From contig NZ_CP107905.1 of NCBI RefSeq assembly GCF_036014015.1, forward strand, positions 3,410,001 through 3,474,000: a stretch of 64,000 nt of DNA, given 5' to 3'. This DNA is from Streptomyces sp. NBC_00457. Its GTDB lineage: Bacteria; Actinomycetota; Actinomycetes; Streptomycetales; Streptomycetaceae. Below are positions 1 through 64,000 of the stretch, piece by piece. Each line of letters begins with the position of its first letter. Within the stretch, counting starts at the first letter, position 1. Position numbers and translations under genes: made by a program. A model generated the notes under the pieces. It did no database searches, had not been told where the DNA came from, and saw only the letters and a list, made by a program, of their open reading frames with translations.

Positions 1-733
1 AGGCGTCCATGCGAGCGGGCATGTCCATGGTGTGGATGACCCGGTACTCGGGGACAAACACCTCCTCGTCGGCCTGCACACTGTTGCTCGACGTGGCGCT
101 CAGCCCCATGACCTGCCAGTCGTCGACGATCGTGTACTGGTCCTGGGAGAGGAGCCCCATCGCACGACGCCGTTCTCCGGTGTCGGGGTCGTCGTACTCG
201 AACCCGACCGAGCCCCACTTCGCGATCTTGCAGCTACTGCCGAACGCCCAGCGGCCCTTCACCATCCAGCCGCCCTCGACCTTGCGTCCATCGCCGACCT
301 TCGGCGCGAAGACGGTGGCGCCGAAAATGAGCGGTCCCTGCCAGGTATCGATATCGGCGAAGACCTCGTCCTTCACACGGTCACCGAGAGCGAGCGCGCC
401 CCGGGACGCGCTGGAGACGATCACCGTCCAGCCAGCCGACGCATCGACGCGTCCGAGCTCACGCACGACCTCCATCGTGTCGCGTGCGCCGAGTGCGAAC
501 CCACCCAGCTCCACCGGGACGGTGATGCGGAACACCCCGATCTCGTGCAGTACCGAGACCGTCTCGGGCGCGAGCACGCCCATCAACTCCCCCTCCCGGG
601 CACGTTCGGCAAGGCCGGGCGCCGCCGCGTGCACCGCGTTGCGCATGCGCCGTCCCTCCTCACTGAGATGGGGCGACTCGGGAAACCTGCTCACTTTGGG
701 CAACGTCATGGTCATCTCGTGCTCTTTCTTCAT
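1..733 (-). CDS. NcnH-type flavin-dependent monooxygenase, 3' end outside the window
   Basis: The N-terminal ~244 residues of an acyl-CoA-dehydrogenase-fold flavin monooxygenase are present; the gene runs off the left edge. Visible hallmarks shared with the three paralogues downstream are VPVELGGFALGARD, the GGWMVKGRWAFGSSCK block and VMGLSATSSNS. Proteins of this type (naphthocyclinone hydroxylase NcnH, DszC-like) hydroxylate aromatic or polycyclic substrates using reduced flavin from a separate reductase, which fits the flavin reductase genes nearby. Three in-frame ATGs lie close together (733, 715, 709) and none has a convincing ribosome binding site, so the start is uncertain. It is the fourth paralogue in the cluster and the most distal from the operator sites. 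Confidence 0.85.
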   Translation of the reverse strand, partial: MKKEHEMTMTLPKVSRFPESPHLSEEGRRMRNAVHAAAPGLAERAREGELMGVLAPETVSVLHEIGVFRITVPVELGGFALGARDTMEVVRELGRVDASAGWTVIVSSASRGALALGDRVKDEVFADIDTWQGPLIFGATVFAPKVGDGRKVEGGWMVKGRWAFGSSCKIAKWGSVGFEYDDPDTGERRRAMGLLSQDQYTIVDDWQVMGLSATSSNSVQADEEVFVPEYRVIHTMDMPARMDA

Positions 734-979
734 CCTTGGGCATAGCCGACGCGTTCATCACTGCGCGCGGGCGACGGCGGATTGCGATGCGGGGCCGGGA
801 GCGCGTCGGTTCGGCGGCGTCGACTACGGGTTTGGCGGCGGGTCAGAGATCGACCTGATCGCCTTCGGACCCGCCGTGCGTCACCGCGCGGTTGTACGTC
901 CAGCGCGCGACGGGGAAGGGGGCGGCGCGGACAGAGCGCTTGCTGCGGCGACGATCTGTGACTGTGCCGGGCTCGCCGC

Positions 980-1495
980 TCAGTTCCCCGGCATGGGCGC
1001 GGCCATCTTGCGGAAGGCACTCCAGTGCTCGGCGAGCTTGCCATCGCGGACGCGGAACACCGTCACGATGTACCAGTCGTAGGTCTGGTCGGGGCTCTCC
1101 GGGTCCGGCGTCGGCTGCTTCATCATGACGCACGCCAGATCGCCGTCCAGGACCACGCTCACCACCGGCGGCGGAGTGCCGTGGCCGGTCGGAACGTTGC
1201 GGAAGTGCTCGATGATGTTGTCGCGGCCGTTGCCGGGGGCGTTCGGGTCGTGCTGGACGTAGTCCTTGACGATGTAACGGTTCATCACGTCAGCGACGTT
1301 TTCCTGCACTGTGTCGTCGCGCACCATGCGTGCGAGGTCAGCCTCGAAGTCGACCAGCAGACGCTTGATGGCGGTCCGCTCGGGCGTGTCGGCCTGCGCG
1401 ACTGCGGCCTTGTAGTCCTCGCGGTCGAGCCAGGTCTCGTACAGCGCGGGATCGTTGATGTGCGCGATGCCGTCGATGATGCTGAAGTCGTTCAT
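980..1495 (-). CDS. SnoaL-like (NTF2-fold) protein, 171 aa
   Basis: A small cone-shaped alpha+beta protein of the SnoaL/NTF2-like superfamily. Visible are the YVQHDP motif near residue 80 and the C-terminal VFRVRDGKLAEHWSAF strand typical of these folds. Family members act as cyclases, isomerases or hydrolases on small or aromatic ligands, or as ligand-binding subunits; the substrate here is unknown. The ATG overlaps the TGA of the upstream monooxygenase gene by four bases (ATGA), so the two are translationally coupled and probably work on the same substrate. The same QH and RDGK-EHWS motifs recur twice in the tandem protein at 9497-10381, which is a duplicated paralogue. Confidence 0.8.
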   Translation of the reverse strand: MNDFSIIDGIAHINDPALYETWLDREDYKAAVAQADTPERTAIKRLLVDFEADLARMVRDDTVQENVADVMNRYIVKDYVQHDPNAPGNGRDNIIEHFRNVPTGHGTPPPVVSVVLDGDLACVMMKQPTPDPESPDQTYDWYIVTVFRVRDGKLAEHWSAFRKMAAPMPGN

Positions 1496-2847
1496 GCGCG
1501 GATGGGCTCCTTGTCTCGGGACGAGTCTGTTGCGGCGCGGCGCTCGGGGACGGCGCCGCCGATCATGGCGAAGGGGGGCAGGCCCAGGAGCCGGCGCCCG
1601 TTCTGTTCCGCCAGCGGGTCGATGCGGATCGCGCCGTGCGAGGTGAGCACGCGGGCGTCGCGGACGAACCGCTGGATCGGGTTGGACAGGCTCACCGTGG
1701 ACGAGCCGATCGTCTTCTGCAGGAGGTTGATCGCGTCCTCGCACATGTTCGCCGCGTAGGCGATGGAGAGGCTGATCTCGGACTCCTCCGGCGGGGTGAA
1801 GTCGAGTCCCTCCGCGGTCCGCGCGTCGATCTGGTCGGCCGTGCCCTCGATCGTCGCGGCGGCGACGTTGATCATCGCGAGTGCCTTGCCCGCCGCGACC
1901 TGGGCGGACGCCATGTCGCCGATCGTAGGGTAGGGCAGGGTGAAGGGCTTGCGCTTGTTCGCCTGTTCGGTGAAGCAGTCGAGCGCGCCCCGCGCCATGC
2001 CCAGGGTGATCGCGAGGTTCGCGAGCGTCGCGCAGAGCAGCAGCGCCAGACCGCGCTGCCCGTAGCCGAAGCCCGTGTAGCGGTCGTGCAACTGCTGCAG
2101 CCGCAGCGGGAACTCACCGAGGTCGATGAAGCGGTGCGCCGGGACGAACACCTCGTCCTGGACGCGCAGGCTGTTGCTGGACGATCCCGATAGACCCATG
2201 ACGTCCCAGTCGTCGAGAATCTCGTACTGCTCCCGGCGGAGCGCGACCATGCCGCGTCCGCTGCCGCCGCCGGCCTCGGGGTCGTACTCGATACCGACCA
2301 GCGCCCAGCTCGCATGCTTGCAGCAGCTGCCGAACGCCCACTTGCCGTGGACCATCCAGCCGCCGTCGACGGGCCGGGCCGTGCCGACCTTTGTCGCGAA
2401 CACGGAGGCGCCCACGATGGCCGGCCCGACCCAGTCCTCGGTCTCGGCCCGCACCTCGTCGACCACCTGCGCATCCATCGCGAGCACGTTCTTCACGCCC
2501 ACGCCGACAAACCCGGCCCAGCCGGCGGAGCCGTCGCCCTCGCTGAGCGCGCTGATCACCTCGACCAAGTCCCGTGCGCCGAGCCCGTACCCGCCCCACT
2601 CGACGGGCATGGACATACGAAAGACACCGGCGTCGTTGATCGCTTCGAGCACCTCGGGAGTGAGCGCTGCGATCTGCTCGCCCTCGCGGGCCTGCGAGCG
2701 GATCAGCGGGATCAGCTCGCGCACCCGGTCGCGGATCTTGCGGCCCTCGTCGGTGATCCACGGGGAGGCCACGGGTGAAGCGGGCACCGGGTGTGGCAGC
2801 GGGGGCAGATGGGCGTCCCGTGCGGGTGGCGGGGGTGTAGCGGTCAT
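1492..2847 (-). CDS. NcnH-type flavin-dependent monooxygenase, 451 aa
   Basis: A full-length acyl-CoA-dehydrogenase-like monooxygenase with the N-terminal helical domain (RDRVRELIPLIRSQAREGE), middle beta domain (GGWMVHGKWAFGSCCKHASW, VMGLSGSSSNSLRV) and the C-terminal four-helix domain ending RDARVLTSHGAIRIDPLAEQNG. Known relatives use FMNH2 or FADH2 supplied by a partner reductase to hydroxylate aromatics; a candidate partner is the HpaC-like protein at 4331-4903. It is a close paralogue of the genes at 2958-4256 and 4940-6238. The ATG at 2847 was chosen because it gives the family-typical length; longer in-frame reading would run into the operator at 2872-2892. The Shine-Dalgarno sequence is weak. 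Confidence 0.88.
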   Translation of the reverse strand: MTATPPPPARDAHLPPLPHPVPASPVASPWITDEGRKIRDRVRELIPLIRSQAREGEQIAALTPEVLEAINDAGVFRMSMPVEWGGYGLGARDLVEVISALSEGDGSAGWAGFVGVGVKNVLAMDAQVVDEVRAETEDWVGPAIVGASVFATKVGTARPVDGGWMVHGKWAFGSCCKHASWALVGIEYDPEAGGGSGRGMVALRREQYEILDDWDVMGLSGSSSNSLRVQDEVFVPAHRFIDLGEFPLRLQQLHDRYTGFGYGQRGLALLLCATLANLAITLGMARGALDCFTEQANKRKPFTLPYPTIGDMASAQVAAGKALAMINVAAATIEGTADQIDARTAEGLDFTPPEESEISLSIAYAANMCEDAINLLQKTIGSSTVSLSNPIQRFVRDARVLTSHGAIRIDPLAEQNGRRLLGLPPFAMIGGAVPERRAATDSSRDKEPIRA

Positions 2848-2871
2848 CGAAGCACCATCGTTTCTATCACT

Positions 2872-2892
2872 TGCACTGAACGGTACAGTGCA
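2872..2892. promoter_or_regulatory. TetR-type operator, site A
   Basis: A 21-bp near-perfect palindrome with 7-bp arms TGCACTG and CAGTGCA around AACGGTA. It lies 25 bp upstream of the ATG of the monooxygenase gene ending at 1492, in the gap after the gene at 2958. The same element occurs at 6260, 7217, 10391, 10414 and 18281. Assignment to the TetR regulator at 6369-7070 is inferred from distribution and from sites flanking that gene. Confidence 0.8.
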
Positions 2893-2957
2893 GATTGCAG
2901 ATGTAGAGATGCATGTGTCAGGAAAGCGGAGCGCGATGTCGCCCGGAGGCGCCCGCG

Positions 2958-4256
2958 TCAACCCAGCAGGGAGTGCGGAGCGTTGACGCCGCGCTCCGGT
3001 ACGGCGGCGCCGACCATGGGGAACGGTTCGAGTCCGAGGAGGCGTCGGCCGTTCTGTTCGGCGAGCGGATCGACGCGGATTGCTCCGTGCGAGGTGACCA
3101 CGCGTGCGTCGCGGACGAAGCGCTGGATCGGATTGGACAGCGAGATGGTCGACGAACCGAGCGTCTTCTGCAGCAGGTTGATGGCGTCCTCGCAGAGGTT
3201 GGCCGCGTACGCGAGCGCGAGACTGATCTTCGACTCCTCGTCGTCGCCGAATTCGAGACCGGCCTCGGTGCGCGCGTCCACCTGATCCGCGTAGCGTTCG
3301 ATCGTCGAGGCGGCAAGGACGATCATTGCCTGCGCGCGCCCGGCGGCCACCTGGGCGGAGGCCATCTCGGCGACGCTCGGGTAGGGCAGGGTGAACGGCT
3401 TGCGTCTGATCGCCTGCTCGGCGAAACAGGACAGCGCGCCGCGCGCCATGCCCAGCGCGATCGCGGTACTGCTGAGCGCCACGGTCATCAACAGCGCCCG
3501 GCCGCTCTGCTTGAAGGCGGCGCCGCTGTAATGGTGTCGGATCTGGTCGAGCCTCGGTGGAAACTCGGCGAGGTCAAGGAAGCGGTAGTCCGGGACGAAG
3601 ATCTCATCGGTGACCCGCAGGCTGTTGCTGGACGTTCCGGAGAGCCCCATGACATGCCAGTCGTCGAGGATCTCGAACTGCTCCCGCTCCAGCACCACCA
3701 CGCCGCGGCCGGTGCCGCCGGCTTCCGCGGGGTCGAAGGCGACTCCCACCAGCGCCCAGCGGGCGTGCTTGCAGCCGCTGCCGAACGCCCACCGGCCGCT
3801 CACCATCCAGCCGCCGTCGACCTTGCGGGCGTTGCCGACCGTGGTCGCGAATACGGAGGCGCCGACGAGAGCCGGACCCACCCAGCCCGCGATGTCCTTG
3901 CGGATCTCCTCGACCACTCGCGGTTCCAGGGCGAGGAAGTTGCGCAGTCCGACGCCGACAAAGGCACTCCAGGCCGCCGACCCGTCGGCCTCGCCCAGGG
4001 CTGCGACGACCTCGACAATGTCGCGGGCGCCCAGCGCACTGCCGCCCCACTCGACCGGCATCGTCATGCGATAGATGCCCGCCTCGTCCAGTGCCTGAAG
4101 AACGTCGGGAGTCAACGCTCCGATCCGCTCACCCTCGCGCGCCTGCGACCGGATAAGAGGGACTAGGTCCCGGATCCGATCGCGCAGCTCACGTCCGGCG
4201 TCGGTCAGCCACGGCGATTCCACGGCCCTGACCTCCGGGGCAATGGGATTGGACAT
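2958..4256 (-). CDS. NcnH-type flavin-dependent monooxygenase, 432 aa
   Basis: A second full-length acyl-CoA-dehydrogenase-fold monooxygenase. It carries RSQAREGERIGALTPD, VEWGGSALGARD, the GGWMVSGRWAFGSGCK block and VMGLSGTSSNSLRV, and ends like its paralogues with DARVVTSHGAIRVDPLAEQ. The ATG at 4256 is preceded by GAGGAG at good spacing. It follows the flavin reductase gene by 74 bp and likely belongs to one transcript with it and the monooxygenase at 4940-6238, started from the operator region near 6260. The role is predicted to be oxygenation of an aromatic or polycyclic compound with reduced flavin; the substrate cannot be read from sequence. Similarity to 1492-2847 is very high, which points to recent duplication. 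Confidence 0.88.
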   Translation of the reverse strand: MSNPIAPEVRAVESPWLTDAGRELRDRIRDLVPLIRSQAREGERIGALTPDVLQALDEAGIYRMTMPVEWGGSALGARDIVEVVAALGEADGSAAWSAFVGVGLRNFLALEPRVVEEIRKDIAGWVGPALVGASVFATTVGNARKVDGGWMVSGRWAFGSGCKHARWALVGVAFDPAEAGGTGRGVVVLEREQFEILDDWHVMGLSGTSSNSLRVTDEIFVPDYRFLDLAEFPPRLDQIRHHYSGAAFKQSGRALLMTVALSSTAIALGMARGALSCFAEQAIRRKPFTLPYPSVAEMASAQVAAGRAQAMIVLAASTIERYADQVDARTEAGLEFGDDEESKISLALAYAANLCEDAINLLQKTLGSSTISLSNPIQRFVRDARVVTSHGAIRVDPLAEQNGRRLLGLEPFPMVGAAVPERGVNAPHSLLG

Positions 4257-4330
4257 CGGCTCTCCTCGTTGAGATTGAGCGAAAACAACGAACTGATCTG
4301 TATGGGAGGGCGAGTTGGTGACACCCCCAC

Positions 4331-4903
4331 TCAGGCGGGGACAGCCGACCTGTCGTCGTCGAGCCGCCGGAAGCGGCTTCCGTGGAAGACCAGGGGCTCG
4401 GCCGACGGCAGCGTCCACAGGCGGTCTATCTCCAGCAGGGCGATGATGTGGTCGCCCGCCGGGAGTTCGGCGCGGAGCGTGCAGGTGTACCAGGTGACCG
4501 CACCGGGAAGGACCACCGCTCCTTCTCCGGTGGTCTCCCAGTGCACATCCGCGAACCGGTTCTCCTCCGCACCTGCGAGCGCGCGGCACACCTCTCCCTG
4601 CTGCTCGCCCAGGACACTCAGGCCCAGACGTGGCAGCTCCCTGAGCTTCGGCCAGGTGCGGGACGAAGTCTGAAGGCACACCGAGACGAGGGGTGGAGCC
4701 AGCGATACGGAGGTGAAGGAGCTCACCGCCATTCCGACAGGGCGCTCGTCCACCATTCCGCACACCGCGATCACCCCGCTTGGGAAACGGCCGAACGCTT
4801 CCCGCAGAGCCTGCGCGTCCATCGGCGCCACCGGCGTGGGCTGCGGCTCGAGGCCGGAGCCGGGATTCATGAGCCCCTGGGGCCCGTGCTCATTGATCGA
4901 CAT
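4331..4903 (-). CDS. HpaC-like flavin reductase domain protein, 190 aa
   Basis: An FMN-binding split-barrel flavin reductase. The family signature is visible as FGRFPSGVIAVCG near residue 40, then AVSSFTSVSLAPPLVSVCLQ and, near the C-terminus, AELPAGDHIIALLEI. Such proteins use NAD(P)H to reduce free FMN or FAD, which diffuses to a two-component monooxygenase. It sits between two NcnH-type monooxygenase genes in the same direction and is the obvious reductase component for them. An ATG at 4903 preceded by GAAGGTGAGG was chosen; a GTG at 4912, with AGGAAG further upstream, is an alternative. Confidence 0.88.
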   Translation of the reverse strand: MSINEHGPQGLMNPGSGLEPQPTPVAPMDAQALREAFGRFPSGVIAVCGMVDERPVGMAVSSFTSVSLAPPLVSVCLQTSSRTWPKLRELPRLGLSVLGEQQGEVCRALAGAEENRFADVHWETTGEGAVVLPGAVTWYTCTLRAELPAGDHIIALLEIDRLWTLPSAEPLVFHGSRFRRLDDDRSAVPA

Positions 4904-4939
4904 GGTCCTCACCTTCTTTCTTCCTGCAAGGCGGTCAGC

Positions 4940-6238
4940 TCAGCCCACCTGGGGCACGCCGCCGGCGAACATGGGAAACGGCTCGAATCCGAGGAGCTGA
5001 CGGCCGCTGAGCTCAGCCAGCGGGTCGAAGCGGATCGCGCCATGCGTGGCCAGCACGCGCACGTCCCGCGCGAAGCGCTGGATCGGATTCCTCAGGCTCA
5101 CCGTGGAGGAGCCCAGGGCGAGTTGGAGCTTGTCGATGGCGTCCGCGCACAGCCGCACCGCGTAGACGAGGTCCATCGTGATCTCGGACTCCTCGGCACC
5201 CGTGAACTCGATCCCGGCCAGGGCGCGGCGGTCCACCTCGTCGGCATGGGCGAAGATGGTCGCCTCCGCCGCATTGATCATCGCGCGAGCCGTACCGGCG
5301 GCCACCTGGGTCGACGGCATGTCCGCCACGGTGCGGTAAGGCAGGTTGAACGGCTTGCGGGCTGTCGCCTGCTCGACGAAGCAGTCCAGGGTGCCGCGGG
5401 CCATGCCGAGTGCGACGGCCACGTTGCTGAGACAGGTGATCAGCATCAGCGCGCGTGTGTCGTTGCGGAACCCGATGCCGGCGTAGCGGTCCCGCACGCT
5501 GTCCATGACCGCGGGAAAGTCGGCCAGGTCGACGAAGCGGTGGTCGGGGACGAACGCCTCCTCCTCGGCGGTGATGCTGTTGCTGGAGGTGGCCTTCAGA
5601 CCCATGACCTTCCAGTCGTCCAGGATCGTGTACTGCTCGCGGCTCAGCAGTGCCATCGCCCGGCCTGGCCGACCTTCCGAGTCCTCATAGGTCACGCCCA
5701 CGGCCGCCCAGGCCGCGTGCTTGCAGCCACTGCCGAACGCCCATTTGCCGGAAACCAGCCATCCGCCGTCCGCCCTGCGGGCCGATCCCACGCTTGTGGA
5801 GAACACGGAGGCACCGACGACCAGAGGACCGATCCAGGTTTCGATCTCCTTGAAGATCTCGTCGACGGTCTGCTGGGGGAAGCCGAGGACATTGCGGATA
5901 CCGCCGGCCACGAAGACCGTCCAGGCGGCGGATCCGTCGCCTTCGCCGAGTGCCGTGATGATCTCCACGGTGTCACGCGCCCCGAGAGCGTAGCCACCCA
6001 ACTCGACCGGCAGGGAGGTCTTGAAGACACCCGCTTCGTGTATCGCCCTCAGCGTCTCGGGGGGCAGGGCACCGAGTTCCTCTCCTTCCTGCGCTTCCTC
6101 CCGCAGCAGCGGGATGAGGGCGCGTGTCTCGTCCCGGATCTGCCGACCGCGGGCGCTGAGGTGCGCAGATGGACGCCGATCGGCCGCCGTAGTGCCCGAC
6201 TCGACACCGGAAGGCGTCGGAGAGGGTGGCTTGCTCAT
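4940..6238 (-). CDS. NcnH-type flavin-dependent monooxygenase, 432 aa
   Basis: The first gene of the leftward operon, encoding an acyl-CoA-dehydrogenase-fold monooxygenase. Visible are LGGYALGARDTVEII, the GGWLVSGKWAFGSGCK block, VMGLKATSSNSITA and the C-terminal RDVRVLATHGAIRFDPLAE. AAGGAG lies six bases before the ATG at 6238. Its promoter region contains two overlapping operator-like sequences (6260-6298) shared with the divergent TetR gene, so expression is expected to be repressed until an inducer binds the regulator. It is one of four paralogues in the window; differences in the central domain suggest that the copies may take different substrates or positions. Confidence 0.88.
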   Translation of the reverse strand: MSKPPSPTPSGVESGTTAADRRPSAHLSARGRQIRDETRALIPLLREEAQEGEELGALPPETLRAIHEAGVFKTSLPVELGGYALGARDTVEIITALGEGDGSAAWTVFVAGGIRNVLGFPQQTVDEIFKEIETWIGPLVVGASVFSTSVGSARRADGGWLVSGKWAFGSGCKHAAWAAVGVTYEDSEGRPGRAMALLSREQYTILDDWKVMGLKATSSNSITAEEEAFVPDHRFVDLADFPAVMDSVRDRYAGIGFRNDTRALMLITCLSNVAVALGMARGTLDCFVEQATARKPFNLPYRTVADMPSTQVAAGTARAMINAAEATIFAHADEVDRRALAGIEFTGAEESEITMDLVYAVRLCADAIDKLQLALGSSTVSLRNPIQRFARDVRVLATHGAIRFDPLAELSGRQLLGFEPFPMFAGGVPQVG

Positions 6239-6259
6239 GGGTGCTCCTTATGTTTTGAC

Positions 6260-6298
6260 TGCACTGCACCGTACAGTCCAGTTGAACCGTACGGTAGG
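6260..6298. promoter_or_regulatory. Overlapping TetR operators, sites B1 and B2
   Basis: Site B1 (6260-6280) matches the 21-bp operator with arms TGCACTG and CAGTCCA around CACCGTA. An overlapping second element follows, containing the perfect 10-bp palindrome ACCGTACGGT (6286-6295) within TGAACC...GGTTCA arms that extend to 6303. The pair lies between the divergent monooxygenase gene (start 6238) and tetR (start 6369). This is the layout expected for autoregulation and control of both directions. Confidence 0.78.
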
Positions 6299-6368
6299 GT
6301 TCAGTGAAAGGTCAAGAGATGGGATGCGTCCCGGCTCCGAGCGGGGCCGGGACTCGGCGAGGAGTGAG

Positions 6369-7070
6369 ATGGCTGAGCAGGGGCGCCCCCAGCGCACGGG
6401 CGCGGGCGGGCGGAACAAACGGGAATCCATTCTCGACGCGGCCGTCAAGCTGTTCCTCGAACTCGGCTTCGATCAAACTTCGATGGATGCCGTGGCGGCA
6501 CAGGCCGGCGTCTCGAAGACGACTGTCTACGCCCACTTCGGTGACAAGCTGGAGCTGTTCCGCGCGGTGATCGCCCGCGGAGGAGCCTCCCTCGACTTCG
6601 ATCTGGACCAGTCGATGTTCGCCTCCGTCGACGACCCGCAGGAGAGACTGGCGCGCATCGCCCTGAAGCTCCTCCAAGCCACGACCGCCCCGAACTACCT
6701 GGCCTTCATTCGCGTGCTGACCGTCGAGGCGGCCCGCCGCCCCGAGCTGACCGAGACGATTCGGTCCCTCGGCGTACCTCATGTCGTCGATCTGGTGGCC
6801 GTGGCGCTTCGCGAGGATGCGCGGCAGCGCGGCTACACGCTTCCCGACACGGAGGTCTACGCCGGACTGTTCGTGCGCATGACGGCGGCCGGACCGCAGA
6901 TGGACGCACTATTGGATCCGGAGGCCGACCGTGATCCGGCCCACTTCGAGGCGTACGCCGAGTGGGCGACGGCGATCTTTCTGCGGGGCCTGCGCGCCGG
7001 CGGCCTGCCGACTGCCCCCGATTCTGCGATCAGTCAGGTTTTCCCCTGGCTGTCGCGGGCGAACTCCTGA
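6369..7070 (+). CDS. TetR/AcrR-family repressor of the island, 233 aa
   Basis: The N-terminal helix-turn-helix domain (about residues 17-62) is clear: SILDAAVKLFLELGF, then DAVAAQAGVSKTTVYAHFG and DKLELFRAVI. The rest resembles the AefR-like TetR ligand-binding C-terminal domain. The ATG at 6369 follows GAGGAG; an upstream in-frame ATG at 6324 has no good ribosome binding site. The gene is divergent from the monooxygenase operon with operator sequences between, and the same 21-bp palindrome occurs before the MFS gene, the tandem SnoaL gene, one monooxygenase gene and the DUF485/symporter pair. It is therefore inferred to be a local repressor released by an aromatic substrate or intermediate. 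Confidence 0.88.
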   Translation: MAEQGRPQRTGAGGRNKRESILDAAVKLFLELGFDQTSMDAVAAQAGVSKTTVYAHFGDKLELFRAVIARGGASLDFDLDQSMFASVDDPQERLARIALKLLQATTAPNYLAFIRVLTVEAARRPELTETIRSLGVPHVVDLVAVALREDARQRGYTLPDTEVYAGLFVRMTAAGPQMDALLDPEADRDPAHFEAYAEWATAIFLRGLRAGGLPTAPDSAISQVFPWLSRANS

Positions 7071-7203
7071 CACACGCCGCGGCGCGGGAGGCGAGACCTT
7101 CCGCGCCACGGCGTTCCCGAGCACTCCTGCGGGATGTCCGGACACCGCACGCTCCGACCTGCCCTTTCGGGATGGCGATGGCAATTCGATTCATGCAGGC
7201 CTC

Positions 7204-7237
7204 TTGACCGGTGGAATGCACTGAACCGTACAGTGCA
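7204..7237 (+). promoter_or_regulatory. Operator-embedded promoter, site C
   Basis: TTGACC (7204-7209) is a -35 candidate. The operator TGCACTG-N7-CAGTGCA at 7217-7237 begins 13 bp after the first T and covers the expected -10 region (CGTACA or TACAGT). The same TTGAC-to-operator spacing occurs at 18268-18301. Repressor binding would occlude RNA polymerase. The next gene is the MFS transporter at 7351. Confidence 0.75.
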
Positions 7238-7350
7238 TCGGTCGGAGTGCCGCTCGGCGCTCGGCGCTCTCGGCGAGCCAGCTGACAGCACGAGACCGCC
7301 CCGCCCGCTCAGCCGGCGGCCGCCATCGCCTTGCGCGAGGAAGGACGACG

Positions 7351-8739
7351 ATGTCCCCGCCCCAGCCCCACACGGAATTCGCTCCGCCCGGCCAGCCGGG
7401 TACCCCTGCCCCCGCCTCCCTGCGGGAGTCCTTGTCCGCCTTGCGCGGCTACCCCACACCGGCCTGGAAAGCAGCGATCGCCTGCGTGCTCGCCATGGCC
7501 CTGAGTCCCCCAGCTCTCGTCACAGCCGTCACCTTCCTCGTCGACCCGGTCGCCAAGGACTTCGGCTGGTCCCACTCGGAAACGCTGAGCATCTTCAACA
7601 TCCCCACCGTGGCCGCCCCCTTCGTGCTGCCCCTGGCCGGCCGTTGGGTCGACCGCTGGGGCGCCCGGGCCGTCGCCGTTCCGGGCGCCGCCCTCTACGC
7701 GCTCTCGACGGCCGCGGTGGCGCTCGTAGGCGCGAACGGCGTCGTACTCATGGTGGTCCTGCTGGTGAGCACGGCTCTGGGATACACCTCCATTCTCGGC
7801 GTGGTCTACAAGGTCGTCTCGGAGTGGTTCCCCCGTCACCGCGGGCTGGGCTACTCCCTGCTCATCGGCGCGACCTCCAGCCTTGCCGGTGCCGCCCTCT
7901 CGCCCCTGAGCCAGCTGTCCATCGACCACTTCGGCTGGAGGACGACCTACCTGCTGATCGGCGGATGCATCCTGCTGATCGTCTTCCCTGCCCAGTACTT
8001 CCTGATGTACGAGCCCGCGTCGGCACCGCTCACCCGTGGGAACACTGTTCCGCCGAAGGGAAAGGGCAGGCGGGCGCACATGGAGCTGCCTGGCCTCCCC
8101 CTGGGCCGGGCGCTGAAGACCCGGGCCTGGTGGTACATGATGCTGGTGCTGACCGTGGCCGCAGGTGTGGCGATGAGTGTGCGTCTGAACGCCGTGTCAC
8201 TCTTCGGCGAGCAAGGCTATTCCGCCACCGAGGTGTCCCTGTCGGTGTCGGTCATGCTGGTGGCATCCGTCGCCGGGCAGATCCTCGCCGGCATGGTCCT
8301 CGACCGGTCGCGCACACCTCGTGCCTTCGTGCCGTTCATGGTGTGCCTGGTGATCGGCATGGTCATGGTCTTCGCCGCCACGGGAGACATGTGGGCCTTG
8401 TTTCTCACTATGGCCCTGCTCGGTGTCGTGACCGGCGCGGAGTCCACCACCGGGCCGTACCTCGTGGGGTGTTACTTCGGTATGCGGGCCTTCGCCCAGA
8501 TCCAGGGCATCACGCTGGGCATCGTCAGCCTCGTCGGAATCGGAGTCTTCCCGGTGCTGGCAGAGGGAGTCGCGGAGAGCACAGGTGGATACACCGCGAC
8601 GCTCATCGCGCTCACCGCCGGAAGCCTGATCGTCCTTGTCCTGTCGCTCTGCATGCCGCGCTATCCGAGCCCGGCCAAAAGCCCGGACGCCGGCGAGCCG
8701 GATCCCAGCCGCGTCGATGACCGCATAGGCAACTTCTAA
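7351..8739 (+). CDS. MFS transporter, 462 aa
   Basis: A major facilitator superfamily protein with about 12 hydrophobic segments. It has the loop 2-3 motif GRWVDRWGARAVAVPGAALY and a related DRSRTPR loop in the second half. MFS proteins move small molecules by proton coupling; in this context it may import an aromatic substrate or export a product. The ATG at 7351 follows GAGGAAGGACG. Its promoter contains operator site C, so it is probably under the neighbouring TetR. A truncated relic of the same gene, with its promoter and operator, lies at 18268-18945. A strong hairpin follows at 8760. Confidence 0.87.
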   Translation: MSPPQPHTEFAPPGQPGTPAPASLRESLSALRGYPTPAWKAAIACVLAMALSPPALVTAVTFLVDPVAKDFGWSHSETLSIFNIPTVAAPFVLPLAGRWVDRWGARAVAVPGAALYALSTAAVALVGANGVVLMVVLLVSTALGYTSILGVVYKVVSEWFPRHRGLGYSLLIGATSSLAGAALSPLSQLSIDHFGWRTTYLLIGGCILLIVFPAQYFLMYEPASAPLTRGNTVPPKGKGRRAHMELPGLPLGRALKTRAWWYMMLVLTVAAGVAMSVRLNAVSLFGEQGYSATEVSLSVSVMLVASVAGQILAGMVLDRSRTPRAFVPFMVCLVIGMVMVFAATGDMWALFLTMALLGVVTGAESTTGPYLVGCYFGMRAFAQIQGITLGIVSLVGIGVFPVLAEGVAESTGGYTATLIALTAGSLIVLVLSLCMPRYPSPAKSPDAGEPDPSRVDDRIGNF

Positions 8740-8759
8740 CAGCTAGCTGCACAAAAGAA

Positions 8760-8794
8760 CCCGGGAGGGCACGCGCTGCGCGTGCCCTCCCGGG
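8760..8794. terminator. Bidirectional hairpin terminator
   Basis: A perfect inverted repeat: CCGGGAGGGCACGCG (8761-8775) pairs with 8779-8793 across a 3-nt loop, extended by one C-G pair. It lies between the convergent MFS and FMN-reductase genes and can serve both. No strong U-tract is present, as is common in Streptomyces. Confidence 0.8.
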
Positions 8795-8815
8795 CGTTGC
8801 AGGGCTCGGCCGGCG

Positions 8816-9433
8816 CTAGACCCGAGACACGGGTGCTCCCGGCGCCGGGGGCGCGGCGGGCGCCGGCGGCTGGTTCAGGCGCAGGGGCTGCAGGGCCTCG
8901 GTCCAGCGCAGCAGCTCGTCGAGCATCATCGTGGCTGCGGCCTCCAGCGGCTCGTCGGCCCGGAAACCGCCCTCCCCCATGAGTTTGAAGACGAACGGTA
9001 TGGCCACGGCCTCGGGAATCGGCATCATCTTGAGAGTCGTCGTGACCTGCTTGAGCACCTGCACGGAGCGCAGGCCGGCCGCGACGCCGCCGTAGCTGAC
9101 GAATCCGACGGGCTTGTAGAGCCACTCCCGGTACAGGAAGGAAAGAGCGTTGAGCAGCGCGGCAGGAGGACCGTAGTTGTATTCGGGCGTGACGAAGACG
9201 AAGGCGTCGGCCTCGTCCACCGTCGCGCTCCACCTGAGCGTGTGCTCGTGGGTGTACTGACCCGCCCGCGGATGACCGGGTTCATCGAGGAGCGGGAGGC
9301 CGAGCTCAGCGAGGTCGACGAGTTCGACGTCGAAGCCCCCATGCTGCTTCGCGGCCTGGGCCGCCCACTGGCCGATGGGCAGCCCCAGTCGGCCGGGACG
9401 GGTGCTTCCGATGACAACGTGCAACTTCGGCAT
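8816..9433 (-). CDS. NADPH-dependent FMN reductase, 205 aa
   Basis: A flavodoxin-fold NADPH:FMN reductase. Visible are the phosphate-binding start VVIGSTRPGRLGLPIGQW, the FVTPEYNYGPPAALLNALSF motif (active-site PEYN) and the KPVGFVSYGG strand. These enzymes make FMNH2 for two-component monooxygenases or reduce quinones or azo compounds. It follows the tandem SnoaL gene by about 60 bp in the same direction, so it is likely co-transcribed from the operator-controlled promoter near 10412. It gives the island a second flavin-reducing system beside the HpaC-like one. AAAGG precedes the ATG. Confidence 0.88.
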   Translation of the reverse strand: MPKLHVVIGSTRPGRLGLPIGQWAAQAAKQHGGFDVELVDLAELGLPLLDEPGHPRAGQYTHEHTLRWSATVDEADAFVFVTPEYNYGPPAALLNALSFLYREWLYKPVGFVSYGGVAAGLRSVQVLKQVTTTLKMMPIPEAVAIPFVFKLMGEGGFRADEPLEAAATMMLDELLRWTEALQPLRLNQPPAPAAPPAPGAPVSRV

Positions 9434-9496
9434 GGGTGAGCCTTTCTGAGTATGCGTCTGTTCGAGTCGGTGCAGGCCGAGAGAGCCGACGACCGA

Positions 9497-10381
9497 TCAA
9501 GTCCGGGCAGCGGGCGGAGGGCCGGGGGGCTTGGGCGGGGCGGACTTGGTGATGCCGCTCCAGTGCTCCACGAGCTGTTGCCCGCGCACGCGGTAGGCGT
9601 CGTACATGTAGTACGGGTAGAGCGCACCGCTTCCGTCGGGTTCGGCCTGAGGAAGCAGTCCGGCGACGACGACGATGTCGCCCTCGGCGACGATCAGCGC
9701 GGGCGGGATGAGGGGCTCGGCGGGCGGGGGAACGGGACCGTCCGGGAATCGGCTGCGCACGAACTCCTCCAGCCCCGCCCTGCCAGGCGGGTAATGGGAG
9801 ACGTGCTGGAGGTAGTCCTCGGCGACGAAGTCCTTGACCGCATCCGGGTTCTGCGCGTCGAAGACGCAGCGGTAGAAATCCACCACCAGGCGCTTGTTCG
9901 CCTCGATGTCGATCGAAGGGGATGACGACACGATGGTCGCTCGCGTCGGTGTGCCCGGCGCGGGGGGCCGCGGCGGGGCGATCTTGTTGAGGGACGGCCA
10001 CCGCTCGACGATCCGTCCGTCGCGGATCCGGTAGGTGGTGAACCCGTAGTAGTCGAAGGTGAAGCCGGGGGCGTCCGGGTCCGGTTGCGGCATGTAGTGG
10101 CAGACACAGACCAGGTCGTTCTCTCCTATGACGAACACCGGGTCCCGCGGCCCGGAGGCATCGGCCGCACCCGGGTCCGCCGCCAGTTCACGGTCGAACT
10201 CGCGGCGCAGGAGATCGGCGAACGCCTGCGCGCCGTCTGGGAGGTCGGCACCGTGCTGGACCAGGTCCGGGGCCACGTAGTCGGCGACCGCGTCGGCGTT
10301 TCTCGCGCCGAAGACATCGGTGAGGAACCGGCCAACCAGAAGTTTGTTGATGTGTGGCAGTTGCTCGAGTGGTGTAGCCAT
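9497..10381 (-). CDS. Tandem two-domain SnoaL-like protein, 294 aa
   Basis: Two SnoaL/NTF2-like units in one chain. The first (about residues 8-145) has YVAPDLVQHGADLPDG and YRIRDGRIVERWPSLNK. The second (about 155-290) has FVAEDYLQHVSHYPPG and YRVRGQQLVEHWSGITK. The same motifs occur in the single-domain protein at 980-1495. The linker is Pro/Ala-rich. The function is unknown; family members are cyclases, isomerases or small-ligand binders. The ATG at 10381 lacks a Shine-Dalgarno sequence. The promoter TTGACG-N17-TTTAGT places transcription start within a base or two of the ATG, so the mRNA is probably leaderless. Confidence 0.8.
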   Translation of the reverse strand: MATPLEQLPHINKLLVGRFLTDVFGARNADAVADYVAPDLVQHGADLPDGAQAFADLLRREFDRELAADPGAADASGPRDPVFVIGENDLVCVCHYMPQPDPDAPGFTFDYYGFTTYRIRDGRIVERWPSLNKIAPPRPPAPGTPTRATIVSSSPSIDIEANKRLVVDFYRCVFDAQNPDAVKDFVAEDYLQHVSHYPPGRAGLEEFVRSRFPDGPVPPPAEPLIPPALIVAEGDIVVVAGLLPQAEPDGSGALYPYYMYDAYRVRGQQLVEHWSGITKSAPPKPPGPPPAART

Positions 10382-10388
10382 GCGACCC

Positions 10389-10434
10389 ACTAAACTGTAC
10401 CGTACAGTGCACGTCAACTGCACCGTACAGTGCA
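10389..10434 (-). promoter_or_regulatory. Promoter with tandem TetR operators, sites D1 and D2
   Basis: Site D1 (10391-10411; right arm CAGTGCA, left arm TAAACTG) and site D2 (10414-10434; left arm TCAACTG, right arm CAGTGCA) share the CACCGTA/TACCGTA core, with centres 23 bp apart. On the - strand TTGACG (10417-10412) is 17 bp from TTTAGT (10394-10389), giving a promoter for the tandem SnoaL gene that is fully covered by D1. The pair may also affect the divergent aldehyde dehydrogenase gene. Confidence 0.75.
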
Positions 10435-10509
10435 CCTCAACTCGCCCCTTGACATCTCCCCGCCCAAAAGGGGAATGTCCTAGATAGTAAATCACCAGTT
10501 CGGATACAC

Positions 10510-10530
10510 AGGACACCGACAGTTTGTCCT
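10510..10530. promoter_or_regulatory. Inverted repeat upstream of the aldehyde dehydrogenase gene
   Basis: AGGACA and TGTCCT arms separated by 9 bp lie 17 bp before the GTG start of the aldehyde dehydrogenase gene. Another imperfect inverted repeat (GACAT...ATGTC enclosing CCCC...GGGG) lies at 10450-10479. It could be an operator for a second regulator such as the IclR protein at 15275, but that link is a guess. Confidence 0.35.
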
Positions 10531-10547
10531 GCAGAGAAGGGGACATC

Positions 10548-12008
10548 GTGACTTTTCTTGATGCCAGCGTCTGGCAGGAGCGGATCTTCTCGGGAGAATG
10601 GACCAAGGCGGTGGAGTCGTACGACTCCACCGAGCCGGCCACCGGCAAGACCTTGGGCCGAGTCGGCTCCGCCACGCCCGCCGACCTGGAGCGGGCCGTA
10701 GAGCGAGCGGCGCAGGCTCAGCGCGACTGGGCGGCGCGTCCGTACGTCGAGCGGGCCCAGGTGCTGCGGCATGCGGCACGCCTGTTCGAGGAGCACCACG
10801 CCGAGATCGCGGAATGGATCGTGCGGGAGTCCGGTGCCCTGCGCCCGTTCGCCGACTTCCAGACCTCGAACGGGGCGGCCGAGGAGTGCTACGAGGCCGC
10901 GGCGCTGGCGGCGGCTCCGTACGGAGAAGTGCTGCGGTCCATCGAGGACCGACTGTCGTTCGCGCGGCGCCGCCCGGTCGGCGTGGTCGGGGTGATCGCC
11001 CCGTTCAACGCGCCGATGGTGCTGGCCATGCGCGCCGTCGCCCCCGCCCTGGCGCTGGGCAACGCCGTCGTGCTCAAGCCCGACCCGCGCACCGCCGTCT
11101 GCGGCGGTGTCACCATCGCCCGTGTCTTCGAGGAGGCGGGCCTGCCCGCGGGCGTGCTGCACATGCTGCCCGGCGGCGCCGACGTCGGCGCCGCGCTGGT
11201 GGACCACCCGCACGTGCCCGTCATCGCCTTCACCGGCTCCACCCGCGCCGGAAAGGCGATCGCCACCTCGGCGGCGCAGCGGTTGAAGCGCGTCCACCTG
11301 GAGCTCGGCGGCAACTCGGCGCTGATCGTCCTCGACGACGCGGACTTGGAGAAGGCCGCCTCCGCCGGCGCGTTCGGCTCCTTCCACCACGCCGGACAGG
11401 TCTGCATGGCCTCCAGCCGCCACCTGGTGCACGCGTCGGTCGCCGAGGAGTACGCCAAGCTGCTGGCCCAGCACGCGAACGCCGCCCCGGTCGGGGACCC
11501 GGCCACCGGGCAGGTCGCTCTGGGCCCGATGATCGACGAACGCCAGCTGCAGGCCGCCCACTCCATCGTCACCGACAGCGTAGGGAGCGGTGCGCGTCTG
11601 GCGGCCGGCGGAACCTACGAGGGCCTGTTCTACCGTCCGACGGTGCTGGCCGACGTGCCGCTCGACGCCCGCGCCTACGCGGAGGAGATCTTCGGCCCGG
11701 TCGCCCCGGTCGTGCCCTTCCAGGACCTCGACGAGGCCGTCCGGCTGGCCACCGACACCGAGTACGGACTGTCGCTGGGCATCCTGACCCGGGACGTGGC
11801 CAAGGGCCTGGCACTGGCCGACCGCATCCCCACGGGACTGGTCCACATCAACGACCAGACCGTGAACGACGAGGCGACCATCCCGTTCGGCGGCGTCGGC
11901 GAGTCCGGCAACGGCTCCCGCCACGGAGGGAGCGTCGCCAACCTCGAGGCCTTCACCGAACTGCAGTGGGTCACCGTCCGCGGCGAGATCCCCGACTACC
12001 CCTTCTGA
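10548..12008 (+). CDS. Aromatic (benzaldehyde/vanillin-type) aldehyde dehydrogenase, 486 aa
   Basis: An NAD(P)-dependent aldehyde dehydrogenase of the benzaldehyde/vanillin dehydrogenase type. The catalytic Cys286 lies in GQVCMASSRH and the general base Glu252 in HLELGGNS. PFNAP and the ITFTGS-like IAFTGSTRAGKAI cofactor motif are visible, as is the closing FGGVGESGNGSRHGG. It would oxidise an aromatic aldehyde to the acid. The next gene encodes a stilbene/carotenoid-cleaving oxygenase that releases such aldehydes. The GTG at 10548 with AAGGGG five bases upstream was preferred to an ATG at 10524. A perfect 24-bp palindrome lies inside the 5' coding region at 10609-10632. Confidence 0.88.
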   Translation: MTFLDASVWQERIFSGEWTKAVESYDSTEPATGKTLGRVGSATPADLERAVERAAQAQRDWAARPYVERAQVLRHAARLFEEHHAEIAEWIVRESGALRPFADFQTSNGAAEECYEAAALAAAPYGEVLRSIEDRLSFARRRPVGVVGVIAPFNAPMVLAMRAVAPALALGNAVVLKPDPRTAVCGGVTIARVFEEAGLPAGVLHMLPGGADVGAALVDHPHVPVIAFTGSTRAGKAIATSAAQRLKRVHLELGGNSALIVLDDADLEKAASAGAFGSFHHAGQVCMASSRHLVHASVAEEYAKLLAQHANAAPVGDPATGQVALGPMIDERQLQAAHSIVTDSVGSGARLAAGGTYEGLFYRPTVLADVPLDARAYAEEIFGPVAPVVPFQDLDEAVRLATDTEYGLSLGILTRDVAKGLALADRIPTGLVHINDQTVNDEATIPFGGVGESGNGSRHGGSVANLEAFTELQWVTVRGEIPDYPF

Positions 12009-12056
12009 CCCCGCTCTTTCTCTCACCCCCGCTTCACCCGCACTTGGAGCATGCAG

Positions 12057-13610
12057 ATGACACTTCCTTCGCGGCAGGGCCCCTCACTGCCCGATCCCAT
12101 GACCATCGCGCCGCGTACCACCCCGCATCCACCCACCCCTCAGCTCGCCCAGGACGCCGCCGGCTGGGCGCCCGGCAACAAATTCCTGGAAGGCCCGTTC
12201 ACTCCCTGGACGGAGGAGAGCGGCGCGTATGACCTGGAGGTGGACGGGCAGATCCCGGGCGAGCTAGCGGGGGCACTGTTCCGTATCTCCTCCAACCCCC
12301 GCTTCACGCCGCGCGATCCCGACCGCTACCACTGGTGGGAGGGCGACGGCATGGTCTGCGGTATCTACCTGCGCGACGGGCGCGCCGCCTACCGCACCCG
12401 CTGGGTGATGACCGACTCCATGAAGTTCGAGGTCGAGCAGGGCGAGGCGGTCTACAGCGGTTTCGCCAACGGCGGCAGTACGGCGCCCCTCCCCCACGGC
12501 GCTCCGCCCGCGAAGAACGTCGCCAACACCAACGTCGGCATCTTCGACGACCACCTGCTGGTCTACTTCGAAGGCGGACTGCCGTACTCGATGCACCCGG
12601 AAACCCTGGAGACGAACGGCACTTACGACTTCCACGGCGGCATCGACGTCCTGTGCACCGCCCACTACAAGATCGACCCCGACAGCGGCGACATGCTCTT
12701 CTTCGCCGCCACCGGGCCGACCATCACCTGGTACCGGGCGGACGTGAAGACCGGGCACGTCGTCGACAGCCACAGCTTCGACATCAAGGTGCCGGTGCTG
12801 ATGCACGACTTCGCCGTCAGCGACAACTACGCGATCTTCTTCGTCACCCCGGCGCAGTTCCGCCTCGACCACATCATGCGGGGCGAGCCGGGCGTGGTCT
12901 GGGACGAGGCGTCGCTGCCGCACGGTGTGCAGATCGTGCTCATGAACCGGCAGACGCACGCCGTCAGTTGGCACGAGGTGGGCGGCTACTGGGCCAACAC
13001 CCACTTCTACAACGCCTACGAGGACAACGGCCAAGTCGTCATCGACGGACACCGCATCACCCGCCTGGGCACCCCGGCCGACCGGCTGGACACCCCGGTG
13101 ACGTCCCACTCCTGGTTCCCGCCGTCGGTGCCCCATCGCTGGCGTGTGGACCTGGCGACCGGCCGGGCGGCGGAGGAGATGGTCGGCGGCGTCGCCGGAG
13201 AGTTCCCGAGGATCAATGACGCCTTCACCGGCCGGCGTCATCGCTACGGATATTTCGTCACCACCCGCTACCTGGCCGACGACACCATGAGCGACGGTCT
13301 CGCCAAGCACGACGCCTTGCGCGACTCCACCACGGTCGTCGAGGGACCGGACCACCTCACCAACCCCGGCGAGCCGGTCTTCGTCGCCCGCGAGAACGCC
13401 ATCGCCGAGGACGACGGCTACCTGCTCACCCTGTGGTGGAACCGCGAGACCGGCCTGAGCGAACTCCTCATCCACGACGCCGCTGACCTGCGACGCACCC
13501 CGCTGGCCCGGGTGAAACTGCCCAGCCGCGTGCCCTTCGGCTTCCACGGCAACTGGGCCGACCGCACCACGCTCGACCAGGCTGTGGCCGCCCGCAGCGA
13601 CGCGAACTGA
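12057..13610 (+). CDS. Carotenoid oxygenase family protein, probable stilbene or phenylpropenoid cleaving dioxygenase
   Basis: A seven-bladed propeller non-haem iron oxygenase of the RPE65/lignostilbene dioxygenase family, 517 aa. The four iron-binding histidines are recognisable: His203 (TAHYKID), His250 (MHDFAV), His316 (NTHFYNAYE) and His497 (FGFHGNW). Tyr112 and Lys153 (before NVANTN) sit where stilbene-cleaving members keep residues that contact the 4'-hydroxyl; this is judged by position only. Such enzymes split the central double bond of stilbenes or isoeugenol to aromatic aldehydes, and the adjacent aldehyde dehydrogenase fits that. ATG 12057 has GGAG seven bases upstream; ATG 12051 is too close to it. 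Confidence 0.85.
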   Translation: MTLPSRQGPSLPDPMTIAPRTTPHPPTPQLAQDAAGWAPGNKFLEGPFTPWTEESGAYDLEVDGQIPGELAGALFRISSNPRFTPRDPDRYHWWEGDGMVCGIYLRDGRAAYRTRWVMTDSMKFEVEQGEAVYSGFANGGSTAPLPHGAPPAKNVANTNVGIFDDHLLVYFEGGLPYSMHPETLETNGTYDFHGGIDVLCTAHYKIDPDSGDMLFFAATGPTITWYRADVKTGHVVDSHSFDIKVPVLMHDFAVSDNYAIFFVTPAQFRLDHIMRGEPGVVWDEASLPHGVQIVLMNRQTHAVSWHEVGGYWANTHFYNAYEDNGQVVIDGHRITRLGTPADRLDTPVTSHSWFPPSVPHRWRVDLATGRAAEEMVGGVAGEFPRINDAFTGRRHRYGYFVTTRYLADDTMSDGLAKHDALRDSTTVVEGPDHLTNPGEPVFVARENAIAEDDGYLLTLWWNRETGLSELLIHDAADLRRTPLARVKLPSRVPFGFHGNWADRTTLDQAVAARSDAN

Positions 13611-13648
13611 CCCGCTTCTTGCATTGCGTGTTCTGAAAGGAGAGGTCC

Positions 13649-14143
13649 ATGGCTATCACCGGCCTCGGACACACCGGCTTCTGGGTGGACGACCTGGAGA
13701 CGATGCGTGACTTCTACACCCGGGTCATGGGGCTGACCGTGACCGACGAGGACGCGGACCTCGGCATCGTGTTCTTCTCCTCGCGTCCCGAAGAGGAGCA
13801 CCACGAGTTCGTGCTCCAGCGGGGCCGCACCGCGCCCCCCGGGTCCAAGCTGACCCACCAGGTGTCGTGGAGGGTCGACTCGCTGGAGACGATCATCGAC
13901 TTCCACCATCGCTTCCGTGCCGAAGGCATCGAGGTGCAACAGGAGGTCACGCACGGCAACGCCATCGGCATCTACTTCTTCGATCCCGAGGGCAACCGCA
14001 ACGAGGTCTACCTCCGGGTGGAGCGGGACGTGCGTCAGCCGTTCCGCAAGACCATCGACCTCGACCAGGATCCCGCCGACGTGCTCGCCGAAGCCGAACG
14101 CCTTCTCTCCGACGGCGGCGCCGCCTACCAGCCGGTCCAGTGA
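13649..14143 (+). CDS. VOC-superfamily (extradiol dioxygenase-like) protein, 164 aa
   Basis: A vicinal-oxygen-chelate protein with two beta-alpha-beta-beta-beta modules. The likely metal ligands are His8 (GLGHTGFWV), His70 (KLTHQVSW) and Glu119 (GNRNEVYL). This is the 2-His-1-Glu set of extradiol ring-cleaving dioxygenases, though the protein has only the short single-unit form, so glyoxalase-like activity cannot be excluded. AAGGAGAGG precedes the ATG. It follows the stilbene-cleaving oxygenase gene by 38 bp and would cleave a catechol made by the hydroxylase at 16218-17957. A broken copy with an internal deletion lies at 18005-18120. Confidence 0.83.
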   Translation: MAITGLGHTGFWVDDLETMRDFYTRVMGLTVTDEDADLGIVFFSSRPEEEHHEFVLQRGRTAPPGSKLTHQVSWRVDSLETIIDFHHRFRAEGIEVQQEVTHGNAIGIYFFDPEGNRNEVYLRVERDVRQPFRKTIDLDQDPADVLAEAERLLSDGGAAYQPVQ

Positions 14144-14184
14144 CGAGGGCGACCTCGCAACGCCACGCGCCCCGGGATCCCGGG

Positions 14185-14300
14185 GCGCAGCTGCAGGTTC
14201 TCGTCGTCGGCGCCGGCCCACCTGACTCGCCGCGGCGCACCTCGTGGACGGCCCCAAGGCGATCAGCCTCGAACGCTTCGTACCCCGAGCCCTCGCCAAC
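14185..14300 (+). pseudogene. Relic of the 5' end of an FAD-dependent hydroxylase gene
   Basis: Translation from 14191 reads LQVLVVGAGP, matching the VLVVGAGPVG dinucleotide-binding start of the intact hydroxylase at 16218-17957. About 65 bp later, in a different frame, KAISL appears at 14256; the intact protein has the same KAISL some 45 residues after its GAGP. The relic therefore combines a deletion with a frameshift. It occupies the gap between the VOC and FAH genes, where the hydroxylase is inferred to have stood. A GC-rich palindrome (CCCCGGGATCCCGGGG) lies just upstream, ending at 14184. Confidence 0.6.
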
Positions 14301-14377
14301 CTCACTCACACACCCAAGACTTCGGCCGCAATGCCGACCCTTGCCGCCGTTTTCGCCCCTTCCTCCGGAGAACCGTC

Positions 14378-15232
14378 ATGAGACTCAGTACCGTCCGTCT
14401 GCCCGCCCCCGATTCCGGCACGCAACTTACCGCTGCTGCCCGCCATGAGGGCGACGAACTGGTCCTGCTGCCGTACTCGGACGTCGGGGCCCTGCTGGCG
14501 AGCGGAGAGGACTGGCACAACCGCGCGGAAGCGGTCGACGGTAAGGGGATGCCACGGGACGGCGCGTCCCTCGCCCCCGTCGTCCCGCACCCCAACAAGA
14601 TCGTGTGCCTCGGCCTGAACTACGCCACACACATCAAGGAGATGGGCCGGCCCACCCCGACCCACCCGACGCTCTTCGCCAAGTACGACGGCTCCTTGGT
14701 CGGGGCCCACGACGACGTCCATATGCCGCCGGTCAGCGACGACCTCGACTGGGAGGCCGAACTCGGTGTCGTGATCGGACGGCGAGCCAGGCACGTCACC
14801 CGGGACGAAGCGCTCGCCTACGTGGGCGGCTACACCGTCGTCAACGACGTGACCGTACGGGATTGGCAGCATCGCACCCGGGAGTTCCTCTCCGGGAAGA
14901 CGTTCGAGGCGACCACGCCGGTCGGGCCGTCTCTCGTCACTCCGGACGAACTCCCCCCGGGAGCCTCGGGGTTGACGGTCGGCTGCAGCGTGGACGGCCA
15001 CACCATGCAGAAGTCCAACACATCCGACCTGCTCTTCGATGTCGCCACGACCATCGCCTACATCAGCACCATCATCACGCTCCTGCCGGGTGATCTGATC
15101 GCCACCGGCACACCGGGCGGAGTGGGGGCAGGGCGCGCCCCCAAGGTCTTCCTGCGCCCCGGGCAGCAGCTGGTCACGTTCGTCGAGGGCGTCGGCGAGC
15201 TGCGCAACACCGTCGTCAAGGAGCGGTTGTGA
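14378..15232 (+). CDS. Fumarylacetoacetate hydrolase (FAH) family protein, 284 aa
   Basis: A complete FAH-family C-C bond hydrolase or isomerase. Visible are GLNYATHIKEMG (residues 79-90), the metal-binding acidic pair Glu126 and Glu128 in DWEAELGVVIG, Asp157 in VVNDVTVRDWQ, the GKTFEATTPVGP loop and GDLIATGTPGGVG. Members hydrolyse acylpyruvates formed after aromatic ring cleavage, so it fits downstream of the VOC dioxygenase. It is preceded by a decayed hydroxylase relic and followed by the IclR gene. Two more copies exist as wreckage: a short 3'-flank scrap at 16137-16182 and a full-length frameshifted copy at 27099-27904. Confidence 0.87.
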   Translation: MRLSTVRLPAPDSGTQLTAAARHEGDELVLLPYSDVGALLASGEDWHNRAEAVDGKGMPRDGASLAPVVPHPNKIVCLGLNYATHIKEMGRPTPTHPTLFAKYDGSLVGAHDDVHMPPVSDDLDWEAELGVVIGRRARHVTRDEALAYVGGYTVVNDVTVRDWQHRTREFLSGKTFEATTPVGPSLVTPDELPPGASGLTVGCSVDGHTMQKSNTSDLLFDVATTIAYISTIITLLPGDLIATGTPGGVGAGRAPKVFLRPGQQLVTFVEGVGELRNTVVKERL

Positions 15233-15274
15233 CCTCCGGTCGCTGGGAGCCACCTGCACGATAGGGTGTCTCCT

Positions 15275-16063
15275 ATGTCAGGATCAGCGTCCCCCAGCTA
15301 TCGCGAGCGCAACTCCACGGCCGACCGGGCCCTGGACATCCTGACGATGTTCGACGACACCCAACTCGTCATTTCCGGTAGCGCGGTCGCCCAGCGTCTG
15401 GGGGTCGCCCGTTCGACCGCCTACCGATATCTGCAGTCCCTGGTGAGCAGCAGGTTCCTGGAGGAGGCGCCGGGCGGCGGCTTCCGGCTCGGGCTGCGTG
15501 TCCTGGAGATCGGCCGGCTGGCAAGGCGCAGCTACGGACTGTCCGAGATCGCTGTTCCGGCGATGACGGAACTGTCCGAGGACGTGTGCGAGACGGTGCT
15601 CTTGACCCGTCGCGCCGGGGACCTGGTCGTCTGCGTCGACCGTGCGGAGGCTGCCGCACGGGCAGTGCGGATCTCCTACGAGCGTGGCAGCAGCCTCCCG
15701 CTCAACGCCGGGGCCTCCGCGCTCGTCCTGCTGGCCTGGATCCCGCAGGACGAGGCACGCCGACTGCTGGAAGCAGCCGAGCTGAGGCGTTTCACGGCGG
15801 CCACGCTCACCGACGTGGACACCCTCATGGACCGGCTCGCGCACATCCGTCGCGCCGGGTATTCCGTCACCCGCGGTGAACTCGACCCCGATGTGACGGG
15901 CGTAGCCGCACCGATCCGCAACGACGAGCAGAAGGTGGTCGCCGCGGTGAGCGTCGCCGCGCTCGCCTCCAGGGTGTTTCCCGAAGCGGAGGCAGAACTG
16001 GCTCAAAAGGTGCTGACCACCGCTCAGAAGATCACTGACCGCCTGATCGCCGTCGGGGGTTGA
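15275..16063 (+). CDS. IclR-family transcriptional regulator, 262 aa
   Basis: An N-terminal winged helix-turn-helix (TADRALDILTMF, then SGSAVAQRLGVARSTAYRYLQSL) followed by the IclR effector domain (AVPAMTELSEDVCETVLL, SSLPLNAGASALVLLAW, GELDPDVTGVAAPI). IclR proteins commonly control aromatic degradation operons and sense ring-cleavage intermediates. The gene stands 42 bp after the FAH gene in the same direction, so it probably regulates this pathway; its operator is unknown. The ATG at 15275 was chosen; an in-frame GTG at 15266 is possible. Confidence 0.87.
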   Translation: MSGSASPSYRERNSTADRALDILTMFDDTQLVISGSAVAQRLGVARSTAYRYLQSLVSSRFLEEAPGGGFRLGLRVLEIGRLARRSYGLSEIAVPAMTELSEDVCETVLLTRRAGDLVVCVDRAEAAARAVRISYERGSSLPLNAGASALVLLAWIPQDEARRLLEAAELRRFTAATLTDVDTLMDRLAHIRRAGYSVTRGELDPDVTGVAAPIRNDEQKVVAAVSVAALASRVFPEAEAELAQKVLTTAQKITDRLIAVGG

Positions 16064-16105
16064 GGACCCACAGGCCTCCCGCGACGCCGAGGCCGCCTGT
16101 GGTCC
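16064..16105. terminator. Hairpin terminator after the IclR gene
   Basis: Inverted repeat with outer arms GGACC-ACAGGC and GCCTGT-GGTCC (one bulged base) enclosing GGCCTC/GAGGCC. It starts at the IclR stop codon and lies in the convergent gap. Confidence 0.6.
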
Positions 16106-16136
16106 CTGCCTCTGCGTCGCTACGTCGCATCACGTC

Positions 16137-16182
16137 GCCCCCGGCCTTGATGCGCGTGGCGTAGTTCAGGCCGAGCCCGGGC
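16137..16182 (-). pseudogene. Short relic of an FAH-family gene
   Basis: On the - strand this stretch translates as LGLNYATRIKAG, matching GLNYATHIKEMG of the intact FAH protein. Over 31 bp, 29 are identical to 14609-14639 without gaps. It lies immediately downstream of the intact - strand hydroxylase gene, which is the place FAH holds in the inferred VOC-hydroxylase-FAH module. Confidence 0.7.
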
Positions 16183-16217
16183 CGCGCATCGGGCTCAGTC
16201 CTCACCCGAACTCTGTC

Positions 16218-17957
16218 TCACCTGCGGGTTCCTTGTGTGCCGGGTTCCGGTGTCGGGCGGACGGACAGGGCCGGACTCGCAGCGGAAGGTGCAGTACCGG
16301 ACGAGGGCGCTCCGGCCCGCTCCCCTGCGCGGGGGTGAGCCTGAGGCAGGAACCGGGCCAGTGTCCGTGCGACGTGATCGGCGTGCCCAGGGGTGAAGAC
16401 TGCCGCTATCAGCCGGTCGGGGCGGACGAGCAGCAGATGGCCGGGCAGGGACGCCAGGTAGGCGTCGAGCGCGCCGTCCCCATCGGCCACCGCGGCCCGT
16501 CCGCCGCGCTCACGCGGTGCGCGGTCGCCGAGCACGACGTCCACGCGCCGCGCGTCGGGCAGACCGGCGGCCGCGACAGCGGTCCAGTCGTCGTCGGACA
16601 GGCCGATGCCCAGCAGGCTCCAGCCCGGGCCGAGGAGATCGTCGAGGCGAGTGATCTCGTATTCGGGGCCATGCAGCACGAACGGCTGGTACAGCAGGGT
16701 GCCGGCCAGCGCCTGTCCAGAGCCGTCGGCCAGTACCACCGCTCCGGTCCGCACCCGGGTGTCGGGCCGGTACCGCATCTCGGTCAGGTACCGACGCCCG
16801 CGTCGGCTCCGAAGAGCCGCACGCACACAGAGATCCCTCACCCGGGCCCGTCTGTGATCGGTCGTCATGACGACACGGCCCAGCCGCACGGACAGTTCGA
16901 TCATCGCCTGAGCCTGCGGACGGCGCTCCATGTCGTAGGTGTCGAGGAGCGTGTCGGCGGCCCGCCCGGCGAGCACTTCGGCCACCTTCCAGCACAGGTT
17001 GGCCGCGTCCCGGACACCCGAGTTGAGACCTTGTCCGGCAAAGGGCGGCATCATGTGCGCAGCGTCGCCGAGCAGGAAGCAGCGGCCGTCGCGCAGCCGC
17101 TCGGCCAGCAGCGCGTGAAAGGTGTAGGCGACCGAGCGCTCGACCTGTTCCGGGGTGATGTCCCGATGCGGGCGCAACAAGTCCCGCACCAGGCCAAAGG
17201 GCACCGCACCGCCGGGGGCGCACTCGCCCTGGCGCAACCGGAACTCGTATCGGCACCGCCCCTCACGCCCGGGCACGATGACGAGGGGCCGATCAGGGTC
17301 GCCGACGTGCATTCCGTAACGCTCGTCGTGCGGATCCTCGAGAGTGTCGACGACGAGCCAGACGTCGTCCGGATAGCTGCGTCCGCGCATCGGGATGGAC
17401 AGCTGCTCCCGCACGGTACTGCGACCTCCGTCGCACCCCAGGACGTAGGTGGCTTCGATCTGCTGCGTCATTTCGTCACCGTCACCGTCACTGGATGCCA
17501 GGGTGACCCACACGCGGTCGGGATACTGGCCCAGTTCCACGAGGCGGGTCCCGAAGCGAACGTCGACGTGCGGGAAGCGGTCGAGAGCGGAGCGCAGGAC
17601 GCGCTCGAGATCGGGCTGGGCGAACGGATTCTTGAACGGGTGCCCATATCGCCGCTCTCCGGTGCCGCGGGCATGGACGAGCGGTCGTCCGCCGACTCCG
17701 TAGTACCGGGTACCCGTCCCCGGCACGATGATCGGGTAGACGGCTTCGTCCAGGCCGGCCAGTTGCAGTGTGCGCAGCGACTCGTCGTCCAGACTGATCG
17801 CCTTCGCGTCGTCGCTCGTGGTCGTGTGACGCTCGACGACCAGAACGCGCACACCGAGCGCGCCCAGGAGGTTGGCCGCGGTCAGCCCGACCGGTCCCGC
17901 GCCGACGACAAGCACCAGTGGCGCCGCACCGGAGGACGCCGGGGGTGGTGTAGCCAT
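16218..17957 (-). CDS. PheA/TfdB/MhpA-type FAD-dependent aromatic hydroxylase, 579 aa
   Basis: A class A flavoprotein monooxygenase. It has the N-terminal Rossmann motif VVGAGPVGLTAANLLG, the LGCDGGRSTVRE motif in the middle and the FAD-ribityl motif FLLGDAAHMMPPFAGQGLNSG near residue 290. A thioredoxin-like C-terminal domain (ALAGTLLYQPFVL to HLLLVRPDRLIAAV) is typical of phenol 2-monooxygenase and MhpA relatives. It would hydroxylate a phenolic acid or phenol to a catechol with NAD(P)H and O2. It is oriented against the VOC, FAH and IclR genes. A VOC relic lies just upstream and an FAH relic just downstream on the same strand. AAAGG precedes the ATG. Confidence 0.87.
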   Translation of the reverse strand: MATPPPASSGAAPLVLVVGAGPVGLTAANLLGALGVRVLVVERHTTTSDDAKAISLDDESLRTLQLAGLDEAVYPIIVPGTGTRYYGVGGRPLVHARGTGERRYGHPFKNPFAQPDLERVLRSALDRFPHVDVRFGTRLVELGQYPDRVWVTLASSDGDGDEMTQQIEATYVLGCDGGRSTVREQLSIPMRGRSYPDDVWLVVDTLEDPHDERYGMHVGDPDRPLVIVPGREGRCRYEFRLRQGECAPGGAVPFGLVRDLLRPHRDITPEQVERSVAYTFHALLAERLRDGRCFLLGDAAHMMPPFAGQGLNSGVRDAANLCWKVAEVLAGRAADTLLDTYDMERRPQAQAMIELSVRLGRVVMTTDHRRARVRDLCVRAALRSRRGRRYLTEMRYRPDTRVRTGAVVLADGSGQALAGTLLYQPFVLHGPEYEITRLDDLLGPGWSLLGIGLSDDDWTAVAAAGLPDARRVDVVLGDRAPRERGGRAAVADGDGALDAYLASLPGHLLLVRPDRLIAAVFTPGHADHVARTLARFLPQAHPRAGERAGAPSSGTAPSAASPALSVRPTPEPGTQGTRR

Positions 17958-18004
17958 GGATGGACCTTTCGCAAGTGTGAGCTGGACGTGAGTTCGCCGG
18001 ACGA

Positions 18005-18120
18005 CCGCACTGGCTGGTAGGCCGGACCGCCGTCGGCTCGGAAGCGCCGATGAAAGTCGGTGATCGTCTCCAGCGAGTCGAGCGCCACGACACCTGGTGG
18101 GTCAGCTTCACCCGGGCGGA
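18005..18120 (-). pseudogene. Relic of the VOC dioxygenase gene
   Basis: The - strand carries 24 identical bases coding KLTHQVSW. A 1-nt deletion shifts the frame, after which DSLETITDFHRRFRAD follows and then jumps to GGPAYQPV, the end of the intact VOC protein at 13649-14143. About 150 bp between the two parts are missing. It stands directly upstream of the intact hydroxylase, mirroring the VOC position on the other strand. Confidence 0.8.
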
Positions 18121-18267
18121 TACTCATCCTGACTCTATTTTCAGGATTGCTGTACTGCTTTTCGAGACAGTAGGTCGGAGTCTCCTCGCTTGACAACCCC
18201 CGATCGGAACCGACGCTCCACCACTCGCGAATGGTCAGATCCGCGAAAAAACCATGACGCACAGGTC

Positions 18268-18301
18268 TTGACGCGAAATATGCACTGGACCGTACAGTTC
18301 A
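18268..18301 (+). promoter_or_regulatory. Operator-embedded promoter, site E
   Basis: TTGACG (18268-18273) followed 13 bp from its first base by the operator TGCACTG-N7-CAGTTCA (18281-18301). The arrangement is the same as at 7204-7237 before the MFS gene. It is evidently a duplicate of that promoter and now faces an MFS relic and then the DUF485/symporter genes. Confidence 0.75.
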
Positions 18302-18396
18302 GCATCCGACGTGCCCCACGTCGCGCGCTCCCCTTGGGATTTGACCAAGGTCCAGGCCCGCGGCGGGCGCCCCAGCTCACCCGAGGAAGCACATCG

Positions 18397-18945
18397 ATGT
18401 CCGTCACTCGGTCCCGCCCGAACCCCAAGCGGCCCACCGAAGACACCGCCTCCGCGAAATCACCCCGGCGTGACTACCTCGTGACCATCCGCCGCTATCC
18501 CGCGGCCTTCGCTCGCTTCATGCCCTTCATGCTCTGCCTCGTGGCGGGCACCGCGCTGGTCTTCGCCGCTCGGGGAGGCCAGTGGACCTTGTTTCTTTCC
18601 ATAGGCCTCCTCAGCATGGTGATCGGCGTCGCGTCCGCCGTCGGGCCCTGTCCGGTGGGCCGCGACTTCGGTTACGAAGCGACGCTCTCCGCTCTCACCG
18701 TCGCCAGCCTGCTCGGCCTCGTCCTGACCTTCGTGCTGCCGCGCTACCCCCACTCCGACGCGGTTGTGGCCGTACCCGAGGACGAAGAGTCCCAACGCGG
18801 CTCCGGAGGCGGAGCAGGCCCGACCGATAGCACACCGGACGGAAGAACCTGCCGCCGGCGCATGACCACCCTCGGCCCTGCGATTCACTCACCTACCAGG
18901 AGAAGACCCGATGCGTCTCAGACCCCACCCATCCGCACTCGCTGA
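18397..18945 (+). pseudogene. Truncated MFS transporter relic
   Basis: An open frame of 182 codons remains. Residues ~40-115 match the C-terminal part of the MFS protein at 7351-8739: FMPFMLCLVAGTALVFAA against FVPFMVCLVIGMVMVFAA, then WTLFLSIGLLSMVIGVAS, and TLSALTVASLLGLVL...LPRYP against TLIALTAGSLIVLVL...MPRYP. Roughly 290 N-terminal residues and an internal block of about 50 are gone. The start region (GAGGAAG before ATG) and promoter are preserved. Its 3' end overlaps the next gene. It could encode a small three-helix membrane protein, but decay is the simpler view. Confidence 0.75.
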
Positions 18946-19273
18946 TCACCGCGACACGCAGAGAGGTTCGTCGGCTCTGCAACACGCGCGGGAGCAGGCC
19001 CTGCGACTGGACCGGGCCTTTCTGACGTCCAACGCGATCGGCGTCGCCGTCACGTTGATTCTGGGCGCGACGGCCGGCGATCTGGTGGCCCTCAGGCTGC
19101 CCGGCACGCAGGTGACCGTGGGGCTGGTGCTCTACATGGCCCAGGTGGCCTTGCTGCTGGTGACAGCCCGGCGCTTCGACCGGCGCTGCACCCGCCTGCT
19201 GGACCCCTGGCAGCGGGCGTACGGGCAGTCCGGTGCGGGAGCGGCCAACGGCGGTACGGGGGACGCGAGATGA
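18911..19273 (+). CDS. Small DUF485-like membrane protein, 120 aa
   Basis: A short protein with two hydrophobic helices (about residues 36-58 and 66-88), separated by a loop. The size, position and topology resemble the DUF485-type partner encoded just before SSS-family (ActP-like) symporters, though the signature is weak. Its stop overlaps the start of the symporter gene by four bases (ATGA), so the two are coupled. Translation probably begins at the ATG at 18911, after the CAGGAGAAG sequence. It overlaps the tail of the MFS relic frame. Confidence 0.65.
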   Translation: MRLRPHPSALADHRDTQRGSSALQHAREQALRLDRAFLTSNAIGVAVTLILGATAGDLVALRLPGTQVTVGLVLYMAQVALLLVTARRFDRRCTRLLDPWQRAYGQSGAGAANGGTGDAR

Positions 19274-20964
19274 CCGGTGGGACGTTGCACATGGCTGCTT
19301 CCAACAGCCCGAATCATGTCTTGATCGGCTTCATGCTGTTCATGATGCTGACGCTCTTCCTGACGGTCTTCTCCAGCCTGGACGAGCACTCCGCGCGGGA
19401 GTTCTACACCGGCGACCGAACATTGCCACCGTGGAAGAGCGGGATGGCGCTGGCCGGGAGCTTCACATCGACAGCCCTGCTGCTCACCGTCACCGGCGTG
19501 GTGGCGACCGCGGGCTTCGACGGCATCACCACGGCCACCAGCATGTTCCTCTCCCTCGCGGTGCTCCTTCTCCTTGCCCGGCCGATCCAGCTGAGCGGCG
19601 CCTGCACGTTGGGCGAGCTCCTGTCACTACGGGTGTCCGGAACGGCTCCCCGGTTCGCCGCCGCCGTGGCCACGCTCGCCGTGGCAGGACCGTTCCTGGT
19701 CGTGCAGCTGATGGCCGCAGGCAATATCACCGCCTCCCTGCTCGGTTTCACCGGGATCGGCGTCCAGAAGATCTGCACGGTGCTGGTCGGCTGTCTGGTC
19801 GTCGCCTGCGGTGTGCTCAGCGGCGCCAAGGGGCTCACCTCAGTGCAGGTACTGGCAGTTACGGTGATCGGCACAGCGATCTTCGTGATGTGCATCTACG
19901 CCATCCAGGCGTTCCATGGCGACGTCGACACCCTGATCGGCGCCGCCGCACAGGGCAGTAACGATCCGAGCCAGTATCTGTCCCCCGGCGGCACGATCGG
20001 CTTCGGGAGCAGCTCACGCCTCGACTTCGTCGGAGGTCAGCTTGCGCTGGTCCTGGGCAGCGCCTGCATGCCGCACGTCCTGAGCCGGGTCTACGCCATG
20101 AAGGACCCGGCCACTGCTCGACGTTCCGTCCGATACGCGGCCGCTATCGTCGCCTTCCTGTGCGCCGCCTTGATACTGCTGGGATTCACGGCCGCGGCGC
20201 GGATCGGTACTCGTGAGATCTTCAGTGGGCAGGTGCACTCCGACGGCGCGCTGATGCTCCTCGCACGGAGCCTGACAGGGGGTACGGGGAACGGGCTGGG
20301 CGACCTGATGTTCGCCGCTGTGGCATGCGCCCTGTTCCTTTCCATTCTGTCGGTCGTCGGCGGCACCACACTGGCAGCTGCCGGCGCCCTGGCCCGGGAC
20401 TCCTACCACTACATCTACATCGCGCGGCACAAGCGGTCAGGTCCGTCGCACGAGTTGTTCACCGCCCGTGTCGCCGTGGCGCTCTTCGGCGCCCTGGGTA
20501 TCGCGCTCGCGGTGGTCGTCCAGGGCCACTCCGCCGGCTTCCTGGCCGAACTCGCCACCACCGTCGCCGCGTCGGCCGTCACACCGGCCCTGCTGTACAC
20601 CCTCTACTGGCGCCGCTTCAACCGGACAGGACTGCTGTGGACGGTCTACGGCGGAACGACGCTGACGATCGGCCTGTACCTGTTCTCCACTGCCGTGCCG
20701 GGCAGCCCGACGGCACTGATCCCGACCGCCGACTTCGCGTGGTTCGGCCAGAGCAGCCCCGCCATGGTCTCCGTGCCCGCGGCCTTCCTGCTGGGGTGGG
20801 CGGGCAGCCTGGTAGGACGGCGCCGTAGCGGACAGACCCAGGCTCCGGAGGAGGATCCGCTCGCCGTCGAGGCACTCCTGTTGACCGGTCGGCCGCCCGC
20901 ATCCCGTGCTGTCACCCCCCAGGGTCCTTCCGCACCCCTCCGCGGAACGCACCGGCCGCTATGA
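19270..20964 (+). CDS. Sodium:solute symporter (SSS family), 564 aa
   Basis: A large membrane protein with about 13 hydrophobic segments. SSS features are visible: REFYTGDRTLPPWKSGMALAGSF in the first helices, LGSACMPHVLSRVYAMKDP in the middle and AAAGALARDSYHYIY later. ActP-like members import acetate, pyruvate or other monocarboxylates with Na+. In this island an aromatic acid or short acid product is plausible but unproven. It is translationally coupled to the DUF485-like gene, and both appear to be driven by the duplicated operator-promoter at 18268. Confidence 0.85.
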   Translation: MTGGTLHMAASNSPNHVLIGFMLFMMLTLFLTVFSSLDEHSAREFYTGDRTLPPWKSGMALAGSFTSTALLLTVTGVVATAGFDGITTATSMFLSLAVLLLLARPIQLSGACTLGELLSLRVSGTAPRFAAAVATLAVAGPFLVVQLMAAGNITASLLGFTGIGVQKICTVLVGCLVVACGVLSGAKGLTSVQVLAVTVIGTAIFVMCIYAIQAFHGDVDTLIGAAAQGSNDPSQYLSPGGTIGFGSSSRLDFVGGQLALVLGSACMPHVLSRVYAMKDPATARRSVRYAAAIVAFLCAALILLGFTAAARIGTREIFSGQVHSDGALMLLARSLTGGTGNGLGDLMFAAVACALFLSILSVVGGTTLAAAGALARDSYHYIYIARHKRSGPSHELFTARVAVALFGALGIALAVVVQGHSAGFLAELATTVAASAVTPALLYTLYWRRFNRTGLLWTVYGGTTLTIGLYLFSTAVPGSPTALIPTADFAWFGQSSPAMVSVPAAFLLGWAGSLVGRRRSGQTQAPEEDPLAVEALLLTGRPPASRAVTPQGPSAPLRGTHRPL

Positions 20965-21072
20965 CGTTCCCCGGCCGCATCGACGGTGGGTCATCCTCCC
21001 GGTCCCGTCCATACGTTCGGCGAGCCGCTGTCGATCTCGGTCCCTGAGGGCCGTACACCCGTGTGCGCGGGA

Positions 21073-22611
21073 TCAGCAGGGTTCCTGGCCGGAGTCGGCT
21101 GCGGGCAGGACCAGGCGGAACGTGCAGCCACGGCCGGGGGTTGTGTCGAGTTCGAGGCGGCCGCCGTGGCCCACGGCGATGGTCGCGGCGATGGCGAGGC
21201 CGAGCCCGCTGCCACCGTGGAGGCGGGAGCGGGTGGGGTCGGCGCGATAGAAGCGCTCGAAGACCAGCTCGGCGTCGACGGGTTCGAGGCCCGGCCCTTC
21301 GTCAGCCACCTCGATCACGCTGATCGGCAGGCCCTCCGGCAGGGGCGGTGAGGCGGTGGTGCGTCCGGGTCGGTCCGCGCCGCCGGTTCCGGGACCCGCC
21401 TCGGTCGTACCGACACGGACGTGGACGCGAGTGCCCGGCGGGGTGTGGACGTGGGCGTTGGAGAGCAGGTTCTCGAGGATCTGGCGCAACCGGTGCGGGT
21501 CGCCGACAGTCTCCGTGACGTCAAGTTCCTCGGCTCCGGTGGGATCGGCCGGGGTGCGCAGCGGGCCGAGGTCGACGGGGTGGGACGCGCTGTGCACGGC
21601 GGCCGCGCTGACGGCGTCCGCCGCGAGGGACAGCAGGTCGACCCGTTCCCTCAGGTAGGAGGGCTCCTTGTCCAAGGTGGCGAGCAGCTGAAGATCATCG
21701 ACGAGCAGACTCATGCGCTCCGCGTTCTGCACGATGAAGCGGTTGGCCTCGTGCAGTTCCCGCGCCGGGCGTTGCTCCGGGCGCAGGGCGAGTTGAGCGT
21801 AGCCCTGGATGGCGGTGAGCGGGGTGCGCAGTTCGTGCCCTGCGTCGGCGACGAACCGGCGCAGCCGGGCCTCGGAGGCCTCGCGGGCCAGCAGCGCCTT
21901 CTGGAGGCGGTCGAGCATGGAGTTCAGGACCCGGCCGAGCCGTCCGATCTCGGTGCGCGGATCGGTGTCGGGCAACCGCAGGTTGAGCCGGCCCGCGGTG
22001 ATGTCCTGGGCCGTGCTTTCCATTCTGGTCAGCGGCAACAGGCCCAGCCGGACCACCCACCGGCCCAGGGCGAGCAGCGCGATGATCGTGACGGCGAGCA
22101 GGACCGCGTTCAGCCACAGGATCTTCGAGGTGGCGCCGTCGACGGTGTCGAGCGGCAGCGTGACCACCGCGGTCATACCCTCCGGGCCGGGGTTGAGCAT
22201 CACTCGCCAGCGGCCGTCACCACTCACGGCAGACACGGTTTCCGGATGCCCGTCCCGCAGACCGAGGTCCTGCGCGTCATCGGCCAGCCGAGGTCCTGGC
22301 TTTGCCTCGGAGCCGAGGGAGTCGTTCAGAAGGTGCCCGGACGCGTCGTAGAAGTAGATGTGGAAATCCGAGGGCAGCATGTCCGGGCGTTCCCCCGGCG
22401 CCGGGAGCGTTCCGTCGAGGGCGTCGTAGAAGGCCGGTGCCGGTGGGTGGAACTCGACGAGCTGCTCGTCGACGCGGTCCAGCAGCCAGGATCACAGCAC
22501 CACGTAGCCGATGGCCTGGGAGGCCAGGACGGCTGCGGTGGCGAGGACGGTGACGCCGAGGACAAGGCGTCGTCTCAGTGATCCGGGCGGCCGGGTCAGG
22601 AGGTGGATCAC
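21073..22611 (-). pseudogene. Sensor histidine kinase gene with an in-frame TGA at codon 40
   Basis: Reading from a GTG at 22611, which overlaps the response-regulator stop by four bases, gives a first transmembrane helix (LRRRLVLGVTVLATAAVLAS...GYVVL). A TGA at 22494-22492 then interrupts the frame, which continues without other stops as SWLLDRVDEQLVEF. One C-to-T change from CGA (Arg) would explain it. Downstream are a second membrane helix, HAMP, the HisKA box VADAGHELRTPLTA, the N box ILENLLSNAHVH, DEGPGLEP and GGSGLGLAI. Re-initiation at the ATG at 22380 would give a 435-aa kinase lacking the first helix and part of the sensor. A sequencing error is possible. Confidence 0.75.
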
Positions 22612-23351
22612 TGCTCCGGCATCCCTCCGTGGTCGCGGGGAAGACGGAGGCTGTAGCCGACCCCGCGTACGGTCTGGATGAGCGGTGGATCGTAGCAGTC
22701 GATCTTCTTGCGCAGGTAGCGGACGTACGTCTCGATGATCCGGACGTCGCCCGCGAAGTCGTAGCTCCAGACGTGGTCGAGAATCTGGCCCTTGGTCACC
22801 ACCTGTCCGGCGTTCGCCAGGAGGTAGGCCAGGAGCTTGAACTCGGTGGGCGACAGCGCGATGTACTGCCCCGCGCGGTGCACCTCGTGGGTGCCCTCGT
22901 CGAGTTCCAGGTCCGCGTAGCTCAGGACGCTCGGGACCGCTTGCGCTGTGATGGCCGGCGCCGTTCGGCGCAGGATGGCCTCGATGCGCAGCAGGACCTC
23001 CTCGAGGTTGAACGGTTTGGAGACGTAGTCGTCTCCGCCGAGACTCAGTCCGCTGATGCGGTCGTCGGTGCCGGTGCGCGCGGTCAGGAACAGGATCGGA
23101 CAGTCGTTGCCCGCCGCCCGCAGTCTGCGAGTCACCTCGAAGCCGTCCAGGTCGGGCAGCATCACGTCGAGCAGCACCAGGTGCGGTTCCAGGCGTTCGA
23201 CCTCCAGGAGGGCCGACTGTCCGGTGTCGGTACTGCTCACCTCGTATCCGGTCAGGCGAAGCGTCGCCTCCAGCAGGGTGCGGATGCTGGGCTCGTCCTC
23301 GACCACGAGGAGCCGATGTCCCAGCCTCGCTACTGCGGGCTGCTCGGTCAT
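22608..23351 (-). CDS. OmpR/PhoB-family response regulator, 247 aa
   Basis: A receiver domain with the acidic pocket VVEDEP, the phosphoacceptor Asp in VLLDVMLPDLDG, FLTART and the switch Lys in YVSKPF. A winged-helix DNA-binding domain follows (LSPTEFKLLAYLLANAGQVV, then VRYLRKKI and QTVRGVGYSLR). The partner kinase gene follows with a GTGA overlap but carries a premature stop. This two-component pair lies downstream of two glycosyltransferase genes in the same direction, a common actinobacterial grouping. The ATG at 23351 has only a weak ribosome binding site. Confidence 0.88.
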   Translation of the reverse strand: MTEQPAVARLGHRLLVVEDEPSIRTLLEATLRLTGYEVSSTDTGQSALLEVERLEPHLVLLDVMLPDLDGFEVTRRLRAAGNDCPILFLTARTGTDDRISGLSLGGDDYVSKPFNLEEVLLRIEAILRRTAPAITAQAVPSVLSYADLELDEGTHEVHRAGQYIALSPTEFKLLAYLLANAGQVVTKGQILDHVWSYDFAGDVRIIETYVRYLRKKIDCYDPPLIQTVRGVGYSLRLPRDHGGMPEQ

Positions 23352-23401
23352 GACGTCTGCTGATCCGTTCTGCCGTCTGGCGGCGCTTGCCCCGGCCCGG
23401 G

Positions 23402-25618
23402 TTACTTGGCGGCGCAGTCGTAGAGCACGTTGCCTCCCATGAGTCCCGTCGCGCCGTCGTCGTCCGCCTGTGAGGACGTGCCGCCGTACGACGAGGCCGG
23501 AACCTTCGTGCAGTTGTCGGCGATCCAGTCGGAGCGCTGCTCGGCGTATCCGCCTGACAGGCCCGGCCGGCCGCCGCCGTTGGTGTCGGAACCCAGGACG
23601 TAGCGTAGTTCGCCGTTCTTGGTCCACTCCTTCAACTGGGCCACCGACGGCGCGTTGTCGCTGTTCGTGAAGCCGCCCATGCCGATGACGGTCTCGTCGG
23701 TGCCCAGGATGAAGGCGCCGGCGGACATGGCGCCGCCCTCGACGGCGAGCTTGATGCGTGCGTCGGGTGCGTGCTCGACGGCGTACTTGAGGATCTTGCG
23801 CTGGTCGGCGGTGAGTTCCCCGCCACCGAATCCGCCGCGCCCGCCCGGGGCACCTCCCGAGCCACCACCGGGCAGGCCGTTCGCTCCCCCCGTGGGCATG
23901 CCGGAAGGCATCCCTGAAGGCATTGCGGAGGGCATCCCGCCGGACGAGGGTTCATCCGACTGGCCCGAGGACCCGTCAGCGCCGGGGAGGCCCGGCATGC
24001 TCGACGGCATCCCGGACGGCATGCCCGACGGAAGGTCTGAGCCGTTCCCACCCTGCCCGGGCATGCCGCCACCTCCACCGAAGCCGAGCGTCTGCGGACC
24101 GGCCGTCGGGTTGGAGCCGCCCATGCTGCTTGAGCCGGGTACGCTCAACGCCCAGGCCCCCGGGGCCACCAGGACCGACGCCACGGCCGCGCCCACTGCA
24201 ACCGTCAGCAGCCGGCCGTGCCGTCCTGAGAGCACCAGCAGGACGACGGCGGCGCAGCCCACGAGCAGCACCGGCCACACCAGCCAGCCGTTCCAGTCGG
24301 GTTCACGGCGGATCAGCACCACTGCCCAGCCCACGCTCACCACGACCCCGGCCACGCCGGCCAGGGGCGCCCAGCGCAGGCCCGCACGGTGCACACGGAC
24401 CAGGCCGGCCGTCAGCCCGCCGCACAAAGCGGCGATGGCCGGCGCGAGTTGGGTGGTGTAGTAGGGGTGGAAGATTCCCTGCTGAGTCGAGAACACGGCC
24501 GCGCAGACCACCAGCCAGGTTCCCCACAGCAGCCAGCCGGAGGCCGGCAGCAGGGCGGAGGCGGGCAGCTTCCCCCGTCGGCTCAGCACCACTGCAGCCA
24601 CGGCGACGGCGAGAGCCAGCGCGCACAGCGGCAGCAGCCAGCTGATCTGACCGCCCACCTGCGTGTCGAACATCCGGCCCAGGCCGGACTCGCCGCCGAA
24701 GCCGCCGGCGAAGCCGCCTCCGCCGCCGCCCCCCATGCCCTGGGGCGTTCCGTCACTGGAGCCGAAGACCCGCCCCAGCCCGTTGTAGCCGATCACCAGG
24801 TCCCAGGCCGAGCCGTCCTCGCTGCCACCGACGTAGGGGCGATCGCCCGGCCAAAGGTCGACCATGGCGACCCACCACAAGGAGGACGCCGCCAGGATGG
24901 CTCCCGCGCCCAGCAGACGCCGCACTCGCGGTATCCAGGGGCCGCTTCCTCCCACGAGCCAGGCGACGGCGAACGCGGGGATGACCATCCAGGCGGCGAG
25001 CATTTTGGTGAGGAATCCGCACCCGATCAGGAAGCCGCTCGCGCACAGCCACCAGGTCGCGGCCCTGCCCTCGGCCTGCAGCGCGCGGGTGAGCGCGTAC
25101 GCCGCGGACACCAGCAGGAGGACCAGCAGGGTGTCGGGGTTGTTGTCCCGGTTGATGGCCACGGTGATGGGCGTGAGGGTGAGGACCAGGGCGGCGACCA
25201 GCGCCGCGCCCTCCCCCGCCCAGCGGCGCACGGTGCGGTGCAGCACCAGCACCGTGGCCACTCCTTCGAGCACCTGCGGCAGGATCAGAGCCCACCCGTG
25301 CATCCCGAAGATCTTGCTGCTGATCACCTGCGGCCACAGCGCGGCCGGCGGCTTGTCGACCGTGACCACACCGGCCGGGTCGAAGGAGCCGAAAAGGAAG
25401 TTCGTCCAGCTCTGCCCCATCGACTTCACGGCCGCCGAGTAGTAGCTGTTGCCCCAACCCAGGGAACCCAGTGCCCATCCGTACAGGACTGCCGCGAGCG
25501 CCAGGACGGCTGCGAGTGCCGCGGGTGCCGCCCAGGCGGGCAGCGAGCGGACGGACGTGTGCCTGCCGGCGTGCGCCGAAGCCGCCGGTACGGACGTGAT
25601 GTGCGCGTAGTTGCTCAT
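23402..25618 (-). CDS. GT39-type membrane glycosyltransferase, 738 aa
   Basis: An ArnT/PMT-like integral membrane glycosyltransferase with about 11-13 hydrophobic helices. The first loop carries the family acidic motif followed by VVTVDKPPAALWPQ. The catalytic part would transfer a sugar from a polyprenyl-phosphate donor outside the membrane. After the last helix comes a low-complexity stretch of about 110 residues rich in Gly, Met, Pro and Ser, with repeated GMPSGMPS units. A soluble C-terminal domain ends GGNVLYDCAAK. The GT2-GtrA gene just upstream probably makes and flips the lipid-linked sugar. Confidence 0.85.
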   Translation of the reverse strand: MSNYAHITSVPAASAHAGRHTSVRSLPAWAAPAALAAVLALAAVLYGWALGSLGWGNSYYSAAVKSMGQSWTNFLFGSFDPAGVVTVDKPPAALWPQVISSKIFGMHGWALILPQVLEGVATVLVLHRTVRRWAGEGAALVAALVLTLTPITVAINRDNNPDTLLVLLLVSAAYALTRALQAEGRAATWWLCASGFLIGCGFLTKMLAAWMVIPAFAVAWLVGGSGPWIPRVRRLLGAGAILAASSLWWVAMVDLWPGDRPYVGGSEDGSAWDLVIGYNGLGRVFGSSDGTPQGMGGGGGGGFAGGFGGESGLGRMFDTQVGGQISWLLPLCALALAVAVAAVVLSRRGKLPASALLPASGWLLWGTWLVVCAAVFSTQQGIFHPYYTTQLAPAIAALCGGLTAGLVRVHRAGLRWAPLAGVAGVVVSVGWAVVLIRREPDWNGWLVWPVLLVGCAAVVLLVLSGRHGRLLTVAVGAAVASVLVAPGAWALSVPGSSSMGGSNPTAGPQTLGFGGGGGMPGQGGNGSDLPSGMPSGMPSSMPGLPGADGSSGQSDEPSSGGMPSAMPSGMPSGMPTGGANGLPGGGSGGAPGGRGGFGGGELTADQRKILKYAVEHAPDARIKLAVEGGAMSAGAFILGTDETVIGMGGFTNSDNAPSVAQLKEWTKNGELRYVLGSDTNGGGRPGLSGGYAEQRSDWIADNCTKVPASSYGGTSSQADDDGATGLMGGNVLYDCAAK

Positions 25619-25635
25619 GTCTGGTTTCGCTCTCG

Positions 25636-26925
25636 TCAGCGGGTACGGCTGCGGGGACCGGCGAAGACGGCCAGCCGCAGGACGGCGAAGCGCACGCCGG
25701 TGACGGCGGCGGACGCCGCGGCGAGGACCGCGGTCTCGGCCGCCGGTGAGGCGCCGGGATCGAGCCACTTGAACCACAGAACCGCCCCGGAGGTGACCAG
25801 GTAGCCGAGGACGAACAGGCCCCCGGCCCCGAGGTGGGCACGGGCGGGCGGGGTGGTGGAGTACCGGAAGGTGAGGCGCCGGTTCGCCTCGGTGTTGAGG
25901 ACGGTGAGGACGAACAGCGAGACCAGGTTGGCGACCGCAGGAGTCCACCAGCCGCGAAACAGCCAGTACAGCAGGGCCTGACCGACCGTGGAGACGACGC
26001 CGATCGCGAGGAAACAGCCGACCTCCCACGACAGCACGCCACGTCGCGTGGCGGGTGCGAGGACGGCGTCGGGGTGCTCGGCGGCCGGTGCGGGGCGCGG
26101 TCGTACGGCGACGCGAGCACCGCCCGAGGCCTTGAGGCGCGCCATGCGCCACAGGCCCCGCAGGTCGTCCGCCGCGGTGCTCACCACGTCCACCCGAGTG
26201 TCGACGTCCTCGACCCAGTCGACCGGCACCTCGTGGACGCGCAGTCCGTTGTGCTCGGCCAGCAGGAGCAGCTCGGTGTCGAAGAACCACGCGTCGTCGC
26301 GGGCCACCTTGAGCAGCGGCCGGAGTACATCCGTGCGGGCCGCCTTGAATCCGCACTGGGCGTCGGTGAAGCGGACGCCGTGGGTGAGCCGGATGATGCC
26401 GTTGTAGCAGCGGGAGATGAACTCGCGGCGCGGCCCGCGCACCGTACGCGCCCCGGGTGCCAGCCGGGAGCCGATCGCGAGGTCGGAGTGGCCGCTGGCC
26501 AGCGGGGCGACCAACGGGAGCAGCCCGTCGAGGCCGGTGGACAGGTCCACGTCCATGTACACCACGATGTCCGCGTCACTGGCGCCCCAGACGGTGCGCA
26601 GGGCCAGCCCGCGACCTTTACGGTCCAGGTGGACGACGCCCACCCCGGGGAGTTCGTCGGCGAGGCGGCGGGCCGTGGCGAGGGTCTCGTCGGTGCTGGC
26701 GTTGTCGGCAACCGTGATCCGCCAGGGGAAGGGGAAACCTTCGGACAGACGCGCGTGGAGGGTGCGCAGGCACCCGGGCAGGGCGCGTTCCTCGTTGTAG
26801 ACCGGCACGACGATGTCCACCGTCGCGGTACCGGCGTCCGGGAGAAGTGAGCGGTCGACGGGCTGGAATGGGGCCGGCCACTCCATGCGGGCGGCGATTT
26901 TGGTGAGGTGGGGAGTGGGAGTCAT
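25636..26925 (-). CDS. GT2 glycosyltransferase fused to a GtrA-like membrane domain, 429 aa
   Basis: Residues ~40-270 form a dolichyl-phosphate-sugar-synthase-like GT2 domain: DIVVPVYNEERALPGCL, ADNASTDET, the DxD motif VYMDVDLSTG and the QCGFKAART loop. Residues ~310-425 form a GtrA-like domain with four hydrophobic helices. The first half would make a polyprenyl-phosphate sugar and the second help move it across the membrane for the GT39 enzyme encoded 17 bp downstream. GAGGAAG precedes the ATG at 26925; a longer start at 26940 has no ribosome binding site. Confidence 0.87.
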   Translation of the reverse strand: MTPTPHLTKIAARMEWPAPFQPVDRSLLPDAGTATVDIVVPVYNEERALPGCLRTLHARLSEGFPFPWRITVADNASTDETLATARRLADELPGVGVVHLDRKGRGLALRTVWGASDADIVVYMDVDLSTGLDGLLPLVAPLASGHSDLAIGSRLAPGARTVRGPRREFISRCYNGIIRLTHGVRFTDAQCGFKAARTDVLRPLLKVARDDAWFFDTELLLLAEHNGLRVHEVPVDWVEDVDTRVDVVSTAADDLRGLWRMARLKASGGARVAVRPRPAPAAEHPDAVLAPATRRGVLSWEVGCFLAIGVVSTVGQALLYWLFRGWWTPAVANLVSLFVLTVLNTEANRRLTFRYSTTPPARAHLGAGGLFVLGYLVTSGAVLWFKWLDPGASPAAETAVLAAASAAVTGVRFAVLRLAVFAGPRSRTR

Positions 26926-27098
26926 GGCTTCCTCAGGCATGAGGGGACGGCAGACTGCGGCTCACAGGCCCTGGTCCAGGGCCGCGGCCTCACTGTTGCC
27001 GCCCCGCCTGTGGGGGTGGGGGGAGAATACCGAGAACTGACGGAGAGTCAGATCAATGGCCGAAAGCGCTCCCACGATTCACTGTGAGCTCGGCCGCA

Positions 27099-27904
27099 TC
27101 ACGGCGTTTCGGATTCGCCGACGCCTCTGATCACACTGATCACCTGCGTTCCTGACCGAGGGGGCACCTCGCGTTCATGGCCGGTACCCGTACGGCCGGC
27201 GTTCCGGTCGTGATCAGATCGCCGGGCAGCAGGATGACGGCGCTGCTGACGTGCACGATGACGGTGGCGACGTCGAAGAGCAATTACAAGGTCCGCGCCT
27301 TCTGCCTGACGCACCCGTCGACGAGACAGTTCATCGTCAAGCCGCGAGCGCCGATCGGCGCATCGTCGGTGGTGATCAGGGCGCCCCCACCACAGTGGCG
27401 ACAGCAACGGACGGAATGTCCTCCGGGCCGCTCCGCACAGCGACGTCGTTGACCACGGTGTAGCCCGCGACATGGCTCACGGCTGCTTGGGCGTCTCCAT
27501 CCCGGGCCTTCGCGCGCTCACCACACCGAGCTCCGCACCCCAGCGCACATTCTGCTCCTCGGCCGGCAGGCAGATGTCGTCGTCGGCTCCGACGACGACA
27601 CGGCCGCCGTATCCCGCACGGAGAACTCCGGCTCGGCAGGGATGGGACACTCCAACTCCCGTGCCCGACAACGTAGTTGGAGTCAACAACAACTATCTTG
27701 CTCGGCCGGACGATCAGTGGTGCATAGGAATTGTCGTCCAGCCTGGGACGCTTACCGGTAACGGCACCGCCCGGGTCCCACCAGCCGTCGCCGGACGCGA
27801 TCAGCGCCCCGACGTCCGGGGACGGCAGCAGCACGCAGTGCTTCTTCTGCAGACACGCGGCGGCCCGTACGGCTTTGCCCCAGTCGTACGGTGCTGAGCT
27901 TCAC
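27099..27904 (-). pseudogene. Full-length but frameshifted FAH-family gene
   Basis: Pieces in several - strand frames line up in order with the intact FAH protein at 14378-15232. They are VKLSTVRL at the start (GTG 27904, after GAAGGAG), LLPSPDVGALIASGDGW, VRPSKIVVVDSNY, ECALGCGA, HVAGYTVVNDVAV, LLFDVATVIVHVSS, LLPGDLITTGTP and VIRGVGES at the end. Frame changes and substitutions destroy the acidic metal-binding block. It is the third FAH copy in the window and, being more diverged than the other relic, is probably an older duplicate. Confidence 0.75.
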
Positions 27905-28141
27905 CGGTGACACTCCTTCAGTAACGGTCCTGTCCTTCGAGGTGCGCTGTGGATGCGGCAATGGGCCGGTTCGGCAGAAGCAAGCGGAATGTGCAGCCAT
28001 CCCCCCTCGCCGTCCTGGCGAACAGTGGCGCCGGTGCTCAGGAGAGCTCCGGCGCCACGACATCGCACATTTCACCACTGCGCCGACCGCTGGCGGGCTA
28101 CCCGGACCCCCGGTTCCGCCCGACCAGGCGGCAGAGGGCCG

Positions 28142-28765
28142 TCAGGCCCAGGCGACGGCAACCTCGACGGGCACGCGAGGCAGCCGCGGGAGCCACGGGT
28201 CGGCACCGGGGTGACCGATGTTGACCACCAGGTGCGAACGCCAGCTCGTACCGTCGAAGAACTCCTTGTCCACACCGGCCTCGTCGAAGCCCGCCATCGG
28301 CCCGGCGGCAAGCCCCGCCGCGCGCACCGCGAGCAGGAAGACCCCGCTCTGCAGTGCCGAGTTGTAGGCAGCGATGCTCTCGCGCTTCTGGGTGTGGCCG
28401 GCGAACGCCGCTCGCAGCATGTCGCCGCGGGCCGGGAAGACCGTTGGCATCTGCTCGTGGAAGTCGGCGTCGTATGCCAGGACGGCCACGGCCGGCGCAC
28501 TGAGCGTCTTGGCCTTGTTGCCCTCGTCGAGGTGCTGGACCAGGCGCTCCTTGCCCTCGCGGGTGCGCACGAAGAGCACTCGCAGGGGCTGGCCGTTGGC
28601 GGCGCTCGGGGACCAGCGGGCGAGTTCCCAGATCATGCCGAGTTCGTCGTCGGTAACGGCCGTTGCGGCGAACGTGTTGGCTGTGCGGGCCTCGGTGAAC
28701 AGCAGCTTTAGCCCGGCGTCGTCAAGGATGTCGAGGGTCTGCGGTGCGCGGTCGGTTATGGTCAC
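28142..28765 (-). CDS. Nitroreductase-family protein (RutE/HadB-like), 207 aa
   Basis: An FMN-dependent oxidoreductase of the nitroreductase fold. The N-terminal LKLLFTEARTANTFAATAVTDDEL and the substrate/FMN motif ARWSPSAANGQPLRVLFVR are typical of the malonic-semialdehyde-reductase-like subgroup. GLAAGPMAGFD and VNIGHPGAD mark the C-terminal FMN contacts. Such enzymes reduce enals, nitro compounds or 3-oxo acids with NAD(P)H. The GTG at 28765 is preceded by AAGAGAG. The gene is alone between an FAH pseudogene and an alcohol dehydrogenase gene, so its pathway cannot be read from context. Confidence 0.85.
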   Translation of the reverse strand: MTITDRAPQTLDILDDAGLKLLFTEARTANTFAATAVTDDELGMIWELARWSPSAANGQPLRVLFVRTREGKERLVQHLDEGNKAKTLSAPAVAVLAYDADFHEQMPTVFPARGDMLRAAFAGHTQKRESIAAYNSALQSGVFLLAVRAAGLAAGPMAGFDEAGVDKEFFDGTSWRSHLVVNIGHPGADPWLPRLPRVPVEVAVAWA

Positions 28766-29020
28766 GGTTTCTCTCTTGCTTCGGTGTGCGGATGGGGGGC
28801 TCCGCCCCGATACCACTGGGTGGGACAGGGTTTGCGGAGCAAGGCGGGGCGCAGATACCGGTGCTGTCACCTGGGCTGCGAGACCCGGGCCAGCAATCAC
28901 GTGTGGTGTGTTGCTCGGATCTGCTCGGCGAGGACGCCTCGGAGCAGGTGCTTGACCGGAACTTCGAGTCTTCTTGCCGGTCCTCGTGCGGGCCGGCCCG
29001 GGACGACTGCTCAGCAGGCG

Positions 29021-30067
29021 TCAGGGGACGAGGATGAGACGGATCGGGTCGCCGATCTTGTTCTCCAGCCGGTTGACCGCGTCGACGGCGTTGGCGAGCG
29101 GGATGTGGTCGGTGATGGACGGGGCGAGGTCGAGGCGGCCGCACGCGGCCAGCCGCACCAGCTCGGTGACGGACTCCGGGGTGCCGCCGTAGTGCCCGCG
29201 CACCTGCTTGCCCAAGTAGTTGAAGGTCAGGCCCTCGGTGATGGTGAGCGGCTTGGGGGTGATGCCGACCAGGATCAGGGCGCCCTCGCGGCCGAGCACG
29301 GACGCGGCCTGCTCGCGGACGGCGGGCACGCCGGCGCAGTCGAAGGCGAAGTCCAGTCCCCGTCCGCCGGTGGCGGCGCGGACCTGGTCGGCGAAGTCGG
29401 GGGCGGCCGGGTCCAGGGCGAGGTCGGCGCCGAAGGCCAGGGCGCGCTCCCGGGCGCCGGGCAGCGGGTCGACGGCGATGACCGGCGCGGCGCCGACCAG
29501 TCGGGCGAGGCGCACGTTGTGCGCGCCCACTCCGCCCACGCCCCAGACGCCGACCGCCTGGGCGGGGCGTACGCCGGCGGTGGTGACGACGGCGGCGTAG
29601 GGAGTGGAGACCGCGTCGGGGATGATCGCGGCCTGATCGAAAGGGAGGCTCTCGGGAATGGGGATGAGGGTGTCCTCGCGGGCGACGGTGTACTGGGCCC
29701 AGCCGCCGTCGTAGTCGATGCCGGCGGTGAGCATCTGGGTGCAAGGGCGGCGGCGCACGCAGCCGGCGCACTGGCCGCAGGTCTTGCCGGCCTCCAGGGT
29801 GACGCGGGTGCCGACGGCCAGGCCCCGCTTGACGTCGGGGCCGGAGGTGTGGATCACACCGGATACCTCGTGGCCAACTGTGACCGTGCCGGAGGTGGCG
29901 AACAGCGGGACGAGAGAGCCGTCGATCAAGTGGACGTCTGAAAGGCAGACGCCCGCGGCCTTGACCTCGACGAGAACCTCGCCAGGGCCGGGTACGGGGA
30001 CGGGGACTTCTTCCACGACGAACTTCTTGCTGTCCAGGTGGAAGCGTCCGGCGAGCATGGTGTCCAT
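29021..30067 (-). CDS. Zinc-dependent alcohol dehydrogenase, 348 aa
   Basis: A medium-chain dehydrogenase/reductase. Catalytic zinc ligands are in GVCLSDVHL and VGHEVSG, and the structural zinc loop has CGQC followed by two more Cys. The Rossmann motif GVWGVGGVGAHNVRLARLVG is near residue 180. It would interconvert an alcohol and an aldehyde with NAD(P)H. It lies 141 bp downstream of the P450 gene's stop on the opposite side of a short gap and faces the same way as the nitroreductase gene. ATG 30067 was chosen; ATG 30058 is an alternative, and neither has a strong ribosome binding site. Confidence 0.86.
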   Translation of the reverse strand: MDTMLAGRFHLDSKKFVVEEVPVPVPGPGEVLVEVKAAGVCLSDVHLIDGSLVPLFATSGTVTVGHEVSGVIHTSGPDVKRGLAVGTRVTLEAGKTCGQCAGCVRRRPCTQMLTAGIDYDGGWAQYTVAREDTLIPIPESLPFDQAAIIPDAVSTPYAAVVTTAGVRPAQAVGVWGVGGVGAHNVRLARLVGAAPVIAVDPLPGARERALAFGADLALDPAAPDFADQVRAATGGRGLDFAFDCAGVPAVREQAASVLGREGALILVGITPKPLTITEGLTFNYLGKQVRGHYGGTPESVTELVRLAACGRLDLAPSITDHIPLANAVDAVNRLENKIGDPIRLILVP

Positions 30068-30208
30068 AAGGATCTGCTTTCTGTGAGCGGCACCCCGCCG
30101 ACGGTTCGCGCCGATGGATGCCGGGTGTTCCCTCGTGGGTGTGGGGAGACCGGGAGGCATACAGCCAGGGAGGGGTGCCGCACGCCTCCCTGCGTGCGGG
30201 GAGGGGGG

Positions 30209-33200
30209 TCAGGCGAAGACGTCCTGCTGATAGCGCTCGTCGGCTTCCAGCTGGGCGAGCCACTGCTGGGCGGCCTCGTCGTCGCTGCCGGTGTGCCGAC
30301 GGTGGATGGCGGCGAGGGCCTCGCGCACCGCGGGTGCCATGCGGCGGCCGTCACCGCATACGTAGACATACGCGCCGTCCTGGAGTGCCTGCCAGACCCT
30401 GTCGGAAGCGGCGGTGATCGCGTCCTGGACGAACCGGGCGGGGTGGCCGGCCACCGCGGAGAAGGCGGTGTGGACCCGAGCGGTGCCGGACAGCTCCCAC
30501 ATCTCCATCTCGCCGCGGTAGAAGTAGTCGTGCTCCGGGTGGCGGCAGCCGACGAAGACCTCGGACAGGCCCACCTTCGTGCCGATCTTGTACTGCCGGG
30601 CGCGCTCCTCCAGGAAGCCGCGCAGCGGTGCGATGCCGGTGCCGGGTCCGATGAGGATCAGCGGCGTGGCGGGGTCGGCGGGCGGGGCAAAGGTCGGGGA
30701 CGGGACGCGTACGTAGCCGTAGAAGACATCTCCCGGCTCGAGGCGGGCGATGTAGGAGGAGCAGGTGCCGCGGTACTGGCCGTCGCCGGACAGGGCCGGG
30801 CCTTCGAGGAGGCCGACGGTCAGGCGCACCTGGCGCGGGTTGGCCAGCGGGGAGGAGGAGATGGAGTAGAAGCGGGGACGGATCGGGCCCATCAGGTCCA
30901 GGAAGACGGCCAGCGGCAGTTCGATCGCCGGGAAGCGCTCCAGGAGGCCCAGCACCGAGATGCGCTTATTGAGTATCTCCTGCCGGTAAAGCTGCTGGGC
31001 CTCTTCGGTGTCGGCGGTGTACGCGTCCAGCTGCAGCCGGGCCCAGGGGCACGAGGTGTGCTCCGCCAGGGTCTGGATCTGGGAACGGGTGGCCACGTCC
31101 TGCAGTTCCAGGAACTCGGTGAACAGCAGGCCGGCGGTGACGGGCGTGCCCACCGGCAGGTGGGTCCGGCCGCCTGCGGGCTGGTCCAGCCGGAGTACCT
31201 GGTCACGGTCGACGCCGAGCCGCATGAGGGCGCGGTCCACCAAGGCCGGTTCGTTCTTGGCGAAGACGGCCAGGTGGTTGCCGGTGTCGTAGGTGACATC
31301 CTCGGGCAGCTCGATGGTGATGGACTTCGCCGACGGGCGCGGCGGCTCGATGCTGAAGTCCCACAGGCCGGTCGCGTCGCTGACGAGTTCGTCGTTGGCG
31401 ACGACGGTGAGGGGGTGGGCCTGCTCGGAGACGATCGCGGGGCGTACGTCTGCCTCGGTGAGCAGCCGCACCTGGTAGCGCGGTCCGCCCGCCTCGGAGG
31501 TGTCGGCGGCGTACTCCTCGGCCAGGGTGGCCCACAGGGTGTCCGTCCAGCGGGTGGCCATGCCGTCGAAGTCACCGGCGGCGTCGGCGATGCCGCGCTC
31601 AATGATGGGGGTGGCGCCGGCGGCCAGCAGGGCTTCCTCGATCCGCTTGGGGAAGGCCTGGTAGGTCGCCACCCACTGGGTGTTGCCGGCGCCCAGTAGT
31701 GCGAACCGCACGTTCGACAGTGAGCTCTCGGGCAGCCCGGCGGCGATCAGGTCGTCGAAGCGCTGCGCGTTGTCGGGCGCCTTGCCGTTGTAGCTGGCGG
31801 CGACGACCACGAGCAGACCCTCGGTGGGCAGGTGGTCGCCCAGCTCGTCCAGGCTCGTCAGCGTGGTGCCGAACCCGGAGCGCTCACCGCGGTCGGCGAT
31901 CGTGCGCGCCAGGTCCTCGCACGATCCCAGGCTGGAGCCGTAGGCGACGGTGAGGTTCACCCCGACACCGCTGACCACGGCCTGCGCCTGGGTGTCGTCG
32001 GTCCGCAGGTCCGCGGCGCCGAAGACGGTCCGCTCGTGTTCCTGGCGGGTCCGTACGACCAGCTGGAAGTCACCGGGCTTCCGCGTCAGCGCTTCCCGCA
32101 CGTCCATCTTGTAGTCGTTCGGATCGGCGAACCTGAACTTCTGCAGCACCAGCGCCAGGGCCAGACGGGCCTCGGTGAGCGCGAACTGCCGGCCGATGCA
32201 GGCACGCACTCCGTTGCCGAACGGCTTGTAGGCGTGCGGGTGGTGGTTGACCCGGTTCTCCGGCAGCCACCGGTCGATGTCGAACTCCTCCGGCCGCTCC
32301 CACGCCCTGGGGTGGGAGTGCAGCGCGCCCATGAGGATGTTCGCCCGCGTTCCCTTCTTCAGCTCATAGCGGCCGCCGATGACGGTGTCCTCCAGCGGGG
32401 CCTTGGCGATCAGCGGGATGGGAGCCCACAGGCGCAGGGTCTCTTCCAGGATGCGCGGGATGACGTCCAGCTTCATGATCGTGTCGTAGTCCGGGACGGT
32501 GTCGCCGGGCAGCAGCCGGTCCACCTCGGCGTAGGCCTGGGCCAGCACGTGCGGGTTGCGCATCAGCGAGTACGTGGCGAACGACAGCAGACCACTGGTG
32601 GTCTCGTGACCGGCGATCAGGAACGTCACCACCTGGTCCCGGACGTTTTCGTCGGCCAGCAGCTTGCCGGTCTCCGGGTCGGTGGCCTCCAGCATCAGGC
32701 CCAGCAGGTCGTCCTCGCCGGTGCCCTTCCCCTGGCGGCGATCCTTGATCACGTTCTCGACCAGGTCCTGCATCAGCTGGATGTTCTCGCGATACTTCTT
32801 GTCGTCCGCCTTGCGGAGCTTGGTCATCATCGGCAGCTCCTGCGAGCGCCGCATCGACTCGATCAGCGCCTCCAGCAGCGCGTTGAGGAAGGGGTGCAGC
32901 TTCTCCTTGTCGAAGGACTGGAACCGGTAGCCGAACCCCGACAGGGCGATGGTGTCCAGGGTGAGCCGGGTGTAGTCGTCGGTGATGTTGACCGGCTCGC
33001 CCTCCCGGCCCTCCCACTTGCCGACCAGGTTCTCGGCGATCTCCAGCATCTGCCCGTAGTAGGCCTTCATGGCCCGCTGGCTGAAGGCAGGCAGGAGGAC
33101 ACGGTGCGCCATGCCCCATTCCTCTTCGTGCTGGTGGGCCGTGAACAGGCCCGCCCCCGTGTAGTCCCGGACGTGGTGCAGCGGCGTCTTGTCGATCTGC

Positions 33201-33430
33201 TTGAAGAACCGCGTCTCGTCGCAGACCTCGGCCACCAGGTCCGGGTCGTAGACGAAGACCTGCTCGATGCCGGCGATGTCCATGCCATAGAGGCCCTCGG
33301 GGAACTGCAGGGACAGCTCGCCGAAGTACTCGACCGGGTTGGTGCTGGGGATCTGCGACGTGTGGCCGAGGAGGGGGATCCCGCGCGGGGACCGGATGGG
33401 ACGCAGGTCGGTCACGGGTTGCGTGGTCAT
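30209..33430 (-). CDS. Self-sufficient cytochrome P450/NADPH-P450 reductase fusion (CYP102 type), 1073 aa
   Basis: A three-part catalytically self-sufficient P450. The haem domain (~1-475) has the I-helix LIAGHETTSG, EETLR and the haem-thiolate loop FGNGVRACIGRQF with Cys411. An FMN flavodoxin domain follows (VAYGSSLGSCEDLARTIAD). The C-terminal half is the FAD/NADPH reductase (RFYSISSS, ILIGPGTGIAPLRGFL, YVCGDGRRMAPAV). The layout and length match CYP102A1 (P450 BM3), which hydroxylates fatty acids and related lipids. AAGGAG lies seven bases before the ATG. It is divergent from a TetR gene with two palindromes between, so it is probably repressed until a lipid or xenobiotic inducer appears. 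Confidence 0.92.
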   Translation of the reverse strand: MTTQPVTDLRPIRSPRGIPLLGHTSQIPSTNPVEYFGELSLQFPEGLYGMDIAGIEQVFVYDPDLVAEVCDETRFFKQIDKTPLHHVRDYTGAGLFTAHQHEEEWGMAHRVLLPAFSQRAMKAYYGQMLEIAENLVGKWEGREGEPVNITDDYTRLTLDTIALSGFGYRFQSFDKEKLHPFLNALLEALIESMRRSQELPMMTKLRKADDKKYRENIQLMQDLVENVIKDRRQGKGTGEDDLLGLMLEATDPETGKLLADENVRDQVVTFLIAGHETTSGLLSFATYSLMRNPHVLAQAYAEVDRLLPGDTVPDYDTIMKLDVIPRILEETLRLWAPIPLIAKAPLEDTVIGGRYELKKGTRANILMGALHSHPRAWERPEEFDIDRWLPENRVNHHPHAYKPFGNGVRACIGRQFALTEARLALALVLQKFRFADPNDYKMDVREALTRKPGDFQLVVRTRQEHERTVFGAADLRTDDTQAQAVVSGVGVNLTVAYGSSLGSCEDLARTIADRGERSGFGTTLTSLDELGDHLPTEGLLVVVAASYNGKAPDNAQRFDDLIAAGLPESSLSNVRFALLGAGNTQWVATYQAFPKRIEEALLAAGATPIIERGIADAAGDFDGMATRWTDTLWATLAEEYAADTSEAGGPRYQVRLLTEADVRPAIVSEQAHPLTVVANDELVSDATGLWDFSIEPPRPSAKSITIELPEDVTYDTGNHLAVFAKNEPALVDRALMRLGVDRDQVLRLDQPAGGRTHLPVGTPVTAGLLFTEFLELQDVATRSQIQTLAEHTSCPWARLQLDAYTADTEEAQQLYRQEILNKRISVLGLLERFPAIELPLAVFLDLMGPIRPRFYSISSSPLANPRQVRLTVGLLEGPALSGDGQYRGTCSSYIARLEPGDVFYGYVRVPSPTFAPPADPATPLILIGPGTGIAPLRGFLEERARQYKIGTKVGLSEVFVGCRHPEHDYFYRGEMEMWELSGTARVHTAFSAVAGHPARFVQDAITAASDRVWQALQDGAYVYVCGDGRRMAPAVREALAAIHRRHTGSDDEAAQQWLAQLEADERYQQDVFA

Positions 33431-33517
33431 GACTTGCTCCTTGGTGCGGAGAGGGGCGAAGGGCAAGGGCGCGGTGCAAGGCCGGGGAAGCCGCGGAGGG
33501 GCGGCGCGAGTCCCGAT

Positions 33518-33568
33518 TTCCATACGCCGTATGGAACTGCTTTCAGTGGTACCATACGCTGTATGGAA
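33518..33568. promoter_or_regulatory. Two palindromic operators between the P450 and TetR genes
   Basis: The first site (33518-33536) is a perfect inverted repeat with arms TTCCATACG and CGTATGGAA around one base. The second (33552-33566) has arms CCATAC and GTATGG around GCT and overlaps the likely tetR start codon. Both are inferred targets of the adjacent TetR, giving autoregulation and control of the P450 gene. Confidence 0.78.
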
Positions 33569-34234
33569 ACTCCAAAGAAGGCTCCTCGGGGGACGAGGAA
33601 GAGAGACGTGCCGCTCACCGAGGACGGCATCTACGCCATGGCGCTGCGGCTCATCGACACTGACGGGGTCGAGGCGCTGACCATGCGCAAACTCGCGACC
33701 GCGCTGGACGCGAACCCGATGTCGCTGTACCACCACGTACCGAACAAGGACGCCGTGCTGAGCGGCGTGGCGAGAACGGTGGGCGCTCAGTTCCGCACCG
33801 CGACCCGGGAAGGCACTGCCTGGCAGGACCGCCTCCGCCAACTCGCCGAGGACTTCCGCACGCTGGCGCGCCGTCACCCCGAGCTCATGACCTACTCGTT
33901 CGGGCGACCGGAATTCATCCAGCCCGAAGACCCCTTCTGGCTCGGACTCACCGCCGTGCTGGAGGATGCGGGGGTACCGCAGCAAGAGACCCCGCAGGTG
34001 GCCGCTCCTGTCTGCGCCGCCGTACTCGGCGTGGTGATCGCCGAGATCAACGGTGCGCTCCAACGGTGGTCGGCTCTCCTGCCGACCACCCCCGCCATCG
34101 ACGATGGCGAGCGCGCGGGTGCAGGCCCTGATGGCAGCCGGATGTTCCACCTGGCCCTGGAGATGATCATCATGGGACTGGAGAGCCGGCTGGCAGCCCA
34201 ACGTGCTGGCCGGGACGGCGGTGAGAGCCAATGA
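33563..34234 (+). CDS. TetR-family regulator of the P450 gene, 223 aa
   Basis: A TetR protein with a helix-turn-helix (EDGIYAMALRLIDTDGVEALT, then LATALDANPMSLYHHVPNKD) and a C-terminal domain resembling the TetR_C class-1 type. It is divergent from the self-sufficient P450 gene with matching palindromes between, so it is inferred to repress that gene and itself. The ATG at 33563 lies inside the second palindrome with no room for a ribosome binding site, suggesting a leaderless mRNA. A GTG at 33608 with GAGGAAGAG upstream would give a protein 15 residues shorter. Confidence 0.85.
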   Translation: METPKKAPRGTRKRDVPLTEDGIYAMALRLIDTDGVEALTMRKLATALDANPMSLYHHVPNKDAVLSGVARTVGAQFRTATREGTAWQDRLRQLAEDFRTLARRHPELMTYSFGRPEFIQPEDPFWLGLTAVLEDAGVPQQETPQVAAPVCAAVLGVVIAEINGALQRWSALLPTTPAIDDGERAGAGPDGSRMFHLALEMIIMGLESRLAAQRAGRDGGESQ

Positions 34235-34577
34235 GCCCAGCACACCTTCAAGCAGTCGAGGCGCCTGCGGCGAGTGACAGCAACAAGCCCACCGATTGCG
34301 AGACCCACCCGCGCCGAGTCGCAACCGACGGCGGGTGGACGACCAAAGGGCACGGCTGGTTTCGGCGAGGGAGTGAGCTCGTCTGCCGGGTGGGGCATCC
34401 GAGCAGGCGGAGAGACCTCGGCACAGTCGGTTGACTGCGGACCGGGCCGTGAACCAACCCAGGGCGCCCGCGCCTCTTCCCTACCGAGCACCTCGTCATG
34501 CCCGGGGCCACAGTGCCGATCGCTGCTGGAAGCTCAGCCGCCGCCCGCGGCGCACTTGCGGCAAGGTGCTGCAATGC
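34235..34577. other. Stretch without a recognisable gene
   Basis: No frame in this 343-bp gap shows a convincing start, ribosome binding site or family motif. No repeat or hairpin of note was seen. Confidence 0.4.
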
Positions 34578-35129
34578 ATGGTGTTCCGGCGTCTGCCCGG
34601 TGCCCGTCGTCGTCTCCACCAACTTCCATTCGTCTCGGCGGCACAAGCGACGGACAGCGGCTGGACCCGGGCCCAGACAGCTGCGCTGATCGTCCCGTGC
34701 GTCGCCCTCTTCGGCGCCTTCCTGACCTACGCCCTCAACCAACGGGCCGTACGAAGGGAACGCCGGGCCAAGACCTTCGCCGAAGCGCTGACGACGGTCG
34801 AGGAGTACCTGGAGATGCCGTACCGCATACGGCGCCGCCCCGCGTCCTCGTCCGCCGTACGACAACAACTCACCGACGAGGTCAGCAGTCTGCTGGCACG
34901 AATGGCCTTCCACCAGGCGTGGCTCCAGATCGGGGCCACGACCGTCGCGGGCCCCTACGCAACCCTCGTGGCCACGGCTCGCGCTGAAGCCGGCGCGCAG
35001 ATGAGCCTCGCTTGGCAGCAGCCACCGATCACCACCGACAGCGGCATGAACCTCGGAGTCCCGTACCCCCGGGACCGATCAAACGCGGCCCGAGCCGCGT
35101 GCATCGAGGTGATGTGCCGTCACCTCTGA
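34578..35129 (+). CDS. Hypothetical membrane-anchored protein, about 183 aa
   Basis: Not a recognised family. A single hydrophobic helix (TAALIVPCVALFGAFLTYAL) is followed by an Arg-rich stretch and an amphipathic region (AKTFAEALTTVEEYLEMPY). This suggests a type I or II membrane protein with a cytoplasmic coiled region. The reading frame is open from 34431, but the ATG at 34578 with AAGGTG nearby is a more plausible start. It stands at the junction between the accessory block and the polyamine genes, which fits an island-borne gene. Its function is unknown. Confidence 0.45.
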   Translation: MVFRRLPGARRRLHQLPFVSAAQATDSGWTRAQTAALIVPCVALFGAFLTYALNQRAVRRERRAKTFAEALTTVEEYLEMPYRIRRRPASSSAVRQQLTDEVSSLLARMAFHQAWLQIGATTVAGPYATLVATARAEAGAQMSLAWQQPPITTDSGMNLGVPYPRDRSNAARAACIEVMCRHL

Positions 35130-35205
35130 GAACCGTCGTGATCTTGGTGCCGACTATCCCTCTTTTGTGCAACTAAAAATCCTCGTCACAGACCCCCGCG
35201 ACGCC

Positions 35206-36426
35206 CTACAACCCCGCGATCGCGTTCCACCGCTTCGCGAACTCGCTCCGCTCATCCCCGGTGATGTCCCGCGCGATGGCGAGCCGTTGACGCATCGCCG
35301 CGTCCGGGAAGATCAGCGGGTCCTCGGCCAGCGCGGCGGTCTCCGCGTCCTTGGACGAGGCGAGGACGTCCTGGGCGGCCGGGACGGGGCAGACGTAGTT
35401 GACCCAGGCGGCCAACTCGGCGGCGACCTCGGGGTCGTAGTAGTAGTCGATCAGCCGCTCGGCGTTGGTCTTGTGGGCGGCCAGGTTCGGGATCATCAGC
35501 GACTCCGCCCACAACTCGGCGCCCTCCTCAGGGACGAGGAAGCGGATGTCGGGGTTGTCGGCCTGGAGCTGGATCACATCGCCGGAGTACGCCTGACAGG
35601 CCAGTACGTCACCGCTGACCAGGTCCTTGGTGTAGTCGTTGCCGGTGAAGCGGCGGATCTGGCCGCTGTGGACGTACTTCTCGACCTGGTCGCACACCGT
35701 GTGGAAGTCGTCCGCCGTCCACTTCGTGACGTCGACGCCGTTGCCCTGCATCAGCAGCGCGAACGCCTCGTCGAGCCCGGACAGCAGCGTGACCCTGCCC
35801 TTGAGGTCACTCGCCCACAGGTCGGAGACGTGCCGGAGTTCCCGGCCGAGCCTGCGGCGGTCGTACGCGATACCGGTGATCCCCGACTGCCACGGCACCG
35901 TGAACGTGCGGCCGGGGTCGAAGGCGGGCGAACGGAGCTGCGGATCCAGGTACTTGGTCACGTTCGGCTGCCGGGCGCGGTCCATCTCCTGCACCCAGCC
36001 GAGCCGCACGAACCGCGCGCACATCCAGTCGCTGACGACGATCAGATCGCGACCGGTCCGCTGACGGTTCATCAGCGCGGGGCTGATCTTGCCGAAGAAC
36101 TCGTCGTTGTCGTTGATCTCCTCGACGTAGTCGACGGCGATCCCCGTCCGCTTCTCGAACGCCTCCAGCGTGGGCCGCCGCGACTCGTCCGCGTCGTCGG
36201 TGTCGATGTACAACGGCCAGTTCGCCCAGCTCAACCGCTTGTCCCTGGCGGAGAGATCGACGCCGGCCCGGTCCCCCGGCTCGACATACGCGGCAGGCAC
36301 ACCACACCCGGCGAGCACCCCGAGCCCAGCGGCGCCACCCAGGGCGCGCAGCACGGAGCGACGGGAGAGCGAGGACGCAGGGGCGCAGGGAACTGCGCGA
36401 CCAGCCCCCACGCACCCGCAGCCCAC
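35206..36426 (-). CDS. PotD-like polyamine ABC transporter substrate-binding lipoprotein
   Basis: A spermidine/putrescine-binding protein of about 406 aa. A twin-arginine-like SRRSVLRALGG and a lipobox LAGCG indicate a lipidated, exported protein. WANWPLYIDTDD and the later YVEEINDNDEFFGKI, VPWQSGITGIAYD and DYYYDPEVAAELA match the PotD family. It lies 7 bp downstream of the gamma-aminobutyraldehyde dehydrogenase gene. The expected ATPase and two permease genes are not seen downstream, where the accessory block begins. The first ~17 codons are made of a dispersed Streptomyces repeat, so the true start is uncertain (GTG 36426, TTG 36429 or further in). Confidence 0.85.
   Translation of the reverse strand: MGCGCVGAGRAVPCAPASSLSRRSVLRALGGAAGLGVLAGCGVPAAYVEPGDRAGVDLSARDKRLSWANWPLYIDTDDADESRRPTLEAFEKRTGIAVDYVEEINDNDEFFGKISPALMNRQRTGRDLIVVSDWMCARFVRLGWVQEMDRARQPNVTKYLDPQLRSPAFDPGRTFTVPWQSGITGIAYDRRRLGRELRHVSDLWASDLKGRVTLLSGLDEAFALLMQGNGVDVTKWTADDFHTVCDQVEKYVHSGQIRRFTGNDYTKDLVSGDVLACQAYSGDVIQLQADNPDIRFLVPEEGAELWAESLMIPNLAAHKTNAERLIDYYYDPEVAAELAAWVNYVCPVPAAQDVLASSKDAETAALAEDPLIFPDAAMRQRLAIARDITGDERSEFAKRWNAIAGL
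36381..36424. repeat. Copy of a dispersed Streptomyces repeat, within the potD-like 5' end
   Basis: The segment shares GCGCGACCAGCC and ACCCGCAGCC, in the same order, with the larger repeat at 42726-42808, and has the GGGGCGC...GCGCGACCAGCCCC pairing. Such GC-rich hairpin repeats are scattered between Streptomyces genes. Here it has become the start of a coding sequence. Confidence 0.6.
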
Positions 36427-36433
36427 CAACGAC

Positions 36434-37873
36434 CTACCCCTCCAGCGACGTCATCACATGCTTGATCCGCGTGTAGTCATCAAACCCGTACGCCGAAAGA
36501 TCCTTGCCGTACCCGGACTTCTTGAACCCGCCATGCGGCATCTCCGCAACCAGCGGAATATGCGTGTTGATCCACACGCACCCGAAGTCCAGCGCCTTCG
36601 ACATCCGCATCGCACGCCCGTGGTCCTTCGTCCACACCGACGACGCGAGCGCGTACTCCACACCGTTCGCCCACTCGACGGCCTGCTCCTCGTTCGAGAA
36701 GGACTGAACGGTGATGACCGGCCCGAAGACCTCCTTCTGGATGATCTCGTCGTCCTGCTTGACCCCGGAAACGACGGTCGGCGCGAAGAAGTACCCCTTG
36801 TCGCCGACCCGCTTGCCCCCGGCCTCAACGCGCGCGTGCGCCGGCAGCCGCTCGATGAACCCGCTCACCTGCTTCAGCTGGTTCGGGTTGTTGAGCGGCC
36901 CGAACAGCACGTCCTCATCGTCCGGCTGCCCCGTCTTCGTATCGGCCGCGGCCTTCGCCAGCGCCGCCACGAACTCGTCGTGGATCGCCTCGTGGACGAG
37001 GACGCGGCAGGCGGCCGTACAGTCCTGACCGGCGTTGAAGAAGCCCGCGACGGAGATGTCCTCGACGGCCTTGGCGATGTCGGTGTCCTCGAAGACGACG
37101 ACCGGCGCCTTGCCGCCCAGCTCCAGGTGGACCCGCTTGACGTCCTTGGACGCGGACTCGGCGACCTGCATGCCGGCGCGCACGGAACCGGTGATGGAGG
37201 CCATCGCCGGAACGGGGTGCTCGACCATCATGCGCCCGGTCTCGCGGTCGCCGCAGATGACGTTGAAGACACCCTTGGGCACGATCGAGCCGATGATCTC
37301 GGCGATCAGGACCGTCGACGCCGGAGTCGTGTCGGACGGCTTCAGGACGACCGTGTTGCCCGCGGCCAGCGCCGGCGCGAACTTCCATACGGCCATCATC
37401 ATCGGGTAGTTCCACGGCGCGACCTGCGCGCAGACGCCGACCGGCTCGCGCCGGACGATCGAGGTCAGCCCCTCCATGTACTCACCGGCGGAACGGCCCT
37501 CCAGCATCCGCGCCGCGCCGGCGAAGAACCGGATCTGGTCCACCATCGGCGGGATCTCCTCGGACCGGGTGAGCCCGATCGGCTTGCCGGTGTTCTCCAC
37601 CTCGGCCGCGATCAGTTCCTCCGCCCGCTCCTCGAACGCGTCCGCGATCTTCAGGAGGGCCTTCTGCCGCTCGGCCGGGGTGGTGTCGCGCCAGGCCGGG
37701 AAGGCCGCGGCGGCGGCAGCCATCGCGGCGTCGACGTCCGCCTGCCCGGACAGCGGCGCGGTCGCGTACGCCTCGCCCGTCACGGGGTTGACCACCTCGG
37801 TGGTCCGTCCGTCGGCGGCGTCCCGGAACTCACCGTCGATGTAATTGCGCAGACGACGCAGCTCGGTGCTCAC
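36434..37873 (-). CDS. Gamma-aminobutyraldehyde dehydrogenase, 479 aa
   Basis: An aldehyde dehydrogenase of the PatD/PuuC type with NAD-binding PWNYPMMMAVWK, SITGSVRAGMQV, the base Glu in HLELGGKAPVVVF and the nucleophile Cys in GQDCTAACRV. It would oxidise 4-aminobutanal to GABA during putrescine breakdown. The adjacent PotD-like protein, the divergent Lrp regulator and the aminotransferase at 38542 support a polyamine pathway. The GTG start at 37873 is preceded by AGGAGG six bases upstream. In older annotation such proteins are called betaine aldehyde dehydrogenase; context favours the polyamine role. Confidence 0.88.
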   Translation of the reverse strand: MSTELRRLRNYIDGEFRDAADGRTTEVVNPVTGEAYATAPLSGQADVDAAMAAAAAAFPAWRDTTPAERQKALLKIADAFEERAEELIAAEVENTGKPIGLTRSEEIPPMVDQIRFFAGAARMLEGRSAGEYMEGLTSIVRREPVGVCAQVAPWNYPMMMAVWKFAPALAAGNTVVLKPSDTTPASTVLIAEIIGSIVPKGVFNVICGDRETGRMMVEHPVPAMASITGSVRAGMQVAESASKDVKRVHLELGGKAPVVVFEDTDIAKAVEDISVAGFFNAGQDCTAACRVLVHEAIHDEFVAALAKAAADTKTGQPDDEDVLFGPLNNPNQLKQVSGFIERLPAHARVEAGGKRVGDKGYFFAPTVVSGVKQDDEIIQKEVFGPVITVQSFSNEEQAVEWANGVEYALASSVWTKDHGRAMRMSKALDFGCVWINTHIPLVAEMPHGGFKKSGYGKDLSAYGFDDYTRIKHVMTSLEG

Positions 37874-38041
37874 TGCCGGCCTCCTGTCAGGTCGAACTGT
37901 CCATTGACTGAGACACCCACCCTAGTCCCGCGGCCCACGTTTTCAACAGCCCAGATCGCGCCGTTTCTGCGAAATCCGCAAGTACAGGCTATGTAAACAA
38001 CGAATTTCATCGCCTCAGCCTTGCGGAACTGTCGAGACGTC

Positions 38042-38539
38042 ATGCACAGTAAGGTCGTGGCCAGTCGAAGCGCAGATCAACGGAACGGCAATCCCCAGCT
38101 GGACGCCGTCTCCCTCGCCATCATCGAACAGCTCCAGGAAGACGGCCGCCGGCCGTACGCCGCGATCGGCAAGGCCGTCGGCCTCTCCGAGGCGGCCGTG
38201 CGCCAGCGCGTCCAGAAGCTGCTCGACCAGGGCGTGATGCAGATCGTCGCCGTCACGGACCCGCTCACCGTGGGCTTCCGCCGGCAGGCCATGGTCGGCA
38301 TTCATGTCGAGGGCGACGTGGAGTCCGTGGCCGACGCGCTGACCGCCATGTCCGAATGCGAGTACGTGGTGATGACCGCAGGCTCCTTCGACCTGATGGT
38401 GGAGATCGTCTGCGAGGACGACGACCACCTCCTGGAGGTCATCAACCGACGCATCCGGGCCATCCCCGGAGTGCGCTCCACCGAGAGCTTCGTCTATCTG
38501 AAGCTCAAGAAGCAGACCTACATGTGGGGAACCCGATAA
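38042..38539 (+). CDS. Lrp/AsnC-family transcriptional regulator, 165 aa
   Basis: An N-terminal helix-turn-helix (AIIEQLQEDGRRPYAAIGKAVGLSEAAV) and a C-terminal RAM ligand domain (VGIHVEGDVESVADAL, VVMTAGSFDLMVEIVCED). Lrp-type proteins sense amino acids or amines. Placed divergently from the gamma-aminobutyraldehyde dehydrogenase gene and just before the aminotransferase gene, it probably controls polyamine breakdown in both directions. The 168-bp divergent gap contains TGCG-N5-CGCA and the related TTGCGGAAC as possible binding sites. No clear ribosome binding site is seen before the ATG at 38042. Confidence 0.87.
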   Translation: MHSKVVASRSADQRNGNPQLDAVSLAIIEQLQEDGRRPYAAIGKAVGLSEAAVRQRVQKLLDQGVMQIVAVTDPLTVGFRRQAMVGIHVEGDVESVADALTAMSECEYVVMTAGSFDLMVEIVCEDDDHLLEVINRRIRAIPGVRSTESFVYLKLKKQTYMWGTR

Positions 38540-38541
38540 CC

Positions 38542-39906
38542 GTGAGCACCAAGGACCTCAGCCAGACCGCGTACGACCACCTGTGGATGCACTTCACCCG
38601 CATGTCCTCGTACGAGAAGTCCCCCGTCCCCACGATCGTCCGGGGCGAAGGCACCTACATCTACGACGACAAGGGCAAGCGGTACCTCGACGGTCTCGCC
38701 GGTCTGTTCGTGGTCCAGGCGGGCCACGGCCGCGTGGAGCTGGCGGAGACCGCCTTCAAGCAGGCCCAGGAGCTGGCGTTCTTCCCGGTGTGGTCCTACG
38801 CCCACCCGAAGGCCATCGAGCTGGCCGAGCGCCTCGCGCACCACGCCCCCGGCGACCTGAACAAGGTCTTCTTCACCACCGGCGGCGGCGAGGCGGTGGA
38901 GACCGCCTGGAAGCTGGCCAAGCAGTACTTCAAGCTGGTCGGCAAGCCCACCAAGCACAAGGTGATCTCCCGCGCGGTCGCGTACCACGGCACCCCCCAG
39001 GGCGCCCTGTCCATCACGGGTCTGCCGGCCCTGAAGGCCCCCTTCGAACCGCTGGTGCCGGGCGCGCACAAGGTCCCGAACACCAACATCTACCGCGCCC
39101 CGCTGTTCGGCGACGACCCCGAGGCCTTCGGCCGCTGGGCCGCCGACCAGATCGAGCAGCAGATCCTCTTCGAGGGCGCGGACACGGTTGCGGCCGTCTT
39201 CCTGGAGCCGGTGCAGAACGCGGGCGGCTGCTTCCCGCCCCCGCCCGGCTACTTCCAGCGCGTCCGCGAGATCTGCGACCAGTACGACGTACTGCTGGTC
39301 TCGGACGAGGTCATCTGCGCCTTCGGCCGCCTGGGCACCATGTTCGCCTGCGACAAGTTCGACTACGTCCCGGACATGATCACCTGCGCCAAGGGCATGA
39401 CCTCGGGCTACTCCCCGATCGGCGCCTGCATCATCTCCGACCGCCTCGCCGAGCCGTTCTACAAGGAGGACAACGTCTTCCTGCACGGCTACACCTTCGG
39501 CGGCCACCCGGTCTCCGCCGCGGTCGGCCTCGCCAACCTCGACCTCTTCGAGCGCGAGGGCCTCAACCAGCACGTCCTCGACAACGAGGGCGCGTTCCGG
39601 TCGACCCTGGAGAAGCTGCACGACCTGCCGATCGTCGGCGACGTCCGCGGCAACGGCTTCTTCTACGGCATCGAGCTGGTCAAGGACAAGGCGACCAAGG
39701 AATCCTTCGACGACGAGGAGACCGAGCGCGTCCTGTACGGCTTCCTCTCCAAGGCGCTCTACGACAACGGCCTGTACTGCCGTGCCGACGACCGCGGCGA
39801 CCCGGTCGTCCAGCTCGCCCCGCCGCTGATCTCCAACCAGGAGACGTTCGACGAGATCGAGCAGATCCTGCGCGCGACGCTGACGGAGGCGTGGACGAAG
39901 CTGTAA
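38542..39906 (+). CDS. Class III aminotransferase, probably putrescine/diamine:pyruvate aminotransferase, 454 aa
   Basis: A PLP-dependent class III transaminase. The N-terminal YDHLWMHFTRM and GKRYLDGLAGLFVVQAGHG, the cofactor loop TTGGGEAVETAWKLA, the LLVSDEVICAFGR strand and the PLP-lysine region MITCAKGMTSGYSPIGA are typical of SpuC-like enzymes. It would convert putrescine to 4-aminobutanal, the substrate of the dehydrogenase at 36434-37873. The GTG start lies 2 bp after the Lrp stop, so the two genes form one operon. A perfect 17-bp hairpin follows. Confidence 0.87.
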   Translation: MSTKDLSQTAYDHLWMHFTRMSSYEKSPVPTIVRGEGTYIYDDKGKRYLDGLAGLFVVQAGHGRVELAETAFKQAQELAFFPVWSYAHPKAIELAERLAHHAPGDLNKVFFTTGGGEAVETAWKLAKQYFKLVGKPTKHKVISRAVAYHGTPQGALSITGLPALKAPFEPLVPGAHKVPNTNIYRAPLFGDDPEAFGRWAADQIEQQILFEGADTVAAVFLEPVQNAGGCFPPPPGYFQRVREICDQYDVLLVSDEVICAFGRLGTMFACDKFDYVPDMITCAKGMTSGYSPIGACIISDRLAEPFYKEDNVFLHGYTFGGHPVSAAVGLANLDLFEREGLNQHVLDNEGAFRSTLEKLHDLPIVGDVRGNGFFYGIELVKDKATKESFDDEETERVLYGFLSKALYDNGLYCRADDRGDPVVQLAPPLISNQETFDEIEQILRATLTEAWTKL

Positions 39907-39921
39907 ACCCCCGGCGCTTGT

Positions 39922-39968
39922 GCGGCCCGGGTGCACCCATGCGAGTGAGAAGGGTGCACCCGGGCCGC
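39922..39968. terminator. Strong hairpin terminator
   Basis: Perfect 17-bp arms (GCGGCCCGGGTGCACCC, 39922-39938, and its complement at 39952-39968) around a 13-nt loop, directly after the aminotransferase gene. Confidence 0.85.
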
Positions 39969-40088
39969 GTGCTGTCCGGCGTTGCTGCCCCACATCCCTA
40001 GCGTGCCTTGTAACTGGCCGGCCCTGCCTTCGTTCCCCCGCCTGGGGGATCGGCACCGGGAATTACGGACTGAACGAGGTGTACGCCC

Positions 40089-40829
40089 ATGGTGGCTCCG
40101 CCGGACAACGACGTTCTCTGGGCACGCGCCCTGCACTTCCAGCACGACGACGGCTCGCCCGCGCTCGGCGGCGTCTCCCTCCACGTCCAGGAGGGCGAGA
40201 TCGTCGCGGTGAGCGGCCCGCGCGGCAGCGGCAAGACGACGCTGCTGAGATGTCTGTCCGGTCTGGTACGACCGTTGCGCGGCGAAGTCTGGTTCAACAG
40301 CCTGCCGGTGCACACCATGGGCCCGATCGCCCGGGAACGGCTGCGCCGCGACCGCTTCGCCTGGATCGACCCGGCCCCGCTGCTCGTCCCCGAACTCAAC
40401 GCCTGGGAGAACGCCGCCCTGCCGCTGATGCTCCGCGGCACGAGTCGCCGTCGCGCCAAGGTGGCCGCGATGGAGTGGCTTGAGCGTCTGGACGTCGGCG
40501 ACCGTGCCCGTAAGCGGCCGCACGAGATGGTCCAGGCGGAACGCCAGCGCGTCTCGCTCGCGAGGGCCCTGGCCCCGACCCCCACGGTGCTGTTCGCGGA
40601 CGAACCGACGGCCCCCCTGCACCGCGCCGACCGCGGCCACGTCCTGCGCACGCTCACCACTGCGGCCCGCTCGCACGGCATCACCGTGATCCTGGCGACG
40701 CACGACGCGGAAACGGCGGCGGTCGCGGACCGCACGCTCTCCCTCCTGGACGGCCGGCGCGTGACCACGGTGCATCTGCCCCCGGTCACCGAGTCGGAAG
40801 GCCGGGCCGCGTGCTCGCTCTCCGTCTGA
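40089..40829 (+). CDS. ABC transporter ATP-binding protein with a degenerate signature motif, 246 aa
   Basis: Walker A is intact (GPRGSGKTT). Walker B is present as TVLFADEP, followed by THD for the switch His. The ABC signature (LSGGQ in most members) is reduced to MVQAERQRVSLARAL, and the D-loop is APLHR instead of ALD. The LolD/MacB-like layout matches ATPases that pair with FtsX-type permeases. The 3' end overlaps the next gene, a membrane protein, by 19 bp, so the two form a transporter unit of unknown substrate. The weakened signature may alter ATP turnover. Confidence 0.83.
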   Translation: MVAPPDNDVLWARALHFQHDDGSPALGGVSLHVQEGEIVAVSGPRGSGKTTLLRCLSGLVRPLRGEVWFNSLPVHTMGPIARERLRRDRFAWIDPAPLLVPELNAWENAALPLMLRGTSRRRAKVAAMEWLERLDVGDRARKRPHEMVQAERQRVSLARALAPTPTVLFADEPTAPLHRADRGHVLRTLTTAARSHGITVILATHDAETAAVADRTLSLLDGRRVTTVHLPPVTESEGRAACSLSV

Positions 40830-42202
40830 CCCGCGTCGCCCAGCCCGCCGTACATCTGCGCCGCCTCGCGGTGGCCGCGGCCTCGGCCGCGACGGGCTTC
40901 CTGCTTCTCTCCGCCCTGGGCCACGCGATGTCCCACCAGGACCCCGCCGCGTCGACCCTCCGCCTGACCTGGTGCACGGCCCCCCTCGCCACCACGGTCT
41001 ACTTCGCCGTGGCGGTGGCCCGCACGGACCCGGGAACCAAACCCCGCCCCGGCCTCTCCGCCATCGGCCTGGGCCCAGCCCGCCTGATGATCACCTCCGC
41101 CCTCACCACGGCCCTCGCCACGACCGTCGGCTCCCTCCTCGCCCTCGTGACCTTCCTCCACCTACGAGGCGACCTCACGGGCGTGCCGTTCGACGGCGCG
41201 GCAACGGAGTATCTGGCGGCAGGGCAACCCCTGCCCCTCCCGGCAACCCTGACGCTGCTGTCCCTGGTACCGACCATCGCCTCCCTCGCCACAGCCCTGA
41301 CCCTCCGCCCAAAGGACCCACGCAGGCCCGCACAACACGGAGCCCCCAGGAAGTACGGCCGCTTCGGCGCGTACGGGCTGGCGGCGGCACGGGAGACGTT
41401 CGGCGCGTACGGAAGATTCGGCCGTCAAGCTGCGGGCAGTCGTGCCGCTGGGGCGATGGGGGTCCCCCCGCTCGAGCGAAGCCGAGAGTGGGGGAGGGTG
41501 GGCGCAGACGGCACCCCGCAAGCGCCGGGCAGCGCGACCGACCCCTCAGCAGCAACGCCGGACACCGCACCGGCCAACGTCCACGAACCCGACCCCGACC
41601 CCCACCTCGACCCCCCGGCCCCCCGAGAAGCCCCCCGCGGCCTCCCCTGGGGCATCACCGTCCTCGCCGCAGGCCTCACCGTAGAGGCCTACGCCAGCCG
41701 CACCGCAGACCCCACCTCCCCCGGCCTCCTCGCGGGCTGGGCCCTCACCGCTCTCGGCCTCGCCCTCGCCGCCCCCGGCCTCACCCACCTCTGCGGCCGT
41801 CTCCTCCAGTCCGCCCACCCCGGCGCCCTGCGCCTCCTCGCGGGCCGCGTCCTCATGGAGGAGTCCGCCCGCATCGGCCGCCCCCTGGGCATCGTCTGCG
41901 CCGTGGCCTCGGCGGCGTACACGACCGCCCTCGTCCACGACACCGAGGTCCAGCCCCTCGGCTCGCTCACCGACCTCGGCGCCCTGGTGGTCGTCGGCTG
42001 CACCGCGGCCACCCTCCTCACCGCCGCCGTGGAGGCGAAGCAGGCCCGCGCCGACACCACCGCCGCCCTCCTGCGTCTCGGTGCCCCCACCGCCATGCTC
42101 CGCAGCGCCGCCGCCCTCCGCGCCGGCGCCCTGCTCGCCCTGTTCGGCCCGCTCACCCTGATCGTCGCCGAGCTGGCGGCGCTGCCGATGGCCGCCAACT
42201 GA
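40811..42202 (+). CDS. FtsX-like ABC transporter membrane protein, 463 aa
   Basis: A predicted permease with about eight hydrophobic helices in two groups (residues ~20-165 and ~285-460), partner of the ATPase encoded just before. Between the halves is a long hydrophilic Pro/Ala/Asp-rich linker. Part of this linker (about residues 206-243) is encoded by a dispersed Streptomyces repeat inserted in frame (41428-41541). The GTG start lies inside the ATPase gene (19-bp overlap). The final helices resemble an FtsX permease core, but the assignment is weak. Confidence 0.72.
   Translation: MLALRLTRVAQPAVHLRRLAVAAASAATGFLLLSALGHAMSHQDPAASTLRLTWCTAPLATTVYFAVAVARTDPGTKPRPGLSAIGLGPARLMITSALTTALATTVGSLLALVTFLHLRGDLTGVPFDGAATEYLAAGQPLPLPATLTLLSLVPTIASLATALTLRPKDPRRPAQHGAPRKYGRFGAYGLAAARETFGAYGRFGRQAAGSRAAGAMGVPPLERSREWGRVGADGTPQAPGSATDPSAATPDTAPANVHEPDPDPHLDPPAPREAPRGLPWGITVLAAGLTVEAYASRTADPTSPGLLAGWALTALGLALAAPGLTHLCGRLLQSAHPGALRLLAGRVLMEESARIGRPLGIVCAVASAAYTTALVHDTEVQPLGSLTDLGALVVVGCTAATLLTAAVEAKQARADTTAALLRLGAPTAMLRSAAALRAGALLALFGPLTLIVAELAALPMAAN
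41428..41541. repeat. Dispersed Streptomyces repeat, long form, inside a coding sequence
   Basis: It begins CTGCGGGCAGTCGTGCCGC, contains a core of about 57 bp identical to the copy near 57299 (including CCCCGCTCGAGCGAAGCCGA), and ends AGCGCCGGGCAGCGCGACC. A short form without the core occurs at 45733-45820. Here its length keeps the reading frame of the membrane protein open. Confidence 0.8.
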
Positions 42203-42310
42203 GCGTCGTACGAGAAGACGTACGAAAAAAGTCCCCGCGCGGCGATGAGTTCTGAGCGACCCTTGGGTCTACCCCCACGTAACGACACGAACTCGATGGG
42301 AGAGCCCACG

Positions 42311-42718
42311 ATGTACCAGCAGATGATCTTCCTGAACCTGCCCGTCAACGACCTCGACGCCTCGAAGAAGTTCTTCACGGAGCTGGGTTACTCGATCAAC
42401 GAGCAGTTCAGCGACGAGAACGCGGCCTCGGTCGTGATCAGCGACACGATCGTGGCGATGCTGCTCAAGAAGTCGTTCTACTCGACCTTCACGAAGAAGG
42501 AGATCGCGGATGCCACGAAGACCAGCCAAGTGCTGATCGCGCTGAGCGCCGAGACCCGCGAGAAGGTCGACGAACTGGTAGACAAGGCGCTCGCCCTGGG
42601 CGGTTCCCCCACCGGCGAGACCCAGGACCAGGGCTTCATGTACGGCCGCGCCTTCGACGACCTCAACGGCCACACCTGGGAGGTCGTCTGGATGGACCCG
42701 GCGGCGGTAGAAGGCTGA
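42311..42718 (+). CDS. Small VOC-family (glyoxalase/bleomycin-resistance-like) protein, 135 aa
   Basis: A single-domain VOC protein of the PhnB-like subgroup. It has LNLPVNDLDASKKFFTELGY at the N-terminus and the closing FDDLNGHTWEVVWMDP. The usual first metal-ligand His is replaced, as in many PhnB-like proteins, so catalytic activity is uncertain. GGGAG stands eight bases before the ATG. It is a stand-alone gene unrelated in sequence detail to the extradiol-like VOC protein at 13649. Confidence 0.83.
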   Translation: MYQQMIFLNLPVNDLDASKKFFTELGYSINEQFSDENAASVVISDTIVAMLLKKSFYSTFTKKEIADATKTSQVLIALSAETREKVDELVDKALALGGSPTGETQDQGFMYGRAFDDLNGHTWEVVWMDPAAVEG

Positions 42719-42725
42719 CAGCTGG

Positions 42726-42808
42726 GCAACGCCCCGAAGGGGCGCGGGGCTGTATCGATATGCGGCTCCGCCGCGTGGGCGCGACCAGCCGCAACGGACC
42801 CGCAGCCA
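42726..42808. repeat. Dispersed Streptomyces intergenic repeat
   Basis: GCCCCGAAGGGGCGCGGGGC starts a GC-rich hairpin element, followed by CGGCTCCGCCGCG and GCGCGACCAGCCGC, ending ACCCGCAGCC. It fills the gap between the VOC and LOG-family genes and shares its last part with 36381-36424. Confidence 0.75.
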
Positions 42809-42856
42809 ACCGACTACCCAACCCGGCACTACCGGCGGAGCCCCTAGCATGGGCGC

Positions 42857-43981
42857 GTGTACTCGACACCCGCCCAGCCGTTCGACGGCTCCCACGACCG
42901 TGAGATCGAGTCCCTCGCCGAGTTCGACGAGGTGGTCGCAACGGTCGGCTCGCTCGCCCATCACCGTGTCCAGGCCGTCGATCTGACGGACCGTACGGAC
43001 GTCCTGCTGACCGTGGACGCCACGGGCGCCGTCTTCCTCGGCTGCCCGATGGACCCCGAGGCCGCCGCACATGTGCGCGCCTCGGGGTCCTTGGTCTTCC
43101 CGCCGGTCCCGGGCCTCCCCTTCGACCCGTACCGCGGGTTCGTCTACTCGCCCGCCGAGTTGTTCGCCTCGCTCGACAAGGGTTACGAGGCGACACCGGA
43201 CGCCCTCGCGTACGCCTGGTTCCAGCGGACCAAGACGGACGGCGACATATTCGGCTCCATGCTGCGCGCGATCCACGACGACGCGATCTCGGACGCGCTC
43301 GACGAACTCCTCGTCGGCGCCCGGGTGGTGGGCGTGATGGGCGGACATGCGATGGCGCGCGGCACCGAGGAGTACGCCGGCGCCGCACGGCTCGGCCGCG
43401 AGCTGGCCCGTGCCGGATTCACCGTCGCCACGGGCGGCGGGCCGGGCGCGATGGAGGCGGCGAATCTCGGCGCGTACGCGGCTCCGTTCGGCGACGGGAT
43501 GCTCAGCGAGGCGCTCCAACTCCTCGGGAAGACCCCGAAGTTCGTCCCCTCGATCACCGACTGGGCGCGCGCCGCGTTCGAGGTCCGTGAGCGGTGGCCG
43601 GACGGCGGTCCTTCGGTGGGCATCCCGACCTGGTTCTACGGCCATGAGCCGCCCAACGCGTTCGCCGCGCACATCGCCAAGTACTTCGCCAACGCCACCC
43701 GCGAGGACGGCCTGCTGGCCCGCTCCACCGCGGGTGTCGTCTTCCTGCCGGGCGCCGCCGGGACCGTACAGGAGATCTTCGACAACGCGACGCCGAACTA
43801 CTACGAGTCCCGGGGCGAGCCCACGCCCATGGTGCTGGTGAACCGTGCGCACTGGACGGAGCGGCTGCCGGCTTGGCCGCTGCTGCAGGCGCTGGCGCGG
43901 GGCCGGTCGATGGAGGCCCGAATTGCCCTGGTCGACCGAATCGAGGAGGCTCCGGCGGCGCTGAAACGTGTCGGCGGTTAA
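42857..43981 (+). CDS. LOG-family protein (lysine decarboxylase-like Rossmann fold), 374 aa
   Basis: The conserved LOG elements are GVMGGHAMARG, the phosphate-binding GGGPGAMEAANLGAY (about residue 195) and FLPGAAGTVQEIFDNAT, a variant of PGGxGTxxE. Canonical LOG proteins cleave cytokinin ribotides or nucleoside monophosphates; this long form has an extra ~150-residue N-terminal domain. The substrate is therefore unknown. A GTG start at 42857 sits right after the dispersed repeat. It is a single-gene unit. Confidence 0.8.
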   Translation: MYSTPAQPFDGSHDREIESLAEFDEVVATVGSLAHHRVQAVDLTDRTDVLLTVDATGAVFLGCPMDPEAAAHVRASGSLVFPPVPGLPFDPYRGFVYSPAELFASLDKGYEATPDALAYAWFQRTKTDGDIFGSMLRAIHDDAISDALDELLVGARVVGVMGGHAMARGTEEYAGAARLGRELARAGFTVATGGGPGAMEAANLGAYAAPFGDGMLSEALQLLGKTPKFVPSITDWARAAFEVRERWPDGGPSVGIPTWFYGHEPPNAFAAHIAKYFANATREDGLLARSTAGVVFLPGAAGTVQEIFDNATPNYYESRGEPTPMVLVNRAHWTERLPAWPLLQALARGRSMEARIALVDRIEEAPAALKRVGG

Positions 43982-44019
43982 TAAGAGGGCAAAGCCGAGG
44001 GCTGTGTCGCGCATATGCG

Positions 44020-44047
44020 TTGACAGTTCTTATGCCGCGCTTATACA
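44020..44047 (+). promoter_or_regulatory. Housekeeping-type promoter
   Basis: TTGACA (44020-44025), 16 bp spacer and TATACA (44042-44047), about 82 bp before the GTG start of the LAETG protein gene. It is close to the main vegetative sigma consensus. Confidence 0.65.
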
Positions 44048-44128
44048 TCTGTGAGACTCCTGGGAATGTTGGTGTCCCATCAACACCCCTTCAGCCCCCC
44101 GCATTTGCGCATCACATGAAGGACAAAC

Positions 44129-44830
44129 GTGGCAGTCCTGTCCCTATCCCGCCGTACCGTCGCACGCTCGGTGCGCATCCTCGGTGTCGCCTCCGCCTCG
44201 GCCGCGCTTGCGCTCGGTTCCGCGGGCAACGCCCTCGCCTGCAACATCAACGAGTTCTCGGCCGCTGCCAAGTGCGACGGTGACAAGGGTGTCATCACCG
44301 TCACCGACGTGGACCCCGCCGGTGTTCCGGCGACCGTCACCGTGTACCTGCAGAACAACGGCGCCGACCTGAAGAAGGTCGGCGAGCAGGTGGTCAAGGG
44401 TTCGCGCGAGGGTGTGACCATCACCTTCACCGAGAACTGGAAGCCGAACGCGGAGTACCGCATCCACGTCGACGCCGCGCCCTACGTGAACGAGGACATC
44501 AAGCCCAACCTCGTCACCCCGGCCACGGCCTGCAAGAAGGAGGAGAACCCGACCCCGCCGGCCACGCCGACGCCGTCGGAGACCCCCTCCACCCCGGCCG
44601 AGTCCGACACGCCCACCCCGACCCCGTCGGCCTCGGAGAGCGACAGCACCCCGCCCGCGGACGCCCCGAGCAGCGCCCCGTCCCCGGCGGCCGGTGACTC
44701 CAACCTCGCCGAGACCGGCGCCAACTCCAACACCGGCATCATCGCCGGCATCGCGGCAGCCCTGGTCGCCGTGGGCGGCGGCGCCGTCTACCTCGGCTTC
44801 CGCCGCCGCGGGGCGAACAGCGGCCGCTGA
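44129..44830 (+). CDS. LAETG-type sortase-dependent surface protein, 233 aa
   Basis: A secreted wall-anchored protein. It has a signal peptide (basic start, hydrophobic [17 protein letters not shown], cleavage near NALA-C), a folded domain of about 110 residues, and a Pro/Thr/Ser/Glu-rich spacer (~135-190). The LAETG sorting signal follows, with a hydrophobic helix and an RRRG tail. LAxTG signals are used by class E sortases in Streptomyces. The cell-surface role is unknown. AAGGA precedes the GTG start, and a TTGACA/TATACA promoter lies upstream. Confidence 0.9.
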
Positions 44831-44853
44831 CACCCCAGGCACGACCGTTCTCT

Positions 44854-44883
44854 GTGGCCCGTCCCGCACCCGGGGCGGGCCAC
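44854..44883. terminator. Hairpin terminator between convergent genes
   Basis: GTGGCCCGTCCC (44854-44865) pairs with GGGGCGGGCCAC (44872-44883), one G-U pair, 6-nt loop. It serves the LAETG gene and possibly the facing gene. Confidence 0.75.
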
Positions 44884-44907
44884 ACCCATGTCACCCTCGC
44901 CCTCGCC

Positions 44908-45705
44908 TCACCCGAACGTCGCCCGCTCCAGCCAGAACTCCAGCAGCTCCCGCTCACCGAGGACCTCCAACTCCGGGCTGTCCAGCGGCAGTCGGCGGTA
45001 GAAGCCGAGCAGTACGGCGGTGAGCGGGCCGCGCAGGGCAACCGTCGCCTTCTCATGCCCACGCCGCCAGGAGATGCCGTCCTCGCCCAGCTCGATGACC
45101 CACTCGGCGTTCACCTCGGGAGTCACGTCGGTCGCGTGCAGGTGGATGCTGCGACCGGGCCCGCGCAGCTCCACCGCCGCGTCGTGCGGCATCGTCCGCT
45201 GCACGAACTCGACGATCTGCAGCCACTCATCGATCGCGTCGGCCGCCACATCCGGCGCGACCTCGTAGGGCAGTCCGGCGGCGAGGGTGGCGTCGGCGCG
45301 GTGGACGGTGAGTTCGTGGGTCATCCGCCGCGCCCAGAAGCCGGAGGTGTGGATCCCGGCCCACGCCCAGACCTTCGCGTCGGGGCCGGCCTCGCGCAGC
45401 GCGGCGACGACCATCTCGCCGGTCTCGGCGAGCCAGGCGTCCAGCGCGTCGGGGTCGCCCTTGGCCTCGGGGCCATGGACCAGCGGCACCTCCTCCTCGG
45501 GGATCTCCTCCTGCGCACGGGTCCGCACCAGCAGCTCGACCCAGCGCAGGGCACCGCCCGTATGCCGTACGAGATGTTCCAGCGACCAATCCGGACAGGT
45601 CGGCACGGTGGCGGACAGGTCGGCCCCGGACATCACCACCGCCCTCAACCTGCCCACCTGTTGGGCAATCTCGTCGCAGTAGCGGTCATGTGCGAGCAGC
45701 GTCAT
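44908..45705 (-). CDS. Maleylpyruvate isomerase family (mycothiol-dependent, DinB-fold) protein, 265 aa
   Basis: An N-terminal DinB-like four-helix domain with HDRYCDEIAQQVGRL, VPTCPDWSLEHLVRHTGGA and MTHELTVHRADATLAAG carries the His residues used for metal binding in mycothiol-dependent isomerases. The C-terminal domain is SCP2-like (AVELRGPGRSIHLHATD, then WRRGHEKATVALRGP). The true substrate is unknown, since most family members are uncharacterised. The ATG at 45705 was chosen because the domain starts there. Confidence 0.83.
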   Translation of the reverse strand: MTLLAHDRYCDEIAQQVGRLRAVVMSGADLSATVPTCPDWSLEHLVRHTGGALRWVELLVRTRAQEEIPEEEVPLVHGPEAKGDPDALDAWLAETGEMVVAALREAGPDAKVWAWAGIHTSGFWARRMTHELTVHRADATLAAGLPYEVAPDVAADAIDEWLQIVEFVQRTMPHDAAVELRGPGRSIHLHATDVTPEVNAEWVIELGEDGISWRRGHEKATVALRGPLTAVLLGFYRRLPLDSPELEVLGERELLEFWLERATFG

Positions 45706-45732
45706 GTCGCCGACCCTAGACGTCCCCCGCCA

Positions 45733-45820
45733 AGCTGCGGGCATGCGTGCCGCCTGGGGCGGCACGGGTGGGCGCAGGCGGCGCCCCGTCAGCGCCGGGC
45801 TGCGCGACCCACCCCCGGCC
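45733..45820. repeat. Dispersed Streptomyces repeat, short form
   Basis: Starts GCTGCGGGCATGCGTGCCGC and ends GTCAGCGCCGGGCTGCGCGAC, matching both ends of the copies at 41428-41541 and 57212-57395. It lacks their shared central core. Confidence 0.75.
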
Positions 45821-45852
45821 GGCACCAACGCCGGTCACCGGCAAACCCCGGG

Positions 45853-46872
45853 TCACGCCAGCACGACGACTTCCGCAGCGTCGAACTCCACCCCGACCGA
45901 GTCCCCCACCTCCGGCGCCTCCCGCAACGCGCATCCCGCCTCGAGCCGCGGCGCATCCGCCGCCTGGAGGTGGACGGCGACATGGGTGCCCTTGAAGGTA
46001 CGGGCGGTCACCGTGCAGCGCAGACCCGCGTCGGCGGAGACGAGCCGTACGCCGGCGGGCCGCACGAGGAGCGTCCGTGACCCCTGCGCCGCGCTCTCAC
46101 CGACCGGCACCTTCCCCCACGGCGTGTCCGCGACCGCCCCGCTGACCGTCCCCTGGACCACGTTGTCGAAGCCGAGGAAGCGCGCCACGAACTCGTCCAC
46201 CGGCCGCTGCCAGACCTCCAGCGGCGTCCCGGTCTGGGCGATCCGCCCGTCCCGCATCACCACCACCCGGTCGGCGAGCGCGAAGGCCTCACCCTGGTCG
46301 TGGGTGACGGCGAGCACGGTCGTGCCCAACCGGCCGAAGAGTTCCCGGAGTTCGACGACCAGCCGCTCCCGCAGCGAACGGTCGAGCTGCCCCAGCGGCT
46401 CGTCCAGCATCAACAGCCGCGGCTGCGGCGCGAGCGCACGGGCCAGCGCCACCCGCTGCTGCTCACCGCCGGAGAGGGACGCCACGGCGCGACGCGCGGC
46501 CCCCGGCAGACCGACGAGGTCCAGCAACTCCCGTACCCGCTCGGCCTGTTGCCCCTTCGACGCCCCATGCATCCGCAGCCCGAAGGCCACATTGCCGCCC
46601 ACGTCCCGCTGCGGGAACAGCTGATGGTCCTGGAACATCAGCCCGACCCCACGCCGATGCGCGGGCACCCCCACCTGATCGCGCCCGTCGAGCAACACCC
46701 GCCCGGAGTCGAGGGGTTGCAGCCCCGCCACCGCCCGCAGCAGCGTCGACTTGCCACTGCCGCTGGGCCCGAGCACGCACACGATCTCGTGCTCGGCAGC
46801 ATCCAGGCCGACGGCGTCGAGCACGGCCCGCCCGCCGAACCGCACGGTCGCGTCGTCAATGGCCAGCAGCAT
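45853..46872 (-). CDS. ABC transporter ATP-binding protein, probable thiamine importer
   Basis: An ATPase of 339 aa with Walker A (GPSGSGKSTLL), signature (LSGGEQQRVALARAL), Walker B (LLMLDEPLGQLD) and switch THD. A C-terminal TOBE-like regulatory domain follows. The type is FbpC/ThiQ-like. It overlaps the permease gene stop by one base (TGATG) and completes an operon with the binding protein and a TPP riboswitch, so thiamine or a precursor is the likely substrate. Confidence 0.88.
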   Translation of the reverse strand: MLLAIDDATVRFGGRAVLDAVGLDAAEHEIVCVLGPSGSGKSTLLRAVAGLQPLDSGRVLLDGRDQVGVPAHRRGVGLMFQDHQLFPQRDVGGNVAFGLRMHGASKGQQAERVRELLDLVGLPGAARRAVASLSGGEQQRVALARALAPQPRLLMLDEPLGQLDRSLRERLVVELRELFGRLGTTVLAVTHDQGEAFALADRVVVMRDGRIAQTGTPLEVWQRPVDEFVARFLGFDNVVQGTVSGAVADTPWGKVPVGESAAQGSRTLLVRPAGVRLVSADAGLRCTVTARTFKGTHVAVHLQAADAPRLEAGCALREAPEVGDSVGVEFDAAEVVVLA

Positions 46873-48563
46873 CAGAACTCCCCCGTCCGATCGGTCCGCA
46901 GCCGCTCCAGCACCAGCAACGCCACCGCGCACACCACCATCAGAATCGTCGAAAGGGCCATCGCCTGGCCGTAGTTGAGTTCCCCGGCCCGCCCGAGCAG
47001 CTTGGCCACCGCGACCGGCAGCGTCGGGTTGTCGGGCCGCGCGATGAACACGGTCGCCCCGAACTCTCCCAGCGACACCGCGAACGCGAACCCGGCCGCG
47101 ATCAGCGACGCCCGCCGCACCATCGGCAGATCGACCTCACGCCACACCCGCCACGGCGACGCCCCGAGCACGGCCGCCGCCTCCCTGAGCCGCGCGTCCA
47201 CCGCCCGCAGCACCGGCAGCATGGTCCGTACGACGAACGGGACACCGACCAGCGCCTGCGCGAGCGGCACCAGGATCCAGGAGGCCCGCAGATCGAGCGG
47301 CGGCTCGTCCAGCGCGATCAGGAACCCGAAGCCGACCGTCACCGCCGACACCCCGAGCGGCAGCATCAGCAGCGCGTCGAACCCGCGCACGAACCGGCCC
47401 GCGTCCCGCCGGGTGAGCGCGGCGGCGGCGAGGCCGCCGATCACCACGGCGATGACGGTGGCGACGACGGCGTACCGCAGCGAATTGCCGATCGCCTCGA
47501 TCGGCGCCACCAGGAAGACACCGCCGTCAGCTGACATCAGCGCTCGGTAGTACCCGAAGTCCGGTGCGTCGAGCGACCGTTGCACCAGCACGGCCAACGG
47601 CAGCAGCAAGAGTACGACGACGGAGGCGAGGACGCCCGCCAGCAGCCCCCACTGGCCCGCCCCGCGCGGTCGCCGGGCCGTCACGGACTCGTCCACCAGC
47701 CGCAGGGCGCTCTCCCGCCACCGTACGGTCCAGGCGTGCAGCGCGAGGATCGCACCGACCGCCAGGAACTGAATGATCGTCAGCACCGCGGCCGTGGACA
47801 GATCGAAGATCTCCGAGGTCTGCCGGTAGATCTCGACCTCCAGCGTCGAGAAGCCCGGTCCACCGAGGATCTGCACCACACCGAAGGAGGTGAAGGTGAA
47901 CAGGAACACCATCAGCACGGCGGCGGCCACGGCCGGCCCCAGTGCCGGGAGGGTGACCTGACGCCAGGCCTTGAGCGGCGACGCCCCGAGCATCCGCGCG
48001 GCCTCTTCCTGCCGCGGGTCGAGTTGCCCCCACAGCCCGCCGACCGTCCGTACAACCACCGCGTAGTTGAAGAAGACATGCGCCAGCAGGATCGCCCATA
48101 CGGTCGTGTCCAGCCGTACGCCCCACAGCTCGTCCAGCAGCCCGCCACGGCCCACCAGCGCGAGGAACGCCGTACCGACGACGACCGTCGGCAGCACGAA
48201 GGGGACCGTGACGATCGCCCGCAGCACGTGCTTGCCCGGGAAGTCGAAACGGGCGAAGACATAGGCGCCGGGCAGCGCCACGAGCAGGGTGAGTGCGGTG
48301 GAGGCGAGGGCCTGCCAGGTGGTGAACCACAGGACATGACGGATGTCCGACTGCGCCACCACGTCCCAGATCCGGGCGAGTTGCCAGGCTCCGTCGACAT
48401 GGAGCCCGCGCGCGAGGATTGCGGCGACGGGGTAGGCGAAGAAGACCGCGAAGAACGCGACGGGCACGGCCATGAGCCCGAGCCGCGTCGCGTACTTCCG
48501 GCGGACGGAGGCTACTTCGGCCCCTTCGGCCCCTTCAGCTACTTCAGTACGAGCGAGGTCCAT
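46872..48563 (-). CDS. ABC transporter permease with two fused membrane domains, ThiP-like, 563 aa
   Basis: About 12 hydrophobic helices and two copies of the EAA loop that docks the ATPase: EEAARMLGASPLKAWRQVTLP in the first half and EAAAVLGASPWRVWREVDLP in the second. This fused-permease form is usual for thiamine (ThiP) and ferric iron importers. The start overlaps the end of the binding-protein gene by 25 bp. The upstream riboswitch makes thiamine the best call. Confidence 0.88.
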   Translation of the reverse strand: MDLARTEVAEGAEGAEVASVRRKYATRLGLMAVPVAFFAVFFAYPVAAILARGLHVDGAWQLARIWDVVAQSDIRHVLWFTTWQALASTALTLLVALPGAYVFARFDFPGKHVLRAIVTVPFVLPTVVVGTAFLALVGRGGLLDELWGVRLDTTVWAILLAHVFFNYAVVVRTVGGLWGQLDPRQEEAARMLGASPLKAWRQVTLPALGPAVAAAVLMVFLFTFTSFGVVQILGGPGFSTLEVEIYRQTSEIFDLSTAAVLTIIQFLAVGAILALHAWTVRWRESALRLVDESVTARRPRGAGQWGLLAGVLASVVVLLLLPLAVLVQRSLDAPDFGYYRALMSADGGVFLVAPIEAIGNSLRYAVVATVIAVVIGGLAAAALTRRDAGRFVRGFDALLMLPLGVSAVTVGFGFLIALDEPPLDLRASWILVPLAQALVGVPFVVRTMLPVLRAVDARLREAAAVLGASPWRVWREVDLPMVRRASLIAAGFAFAVSLGEFGATVFIARPDNPTLPVAVAKLLGRAGELNYGQAMALSTILMVVCAVALLVLERLRTDRTGEF

Positions 48564-49615
48564 GACTTGACCCAGTCGTCACGGTTGTCGGCGATCTTCG
48601 CCGGGTCCATCGTCTCGGGGTCCTCGGCCTGCGGACCGTACTTGGTGAACTCCTCGGGCACCTGGGCGCCTTCACGCACCGGGTAGACGAACATGTTCAG
48701 CGGCATGTCGTCCTGGAACGTCTTGGTGAGCATGAAGTCGAGGAGTGCCTTGCCGCCCTCGGTGTTCCCCGCGTTGCTCAGCAGCCCCGCGTACTCGACC
48801 TGCCGGAAGCAGGTGCCGGTCGCGACGCCGGTCGGCGCGGTGGCCGGCTTCGGGTCGGCGTAGATGACCTCGGCGGGCGGCGATGAGGCGTACGAGACGA
48901 CGAGCGGCCGGTCGGCCTTGGCCTTCTTGCCGCCGGCGGAACCGGAGAACTCCTCGTTGTAGGCCTGCTCCCAGCCGTCGACGACCTTGACGCCGTTGGC
49001 CTTCAGCTTCTCCCAGTAGTCCTGCCAGCCGTTGTCGCCGTATCGGGCGGCGGTGCCCAGGAGGAAGCCCAGTCCCGGTGAGGAGGTGGACGCGTTCTCG
49101 GTGACGAGGAGGTTCTTGTACGCCGGCTTGATCAGGTCGTCGAAGGAGGTGGGCGGGGTCAGCTTGTGCTTGCTGAAATACGCCTTGTCGTAGTTGACGC
49201 AGATGTCGCCGGTGTCGATCGGCGTGACGCGGTGCTTGTCCTCGTCGACCCGGTACTCGGGCTTGATCTGGTCGGCGCCCTTCGGCTCGTACGGCTGGAA
49301 GAGGCCGTTGTCGAGGGCCCGCGAGAGCAGGGTGTTGTCGACGCCGAAGAAGACGTCGCCCTGTGGGTTGTCCTTGGTCAGGATCGCCTTGTTGACGGCC
49401 TGCCCGGCGTCGCCGTCCTCCAGGACCTTGACCTGGTATCCGGACTTCTTCTCAAACTCGGCGATGACGCTCTTGGAGACGGCCCAGGAGTCGTGGCTGA
49501 CGAGCGTGACGCTCTTGGAGTCGCCGCCGGCGGAGCCGGACGACGATCCGCACGCGGACAGCGTGACGAGGCCCAGCCCGACGGCCAGGGCTATGTACTT
49601 GTTCGTGGTTCTCAT
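48539..49615 (-). CDS. Thiamine ABC transporter substrate-binding lipoprotein, ThiB-like, 358 aa
   Basis: A lipoprotein signal (lipobox TLSACG near residue 22) and a type II periplasmic-binding fold. ThiB-family features are VTLVSHDSWAVSKSVI, GDVFFGVDNTLLSRAL and DTGDICVNYDKAYF. It would capture thiamine outside the membrane and deliver it to the fused permease encoded next. It is the first gene of the operon and follows a TPP riboswitch, which explains its control by intracellular thiamine pyrophosphate. Confidence 0.9.
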   Translation of the reverse strand: MRTTNKYIALAVGLGLVTLSACGSSSGSAGGDSKSVTLVSHDSWAVSKSVIAEFEKKSGYQVKVLEDGDAGQAVNKAILTKDNPQGDVFFGVDNTLLSRALDNGLFQPYEPKGADQIKPEYRVDEDKHRVTPIDTGDICVNYDKAYFSKHKLTPPTSFDDLIKPAYKNLLVTENASTSSPGLGFLLGTAARYGDNGWQDYWEKLKANGVKVVDGWEQAYNEEFSGSAGGKKAKADRPLVVSYASSPPAEVIYADPKPATAPTGVATGTCFRQVEYAGLLSNAGNTEGGKALLDFMLTKTFQDDMPLNMFVYPVREGAQVPEEFTKYGPQAEDPETMDPAKIADNRDDWVKSWTSLVLK

Positions 49616-49627
49616 GAGTGAAGACCG

Positions 49628-49726
49628 AACTTCCTACCCAGAATGACCTGGGCGAGGTTCAGAGGGTCTGCGGCCCGCCGGAACTATGGCTGCCGCACTC
49701 TCAGCGCTGTGGCGCTCCCCTGTCGG
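49628..49726 (-). promoter_or_regulatory. TPP (THI-box) riboswitch
   Basis: On the - strand the leader contains the conserved CTGAGAGTGCGGC, then ACCCTCTGAACCT, then CAGGTCATTCTGGGTAGGAA, in the order and spacing of the TPP aptamer. It lies 13 bp before the start of the ThiB-like gene. Ligand binding would shut off translation or transcription of the thiamine import operon. Confidence 0.9.
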
Positions 49727-49780
49727 AAAATGAATCGGATATGAAGTTGTACCTACGTCGATGTACCGACGTCGGTCAGA

Positions 49781-50887
49781 CTACCTCTCGGTGGCCGCGA
49801 GCTGACCACACGCCCCGTCGATCTCCTGACCACGGGTGTCCCGAACCGTCACCGGCACACCATGCGCGGCGATCGCCTCGACGAACGCCTTCTCGTCCTC
49901 CGGACGCGAGGCCGTCCACTTCGACCCCGGCGTCGGGTTCAGCGGGATCAGATTCACATGCACGGGCTTGCTCTTGAGCAGCCGTCCGAGCCGGTCACCG
50001 CGCCAGGCCTGGTCGTTGATGTCCCGGATCAGCGCGTACTCGATGGACAGCCGGCGCCCGGACCGGGCCGCGTACTCCCATCCGGCCTCGAGCACCTCGC
50101 GCACCTTCCACCGGGTGTTGACCGGTACGAGGGTGTCGCGCAGCTCGTCGTCCGGCGCGTGCAGCGAGATCGCGAGCCGGCACTTGAAGCCCTCGTCGGC
50201 GAACCGGTGAATGGCCGGGACGAGACCGACGGTGGAGACGGTGATACCGCGCTGCGAGAGCCCGAGCCCGTCGGGTTCGGGGTCGGTGAGCGCGCGGATG
50301 GCACCCACAACCCGCTTGTAGTTGGCGAGCGGCTCGCCCATGCCCATGAAGACGATGTTGGACAGCCGCGAGGGCCCTCCCGGAATCTCGCCGTCCCTGA
50401 GCGCCCGCATCCCGTCCACGATCTGGTGCACGATCTCGGCGGTGGACAGATTCCGGTCGAGGCCCGCCTGCCCCGTGGCGCAGAACGGACAGTTCATGCC
50501 GCAGCCCGCCTGCGAGCTGATGCACATCGTCACCCGGTCCGGATACCGCATGAGCACCGACTCGACCAGCGTCCCGTCGAACAGCCGCCACAGCGTCTTG
50601 CGCGTGGTGTCCTGGTCCGTCGACAGATGCCGTACGACCGTCATCAGCTCCGGAAGCAGCGCCTCCTGCAGCTTGCCGCGCGCCGCGGCCGGGATGTCGG
50701 TCCACTGCGCCGGGTCGTGCGCGTACCGCGCGAAGTAGTGCTGCGAGAGCTGCTTGGCGCGAAACGGCTTCTCCCCGATCGCGGCAACAGCCTCCTTGCG
50801 CTCGGCAGGCGACAGATCGGCAAGATGCCGCGGCGGCTTCTGGACTCCGCGGGGGGCGACGAAAGTGAGTTCTCCGGGCTTGGGCAT
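49781..50887 (-). CDS. rlmN: 23S rRNA (adenine2503-C2)/tRNA methyltransferase RlmN, 368 aa
   Basis: A radical-SAM methyltransferase with the CxxxCxxC cluster in [26 protein letters not shown] and a late [12 protein letters not shown] are typical of RlmN, and the conserved Cys in GACGQL near the C-terminus takes part in methyl transfer. It makes 2-methyladenosine in 23S rRNA and some tRNAs, helping fidelity. In Streptomyces it usually lies near cdsA and frr, as here. Length is standard. Confidence 0.93.
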
Positions 50888-50930
50888 GATTTCTCAAGTG
50901 TCGCAGATCGTTTACGCGCCCCCGAACGGG

Positions 50931-51380
50931 CTATGGGGTGGGGTTTTCCAGCCGATCCTTGAGGTGCTGCTCGTTGCGCGGGAGCTCCTTGCGGACCTGG
51001 GGGCGGACGACCAGGGGCACGAGGAGCCTGCCGATGCCGTGCCCTTCGAAGTCGACCTCCAAGGTCACGCGGGAGCGGCGGCCCTCGTCGAGCGGGTCGA
51101 TCTCGCCGTGGACATGGCCCCTGACGGGCCCGTCGATGCCCTGCAGGCCCCAGATGCGCGGCGGCTCGTACTCGGTGACCTCCATGGTCATCGGAATGTC
51201 GCGGCGGCCGATGTGCCGGATGACCCTCATGTGGGAACCGACCCCCAACGGGCCCTCCTCAAGCTGCTCCGCCGCGACCGCACTCTCCTGCCATTCCGGC
51301 AGGTGGGAGGCGTCGCTGAGATACGCGTAGACATCCTCGGGACTGCGGTCGACGACGATCGTTTCTCGGAAGCCTGACAT
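50931..51380 (-). CDS. SRPBCC-family (START-like) protein, 149 aa
   Basis: A helix-grip protein of the polyketide cyclase/dehydrase type. VDRSPEDVYAYLSDASHLPEW at the N-terminus and the long C-terminal helix near LLVPLVVRPQVRKEL mark the fold. The usual role is binding a hydrophobic ligand in a central cavity; no substrate can be named. It lies between rlmN and cdsA, separated from the latter by a terminator. Confidence 0.8.
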   Translation of the reverse strand: MSGFRETIVVDRSPEDVYAYLSDASHLPEWQESAVAAEQLEEGPLGVGSHMRVIRHIGRRDIPMTMEVTEYEPPRIWGLQGIDGPVRGHVHGEIDPLDEGRRSRVTLEVDFEGHGIGRLLVPLVVRPQVRKELPRNEQHLKDRLENPTP

Positions 51381-51510
51381 GGTGCCCCCTTCCAGGGCGG
51401 CCCCTTCGAGGGTTCCGGAGTGACCCTCTTCGAGGGCTTACAACCGAATCGTCCCACCACGCGGACCAGCTCGCCAAGGAGAAGGCCGAGGGCAAGAACA
51501 AGAAGGCCAA

Positions 51511-51542
51511 GAGCCCTCGCCCCAGTGCTGGGGCGAGGGCTC
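51511..51542. terminator. Hairpin terminator downstream of cdsA
   Basis: GAGCCCTCGCCCCAG (51511-51525) pairs with its complement at 51528-51542, with only two bases between. It ends the rpsB-to-cdsA series on the - strand. Confidence 0.8.
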
Positions 51543-51561
51543 GGCGAAACTCCTGATGCCG

Positions 51562-52710
51562 TCAGGCAGACCCGACGAACAGCACCATCAGCAGCCACAC
51601 CACCGGAGCCGTCGGCAGCAGCGAATCCAGCCGGTCCATGATGCCGCCATGGCCGGGCAGCAGCGTGCCCATGTCCTTGATGCCAAGGTCCCGCTTGATC
51701 ATGGACTCGCCGAGGTCGCCGAGCGTGGCGCTGGCCGCGACGGCGAGGCCCAGCAGCAGGCCCTGCCACCAGGTGCCGTCGTCGATCAGGAACTCCATGC
51801 ACAGCGCGCCCGCCGCCATGGCGAAGGCGACCGCGCCGAGCAGGCCCTCGCGGGTCTTGCCGGGGCTGATGCGCGGGGCGAGCTTGTGCCTGCCGAAGCG
51901 CCAGCCGACGGCGTACGCGCCCGTGTCGCTGACGACGGCCAGCAGCAGGAACGTCAGCACCCGCCGCGCACCGTCGTCCGCGGTGAGCATCATGGCCACG
52001 AACGTGGCGAGGAACGGGATGTAGAAGGCCGCGAAGACGCCCGCCGTGACGTCCTTGAGGTAGCCCTCGGGCGGTTCCGTCATCCTCCAGACCAGCACCG
52101 CCAGCGCGGTGAGCGCCATCGCCACCCACGCGCCCTCGGCACCGCGGACGTACCCGGCGACGACCATCGCCGCACCGCCGACCGCGAGCGGCACGAGGGG
52201 CGCCTTGATGGCCTTGCGCTCCTGCAGCCGGGACGTCAGCTCCCAGAGGCCCACCACGACGGCGACCGCAATCACACCGACGAACACGGCCTTGACGACG
52301 AACAGCGACGCGATGATCACCGCACCGAGCCCGACCCCGACCCCTATGGCCGCACCCAGGTCCCTGCCCGCGCTCTTCTTCTGCGGTGCGGGCGCCGGCT
52401 GCGGGGCGTCGGGCATGGGCTCCGGATTCTGCTGCGCCGCCCGGTAGGACGTCCCGTCGGGCGTCCCATAGGACGACGTCTGCGGCGTGTCGTCGCGGAA
52501 CAAGGGGCCGCCCAGCCGAGCGGCCCCCCGGTCGTCATCCTGGTCTCCGCCATACGCGGGTACCTCGGGCACGATGGGCATGGGGCGAGTCTGCTGCGCG
52601 TTGTGCGCATCGTACGCGGGACCCGCCGGGGCAGCCCCCGGGACAGGCCCGCGGTCGGACGGCACCCAGTACCCGGCTTGTGGTGGCGCCCCCCAGGAAG
52701 AGTCGTTCAT
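51562..52710 (-). CDS. cdsA: Phosphatidate cytidylyltransferase, 382 aa
   Basis: Makes CDP-diacylglycerol from phosphatidic acid and CTP for phospholipid synthesis. The first ~90 residues are Pro/Gln-rich and disordered, as in other actinomycete CdsA. Eight or so hydrophobic helices follow. The family signature DLGIKDMGTLLPGHGGIMDR, with catalytic Asp residues, is near the C-terminus. Its ATG overlaps the frr stop by one base (TGATG), so the two are co-translated. Confidence 0.93.
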   Translation of the reverse strand: MNDSSWGAPPQAGYWVPSDRGPVPGAAPAGPAYDAHNAQQTRPMPIVPEVPAYGGDQDDDRGAARLGGPLFRDDTPQTSSYGTPDGTSYRAAQQNPEPMPDAPQPAPAPQKKSAGRDLGAAIGVGVGLGAVIIASLFVVKAVFVGVIAVAVVVGLWELTSRLQERKAIKAPLVPLAVGGAAMVVAGYVRGAEGAWVAMALTALAVLVWRMTEPPEGYLKDVTAGVFAAFYIPFLATFVAMMLTADDGARRVLTFLLLAVVSDTGAYAVGWRFGRHKLAPRISPGKTREGLLGAVAFAMAAGALCMEFLIDDGTWWQGLLLGLAVAASATLGDLGESMIKRDLGIKDMGTLLPGHGGIMDRLDSLLPTAPVVWLLMVLFVGSA

Positions 52711-53267
52711 CAGACCTCGAGCAGCTCCGCTTCCTTGTGCTTGAGAAGCTCGTCCACCTGTGCGACGTACTTGTGGGTGGTGTCGTCGAGCTCCTTCTCC
52801 GCACGGCGGCCCTCGTCCTCGCCGATGTCGCCGTCCTTGATCGCCTTGTCGACGGCGTCCTTGGCCTTGCGGCGGACGGAGCGGATGGACACCCGCGCGT
52901 CCTCGGCCTTGGACTTGGCGACCTTGATGTAGTCGCGGCGGCGCTCCTCGGTGAGCTCGGGGAACACCACTCGGATGATGTTGCCGTCGTTGCTCGGGTT
53001 GACGCCCAGATCGGAGTCGCGGATCGCCTGCTCGATGTTGCGCAGCGCGCTCTTGTCGAACGGGGTCACCACCGCCATACGCGGCTCCGGCACGGAGAAC
53101 GAAGCCAGCTGGTTGATCGGCGTCGGCGCCCCGTAGTAGTCGGCCACGATCTTGTTGAACATCGCCGGGTGCGCACGGCCGGTGCGGATCGCGGCGAAGT
53201 CCTCCTTGGCGACCACGACGGCCTTCTCCATCTTCTCCTCGGCCTCGAGGAGGGTCTCTTCGATCAC
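52710..53267 (-). CDS. frr: Ribosome recycling factor, 185 aa
   Basis: A two-domain RRF that splits post-termination ribosomes with EF-G. Visible are [37 protein letters not shown] and [21 protein letters not shown]. Length equals the family norm. Two consecutive GTG codons could start it; 53267 has AGGAG at better spacing than 53270. It stands in the conserved pyrH-frr-cdsA order. Confidence 0.95.
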
Positions 53268-53397
53268 CACTTGCTCCTGCGTGTCTTGAGTAGGCCCGGC
53301 TGCGGTTCCTTGCGGGGGGCGGCGGCCGGCTGCGTCGCGTCTTCCTTCTGCACGTTTCCCGACCGGCAGAACATTGTCCATCCCCCGGTCAGGGTCA

Positions 53398-54156
53398 TCA
53401 GCCCTGGCTGTCTTGGTCACCCACAAGCGTGCCGATCTTCTCACCCTTGACGGCGCGCGCGATATTGCCCTCGGCCAGAAGCTCGAAGACGAGGATCGGC
53501 AGCTTGTTGTCGCGGCACAGGGTGATGGCGGTCATGTCGGCGACCTTGAGGTCGCGGGTGATGACCTCGCCGTAGCCGAGGGAGTCGAAGCGCACGGCGT
53601 CCGGGTTGGTCTTCGGGTCGGAGTCGTAGACCCCGTCCACGCCGTTCTTGCCCATCAGCAGCGCCTCGGCGTCGATCTCCAGGGCGCGCTGGGCTGCGGT
53701 GGTGTCGGTGGAGAAGTACGGCATGCCCATACCGGCGCCGAAGATGACCACGCGGCCCTTCTCCAGGTGCCGTACGGCCCGCAGCGGGATGTACGGCTCG
53801 GCGACCTGCCCCATGGTGATGGCGGTCTGCACCCGGCTGTCGATGCCCTCCTTCTCCAGGAAGTCCTGGAGGGCGAGGCAGTTCATCACCGTGCCGAGCA
53901 TGCCCATGTAGTCGGAGCGGGCCCGGTCCATGCCGCGCTGCTGCAGTTCGGCGCCACGGAAGAAGTTGCCGCCGCCGATGACGACCGCGATCTGCGCCCC
54001 GTCGCGCACGACGGCCGCGACCTCGCGGGCGATCTTGTGCACCACGTCAGGGTCGACGCCCAGGCCCCCGCCGCCGGAGAACGCCTCTCCGGACAGCTTC
54101 AGCATGAACCGGCCGCGTACTTTGCCGTCGTCGCTCTTCTGGGGCTTGGTGGTCAT
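53398..54156 (-). CDS. pyrH: UMP kinase, 252 aa
   Basis: An amino-acid-kinase-fold hexameric enzyme phosphorylating UMP to [13 protein letters not shown] at the N-terminus, [28 protein letters not shown] and the [15 protein letters not shown] nucleotide loop identify it. It lies between tsf and frr. A 12-bp hairpin separates it from tsf, so readthrough or a separate promoter probably sets its level. Confidence 0.95.
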
Positions 54157-54193
54157 GGAGATTTCGCCTCTTCACGTGTCGCACATACGAAGA

Positions 54194-54239
54194 AGGCCAT
54201 TGCCGATGGGGTGGGTGCTCCCATGTGCGGCAATGGCCT
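54194..54239. terminator. Hairpin between tsf and pyrH
   Basis: AGGCCATTGCCG (54194-54205) pairs with CGGCAATGGCCT (54228-54239), 12 perfect base pairs. It is a terminator or attenuator after tsf. Confidence 0.7.
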
Positions 54240-54342
54240 CCTCGTCAGATCTGCTGTCGTCCGCCACGCACGCGTGCGCGACGTCGTCCGCGGACGACTG
54301 CTGTCGACCCTATCGGGGTCGCGCGTCGATCGCGGTACGGAC

Positions 54343-55179
54343 TCAGATGCCGACCTTGATGCGCGAGAAGCGCTTCAGGGTGACACCGGCCTCGTCCAGG
54401 ATCTTCTGGACGGACTTCTTGTTGTCGAGCGCGTACGGCTGGCCCAGCAGCGTGGCGTCCTTGAAGAAGCCGTTGAGGCGACCCTCGACGATCTTCGGCA
54501 GGGCGGCCTCGGGCTTGCCCTCGGCGCGGGTGGTCTCCTCGGCGACACGGCGCTCGGACTCGACGACCTCGGCCGGGACGTCCTCCTTGGAGAGGTACTT
54601 CGGCGCGAAGGCGGCGATGTGCTGGGCGACGCCCTTGGCGACCTCGGCGTTCGGCTTGTCGAGCTCGACGAGGACACCGATCTGCGGCGGCAGGTCGGGC
54701 ATCGTGCGGTGCATGTACGCCGTCACGAAGCCGTCGCCGAACTGCGCGAAGCGGTCCAGGACGATCTTCTCGCCCAGGTTGGCGTTGGCCTCGTCGACGA
54801 ACGCCTGAACGGTCTTGCCGGGCTCGATCTCGGAGGCGAGCAGCGCCTCGAGGTCGGCCGGAGCGGTCTTGGCGACGTGCTCGGCGATGGCGTTGGCGGC
54901 GGCCTGGAACTTCTCACCCTTGGCGACGAAGTCCGTCTCGCACTTCAGCTCGACCAGGACACCGGAGGAGTTGTCGTCGGCGATGACGGAGACCACGGCG
55001 CCGTTCTCGGCGGAGCGGCCCTCGCGCTTGGCGACGCCCTTCTGGCCCTTGATACGGAGCGCCTCGACGGCCTTCTCGACGTTGCCATCGGCCTCGTCCA
55101 GCGCCTTCTTGCAGTCCATCATGCCGGCGCCGGTGAGCTCACGGAGCTTCTTGACGTCGGCGGCGGTGTAGTTCGCCAT
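54343..55179 (-). CDS. tsf: Elongation factor Ts, 278 aa
   Basis: A guanine nucleotide exchange factor for EF-Tu. The N-terminal UBA-like domain (YTAADVKKLRELTGAGMMDCKKAL) and the second signature ELKCETDFVAKGEKFQ are both clear. Length is typical for actinobacteria. It follows rpsB with a hairpin-rich 195-bp gap, the usual arrangement. Confidence 0.96.
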   Translation of the reverse strand: MANYTAADVKKLRELTGAGMMDCKKALDEADGNVEKAVEALRIKGQKGVAKREGRSAENGAVVSVIADDNSSGVLVELKCETDFVAKGEKFQAAANAIAEHVAKTAPADLEALLASEIEPGKTVQAFVDEANANLGEKIVLDRFAQFGDGFVTAYMHRTMPDLPPQIGVLVELDKPNAEVAKGVAQHIAAFAPKYLSKEDVPAEVVESERRVAEETTRAEGKPEAALPKIVEGRLNGFFKDATLLGQPYALDNKKSVQKILDEAGVTLKRFSRIKVGI

Positions 55180-55269
55180 GATCTGTGAATCTCTTCTCGG
55201 AGTTCGAAGTCTCGAAGTCGGCGGCGGCCGCGGCTTGAGCGGCGTACGCCGAAGATCTACGGGCTACGA

Positions 55270-55340
55270 AGATCTGCGGACTCCGCAGATCTAGAGGCTG
55301 CGGGTGAACGGCGGGTGGCGTGGTCGACGCCACCCGCCGT
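55270..55340. terminator. Two hairpins between rpsB and tsf
   Basis: The first, 55308-55340, has arms ACGGCGGGTGGCGT and complement around 5 nt. The second, 55270-55292, has 10-bp arms (AGATCTGCGG and complement) around 3 nt. They lie just after rpsB on the - strand and may lower tsf transcription relative to rpsB. Confidence 0.7.
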
Positions 55341-55374
55341 CACTTTCAGCCATACGGCCCTACGACCCAGAGGG

Positions 55375-56334
55375 TCAGGCCTGCTCGCCCTCGGCGGCCG
55401 GAGCAGCCTCGGCAACCTCGGCGGCGGGAGCCTCAGCGGCAGGGGCCTCGGTCTCGGCGGCGGGAGCCTCAGCAGCGGGCGCCTCGGCCTCGGCGGCGGG
55501 AGCCTCGGCAGCCGGCGCCTCAGCAGCGGCCTCGGCGGCCGGAGCGGCCTCCTCGGCCTTCTTCTCACCCTCGAGCAGGTCGCGCTCCCACTCGGCGAGC
55601 GGCTCACTCGCGGCCTTCTCGCCCTTGCCCTCCGTCGCCACGCCGGAACGGGCGATGAGGCCCTCGGCGACGGCGTCGGCGATCACACGGGTGAGCAGGG
55701 TGACGGAGCGGATCGCGTCGTCGTTGCCCGGGATCTTGTAGTCGACCTCGTCGGGGTCGCAGTTGGTGTCGAGGATGGCGACAACCGGAATGTTGAGCTT
55801 CCGGGCCTCGCCGACCGCGATGTGCTCCTTCTTGGTGTCCACGATCCAGACGGCGCTGGGCACCTTCTGCATCTCGCGGATACCACCGAGGGTCTTCTCC
55901 AGCTTGGCCTTCTCGCGCGAGAGCACGAGAAGCTCCTTCTTGGTCAGACCCGAGGCCGCGACGTCCTCGAAGTCGATCTGCTCGAGCTCCTTGAGGCGCT
56001 GCAGACGCTTGTAGACGGTCGAGAAGTTGGTGAGCATGCCGCCCAGCCAGCGCTGGTTGACGTAGGGCATGCCGACGCGGGTGGCCTGCTCGGCGATGGC
56101 CTCCTGCGCCTGCTTCTTCGTACCGACGAACATGACCGTGCCGCCGTGGGCGACGGTCTCCTTGACGAACTCGTAGGCGCGGTCGATGTACGACAGCGAC
56201 TGGAGCAGGTCGATGATGTAGATGCCGTTGCGCTCCGTGAAGATGAATCGCTTCATCTTCGGGTTCCAACGACGGGTCTGGTGACCGAAGTGGACGCCGC
56301 TTTCCAGCAGCTCCCGCATCGTGACGACGGCCAT
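55375..56334 (-). CDS. rpsB: 30S ribosomal protein S2 with a long Ala/Glu/Pro tail, 319 aa
   Basis: The S2 core spans residues 1-235 ([20 protein letters not shown], then [24 protein letters not shown] and [18 protein letters not shown]). About 65 further residues consist of repeated [17 protein letters not shown] units, a low-complexity acidic tail seen in streptomycete S2 proteins. AAGGAG precedes the ATG at 56334. It heads the rpsB-tsf-pyrH-frr-cdsA series. Confidence 0.96.
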
Positions 56335-56608
56335 GGCCGTTCTCCTTGAGTTTCTCGGTTGTGCCGCGGGTGCCGGATCAGCACTCGCGCCTGACGCCCA
56401 CATGCGCCGTGCCACGAAGGACCGAGGAGCGCTGACACAGGGACCGTTTCCGGTCGCTGTGTCGGGGCGTGCGAAGTCGACCCGGTGACCCGGATCGCCA
56501 GAAGAAGTGTACGGGACCCGCGAGGTACCGGGTGACGCCGCTGTCCACAACCCGGGAGTAGTCCACAGGTCCCGGCCATGATCGGCCGCTGTGCGGGACC
56601 GTTCCCCC

Positions 56609-57214
56609 ATGTCACCTGCGCAAGCGAAACGATCTGCGGTCACCTGGGCGGGCCTCCTGCTCGTCCTGACCCTCGCGGCCCTCGTGCCCGTCGCATGGGC
56701 CGAAACCCCGGCCGCCGTGCCCGCGGCACCTCCGGCTCCCGACCACCCGGTCCCGGCCATCGCCCGCACCTGGCCGGTGGGGGTACGCCCTTCGGTGGTA
56801 CGAGGCTGGGAGCCTCCGGCGACGACATACGGCCGCGGCCACCGCGGCGTCGACCTCACGGCCACCCCCGGCACACCCGTGCGAGCGGTGGCACCGGGCC
56901 GGGTGTCCTTCGCGGGCCGAGTGGCCGGAAAGGGCGTCATCTCGGTGGAACTGACAGAAACGGGCGCCCCACCCCTGCGAACGACCTACGAACCGGTGAC
57001 CCCTTCACTGAAGAAGGGCGACGAGGTGGAGGCAGGCGAGGTGGTGGGGACAGTGGAGACGGGCGGCTCACACTGCACGACGAGATGCATCCACTGGGGC
57101 CTGCTCAGGGGCGAGACGTACCTGAACCCACTGAAGCTACTGCCGCCGTGGCTCCTGCACAGGGGCCCATCAAGGCTTCTACCGGTCCTGGACGCACCTC
57201 CACCTGTGCACTAG
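56609..57214 (+). CDS. M23-family (LytM-like) peptidase, secreted, 201 aa
   Basis: A signal peptide or membrane anchor ([22 protein letters not shown]) precedes a compact M23 domain. [21 protein letters not shown] holds the first zinc His and Asp, and [19 protein letters not shown] the last His. M23 enzymes cut peptidoglycan cross-bridges. It is divergent from rpsB, its usual Streptomyces neighbour. ATG 56609 was chosen over GTG 56591. Confidence 0.87.
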
Positions 57215-57395
57215 CTGCGGGCATTCGTGCCGCGTGGGCGGCGCCCACCCAGCAGGCGAGGAGTGATGCCGTCAGCCTGCGGGCAGTCGTGCCGCCTGGG
57301 GCGATGGGGGTCCCCCCGCTCGAGCGAAGCCGAGAGTGGGGGAGGGTGGGCGCAGGCGGCACCCAGTCAGCGCCGGGCTGCGCGACGCACCCCAC
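57212..57395. repeat. Dispersed Streptomyces repeat, two nested copies
   Basis: A first partial copy begins at the M23 stop (CTAGCTGCGGGCATTCGTGC). A second, complete long-form copy begins at CTGCGGGCAGTCGTGCCGCC near 57277 and contains the core shared with 41428-41541. It ends GTCAGCGCCGGGCTGCGCGAC. One copy seems to have landed in another. Confidence 0.75.
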
Positions 57396-57407
57396 AGCAA
57401 CCCCCAC

Positions 57408-57998
57408 TCAGCCGCACACACCCCGCAACGCCATAGCCACGGCCGCATCCGTAATCGCCGAAGGCTCCTCCGCGGCCCCCAGCTCAATCCGCCGCACAGC
57501 CGCATCCACCACACCCTGCAGCAACATCGCAGCAAGCCGAGGCTCCGCGTGCCCCAACTCCCCCAACGCCTCGACGATCATCGCGACCAGCCCCCCATGC
57601 GCGGCCCGGATCTTCTCCCGGGCCCCCGCATCCAGCTCACTCGCGGAGATCGCGACCACGGCACGGTGCCGCCGGTCCCCGACCAGCGCCAGCTGCTGCC
57701 GCACATACGCCTCGACCTTGCCCTCGGGCGTACCGGCCCGCTCCATGGCCGCCGACACCTCCGCCGCCCACACGGGAAAGTCGACCTCGCACAGCTCCTC
57801 GACCACGGCGGCCCGCGACCGGAAGTACTCGTACACGGACGACCGCGCAAGCCCCGTCCGCTCGGCGAGGGCCGGAAAGGTCAGCGCCTCCGTCCCACCC
57901 TCGGACAGCAAAGACCGAGCCGCGTCCAGCAGGGCGGCTCGCTGCATCGACCGGTGCTCGGCCACAGAGGCCGCTCGAATCCTTGGCACGTCAAACAC
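57408..57998 (-). CDS. TetR-family regulator, 196 aa
   Basis: A TetR helix-turn-helix is clear (ALLDAARSLLSEGGTEALTF, then LAERTGLARSSVYEYF). The C-terminal domain is of a general TetR type. It lies between a repeat element and whiG. No neighbour suggests a target; a GTG start at 57998 fits the domain start, with GTG 57989 possible. No palindrome was found in the short upstream gap. Confidence 0.84.
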   Translation of the reverse strand: MFDVPRIRAASVAEHRSMQRAALLDAARSLLSEGGTEALTFPALAERTGLARSSVYEYFRSRAAVVEELCEVDFPVWAAEVSAAMERAGTPEGKVEAYVRQQLALVGDRRHRAVVAISASELDAGAREKIRAAHGGLVAMIVEALGELGHAEPRLAAMLLQGVVDAAVRRIELGAAEEPSAITDAAVAMALRGVCG

Positions 57999-58048
57999 TG
58001 TACGGACGCACCGCCCGCGAGGGGAGTCACTCCCGCCCGCTCCCCCGC

Positions 58049-58891
58049 TCAGCGGCCGAAACTCGCCAGCTTCGCCCGCAGCTGGAGCACGGACTTGGTG
58101 TGGATCTGGCTGACCCGGCTCTCGGTCACCCCCAACACGTTCCCGATCTCGGCGAGCGTGAGGCCCTCGTAGTAGTACAGCGTGACCACGGTCTTCTCCC
58201 GCTCGGGCAACGTGTTGATCGCCCGCGCCAGGAACCGCCTCAGCTCCCGGTCCTCGGCCACCTCCACGGGGTTGTCCGCGGCGGTGTCCTCCAGCGTGTC
58301 CATGAGGCTCAGCCGGTCGCCTCCCTCACCCCCCACATGCAGCAGCTCCTCCAGCGCCACCACGTTGGCCAGCGACAACTGGCTGAAGACCGAGTGGAGT
58401 TCGTCCACCGCGATCCCCATCTCGGCGGCCACCTCCCCCTCCGACGGTGTCCGCCTGAGCTTCGCCTCCAGCGTCGCGTACGCCCGCTCCACGTTGCGCG
58501 CCTTCTGCCGCACCGACCGCGGAATCCAGTCCAGCGCCCGCAGCTCGTCGATCATCGCGCCCCGGATCCGGGTGATCGCGTACGTCTCGAACTTGATCTC
58601 CCGGTCGATGTCGAACTTCTCGATCGCGTCGATCAGCCCGAACACCCCGGAGGAGACGAAGTCCGCCTGCTCGACGTTGGGCGGCAGCCCCACGCTCACC
58701 CGGCCGGCGACGTACTTCACGAGCGGCGAGTAGTGCAGGATCAGCTGCTCGCGCAGCCGCTCGTCCCCCGTCGCCTTGTACGACCGCCACAACTCGTCGA
58801 GCGTCGAGGGAGCGGGCGGCCGCACGCTGCCACCGTCACGGGCGGCTGGGGGGATCGCCGCCCGGTCGGACCCGGAAGTGTGCTGGGGCAT
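58049..58891 (-). CDS. whiG: Sporulation RNA polymerase sigma factor WhiG, 280 aa
   Basis: A FliA/WhiG-type sigma factor. Region 2 has [33 protein letters not shown] and [22 protein letters not shown] split by DAIE. Region 4 has [21 protein letters not shown] and [18 protein letters not shown]. WhiG starts aerial hyphae sporulation in Streptomyces. The length and the neighbours (dprA and comM, then rpsB) match the conserved location. Confidence 0.95.
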
Positions 58892-59162
58892 TCGTTGCCT
58901 TGTGCCGTTCTGCCGTGAAGTGGGGGTGCCTGGGTGAGCTGTCGGTCTGATGTGGAGTTGCCGGTCTGCGCTTGGATCCTCGTGAGCGTAGCGTGACTGA
59001 AGTGTCGCAGTGCGCGAACGGCGAGCCGGAAGGCGTGCGCAGATACGTTCCGCTGGACGCACCGCCGGGTCACGATGATCGCTCTACGTGATCACCGGCG
59101 GGTGCCAACTGCGGGAAATCCCAAGGCCGTCGGGGTTCCCCCGGACGGCCGAACACGCTCGG

Positions 59163-60323
59163 TCAGCGGTCGTGCCGACCGTCACGGACGGAGATCATTG
59201 CCTGGCGTGTCAACTTCCAGCCATCGCCGTGTCGTTCGACGTAACCAAGTGCTCGGAGTTCGTACAGTCTCGCGATCGTGTCGTCCTCCGTCGTCTGCGC
59301 GCCGCGCGCGATCTCGTCCGCCGCCGCGGCACGGCGGGCGGGCAGGGCGGCCAGCACCCGGCGGGCGCCCGGTTCCAGCAGGTCCCGCGGCAGCACGGGA
59401 CCTCGCCGGTCCGGGGCCAGCTCGCCCATGTCACCGACCAGCTCCACGACATCCGCGGCGTCGGTGACCAGCACGGCGTCCGCGCGCAGAAGTTCGTGCA
59501 CCCCGGCCGAGAGTCCGCTGGTGGCCGGCCCGGGTACGCCCATCGTGAACCGCCCCAGCCGCTGCGCGGCCCGTGCCGTGACCAGCGATCCACTCCGATA
59601 GGCGGCCTCCACGACCACGGTGCCCCGGGTGAGCGCGGCGATCACTCTGTTCCGCAGCACGAATCTGCTCGGCGTCGGATGATCACCGGGCGGCAACTCG
59701 CCGATCACCAGCCCCTGTTCGGCGATCCGGGTGATCAACTCGGTGTGGCCGCGCGGGTAGGGCCGGTCGACTCCGCAGGCGAGTACGGCGACGGTGGCAC
59801 CGCCGGCGCCGAGGGCACCGCGGTGTGCGGCGCCGTCCACTCCGTAGGCCCCGCCGGACACGACCACCCATCCGCGCTCGGCCAGCCCGGCGGCGAGCGT
59901 GACGGCCATGTGCGCGCCGTACTCCGTGCAGGCCCGCGCGCCCACCACGGCGACCGACCTCAGCGCCCATATGCGCAGGCTGGGCCGCCCACGCACCCAC
60001 AGCCCCAGCGGCCGGACATCGCCCAGATCATCCAACTGCCCAGGCCACTCGGCATCCCCCGGCGACACGAACCGCACCCCGGCCTCCCGGGCTACGCCAA
60101 GATCCCGCCGAGGCTCGGCCGCCTGAGCCCTGGCCCGCAACCCGGCCCACCGCTTGTCGGTAACCCCGGCAAGCTGCGGCCCACCCTCCCGCAACACCCG
60201 CGCCACCTCCACGGCCCCCAACTCCCGCACCCACCGCCCACCGACCTCGTCGCCGGGCTCGATGACGCGACTGAGGAAGACACGGGCGAGCAGTTCGTCG
60301 GCCGGGTCGTCGCCACCGTTCAC
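59163..60323 (-). CDS. dprA: DNA-processing protein DprA, 386 aa
   Basis: The Rossmann-like DprA core is visible: RSVAVVGARACTEYG, VVVSGGAYGVDGAAHRGAL, VAVLACGVDRPYPRGH and VIGELPPGDHPTPSRF, closed by a winged-helix domain. DprA binds single-stranded DNA and loads RecA during uptake. The GTG start overlaps the comM stop by four bases (GTGA), so the two are co-translated. Confidence 0.92.
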   Translation of the reverse strand: MNGGDDPADELLARVFLSRVIEPGDEVGGRWVRELGAVEVARVLREGGPQLAGVTDKRWAGLRARAQAAEPRRDLGVAREAGVRFVSPGDAEWPGQLDDLGDVRPLGLWVRGRPSLRIWALRSVAVVGARACTEYGAHMAVTLAAGLAERGWVVVSGGAYGVDGAAHRGALGAGGATVAVLACGVDRPYPRGHTELITRIAEQGLVIGELPPGDHPTPSRFVLRNRVIAALTRGTVVVEAAYRSGSLVTARAAQRLGRFTMGVPGPATSGLSAGVHELLRADAVLVTDAADVVELVGDMGELAPDRRGPVLPRDLLEPGARRVLAALPARRAAAADEIARGAQTTEDDTIARLYELRALGYVERHGDGWKLTRQAMISVRDGRHDR

Positions 60324-61945
60324 GTCATGGCCCCGATGGCCATGGGCACGCCGCGGGGCACCCCGGTGCGCAGTTGCAGGGCCAGGGCGACGTCCGTCGC
60401 ATCGGGCCGGTCGTGGCCGAGGAGGTCGGCGACGGTCCAGGCGACGCGCAGCACACGGTCCAGTCCGCGAGCGGTGAGTACGCCCCGCTCGAGGTTCCGT
60501 TCCGCTTCGTCCATGGCGCCGCGGGCGGCGAACCATCGGCTGCGCAGCTCACGTCCGGGGACTTCGCTGTTGGTGCGCCATGGAGTGCCGGCCAGGCGGG
60601 CCGCCGCCCGCTCCCTGGCGCCGCGCACCCGGTCGGCGACCGTCGCAGTGGATTCGCCCCGGGCGCCGCGCTCGGTCAGCTGTGCCCTCGTGACGCGGTC
60701 CACCTCGACCCGGAGGTCCACCCGGTCCAGGAGGGGGCCGGACAGCCTGGCCTGGTAGCGGCGGATCGACGACGGCGGGCAGTCGCAGAAGTCGTCCTTC
60801 ACGGAGAAGCGCCCGCAGGGGCAGGGGTTGGCCGCGAGCACCATCTGGAACTTCGCCGGGAAGCGTACGACGCCGGCGCTGCGCGCGATCACGACGTGCC
60901 CCGCTTCCAGCGGCTGCCGCAGGCCGTCCAGGGCCTGACTGCTGAACTCGGGCGTCTCGTCCAAAAAGAGCACGCCCCGGTGGGAGAGCGACACCGCACC
61001 GGGCCGGGCAATGGAGGCGCCGCCACCGACGAGCGCCTGCATCGTCGCCGAGTGGTGCGGGGCGCAATACGGGGCGACGTCGATCAGGGGTTTGCCCGGC
61101 GGCAGCAGACCCGCCACCGAGTGCACCGCCGTGACCTCCAGCGACTCCTGCCGGCTGAGCGGGGGCAGGATGGCGGGCAGCCGCTCCGCGAGCATGGTCT
61201 TCCCCGCGCCGGGCGGCCCTTCGAGGAACAGGTGGTGGCCGCCCGCCGCGGCGACCTCCACTGCCGTACGCGCCGAGATCTGGCCGACGACATCGGCGAG
61301 GTCATGGCCGTGATCGGGCTGCGCGGTGCCCATGCTGTGCATGCCCGTGGCCGCACCTGTGCCGGGTACGCGCAGGCCGGCCAGGAGTGGGTCGGGGCGG
61401 CCTTGTTCCTCCGGTTCCTCCTCCGGCACGGGCTCGTCGGCGAGAACGGCGATCAACTGGCGCAGGCTGCGCACACCCAGTACGGACACGCCGGGCACCA
61501 AGGTGGCCTCGGCGGCGGCGCACTCGGGCACGACCACCTGCTCATAGCCCGCGTCGGCCGCGGCCAGTACGGCGGGCAGGATGCCCCGCACCGGGCGCAC
61601 CCTGCCGTCCAGCCCCAGCTCCCCGATCATCACGATGTCGGCGAGCACTCGTGGATCGATCCGTTCGGCGGCGCCGAGAACGGCACATGCGACGGCCAGA
61701 TCGAAGCCGCTGCCCGCCTTCGGCACCGACGCCGGGCTGAGCCCCACCGTCAGCTTCTTGGCGGGCCACTCCGCTCCCGAATTCACCACCGCAGCCCGAA
61801 CCCGATCCCGACTCTCCGTCAGGCTCTTGTCCGGCAACCCCACCAGCGTGAACGCGGCGACCCCGGGTTCCAGGTCGGCCTGGACCTCGACGACGACGCC
61901 CTCGACGCCGACCAGTGCCACCGAGCACGTACGAGCGAACCCCAT
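60320..61945 (-). CDS. comM: YifB/ComM-family Mg-chelatase-like AAA+ ATPase, 541 aa
   Basis: An N-terminal Lon-like domain (VEVQADLEPGVAAFTLVGLPDKS) is followed by the AAA+ domain with Walker A GPPGAGKTMLAERLP and a Walker B in FLDETPEF. The C-terminal Mg_chelatase part follows, with Cys-rich ANPCPCGRF. ComM acts as a helicase in branch migration during transformation. It lies between the YraN and dprA genes, the usual order. Confidence 0.92.
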   Translation of the reverse strand: MGFARTCSVALVGVEGVVVEVQADLEPGVAAFTLVGLPDKSLTESRDRVRAAVVNSGAEWPAKKLTVGLSPASVPKAGSGFDLAVACAVLGAAERIDPRVLADIVMIGELGLDGRVRPVRGILPAVLAAADAGYEQVVVPECAAAEATLVPGVSVLGVRSLRQLIAVLADEPVPEEEPEEQGRPDPLLAGLRVPGTGAATGMHSMGTAQPDHGHDLADVVGQISARTAVEVAAAGGHHLFLEGPPGAGKTMLAERLPAILPPLSRQESLEVTAVHSVAGLLPPGKPLIDVAPYCAPHHSATMQALVGGGASIARPGAVSLSHRGVLFLDETPEFSSQALDGLRQPLEAGHVVIARSAGVVRFPAKFQMVLAANPCPCGRFSVKDDFCDCPPSSIRRYQARLSGPLLDRVDLRVEVDRVTRAQLTERGARGESTATVADRVRGARERAAARLAGTPWRTNSEVPGRELRSRWFAARGAMDEAERNLERGVLTARGLDRVLRVAWTVADLLGHDRPDATDVALALQLRTGVPRGVPMAIGAMT

Positions 61946-61946
61946 G

Positions 61947-62309
61947 TCAGGCCACCCCCCGCGCGTGCTCGACGACGGCGGCGCCGCGGCGGGGCAGGAC
62001 GACTCCGATGAGGTCGATGCGGACGCCTCCCGGCGGGGCTCCTCCGTGTTCCTGCACCCAGCGTTCCGCCAGACGGCGCAGGCGATCGGTCTTGGCGGGC
62101 GTGATCGCCGCCATCGGATGCTCGAAGGGCCCGGCCCTGCGGGTCTTCACCTCGCAGACCACCAGGACGTCGCCGTCCCTCGCCACGATGTCGATCTCAC
62201 CTGTGCGTCCACAGCGCCAGTTGCGCTCCAGGACCGTCATCCCGACCGCGGCCAGTCGCCGTGCGGCCAGGTCTTCGCCGTACCTGCCGAGTCCACCTCG
62301 TGCGTTCAT
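61947..62309 (-). CDS. YraN-family (UPF0102) endonuclease-like protein, 120 aa
   Basis: A restriction-endonuclease-like fold: [17 protein letters not shown], then the putative active site [21 protein letters not shown] (E, D, E-x-K). The function is unknown but conserved next to comM and dprA in actinobacteria. ATG 62309 was chosen; it ends 1 bp before the comM start. Confidence 0.88.
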
Positions 62310-62416
62310 GTCGGCACCACCTCCGGCGCCAACCGTCACGCAATCGAGCAGATCATGTTGATCTTGGTGAACTACTCACCGGTTGTGGAAAACTCCGTCA
62401 CCCCTGCGGAGGACGC

Positions 62417-62725
62417 TCACCCACTCGGCAGTTCCAGATCGCTCTTGTTCAGCTCCTCGATGTTCACGTCCTTGAACGTGAGCACCCGGACCTGCTTCAC
62501 GAACCGAGCCGGCCGGTACATGTCCCACACCCACGCGTCCGCCATGGACACTTCGAAGAACACCTCACCCTGGACCGAGTGCACCTGCATCTCGTAGTCG
62601 TTGGTCAGATAGAAGCGGCGCTCGGTCTCGATCACGTATTTGAACAGACCGACGACATCGCGGTACTCCCGGTAGAGCTTCAGCTCCATCTCGGTCTCGT
62701 ACTTTTCGAGGTCCTCGGCGCTCAT
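62417..62725 (-). CDS. DUF2469 protein, 102 aa
   Basis: A small acidic, well-conserved actinobacterial protein (DLEKYETEMELKLYREYRDV, EVSMADAWVWDMYRPARF). Its role is unknown. It always lies between the YraN and lepB regions, as here. Confidence 0.9.
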   Translation of the reverse strand: MSAEDLEKYETEMELKLYREYRDVVGLFKYVIETERRFYLTNDYEMQVHSVQGEVFFEVSMADAWVWDMYRPARFVKQVRVLTFKDVNIEELNKSDLELPSG

Positions 62726-62781
62726 GGCATGTTCCCCTTCAGCCGTGCGATCCCACCATTGTGCGCCAGTCCCGTGAGCCC

Positions 62782-63306
62782 CTAGACGATTTCTGTGTCA
62801 AGGATCTCGGGCCTGGCCGGGGGACCTTCGTCGAGCAGCCTGCGCAGCAGCTCGGCGAGTCTGGTCGGATACACCGTCTCATGCGCCCGGGTCAGTTCCT
62901 CACAGGTCCACCAACGTGCTCCGGAGACACTGCGCCGCTCCAGCTCGGTGAGGCCCGCGGCCCGCGTGGCCGTCTGGGTCGTACAGGCCAGGTAGTACCA
63001 CTCGTCCTGGTCCCAGCGCCGGCCCGCGAACGGGAACGAGCACGTCCGCCGCCAGAGCACCGGACCGAGCTCGACCTCGGTGATCCCGGTCTCCTCCGCG
63101 AGTTCCCTCAGAGCGGCCTGCTCACGGGTCTCATCGCCCTCCAGGCCGCCCCCGGGCGTGAACCACCAGTCGTCCGCCCGATCGTCCGGCTCATGGCCGT
63201 GCAGCAGCAGAATGCGGTCCTCCGGGTCGAGGAGGACGACCCGGGCCACCTTGCGCAGCCCGCCTTCGTACGATTCCACGCCCGCGTCCGTCGCCTCAGC
63301 GGGCAC
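62782..63306 (-). CDS. NUDIX hydrolase, 174 aa
   Basis: The Nudix box is visible as GGGLEGDETREQAALRELAEETG (split here as GGGLEGDETREQ and AALRELAEETG), with LLHGHEPDD and WWFTPGGG before it. It would hydrolyse a nucleoside diphosphate linked to another moiety; the substrate is unknown. The GTG at 63306 overlaps the lepB stop by 11 bp. GTG 63279 is a shorter alternative. Confidence 0.88.
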   Translation of the reverse strand: MPAEATDAGVESYEGGLRKVARVVLLDPEDRILLLHGHEPDDRADDWWFTPGGGLEGDETREQAALRELAEETGITEVELGPVLWRRTCSFPFAGRRWDQDEWYYLACTTQTATRAAGLTELERRSVSGARWWTCEELTRAHETVYPTRLAELLRRLLDEGPPARPEILDTEIV

Positions 63307-64000
63307 CGGCGGACCCCGGGTTCGTCCGGTCGCGGGAGCCGAACCGCTTGGCGATCGGGCCGTACGCCCCACCGCCGAGGACGAGGACCCCGCCGACGAT
63401 CACCAGCGCGACGATCGTACGCAGCGGTCCGGGCGAGGACAGGGCGCCGAGCGTCTCGAAGCCGCTGGGGCTCTGCAGCATTCCGTCCATGGGCCAGGCG
63501 ACCGCGTCGACCCGGGCGCTGACGGCGCTGCGCGCCACCGTGCCGCTGGCGGCGTCGGTCAGGTGGGCGGTGGAGTCCAGGGAGCCCTGGCGTTCGTCGC
63601 CGAGCAGGAACAGCCGCCCCTCGGGGACCGTCACGTTCGGGAAGTCCGTGATCTCGGCCGCGCTGCCCCCCGGCAGATACGGTTCGTCGATCTGCTTGCC
63701 GTTGACGGTCAGCTTGCCGTCGGTGCAGCAGCCGACGGTGTCCCCACCGACGGCGACGACCCGCTTGACCACGGGCGCGTTGGTCACCCAGGTCTTGTCC
63801 CGGAAGACGACGACGTCACCCCGGCGCACGTCGGCGCCGTCGACCCGCTCCGCGAGCACCCGGCTGCCCATGTCGATCGTCGGCGACATCGAGCTGGTGG
63901 GCACGGTGTACGGCCGATAGACGACCGCGCCCCACGCGAATCCGCCGAGGAACAGCACAAGGCCCAGCGCCACGGCCGCTCCGGACAACCGCTGTCCGAT
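63296..64000 (-). CDS. lepB: Signal peptidase I, 5' end outside the window
   Basis: A type I signal peptidase. After an N-terminal helix (VALGLVLFLGGFAWGAVVY) comes the catalytic Ser region VPTSSMSPTIDMG, then RGDVVVF, the Lys in VVKRVVAVGGD and LFLLGDERQGSLDSTAHL. A second helix lies near the C-terminus. It removes signal peptides from exported proteins. The coding frame continues without a stop to the window edge, and no convincing start lies inside, so the 5' end is missing. Confidence 0.88.
   Translation of the reverse strand: MGQRLSGAAVALGLVLFLGGFAWGAVVYRPYTVPTSSMSPTIDMGSRVLAERVDGADVRRGDVVVFRDKTWVTNAPVVKRVVAVGGDTVGCCTDGKLTVNGKQIDEPYLPGGSAAEITDFPNVTVPEGRLFLLGDERQGSLDSTAHLTDAASGTVARSAVSARVDAVAWPMDGMLQSPSGFETLGALSSPGPLRTIVALVIVGGVLVLGGGAYGPIAKRFGSRDRTNPGSAGAR

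Follow-up and report, generated by a model that had tools for sequence, protein, structure and literature searches.

How did the genes of one apparent catabolic pathway come to lie in two convergent groups, each accompanied by scraps of the genes that are intact in the other? In the window (the whole analysed stretch, 64,000 nucleotides of Streptomyces sp. NBC_00457), VOC_A (13649-14143, + strand) and FAH_A (14378-15232, + strand) face HYD_B (16218-17957, − strand). A reading of the sequence alone had listed these three genes as intact, and both the open reading frames and the Pfam families (Glyoxalase, FAA_hydrolase and FAD_binding_3, respectively) agree. It had also described the region as an inverted duplicate whose copies decayed in complementary fashion. 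Our analysis makes a different origin likely: two diverged homologous clusters, A and B, occupied the same neighbourhood and lost different genes, and the strain would therefore run a mosaic pathway.

To begin with, we asked whether the scraps exceed chance similarity. The proposed VOC relic upstream of HYD_B exceeds both chance controls, no shuffle and no decoy (1000 each) having reached its score. This VOC_B remnant (18005-18120, − strand) lacks codons ~1-62 and ~94-153; in the 64-kb self-comparison its part at 18029-18119 shares 86% identity with the intact VOC across 93 columns (E 7e-22), and a C-terminal piece lies at 18004-18036. The FAH relic downstream of HYD_B was also correctly described, with 29 of 31 bases identical (93.5%, 16145-16175) and a score that none of 1000 shuffles or 1000 decoys attained. 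Alignment with S. lacrimifluminis (locus L009) extends this FAH_B remnant further than first noted, to three pieces over ~16145-16227 (− strand), running from an FAH start that overlaps the HYD_B stop. Between VOC_A and FAH_A, the HYD_A remnant (14144-14377, + strand) survives as a 5' piece that ends at 14242, a word spanning 14247-14272 and a 3' piece that begins at 14267. Compared with the window's own HYD, the scrap has a marginal score of 41, which none of 1000 shuffles (maximum 40) but 1 of 1000 decoys reaches; compared with the syntenic hydroxylase gene of sister genome G011, its score of 100 is firm, and neither control attains it in 1000 trials. On its two sides the sequence is colinear with G011 (91% and 90%), and the gene body is absent (window 14242|14267 versus G011 53390|54765). 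Cluster A retained VOC and FAH and lost HYD, and cluster B retained HYD and lost VOC and FAH, as had been proposed. Apart from these scraps, we noticed an MFS transporter remnant (18516-18750, + strand) that corresponds, with one gap in the alignment, to residues 326-439 of the window's intact MFS.

Cluster A has close counterparts elsewhere. It includes the TetR-family regulator TetR_A (6324-7070, + strand; the start codon is our choice), with an 87% ortholog in G011 and 65-67% orthologs in L009 and L010, the intact transporter MFS_A (7351-8739, + strand; Pfam MFS_1), the aldehyde dehydrogenase ALDH_A (10554-12008, + strand; Pfam Aldedh) and CCO_A (12051-13610, + strand; Pfam RPE65), a carotenoid/stilbene-cleavage-type oxygenase whose best NCBIfam model, lignostilbene dioxygenase, scores 244 bits, below its cutoff of 800. 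VOC_A is weakly similar to catechol 2,3-dioxygenase structures and is predicted from its family to be a ring-cleaving extradiol dioxygenase. After FAH_A comes the regulator IclR_A (15266-16063, + strand; Pfam), colinear with G011 and the last cluster A gene before the junction. Module A has its match, at 89-91%, in a second cluster carried by S. pseudovenezuelae GGS1 and by S. hokutonensis, with window 8813-16064 aligning to G011 and 8816-16064 to G827, and the HYD_A body is the sole break. In 31 of 80 loci VOC, HYD and FAH follow one another in this order, and IclR is next in 24 of the 31; the 80 are the best of 175 confirmed matches, and not all of their frames were checked for damage. The adjacency that had been suggested as a check therefore exists in relatives; Streptomyces and relatives carry it as a VOC-HYD-FAH-IclR operon, while here the functions come from two loci. 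Overlapping genome draws gave 2/372, 2/296, 2/375 and 4/323 genomes with the TetR cluster, this genome included each time.

Module B points to a different relative. It is colinear with a TetR-CCO-ALDH-VOC-HYD-FAH cluster of S. lacrimifluminis that adjoins the same flank, and window 16211-18037 forms one 1851-bp alignment (87%) to the HYD_B of that species plus the edges of its FAH and VOC. In the HYD tree, S. lacrimifluminis L009 is the first partner of HYD_B (100/90) and Streptomyces sp. NBRC 110468 the next (100/100), whereas the HYD_A of a sister strain falls with five other Streptomyces (99/93), on a long row whose placement is less sure according to a tool warning. HYD_B proteins with 89-91% identity also occur in S. 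canus strains (P0006-P0008) and in a strain listed as NPDC001714, where a single 103670-base contig carries both P0009 and the TetR P0134. Further, dS to the same L009 cluster is 0.30 for HYD_B but 0.61 for VOC_A and 0.70 for FAH_A. The VOC_B scrap alone barely discriminates origin (identity 0.769 to L009, 0.760 to L010, 0.744 to L024 and 0.736 to VOC_A). Convergent orientation and above-chance scraps on both sides are what an inverted duplication of one VOC-HYD-FAH module within this strain, followed by complementary decay, would leave. The different clades of HYD_A (as in G011) and HYD_B, the dS contrast and the flank shared with S. lacrimifluminis cluster B argue against it: by tree, dS and colinearity, A and B are not each other's closest relatives, and we regard such a duplication as extremely improbable. 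What we observed instead is incongruent ancestry within one functional set, seen in the tree and the dS contrast, together with remains of the lost homologs and sisters that still carry such homologs, all features of a mosaic pathway. HYD_B did not replace its counterpart in situ within the same operon; it is encoded on the other strand, past IclR_A. Most simply, the convergent layout is the original orientation of two separate clusters before joining.

The surroundings of the junction bear on how they were joined. Segment 16064-16144 has no relative among the loci compared and is overlapped by a hairpin; an Rfam scan at gathering thresholds gave no match in the sequence examined. Beyond module B, a small ORF and the sodium:solute symporter SSS_B (18873-20964, + strand; Pfam SSF) are colinear over 18873-20825 with S. 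hokutonensis 10238-8292 (87%), and the MFS remnant is interposed between VOC_B and SSS_B in this strain. Gene order at locus B differs among species, with an HsaA1/SnoaL/FMN-reductase block inverted in S. hokutonensis. The flank that follows (21065-27251) is nearer to that of S. lacrimifluminis cluster B (91% over 6205 bp) than to those of S. hokutonensis (86%) and S. pseudovenezuelae (85%), and vertical descent alone is an insufficient explanation. This difference would suit a recent tract replacement, in which DNA from an S. lacrimifluminis-like donor brought HYD_B with its edges and the flank and redundant parts were then lost. However, the cluster A parts present in S. lacrimifluminis are about equally close (88-91%), so mere closeness of the strain to that species may account for the difference, and in S. 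hokutonensis the same flank already adjoins the same SSS_B, which makes the locus older than this strain. Among the listed ORFs, none was recognised as a mobile-element gene and two near the junction have no Pfam family match, and none of 108 matching plasmid records covers most of the segment (0 reach 80%). We consider the replacement quite unlikely. We also gave up the idea that module B had recently been inserted from a foreign source, given the same flank in S. lacrimifluminis and S. hokutonensis.

Differential loss between two resident clusters also fits the layout in S. hokutonensis. One contig of that species carries cluster A at 61.0-69.6 kb and SSS_B with the flank at 2.1-10.2 kb, ~50 kb apart; in this strain the two are directly connected, and FAH_B marks the junction. 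Points against it are the rearranged gene order around locus B and the A-half of S. lacrimifluminis, which is on a separate contig (C15) without pathway genes. Because no genome with both clusters complete was found among the genomes searched, we infer their coexistence from parts surviving in different species.

HYD_A has a longer history than loss in this strain. The same 42 residues are deleted from HYD_A in both sister genomes and from three database proteins, and each of the two sister genomes also holds a full-length HYD elsewhere; HYD_A was therefore probably damaged before it was lost here. A fresh pseudogene confined to G011 was dropped as an explanation, as the deletion also occurs in the three database proteins and S. 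hokutonensis. Five sequences retain the shortened gene as an open frame, and its omega is 0.47 (bootstrap 0.34-0.61) in the one pair with comparable DNA; since 3.1% of 1000 neutral simulation runs stay free of stop codons, the open frame argues only weakly for maintenance. The AlphaFold models (pLDDT 75.1 and pTM 0.58 for the short form; 76.3 and 0.66 for HYD_B) do not discriminate between a working and a non-working short form. It is conceivable, though unlikely, that the short form was converted rather than dying, into a predicted operon partner or spacer without catalytic activity. If so, cluster A would depend on a hydroxylase in trans, and this strain would show the outcome when the partner was dropped. 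Complementarity stands, and simple decay does not, with HYD_A already 42 residues short in the sisters and the FAH_B remnant lying at the A/B junction.

Does the surviving set still work together? HYD_B passes the NCBIfam subfamily NF004829 (394.8 bits, cutoff 390), stays under the cutoff of equivalog NF004831 (469.9 bits, cutoff 546) and contains the complete motif set GAGP, DGGRS and GDAAH, which we take to be FAD motifs. By profile and motifs, it is assigned as an MhpA-type group A flavin hydroxylase. Its next match by score in its own genome is 39% identical, and the genome has one VOC at E<=1e-40 and one TetR at E<=1e-60. Simple arithmetic allows that HYD_B and the A genes share no function, the pathway being dead or disjointed and the complementarity accidental: if one copy of each of three genes is needed, 6 of the 8 ways are mixed. 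Against this stand low omega values for HYD_B (0.24 versus L009) and for the five A genes tested (VOC, FAH, IclR, CCO and ALDH, 0.10-0.26; versus two sisters, 0.10-0.15 for VOC_A and 0.18-0.19 for FAH_A), the complete HYD_B motifs, and a module B upstream region that survives with its palindrome despite the gutted first gene. We judge an accidental combination very unlikely.

That palindrome links the two halves. The 15-bp sequence has six copies in the 10.8-Mb genome, all six inside the window, among them those at 6263 just upstream of TetR_A, at 7220 upstream of MFS_A, at 10394-10431 between SnoaL_A and ALDH_A (ACTGTACCGTACAGT and ACTGCACCGTACAGT) and at 18284-18298 in the surviving VOC_B upstream region (18121-18396, − strand), which partly aligns with the region upstream of the L010 VOC. 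All four copies of G011 fall within 15 kb of one contig, and three of the five copies in the L010 genome fall within 12.1 kb. Of seven copies in the L009 genome, three lie inside cluster B and the other four adjoin TetR-, HsaA- or SnoaL-like genes. We propose TetR_A as the putative reader of this palindrome. As one copy sits in the surviving promoter of module B, both pathway halves are probably under one TetR, a prediction from palindrome co-occurrence.

Taken together, the window probably holds two related old aromatic-degradation gene sets side by side, whose complementary survivors make one complete pathway. Clusters A and B, both TetR-controlled, would have coexisted as diverged homologs in an ancestral chromosomal neighbourhood. 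A deletion in this strain may then have brought IclR_A, with which cluster A ends, up against FAH_B; additional deletions would have gutted HYD_A and VOC_B, and the ALDH, CCO and TetR of B would have been removed from the locus. Judging by the protein families, CCO_A may cleave the presumed substrate and ALDH_A oxidise the aldehyde, after which HYD_B would hydroxylate the ring, VOC_A open it and FAH_A hydrolyse the product. The former VOC_B promoter would drive transcription of HYD_B in the direction of FAH_A, and a single repressor probably coordinates both halves through the palindrome at TetR_A, MFS_A, SnoaL_A/ALDH_A and the VOC_B promoter.

The case is a well documented example of a mosaic pathway by differential loss, a known kind. 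Our literature searches returned no paper on this pathway itself; they led to reviews or studies on lignin and engineering, and other items were judged off topic by title or the start of the abstract. In the portion of PMC10531765 considered here, transfer followed by differential gene losses is invoked for the tfd clusters of 2,4-D degradation, and tfdF is described as displaced by a functionally equivalent homolog. Those are likewise related catabolic clusters within one replicon; many lie on plasmids of Burkholderiales and Sphingomonadales, whereas ours lie on a 10.8-Mb Streptomyces contig, and unlike what that portion describes, a palindrome links both halves here. The 2003 case in Genome Biol 4:R55, as cited in that portion of PMC10531765, is alike in that a member of a functional set was displaced by a homolog of other ancestry. 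Compared with the case as cited there, the replacing copy here is outside the old operon and oppositely oriented, and both copies still show remnants of the genes they lost.

Mosaic operons are usually inferred from trees once the evidence is erased; here the scars are readable in one genome, and four related genomes present different resolutions of the same redundancy. The shared operator-like palindrome may explain the continued coordination of the split pathway, and the locus offers a concrete, testable case of homologous pathway merging.

The window spans positions 3410001-3474000 of a Streptomyces genome that forms one contig of 10.8 Mb; it carries most of one gene cluster (A) and the remains of another (B). 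Cluster A comprises FMN reductase and SnoaL genes on the minus strand and, in order on the plus strand, genes for an aldehyde dehydrogenase (ALDH), a stilbene-cleavage-type oxygenase (CCO), an extradiol-dioxygenase-like protein (VOC_A, 13649-14143), a hydroxylase scrap (HYD_A, 14144-14377), a fumarylacetoacetate-hydrolase-like protein (FAH_A, 14378-15232) and an IclR regulator (IclR_A, 15266-16063). The flavin hydroxylase gene of B (HYD_B, 16218-17957) stands alone on the minus strand, with an FAH scrap downstream (16145-16227) and a VOC scrap upstream (18005-18120). Farther out, past the VOC scrap, come a palindrome, the remnant of an MFS gene and a gene for a sodium:solute symporter (SSS). 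A hairpin at 16058-16125, between the convergent IclR_A and HYD_B, is perhaps a two-way terminator (z -2.28; 6 of 200 shuffles folded equally well). The minus strand also carries three tandem HsaA-like flavin monooxygenase paralogs (1492-6238; 68-76% DNA identity), accompanied by an HsaB-like flavin reductase within the palindrome-bearing cluster.

The sequence-only reading had proposed two broken VOC-hydroxylase-FAH modules, each keeping what the other lost. We scored each scrap against 1000 shuffles and 1000 decoys. The VOC_B scrap proved real, scoring 117 against VOC_A and 122 against a relative's locus, L010 (shuffle maxima 33-35, decoy maxima 35-37; 0/1000 each), as did the FAH_B scrap, scoring 52 against at most 42 for shuffles and 39 for decoys (0/1000). 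The MFS scrap scored 84 against 41 and 35, respectively (0/1000). The HYD_A scrap was weak against the window's own hydroxylase, scoring 41 (0/1000 shuffles, maximum 40; 1/1000 decoys, maximum 46), and reached 100 against the hydroxylase of S. pseudovenezuelae GGS1 (shuffles 44, decoys 39; 0/1000 both). The relic between VOC and FAH had thus been correctly identified, although the window alone was insufficient and the GGS1 comparison was needed.

GGS1 and the window align colinearly at about 90%, but the window lacks the HYD_A body (14242|14267, against 53390|54765 in GGS1). Another 6.6 kb of GGS1 (41348-47957), between MFS and FMN reductase, is missing at window 8813-8819; two of its blocks, about 4.4 kb, also occur in S. 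hokutonensis, and its ORF 44649-45842 resembles a TnpB-type gene. The same cluster A is present in S. hokutonensis. Cluster B was found in S. lacrimifluminis, with an SSS fragment, TetR, CCO, ALDH, VOC, HYD, FAH, HsaA, SnoaL, FMN reductase and MFS. Its flank matches window 21065-27251 (91%); the HYD gene, together with the edges on either side, matches window 16211-18037 (87%). At the edge of this shared flank lies a third, frame-broken FAH-like gene (27197-27885, minus strand; pieces of 47% and 34% amino acid identity).

S. hokutonensis has SSS_B on this flank and cluster A some 50 kb away on the same contig. In GGS1, cluster A joins that flank at a different point, with SSS_A between and without B pathway genes. 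Of cluster A, S. lacrimifluminis retains the stretch with SnoaL, FMN reductase, TetR and HsaA, on contig C15; within 40 kb of this contig no A copy of ALDH, CCO, HYD, FAH or IclR was found. VOC_A is missing from that genome, since both of its VOC genes at E<=1e-50 belong to other operons, namely B and a third one. The four genomes therefore represent four different resolutions of the A/B redundancy. TetR joins both arms in the window and GGS1, and S. hokutonensis contig C93 carries three TetR relatives (16659-17324, 26596-27333 and 75929-76660; 56, 87 and 83%), one of them a TetR-MFS unit, which suggests recombination between TetR copies.

In the HYD tree, HYD_B was sister to its S. lacrimifluminis counterpart (100/90), then to Streptomyces sp. 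NBRC 110468 (100/100). GGS1 HYD_A grouped with five other Streptomyces (99/93), its placement less sure on a long branch (0.57). The VOC tree alone separated A from B poorly, the relevant forks being unstarred. dS to the S. lacrimifluminis cluster was 0.30 for HYD_B, 0.61 for VOC_A and 0.70 for FAH_A; to GGS1 it was 0.19 for VOC_A and 0.24 for FAH_A. Omega was 0.10-0.26 for VOC, FAH, IclR, CCO and ALDH of A among the window, GGS1 and S. hokutonensis, and 0.24 for HYD_B against S. lacrimifluminis.

Taken together, we consider it likely that two diverged homologous clusters were sorted by differential loss into a mosaic pathway. The flank is closer to S. lacrimifluminis than descent alone explains; this closeness and the extent of the search for A genes in that species (VOC at E<=1e-50, the others in 40 kb of C15) slightly reduce our confidence.

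A single 42-residue deletion is common to HYD_A of GGS1, HYD_A of S. hokutonensis and three database proteins (P0122-P0124). These five short forms are also altered in words near-invariant elsewhere; all five keep an open frame, and omega between GGS1 and S. hokutonensis was 0.47. In 3 of 3 genomes with the A operon (GGS1, S. hokutonensis and the window strain), another locus encodes a full-length HYD whose motifs are canonical. The KAISL word, changed in the five short forms, is apparently canonical in the window remnant (26-base match). Judging from sequence, A's hydroxylase was probably impaired, and perhaps inactive, before the window strain lost it. Among the HYD_B relatives P0096 and P0005-P0009, one of 376 aa (Streptomyces sp. 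NBC_00019) departs early from the family sequence, and others (S. canus and kin) have a different C-terminal tail at the would-be FAH overlap; the sorting may still be under way.

The palindrome ACTGNACNGTNCAGT was first seen at 10394, 10417 and 18284; further copies lie at 2875, 6263 and 7220, so that all six in the whole genome fall inside the window (reversed-sequence control, one match). One copy separates TetR_A from the HsaA-like gene that diverges from it; another sits upstream of what is left of VOC_B, and hence also of HYD_B. At up to one mismatch, the palindrome occurs in the clusters of S. lacrimifluminis (L009), L010 and GGS1, the only compared loci with TetR orthologs at >=65%, and in none of 25 further loci (L011-L035), where L020, L027 and L028 come from genomes with the cluster elsewhere. 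Whole-genome counts were 4 in GGS1, 7 in S. lacrimifluminis and 5 in the L010 genome, and S. hokutonensis has 9 within the 100 kb read. Ten of 12 comparison genomes had none, one had 1, and Streptomyces sp. DSM 15324, for which a 61% TetR relative is listed, had 3. TetR presumably binds at this palindrome.

Based on protein families, CCO would cleave a stilbene-like or similar substrate, ALDH would then oxidise the aldehyde, HYD_B would add a hydroxyl, VOC_A would open the ring, and FAH_A would hydrolyse the product. CCO, VOC, FAH and IclR reached no NCBIfam equivalog cutoff, and the substrate is putative.

With one survivor needed per gene, three genes give mixed outcomes in 6 of 8 cases, so complementary loss is no miracle. 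Mosaic operons are a known phenomenon, as is differential loss among redundant genes; for the tfd clusters, both differential gene losses and the displacement of tfdF have been described (PMC10531765). No similar Streptomyces case was among the top literature matches listed, which leaves its absence unproven. Our case is of the same kind and unusually legible: its rarity lies not in complementary loss but in scars that are still visible.
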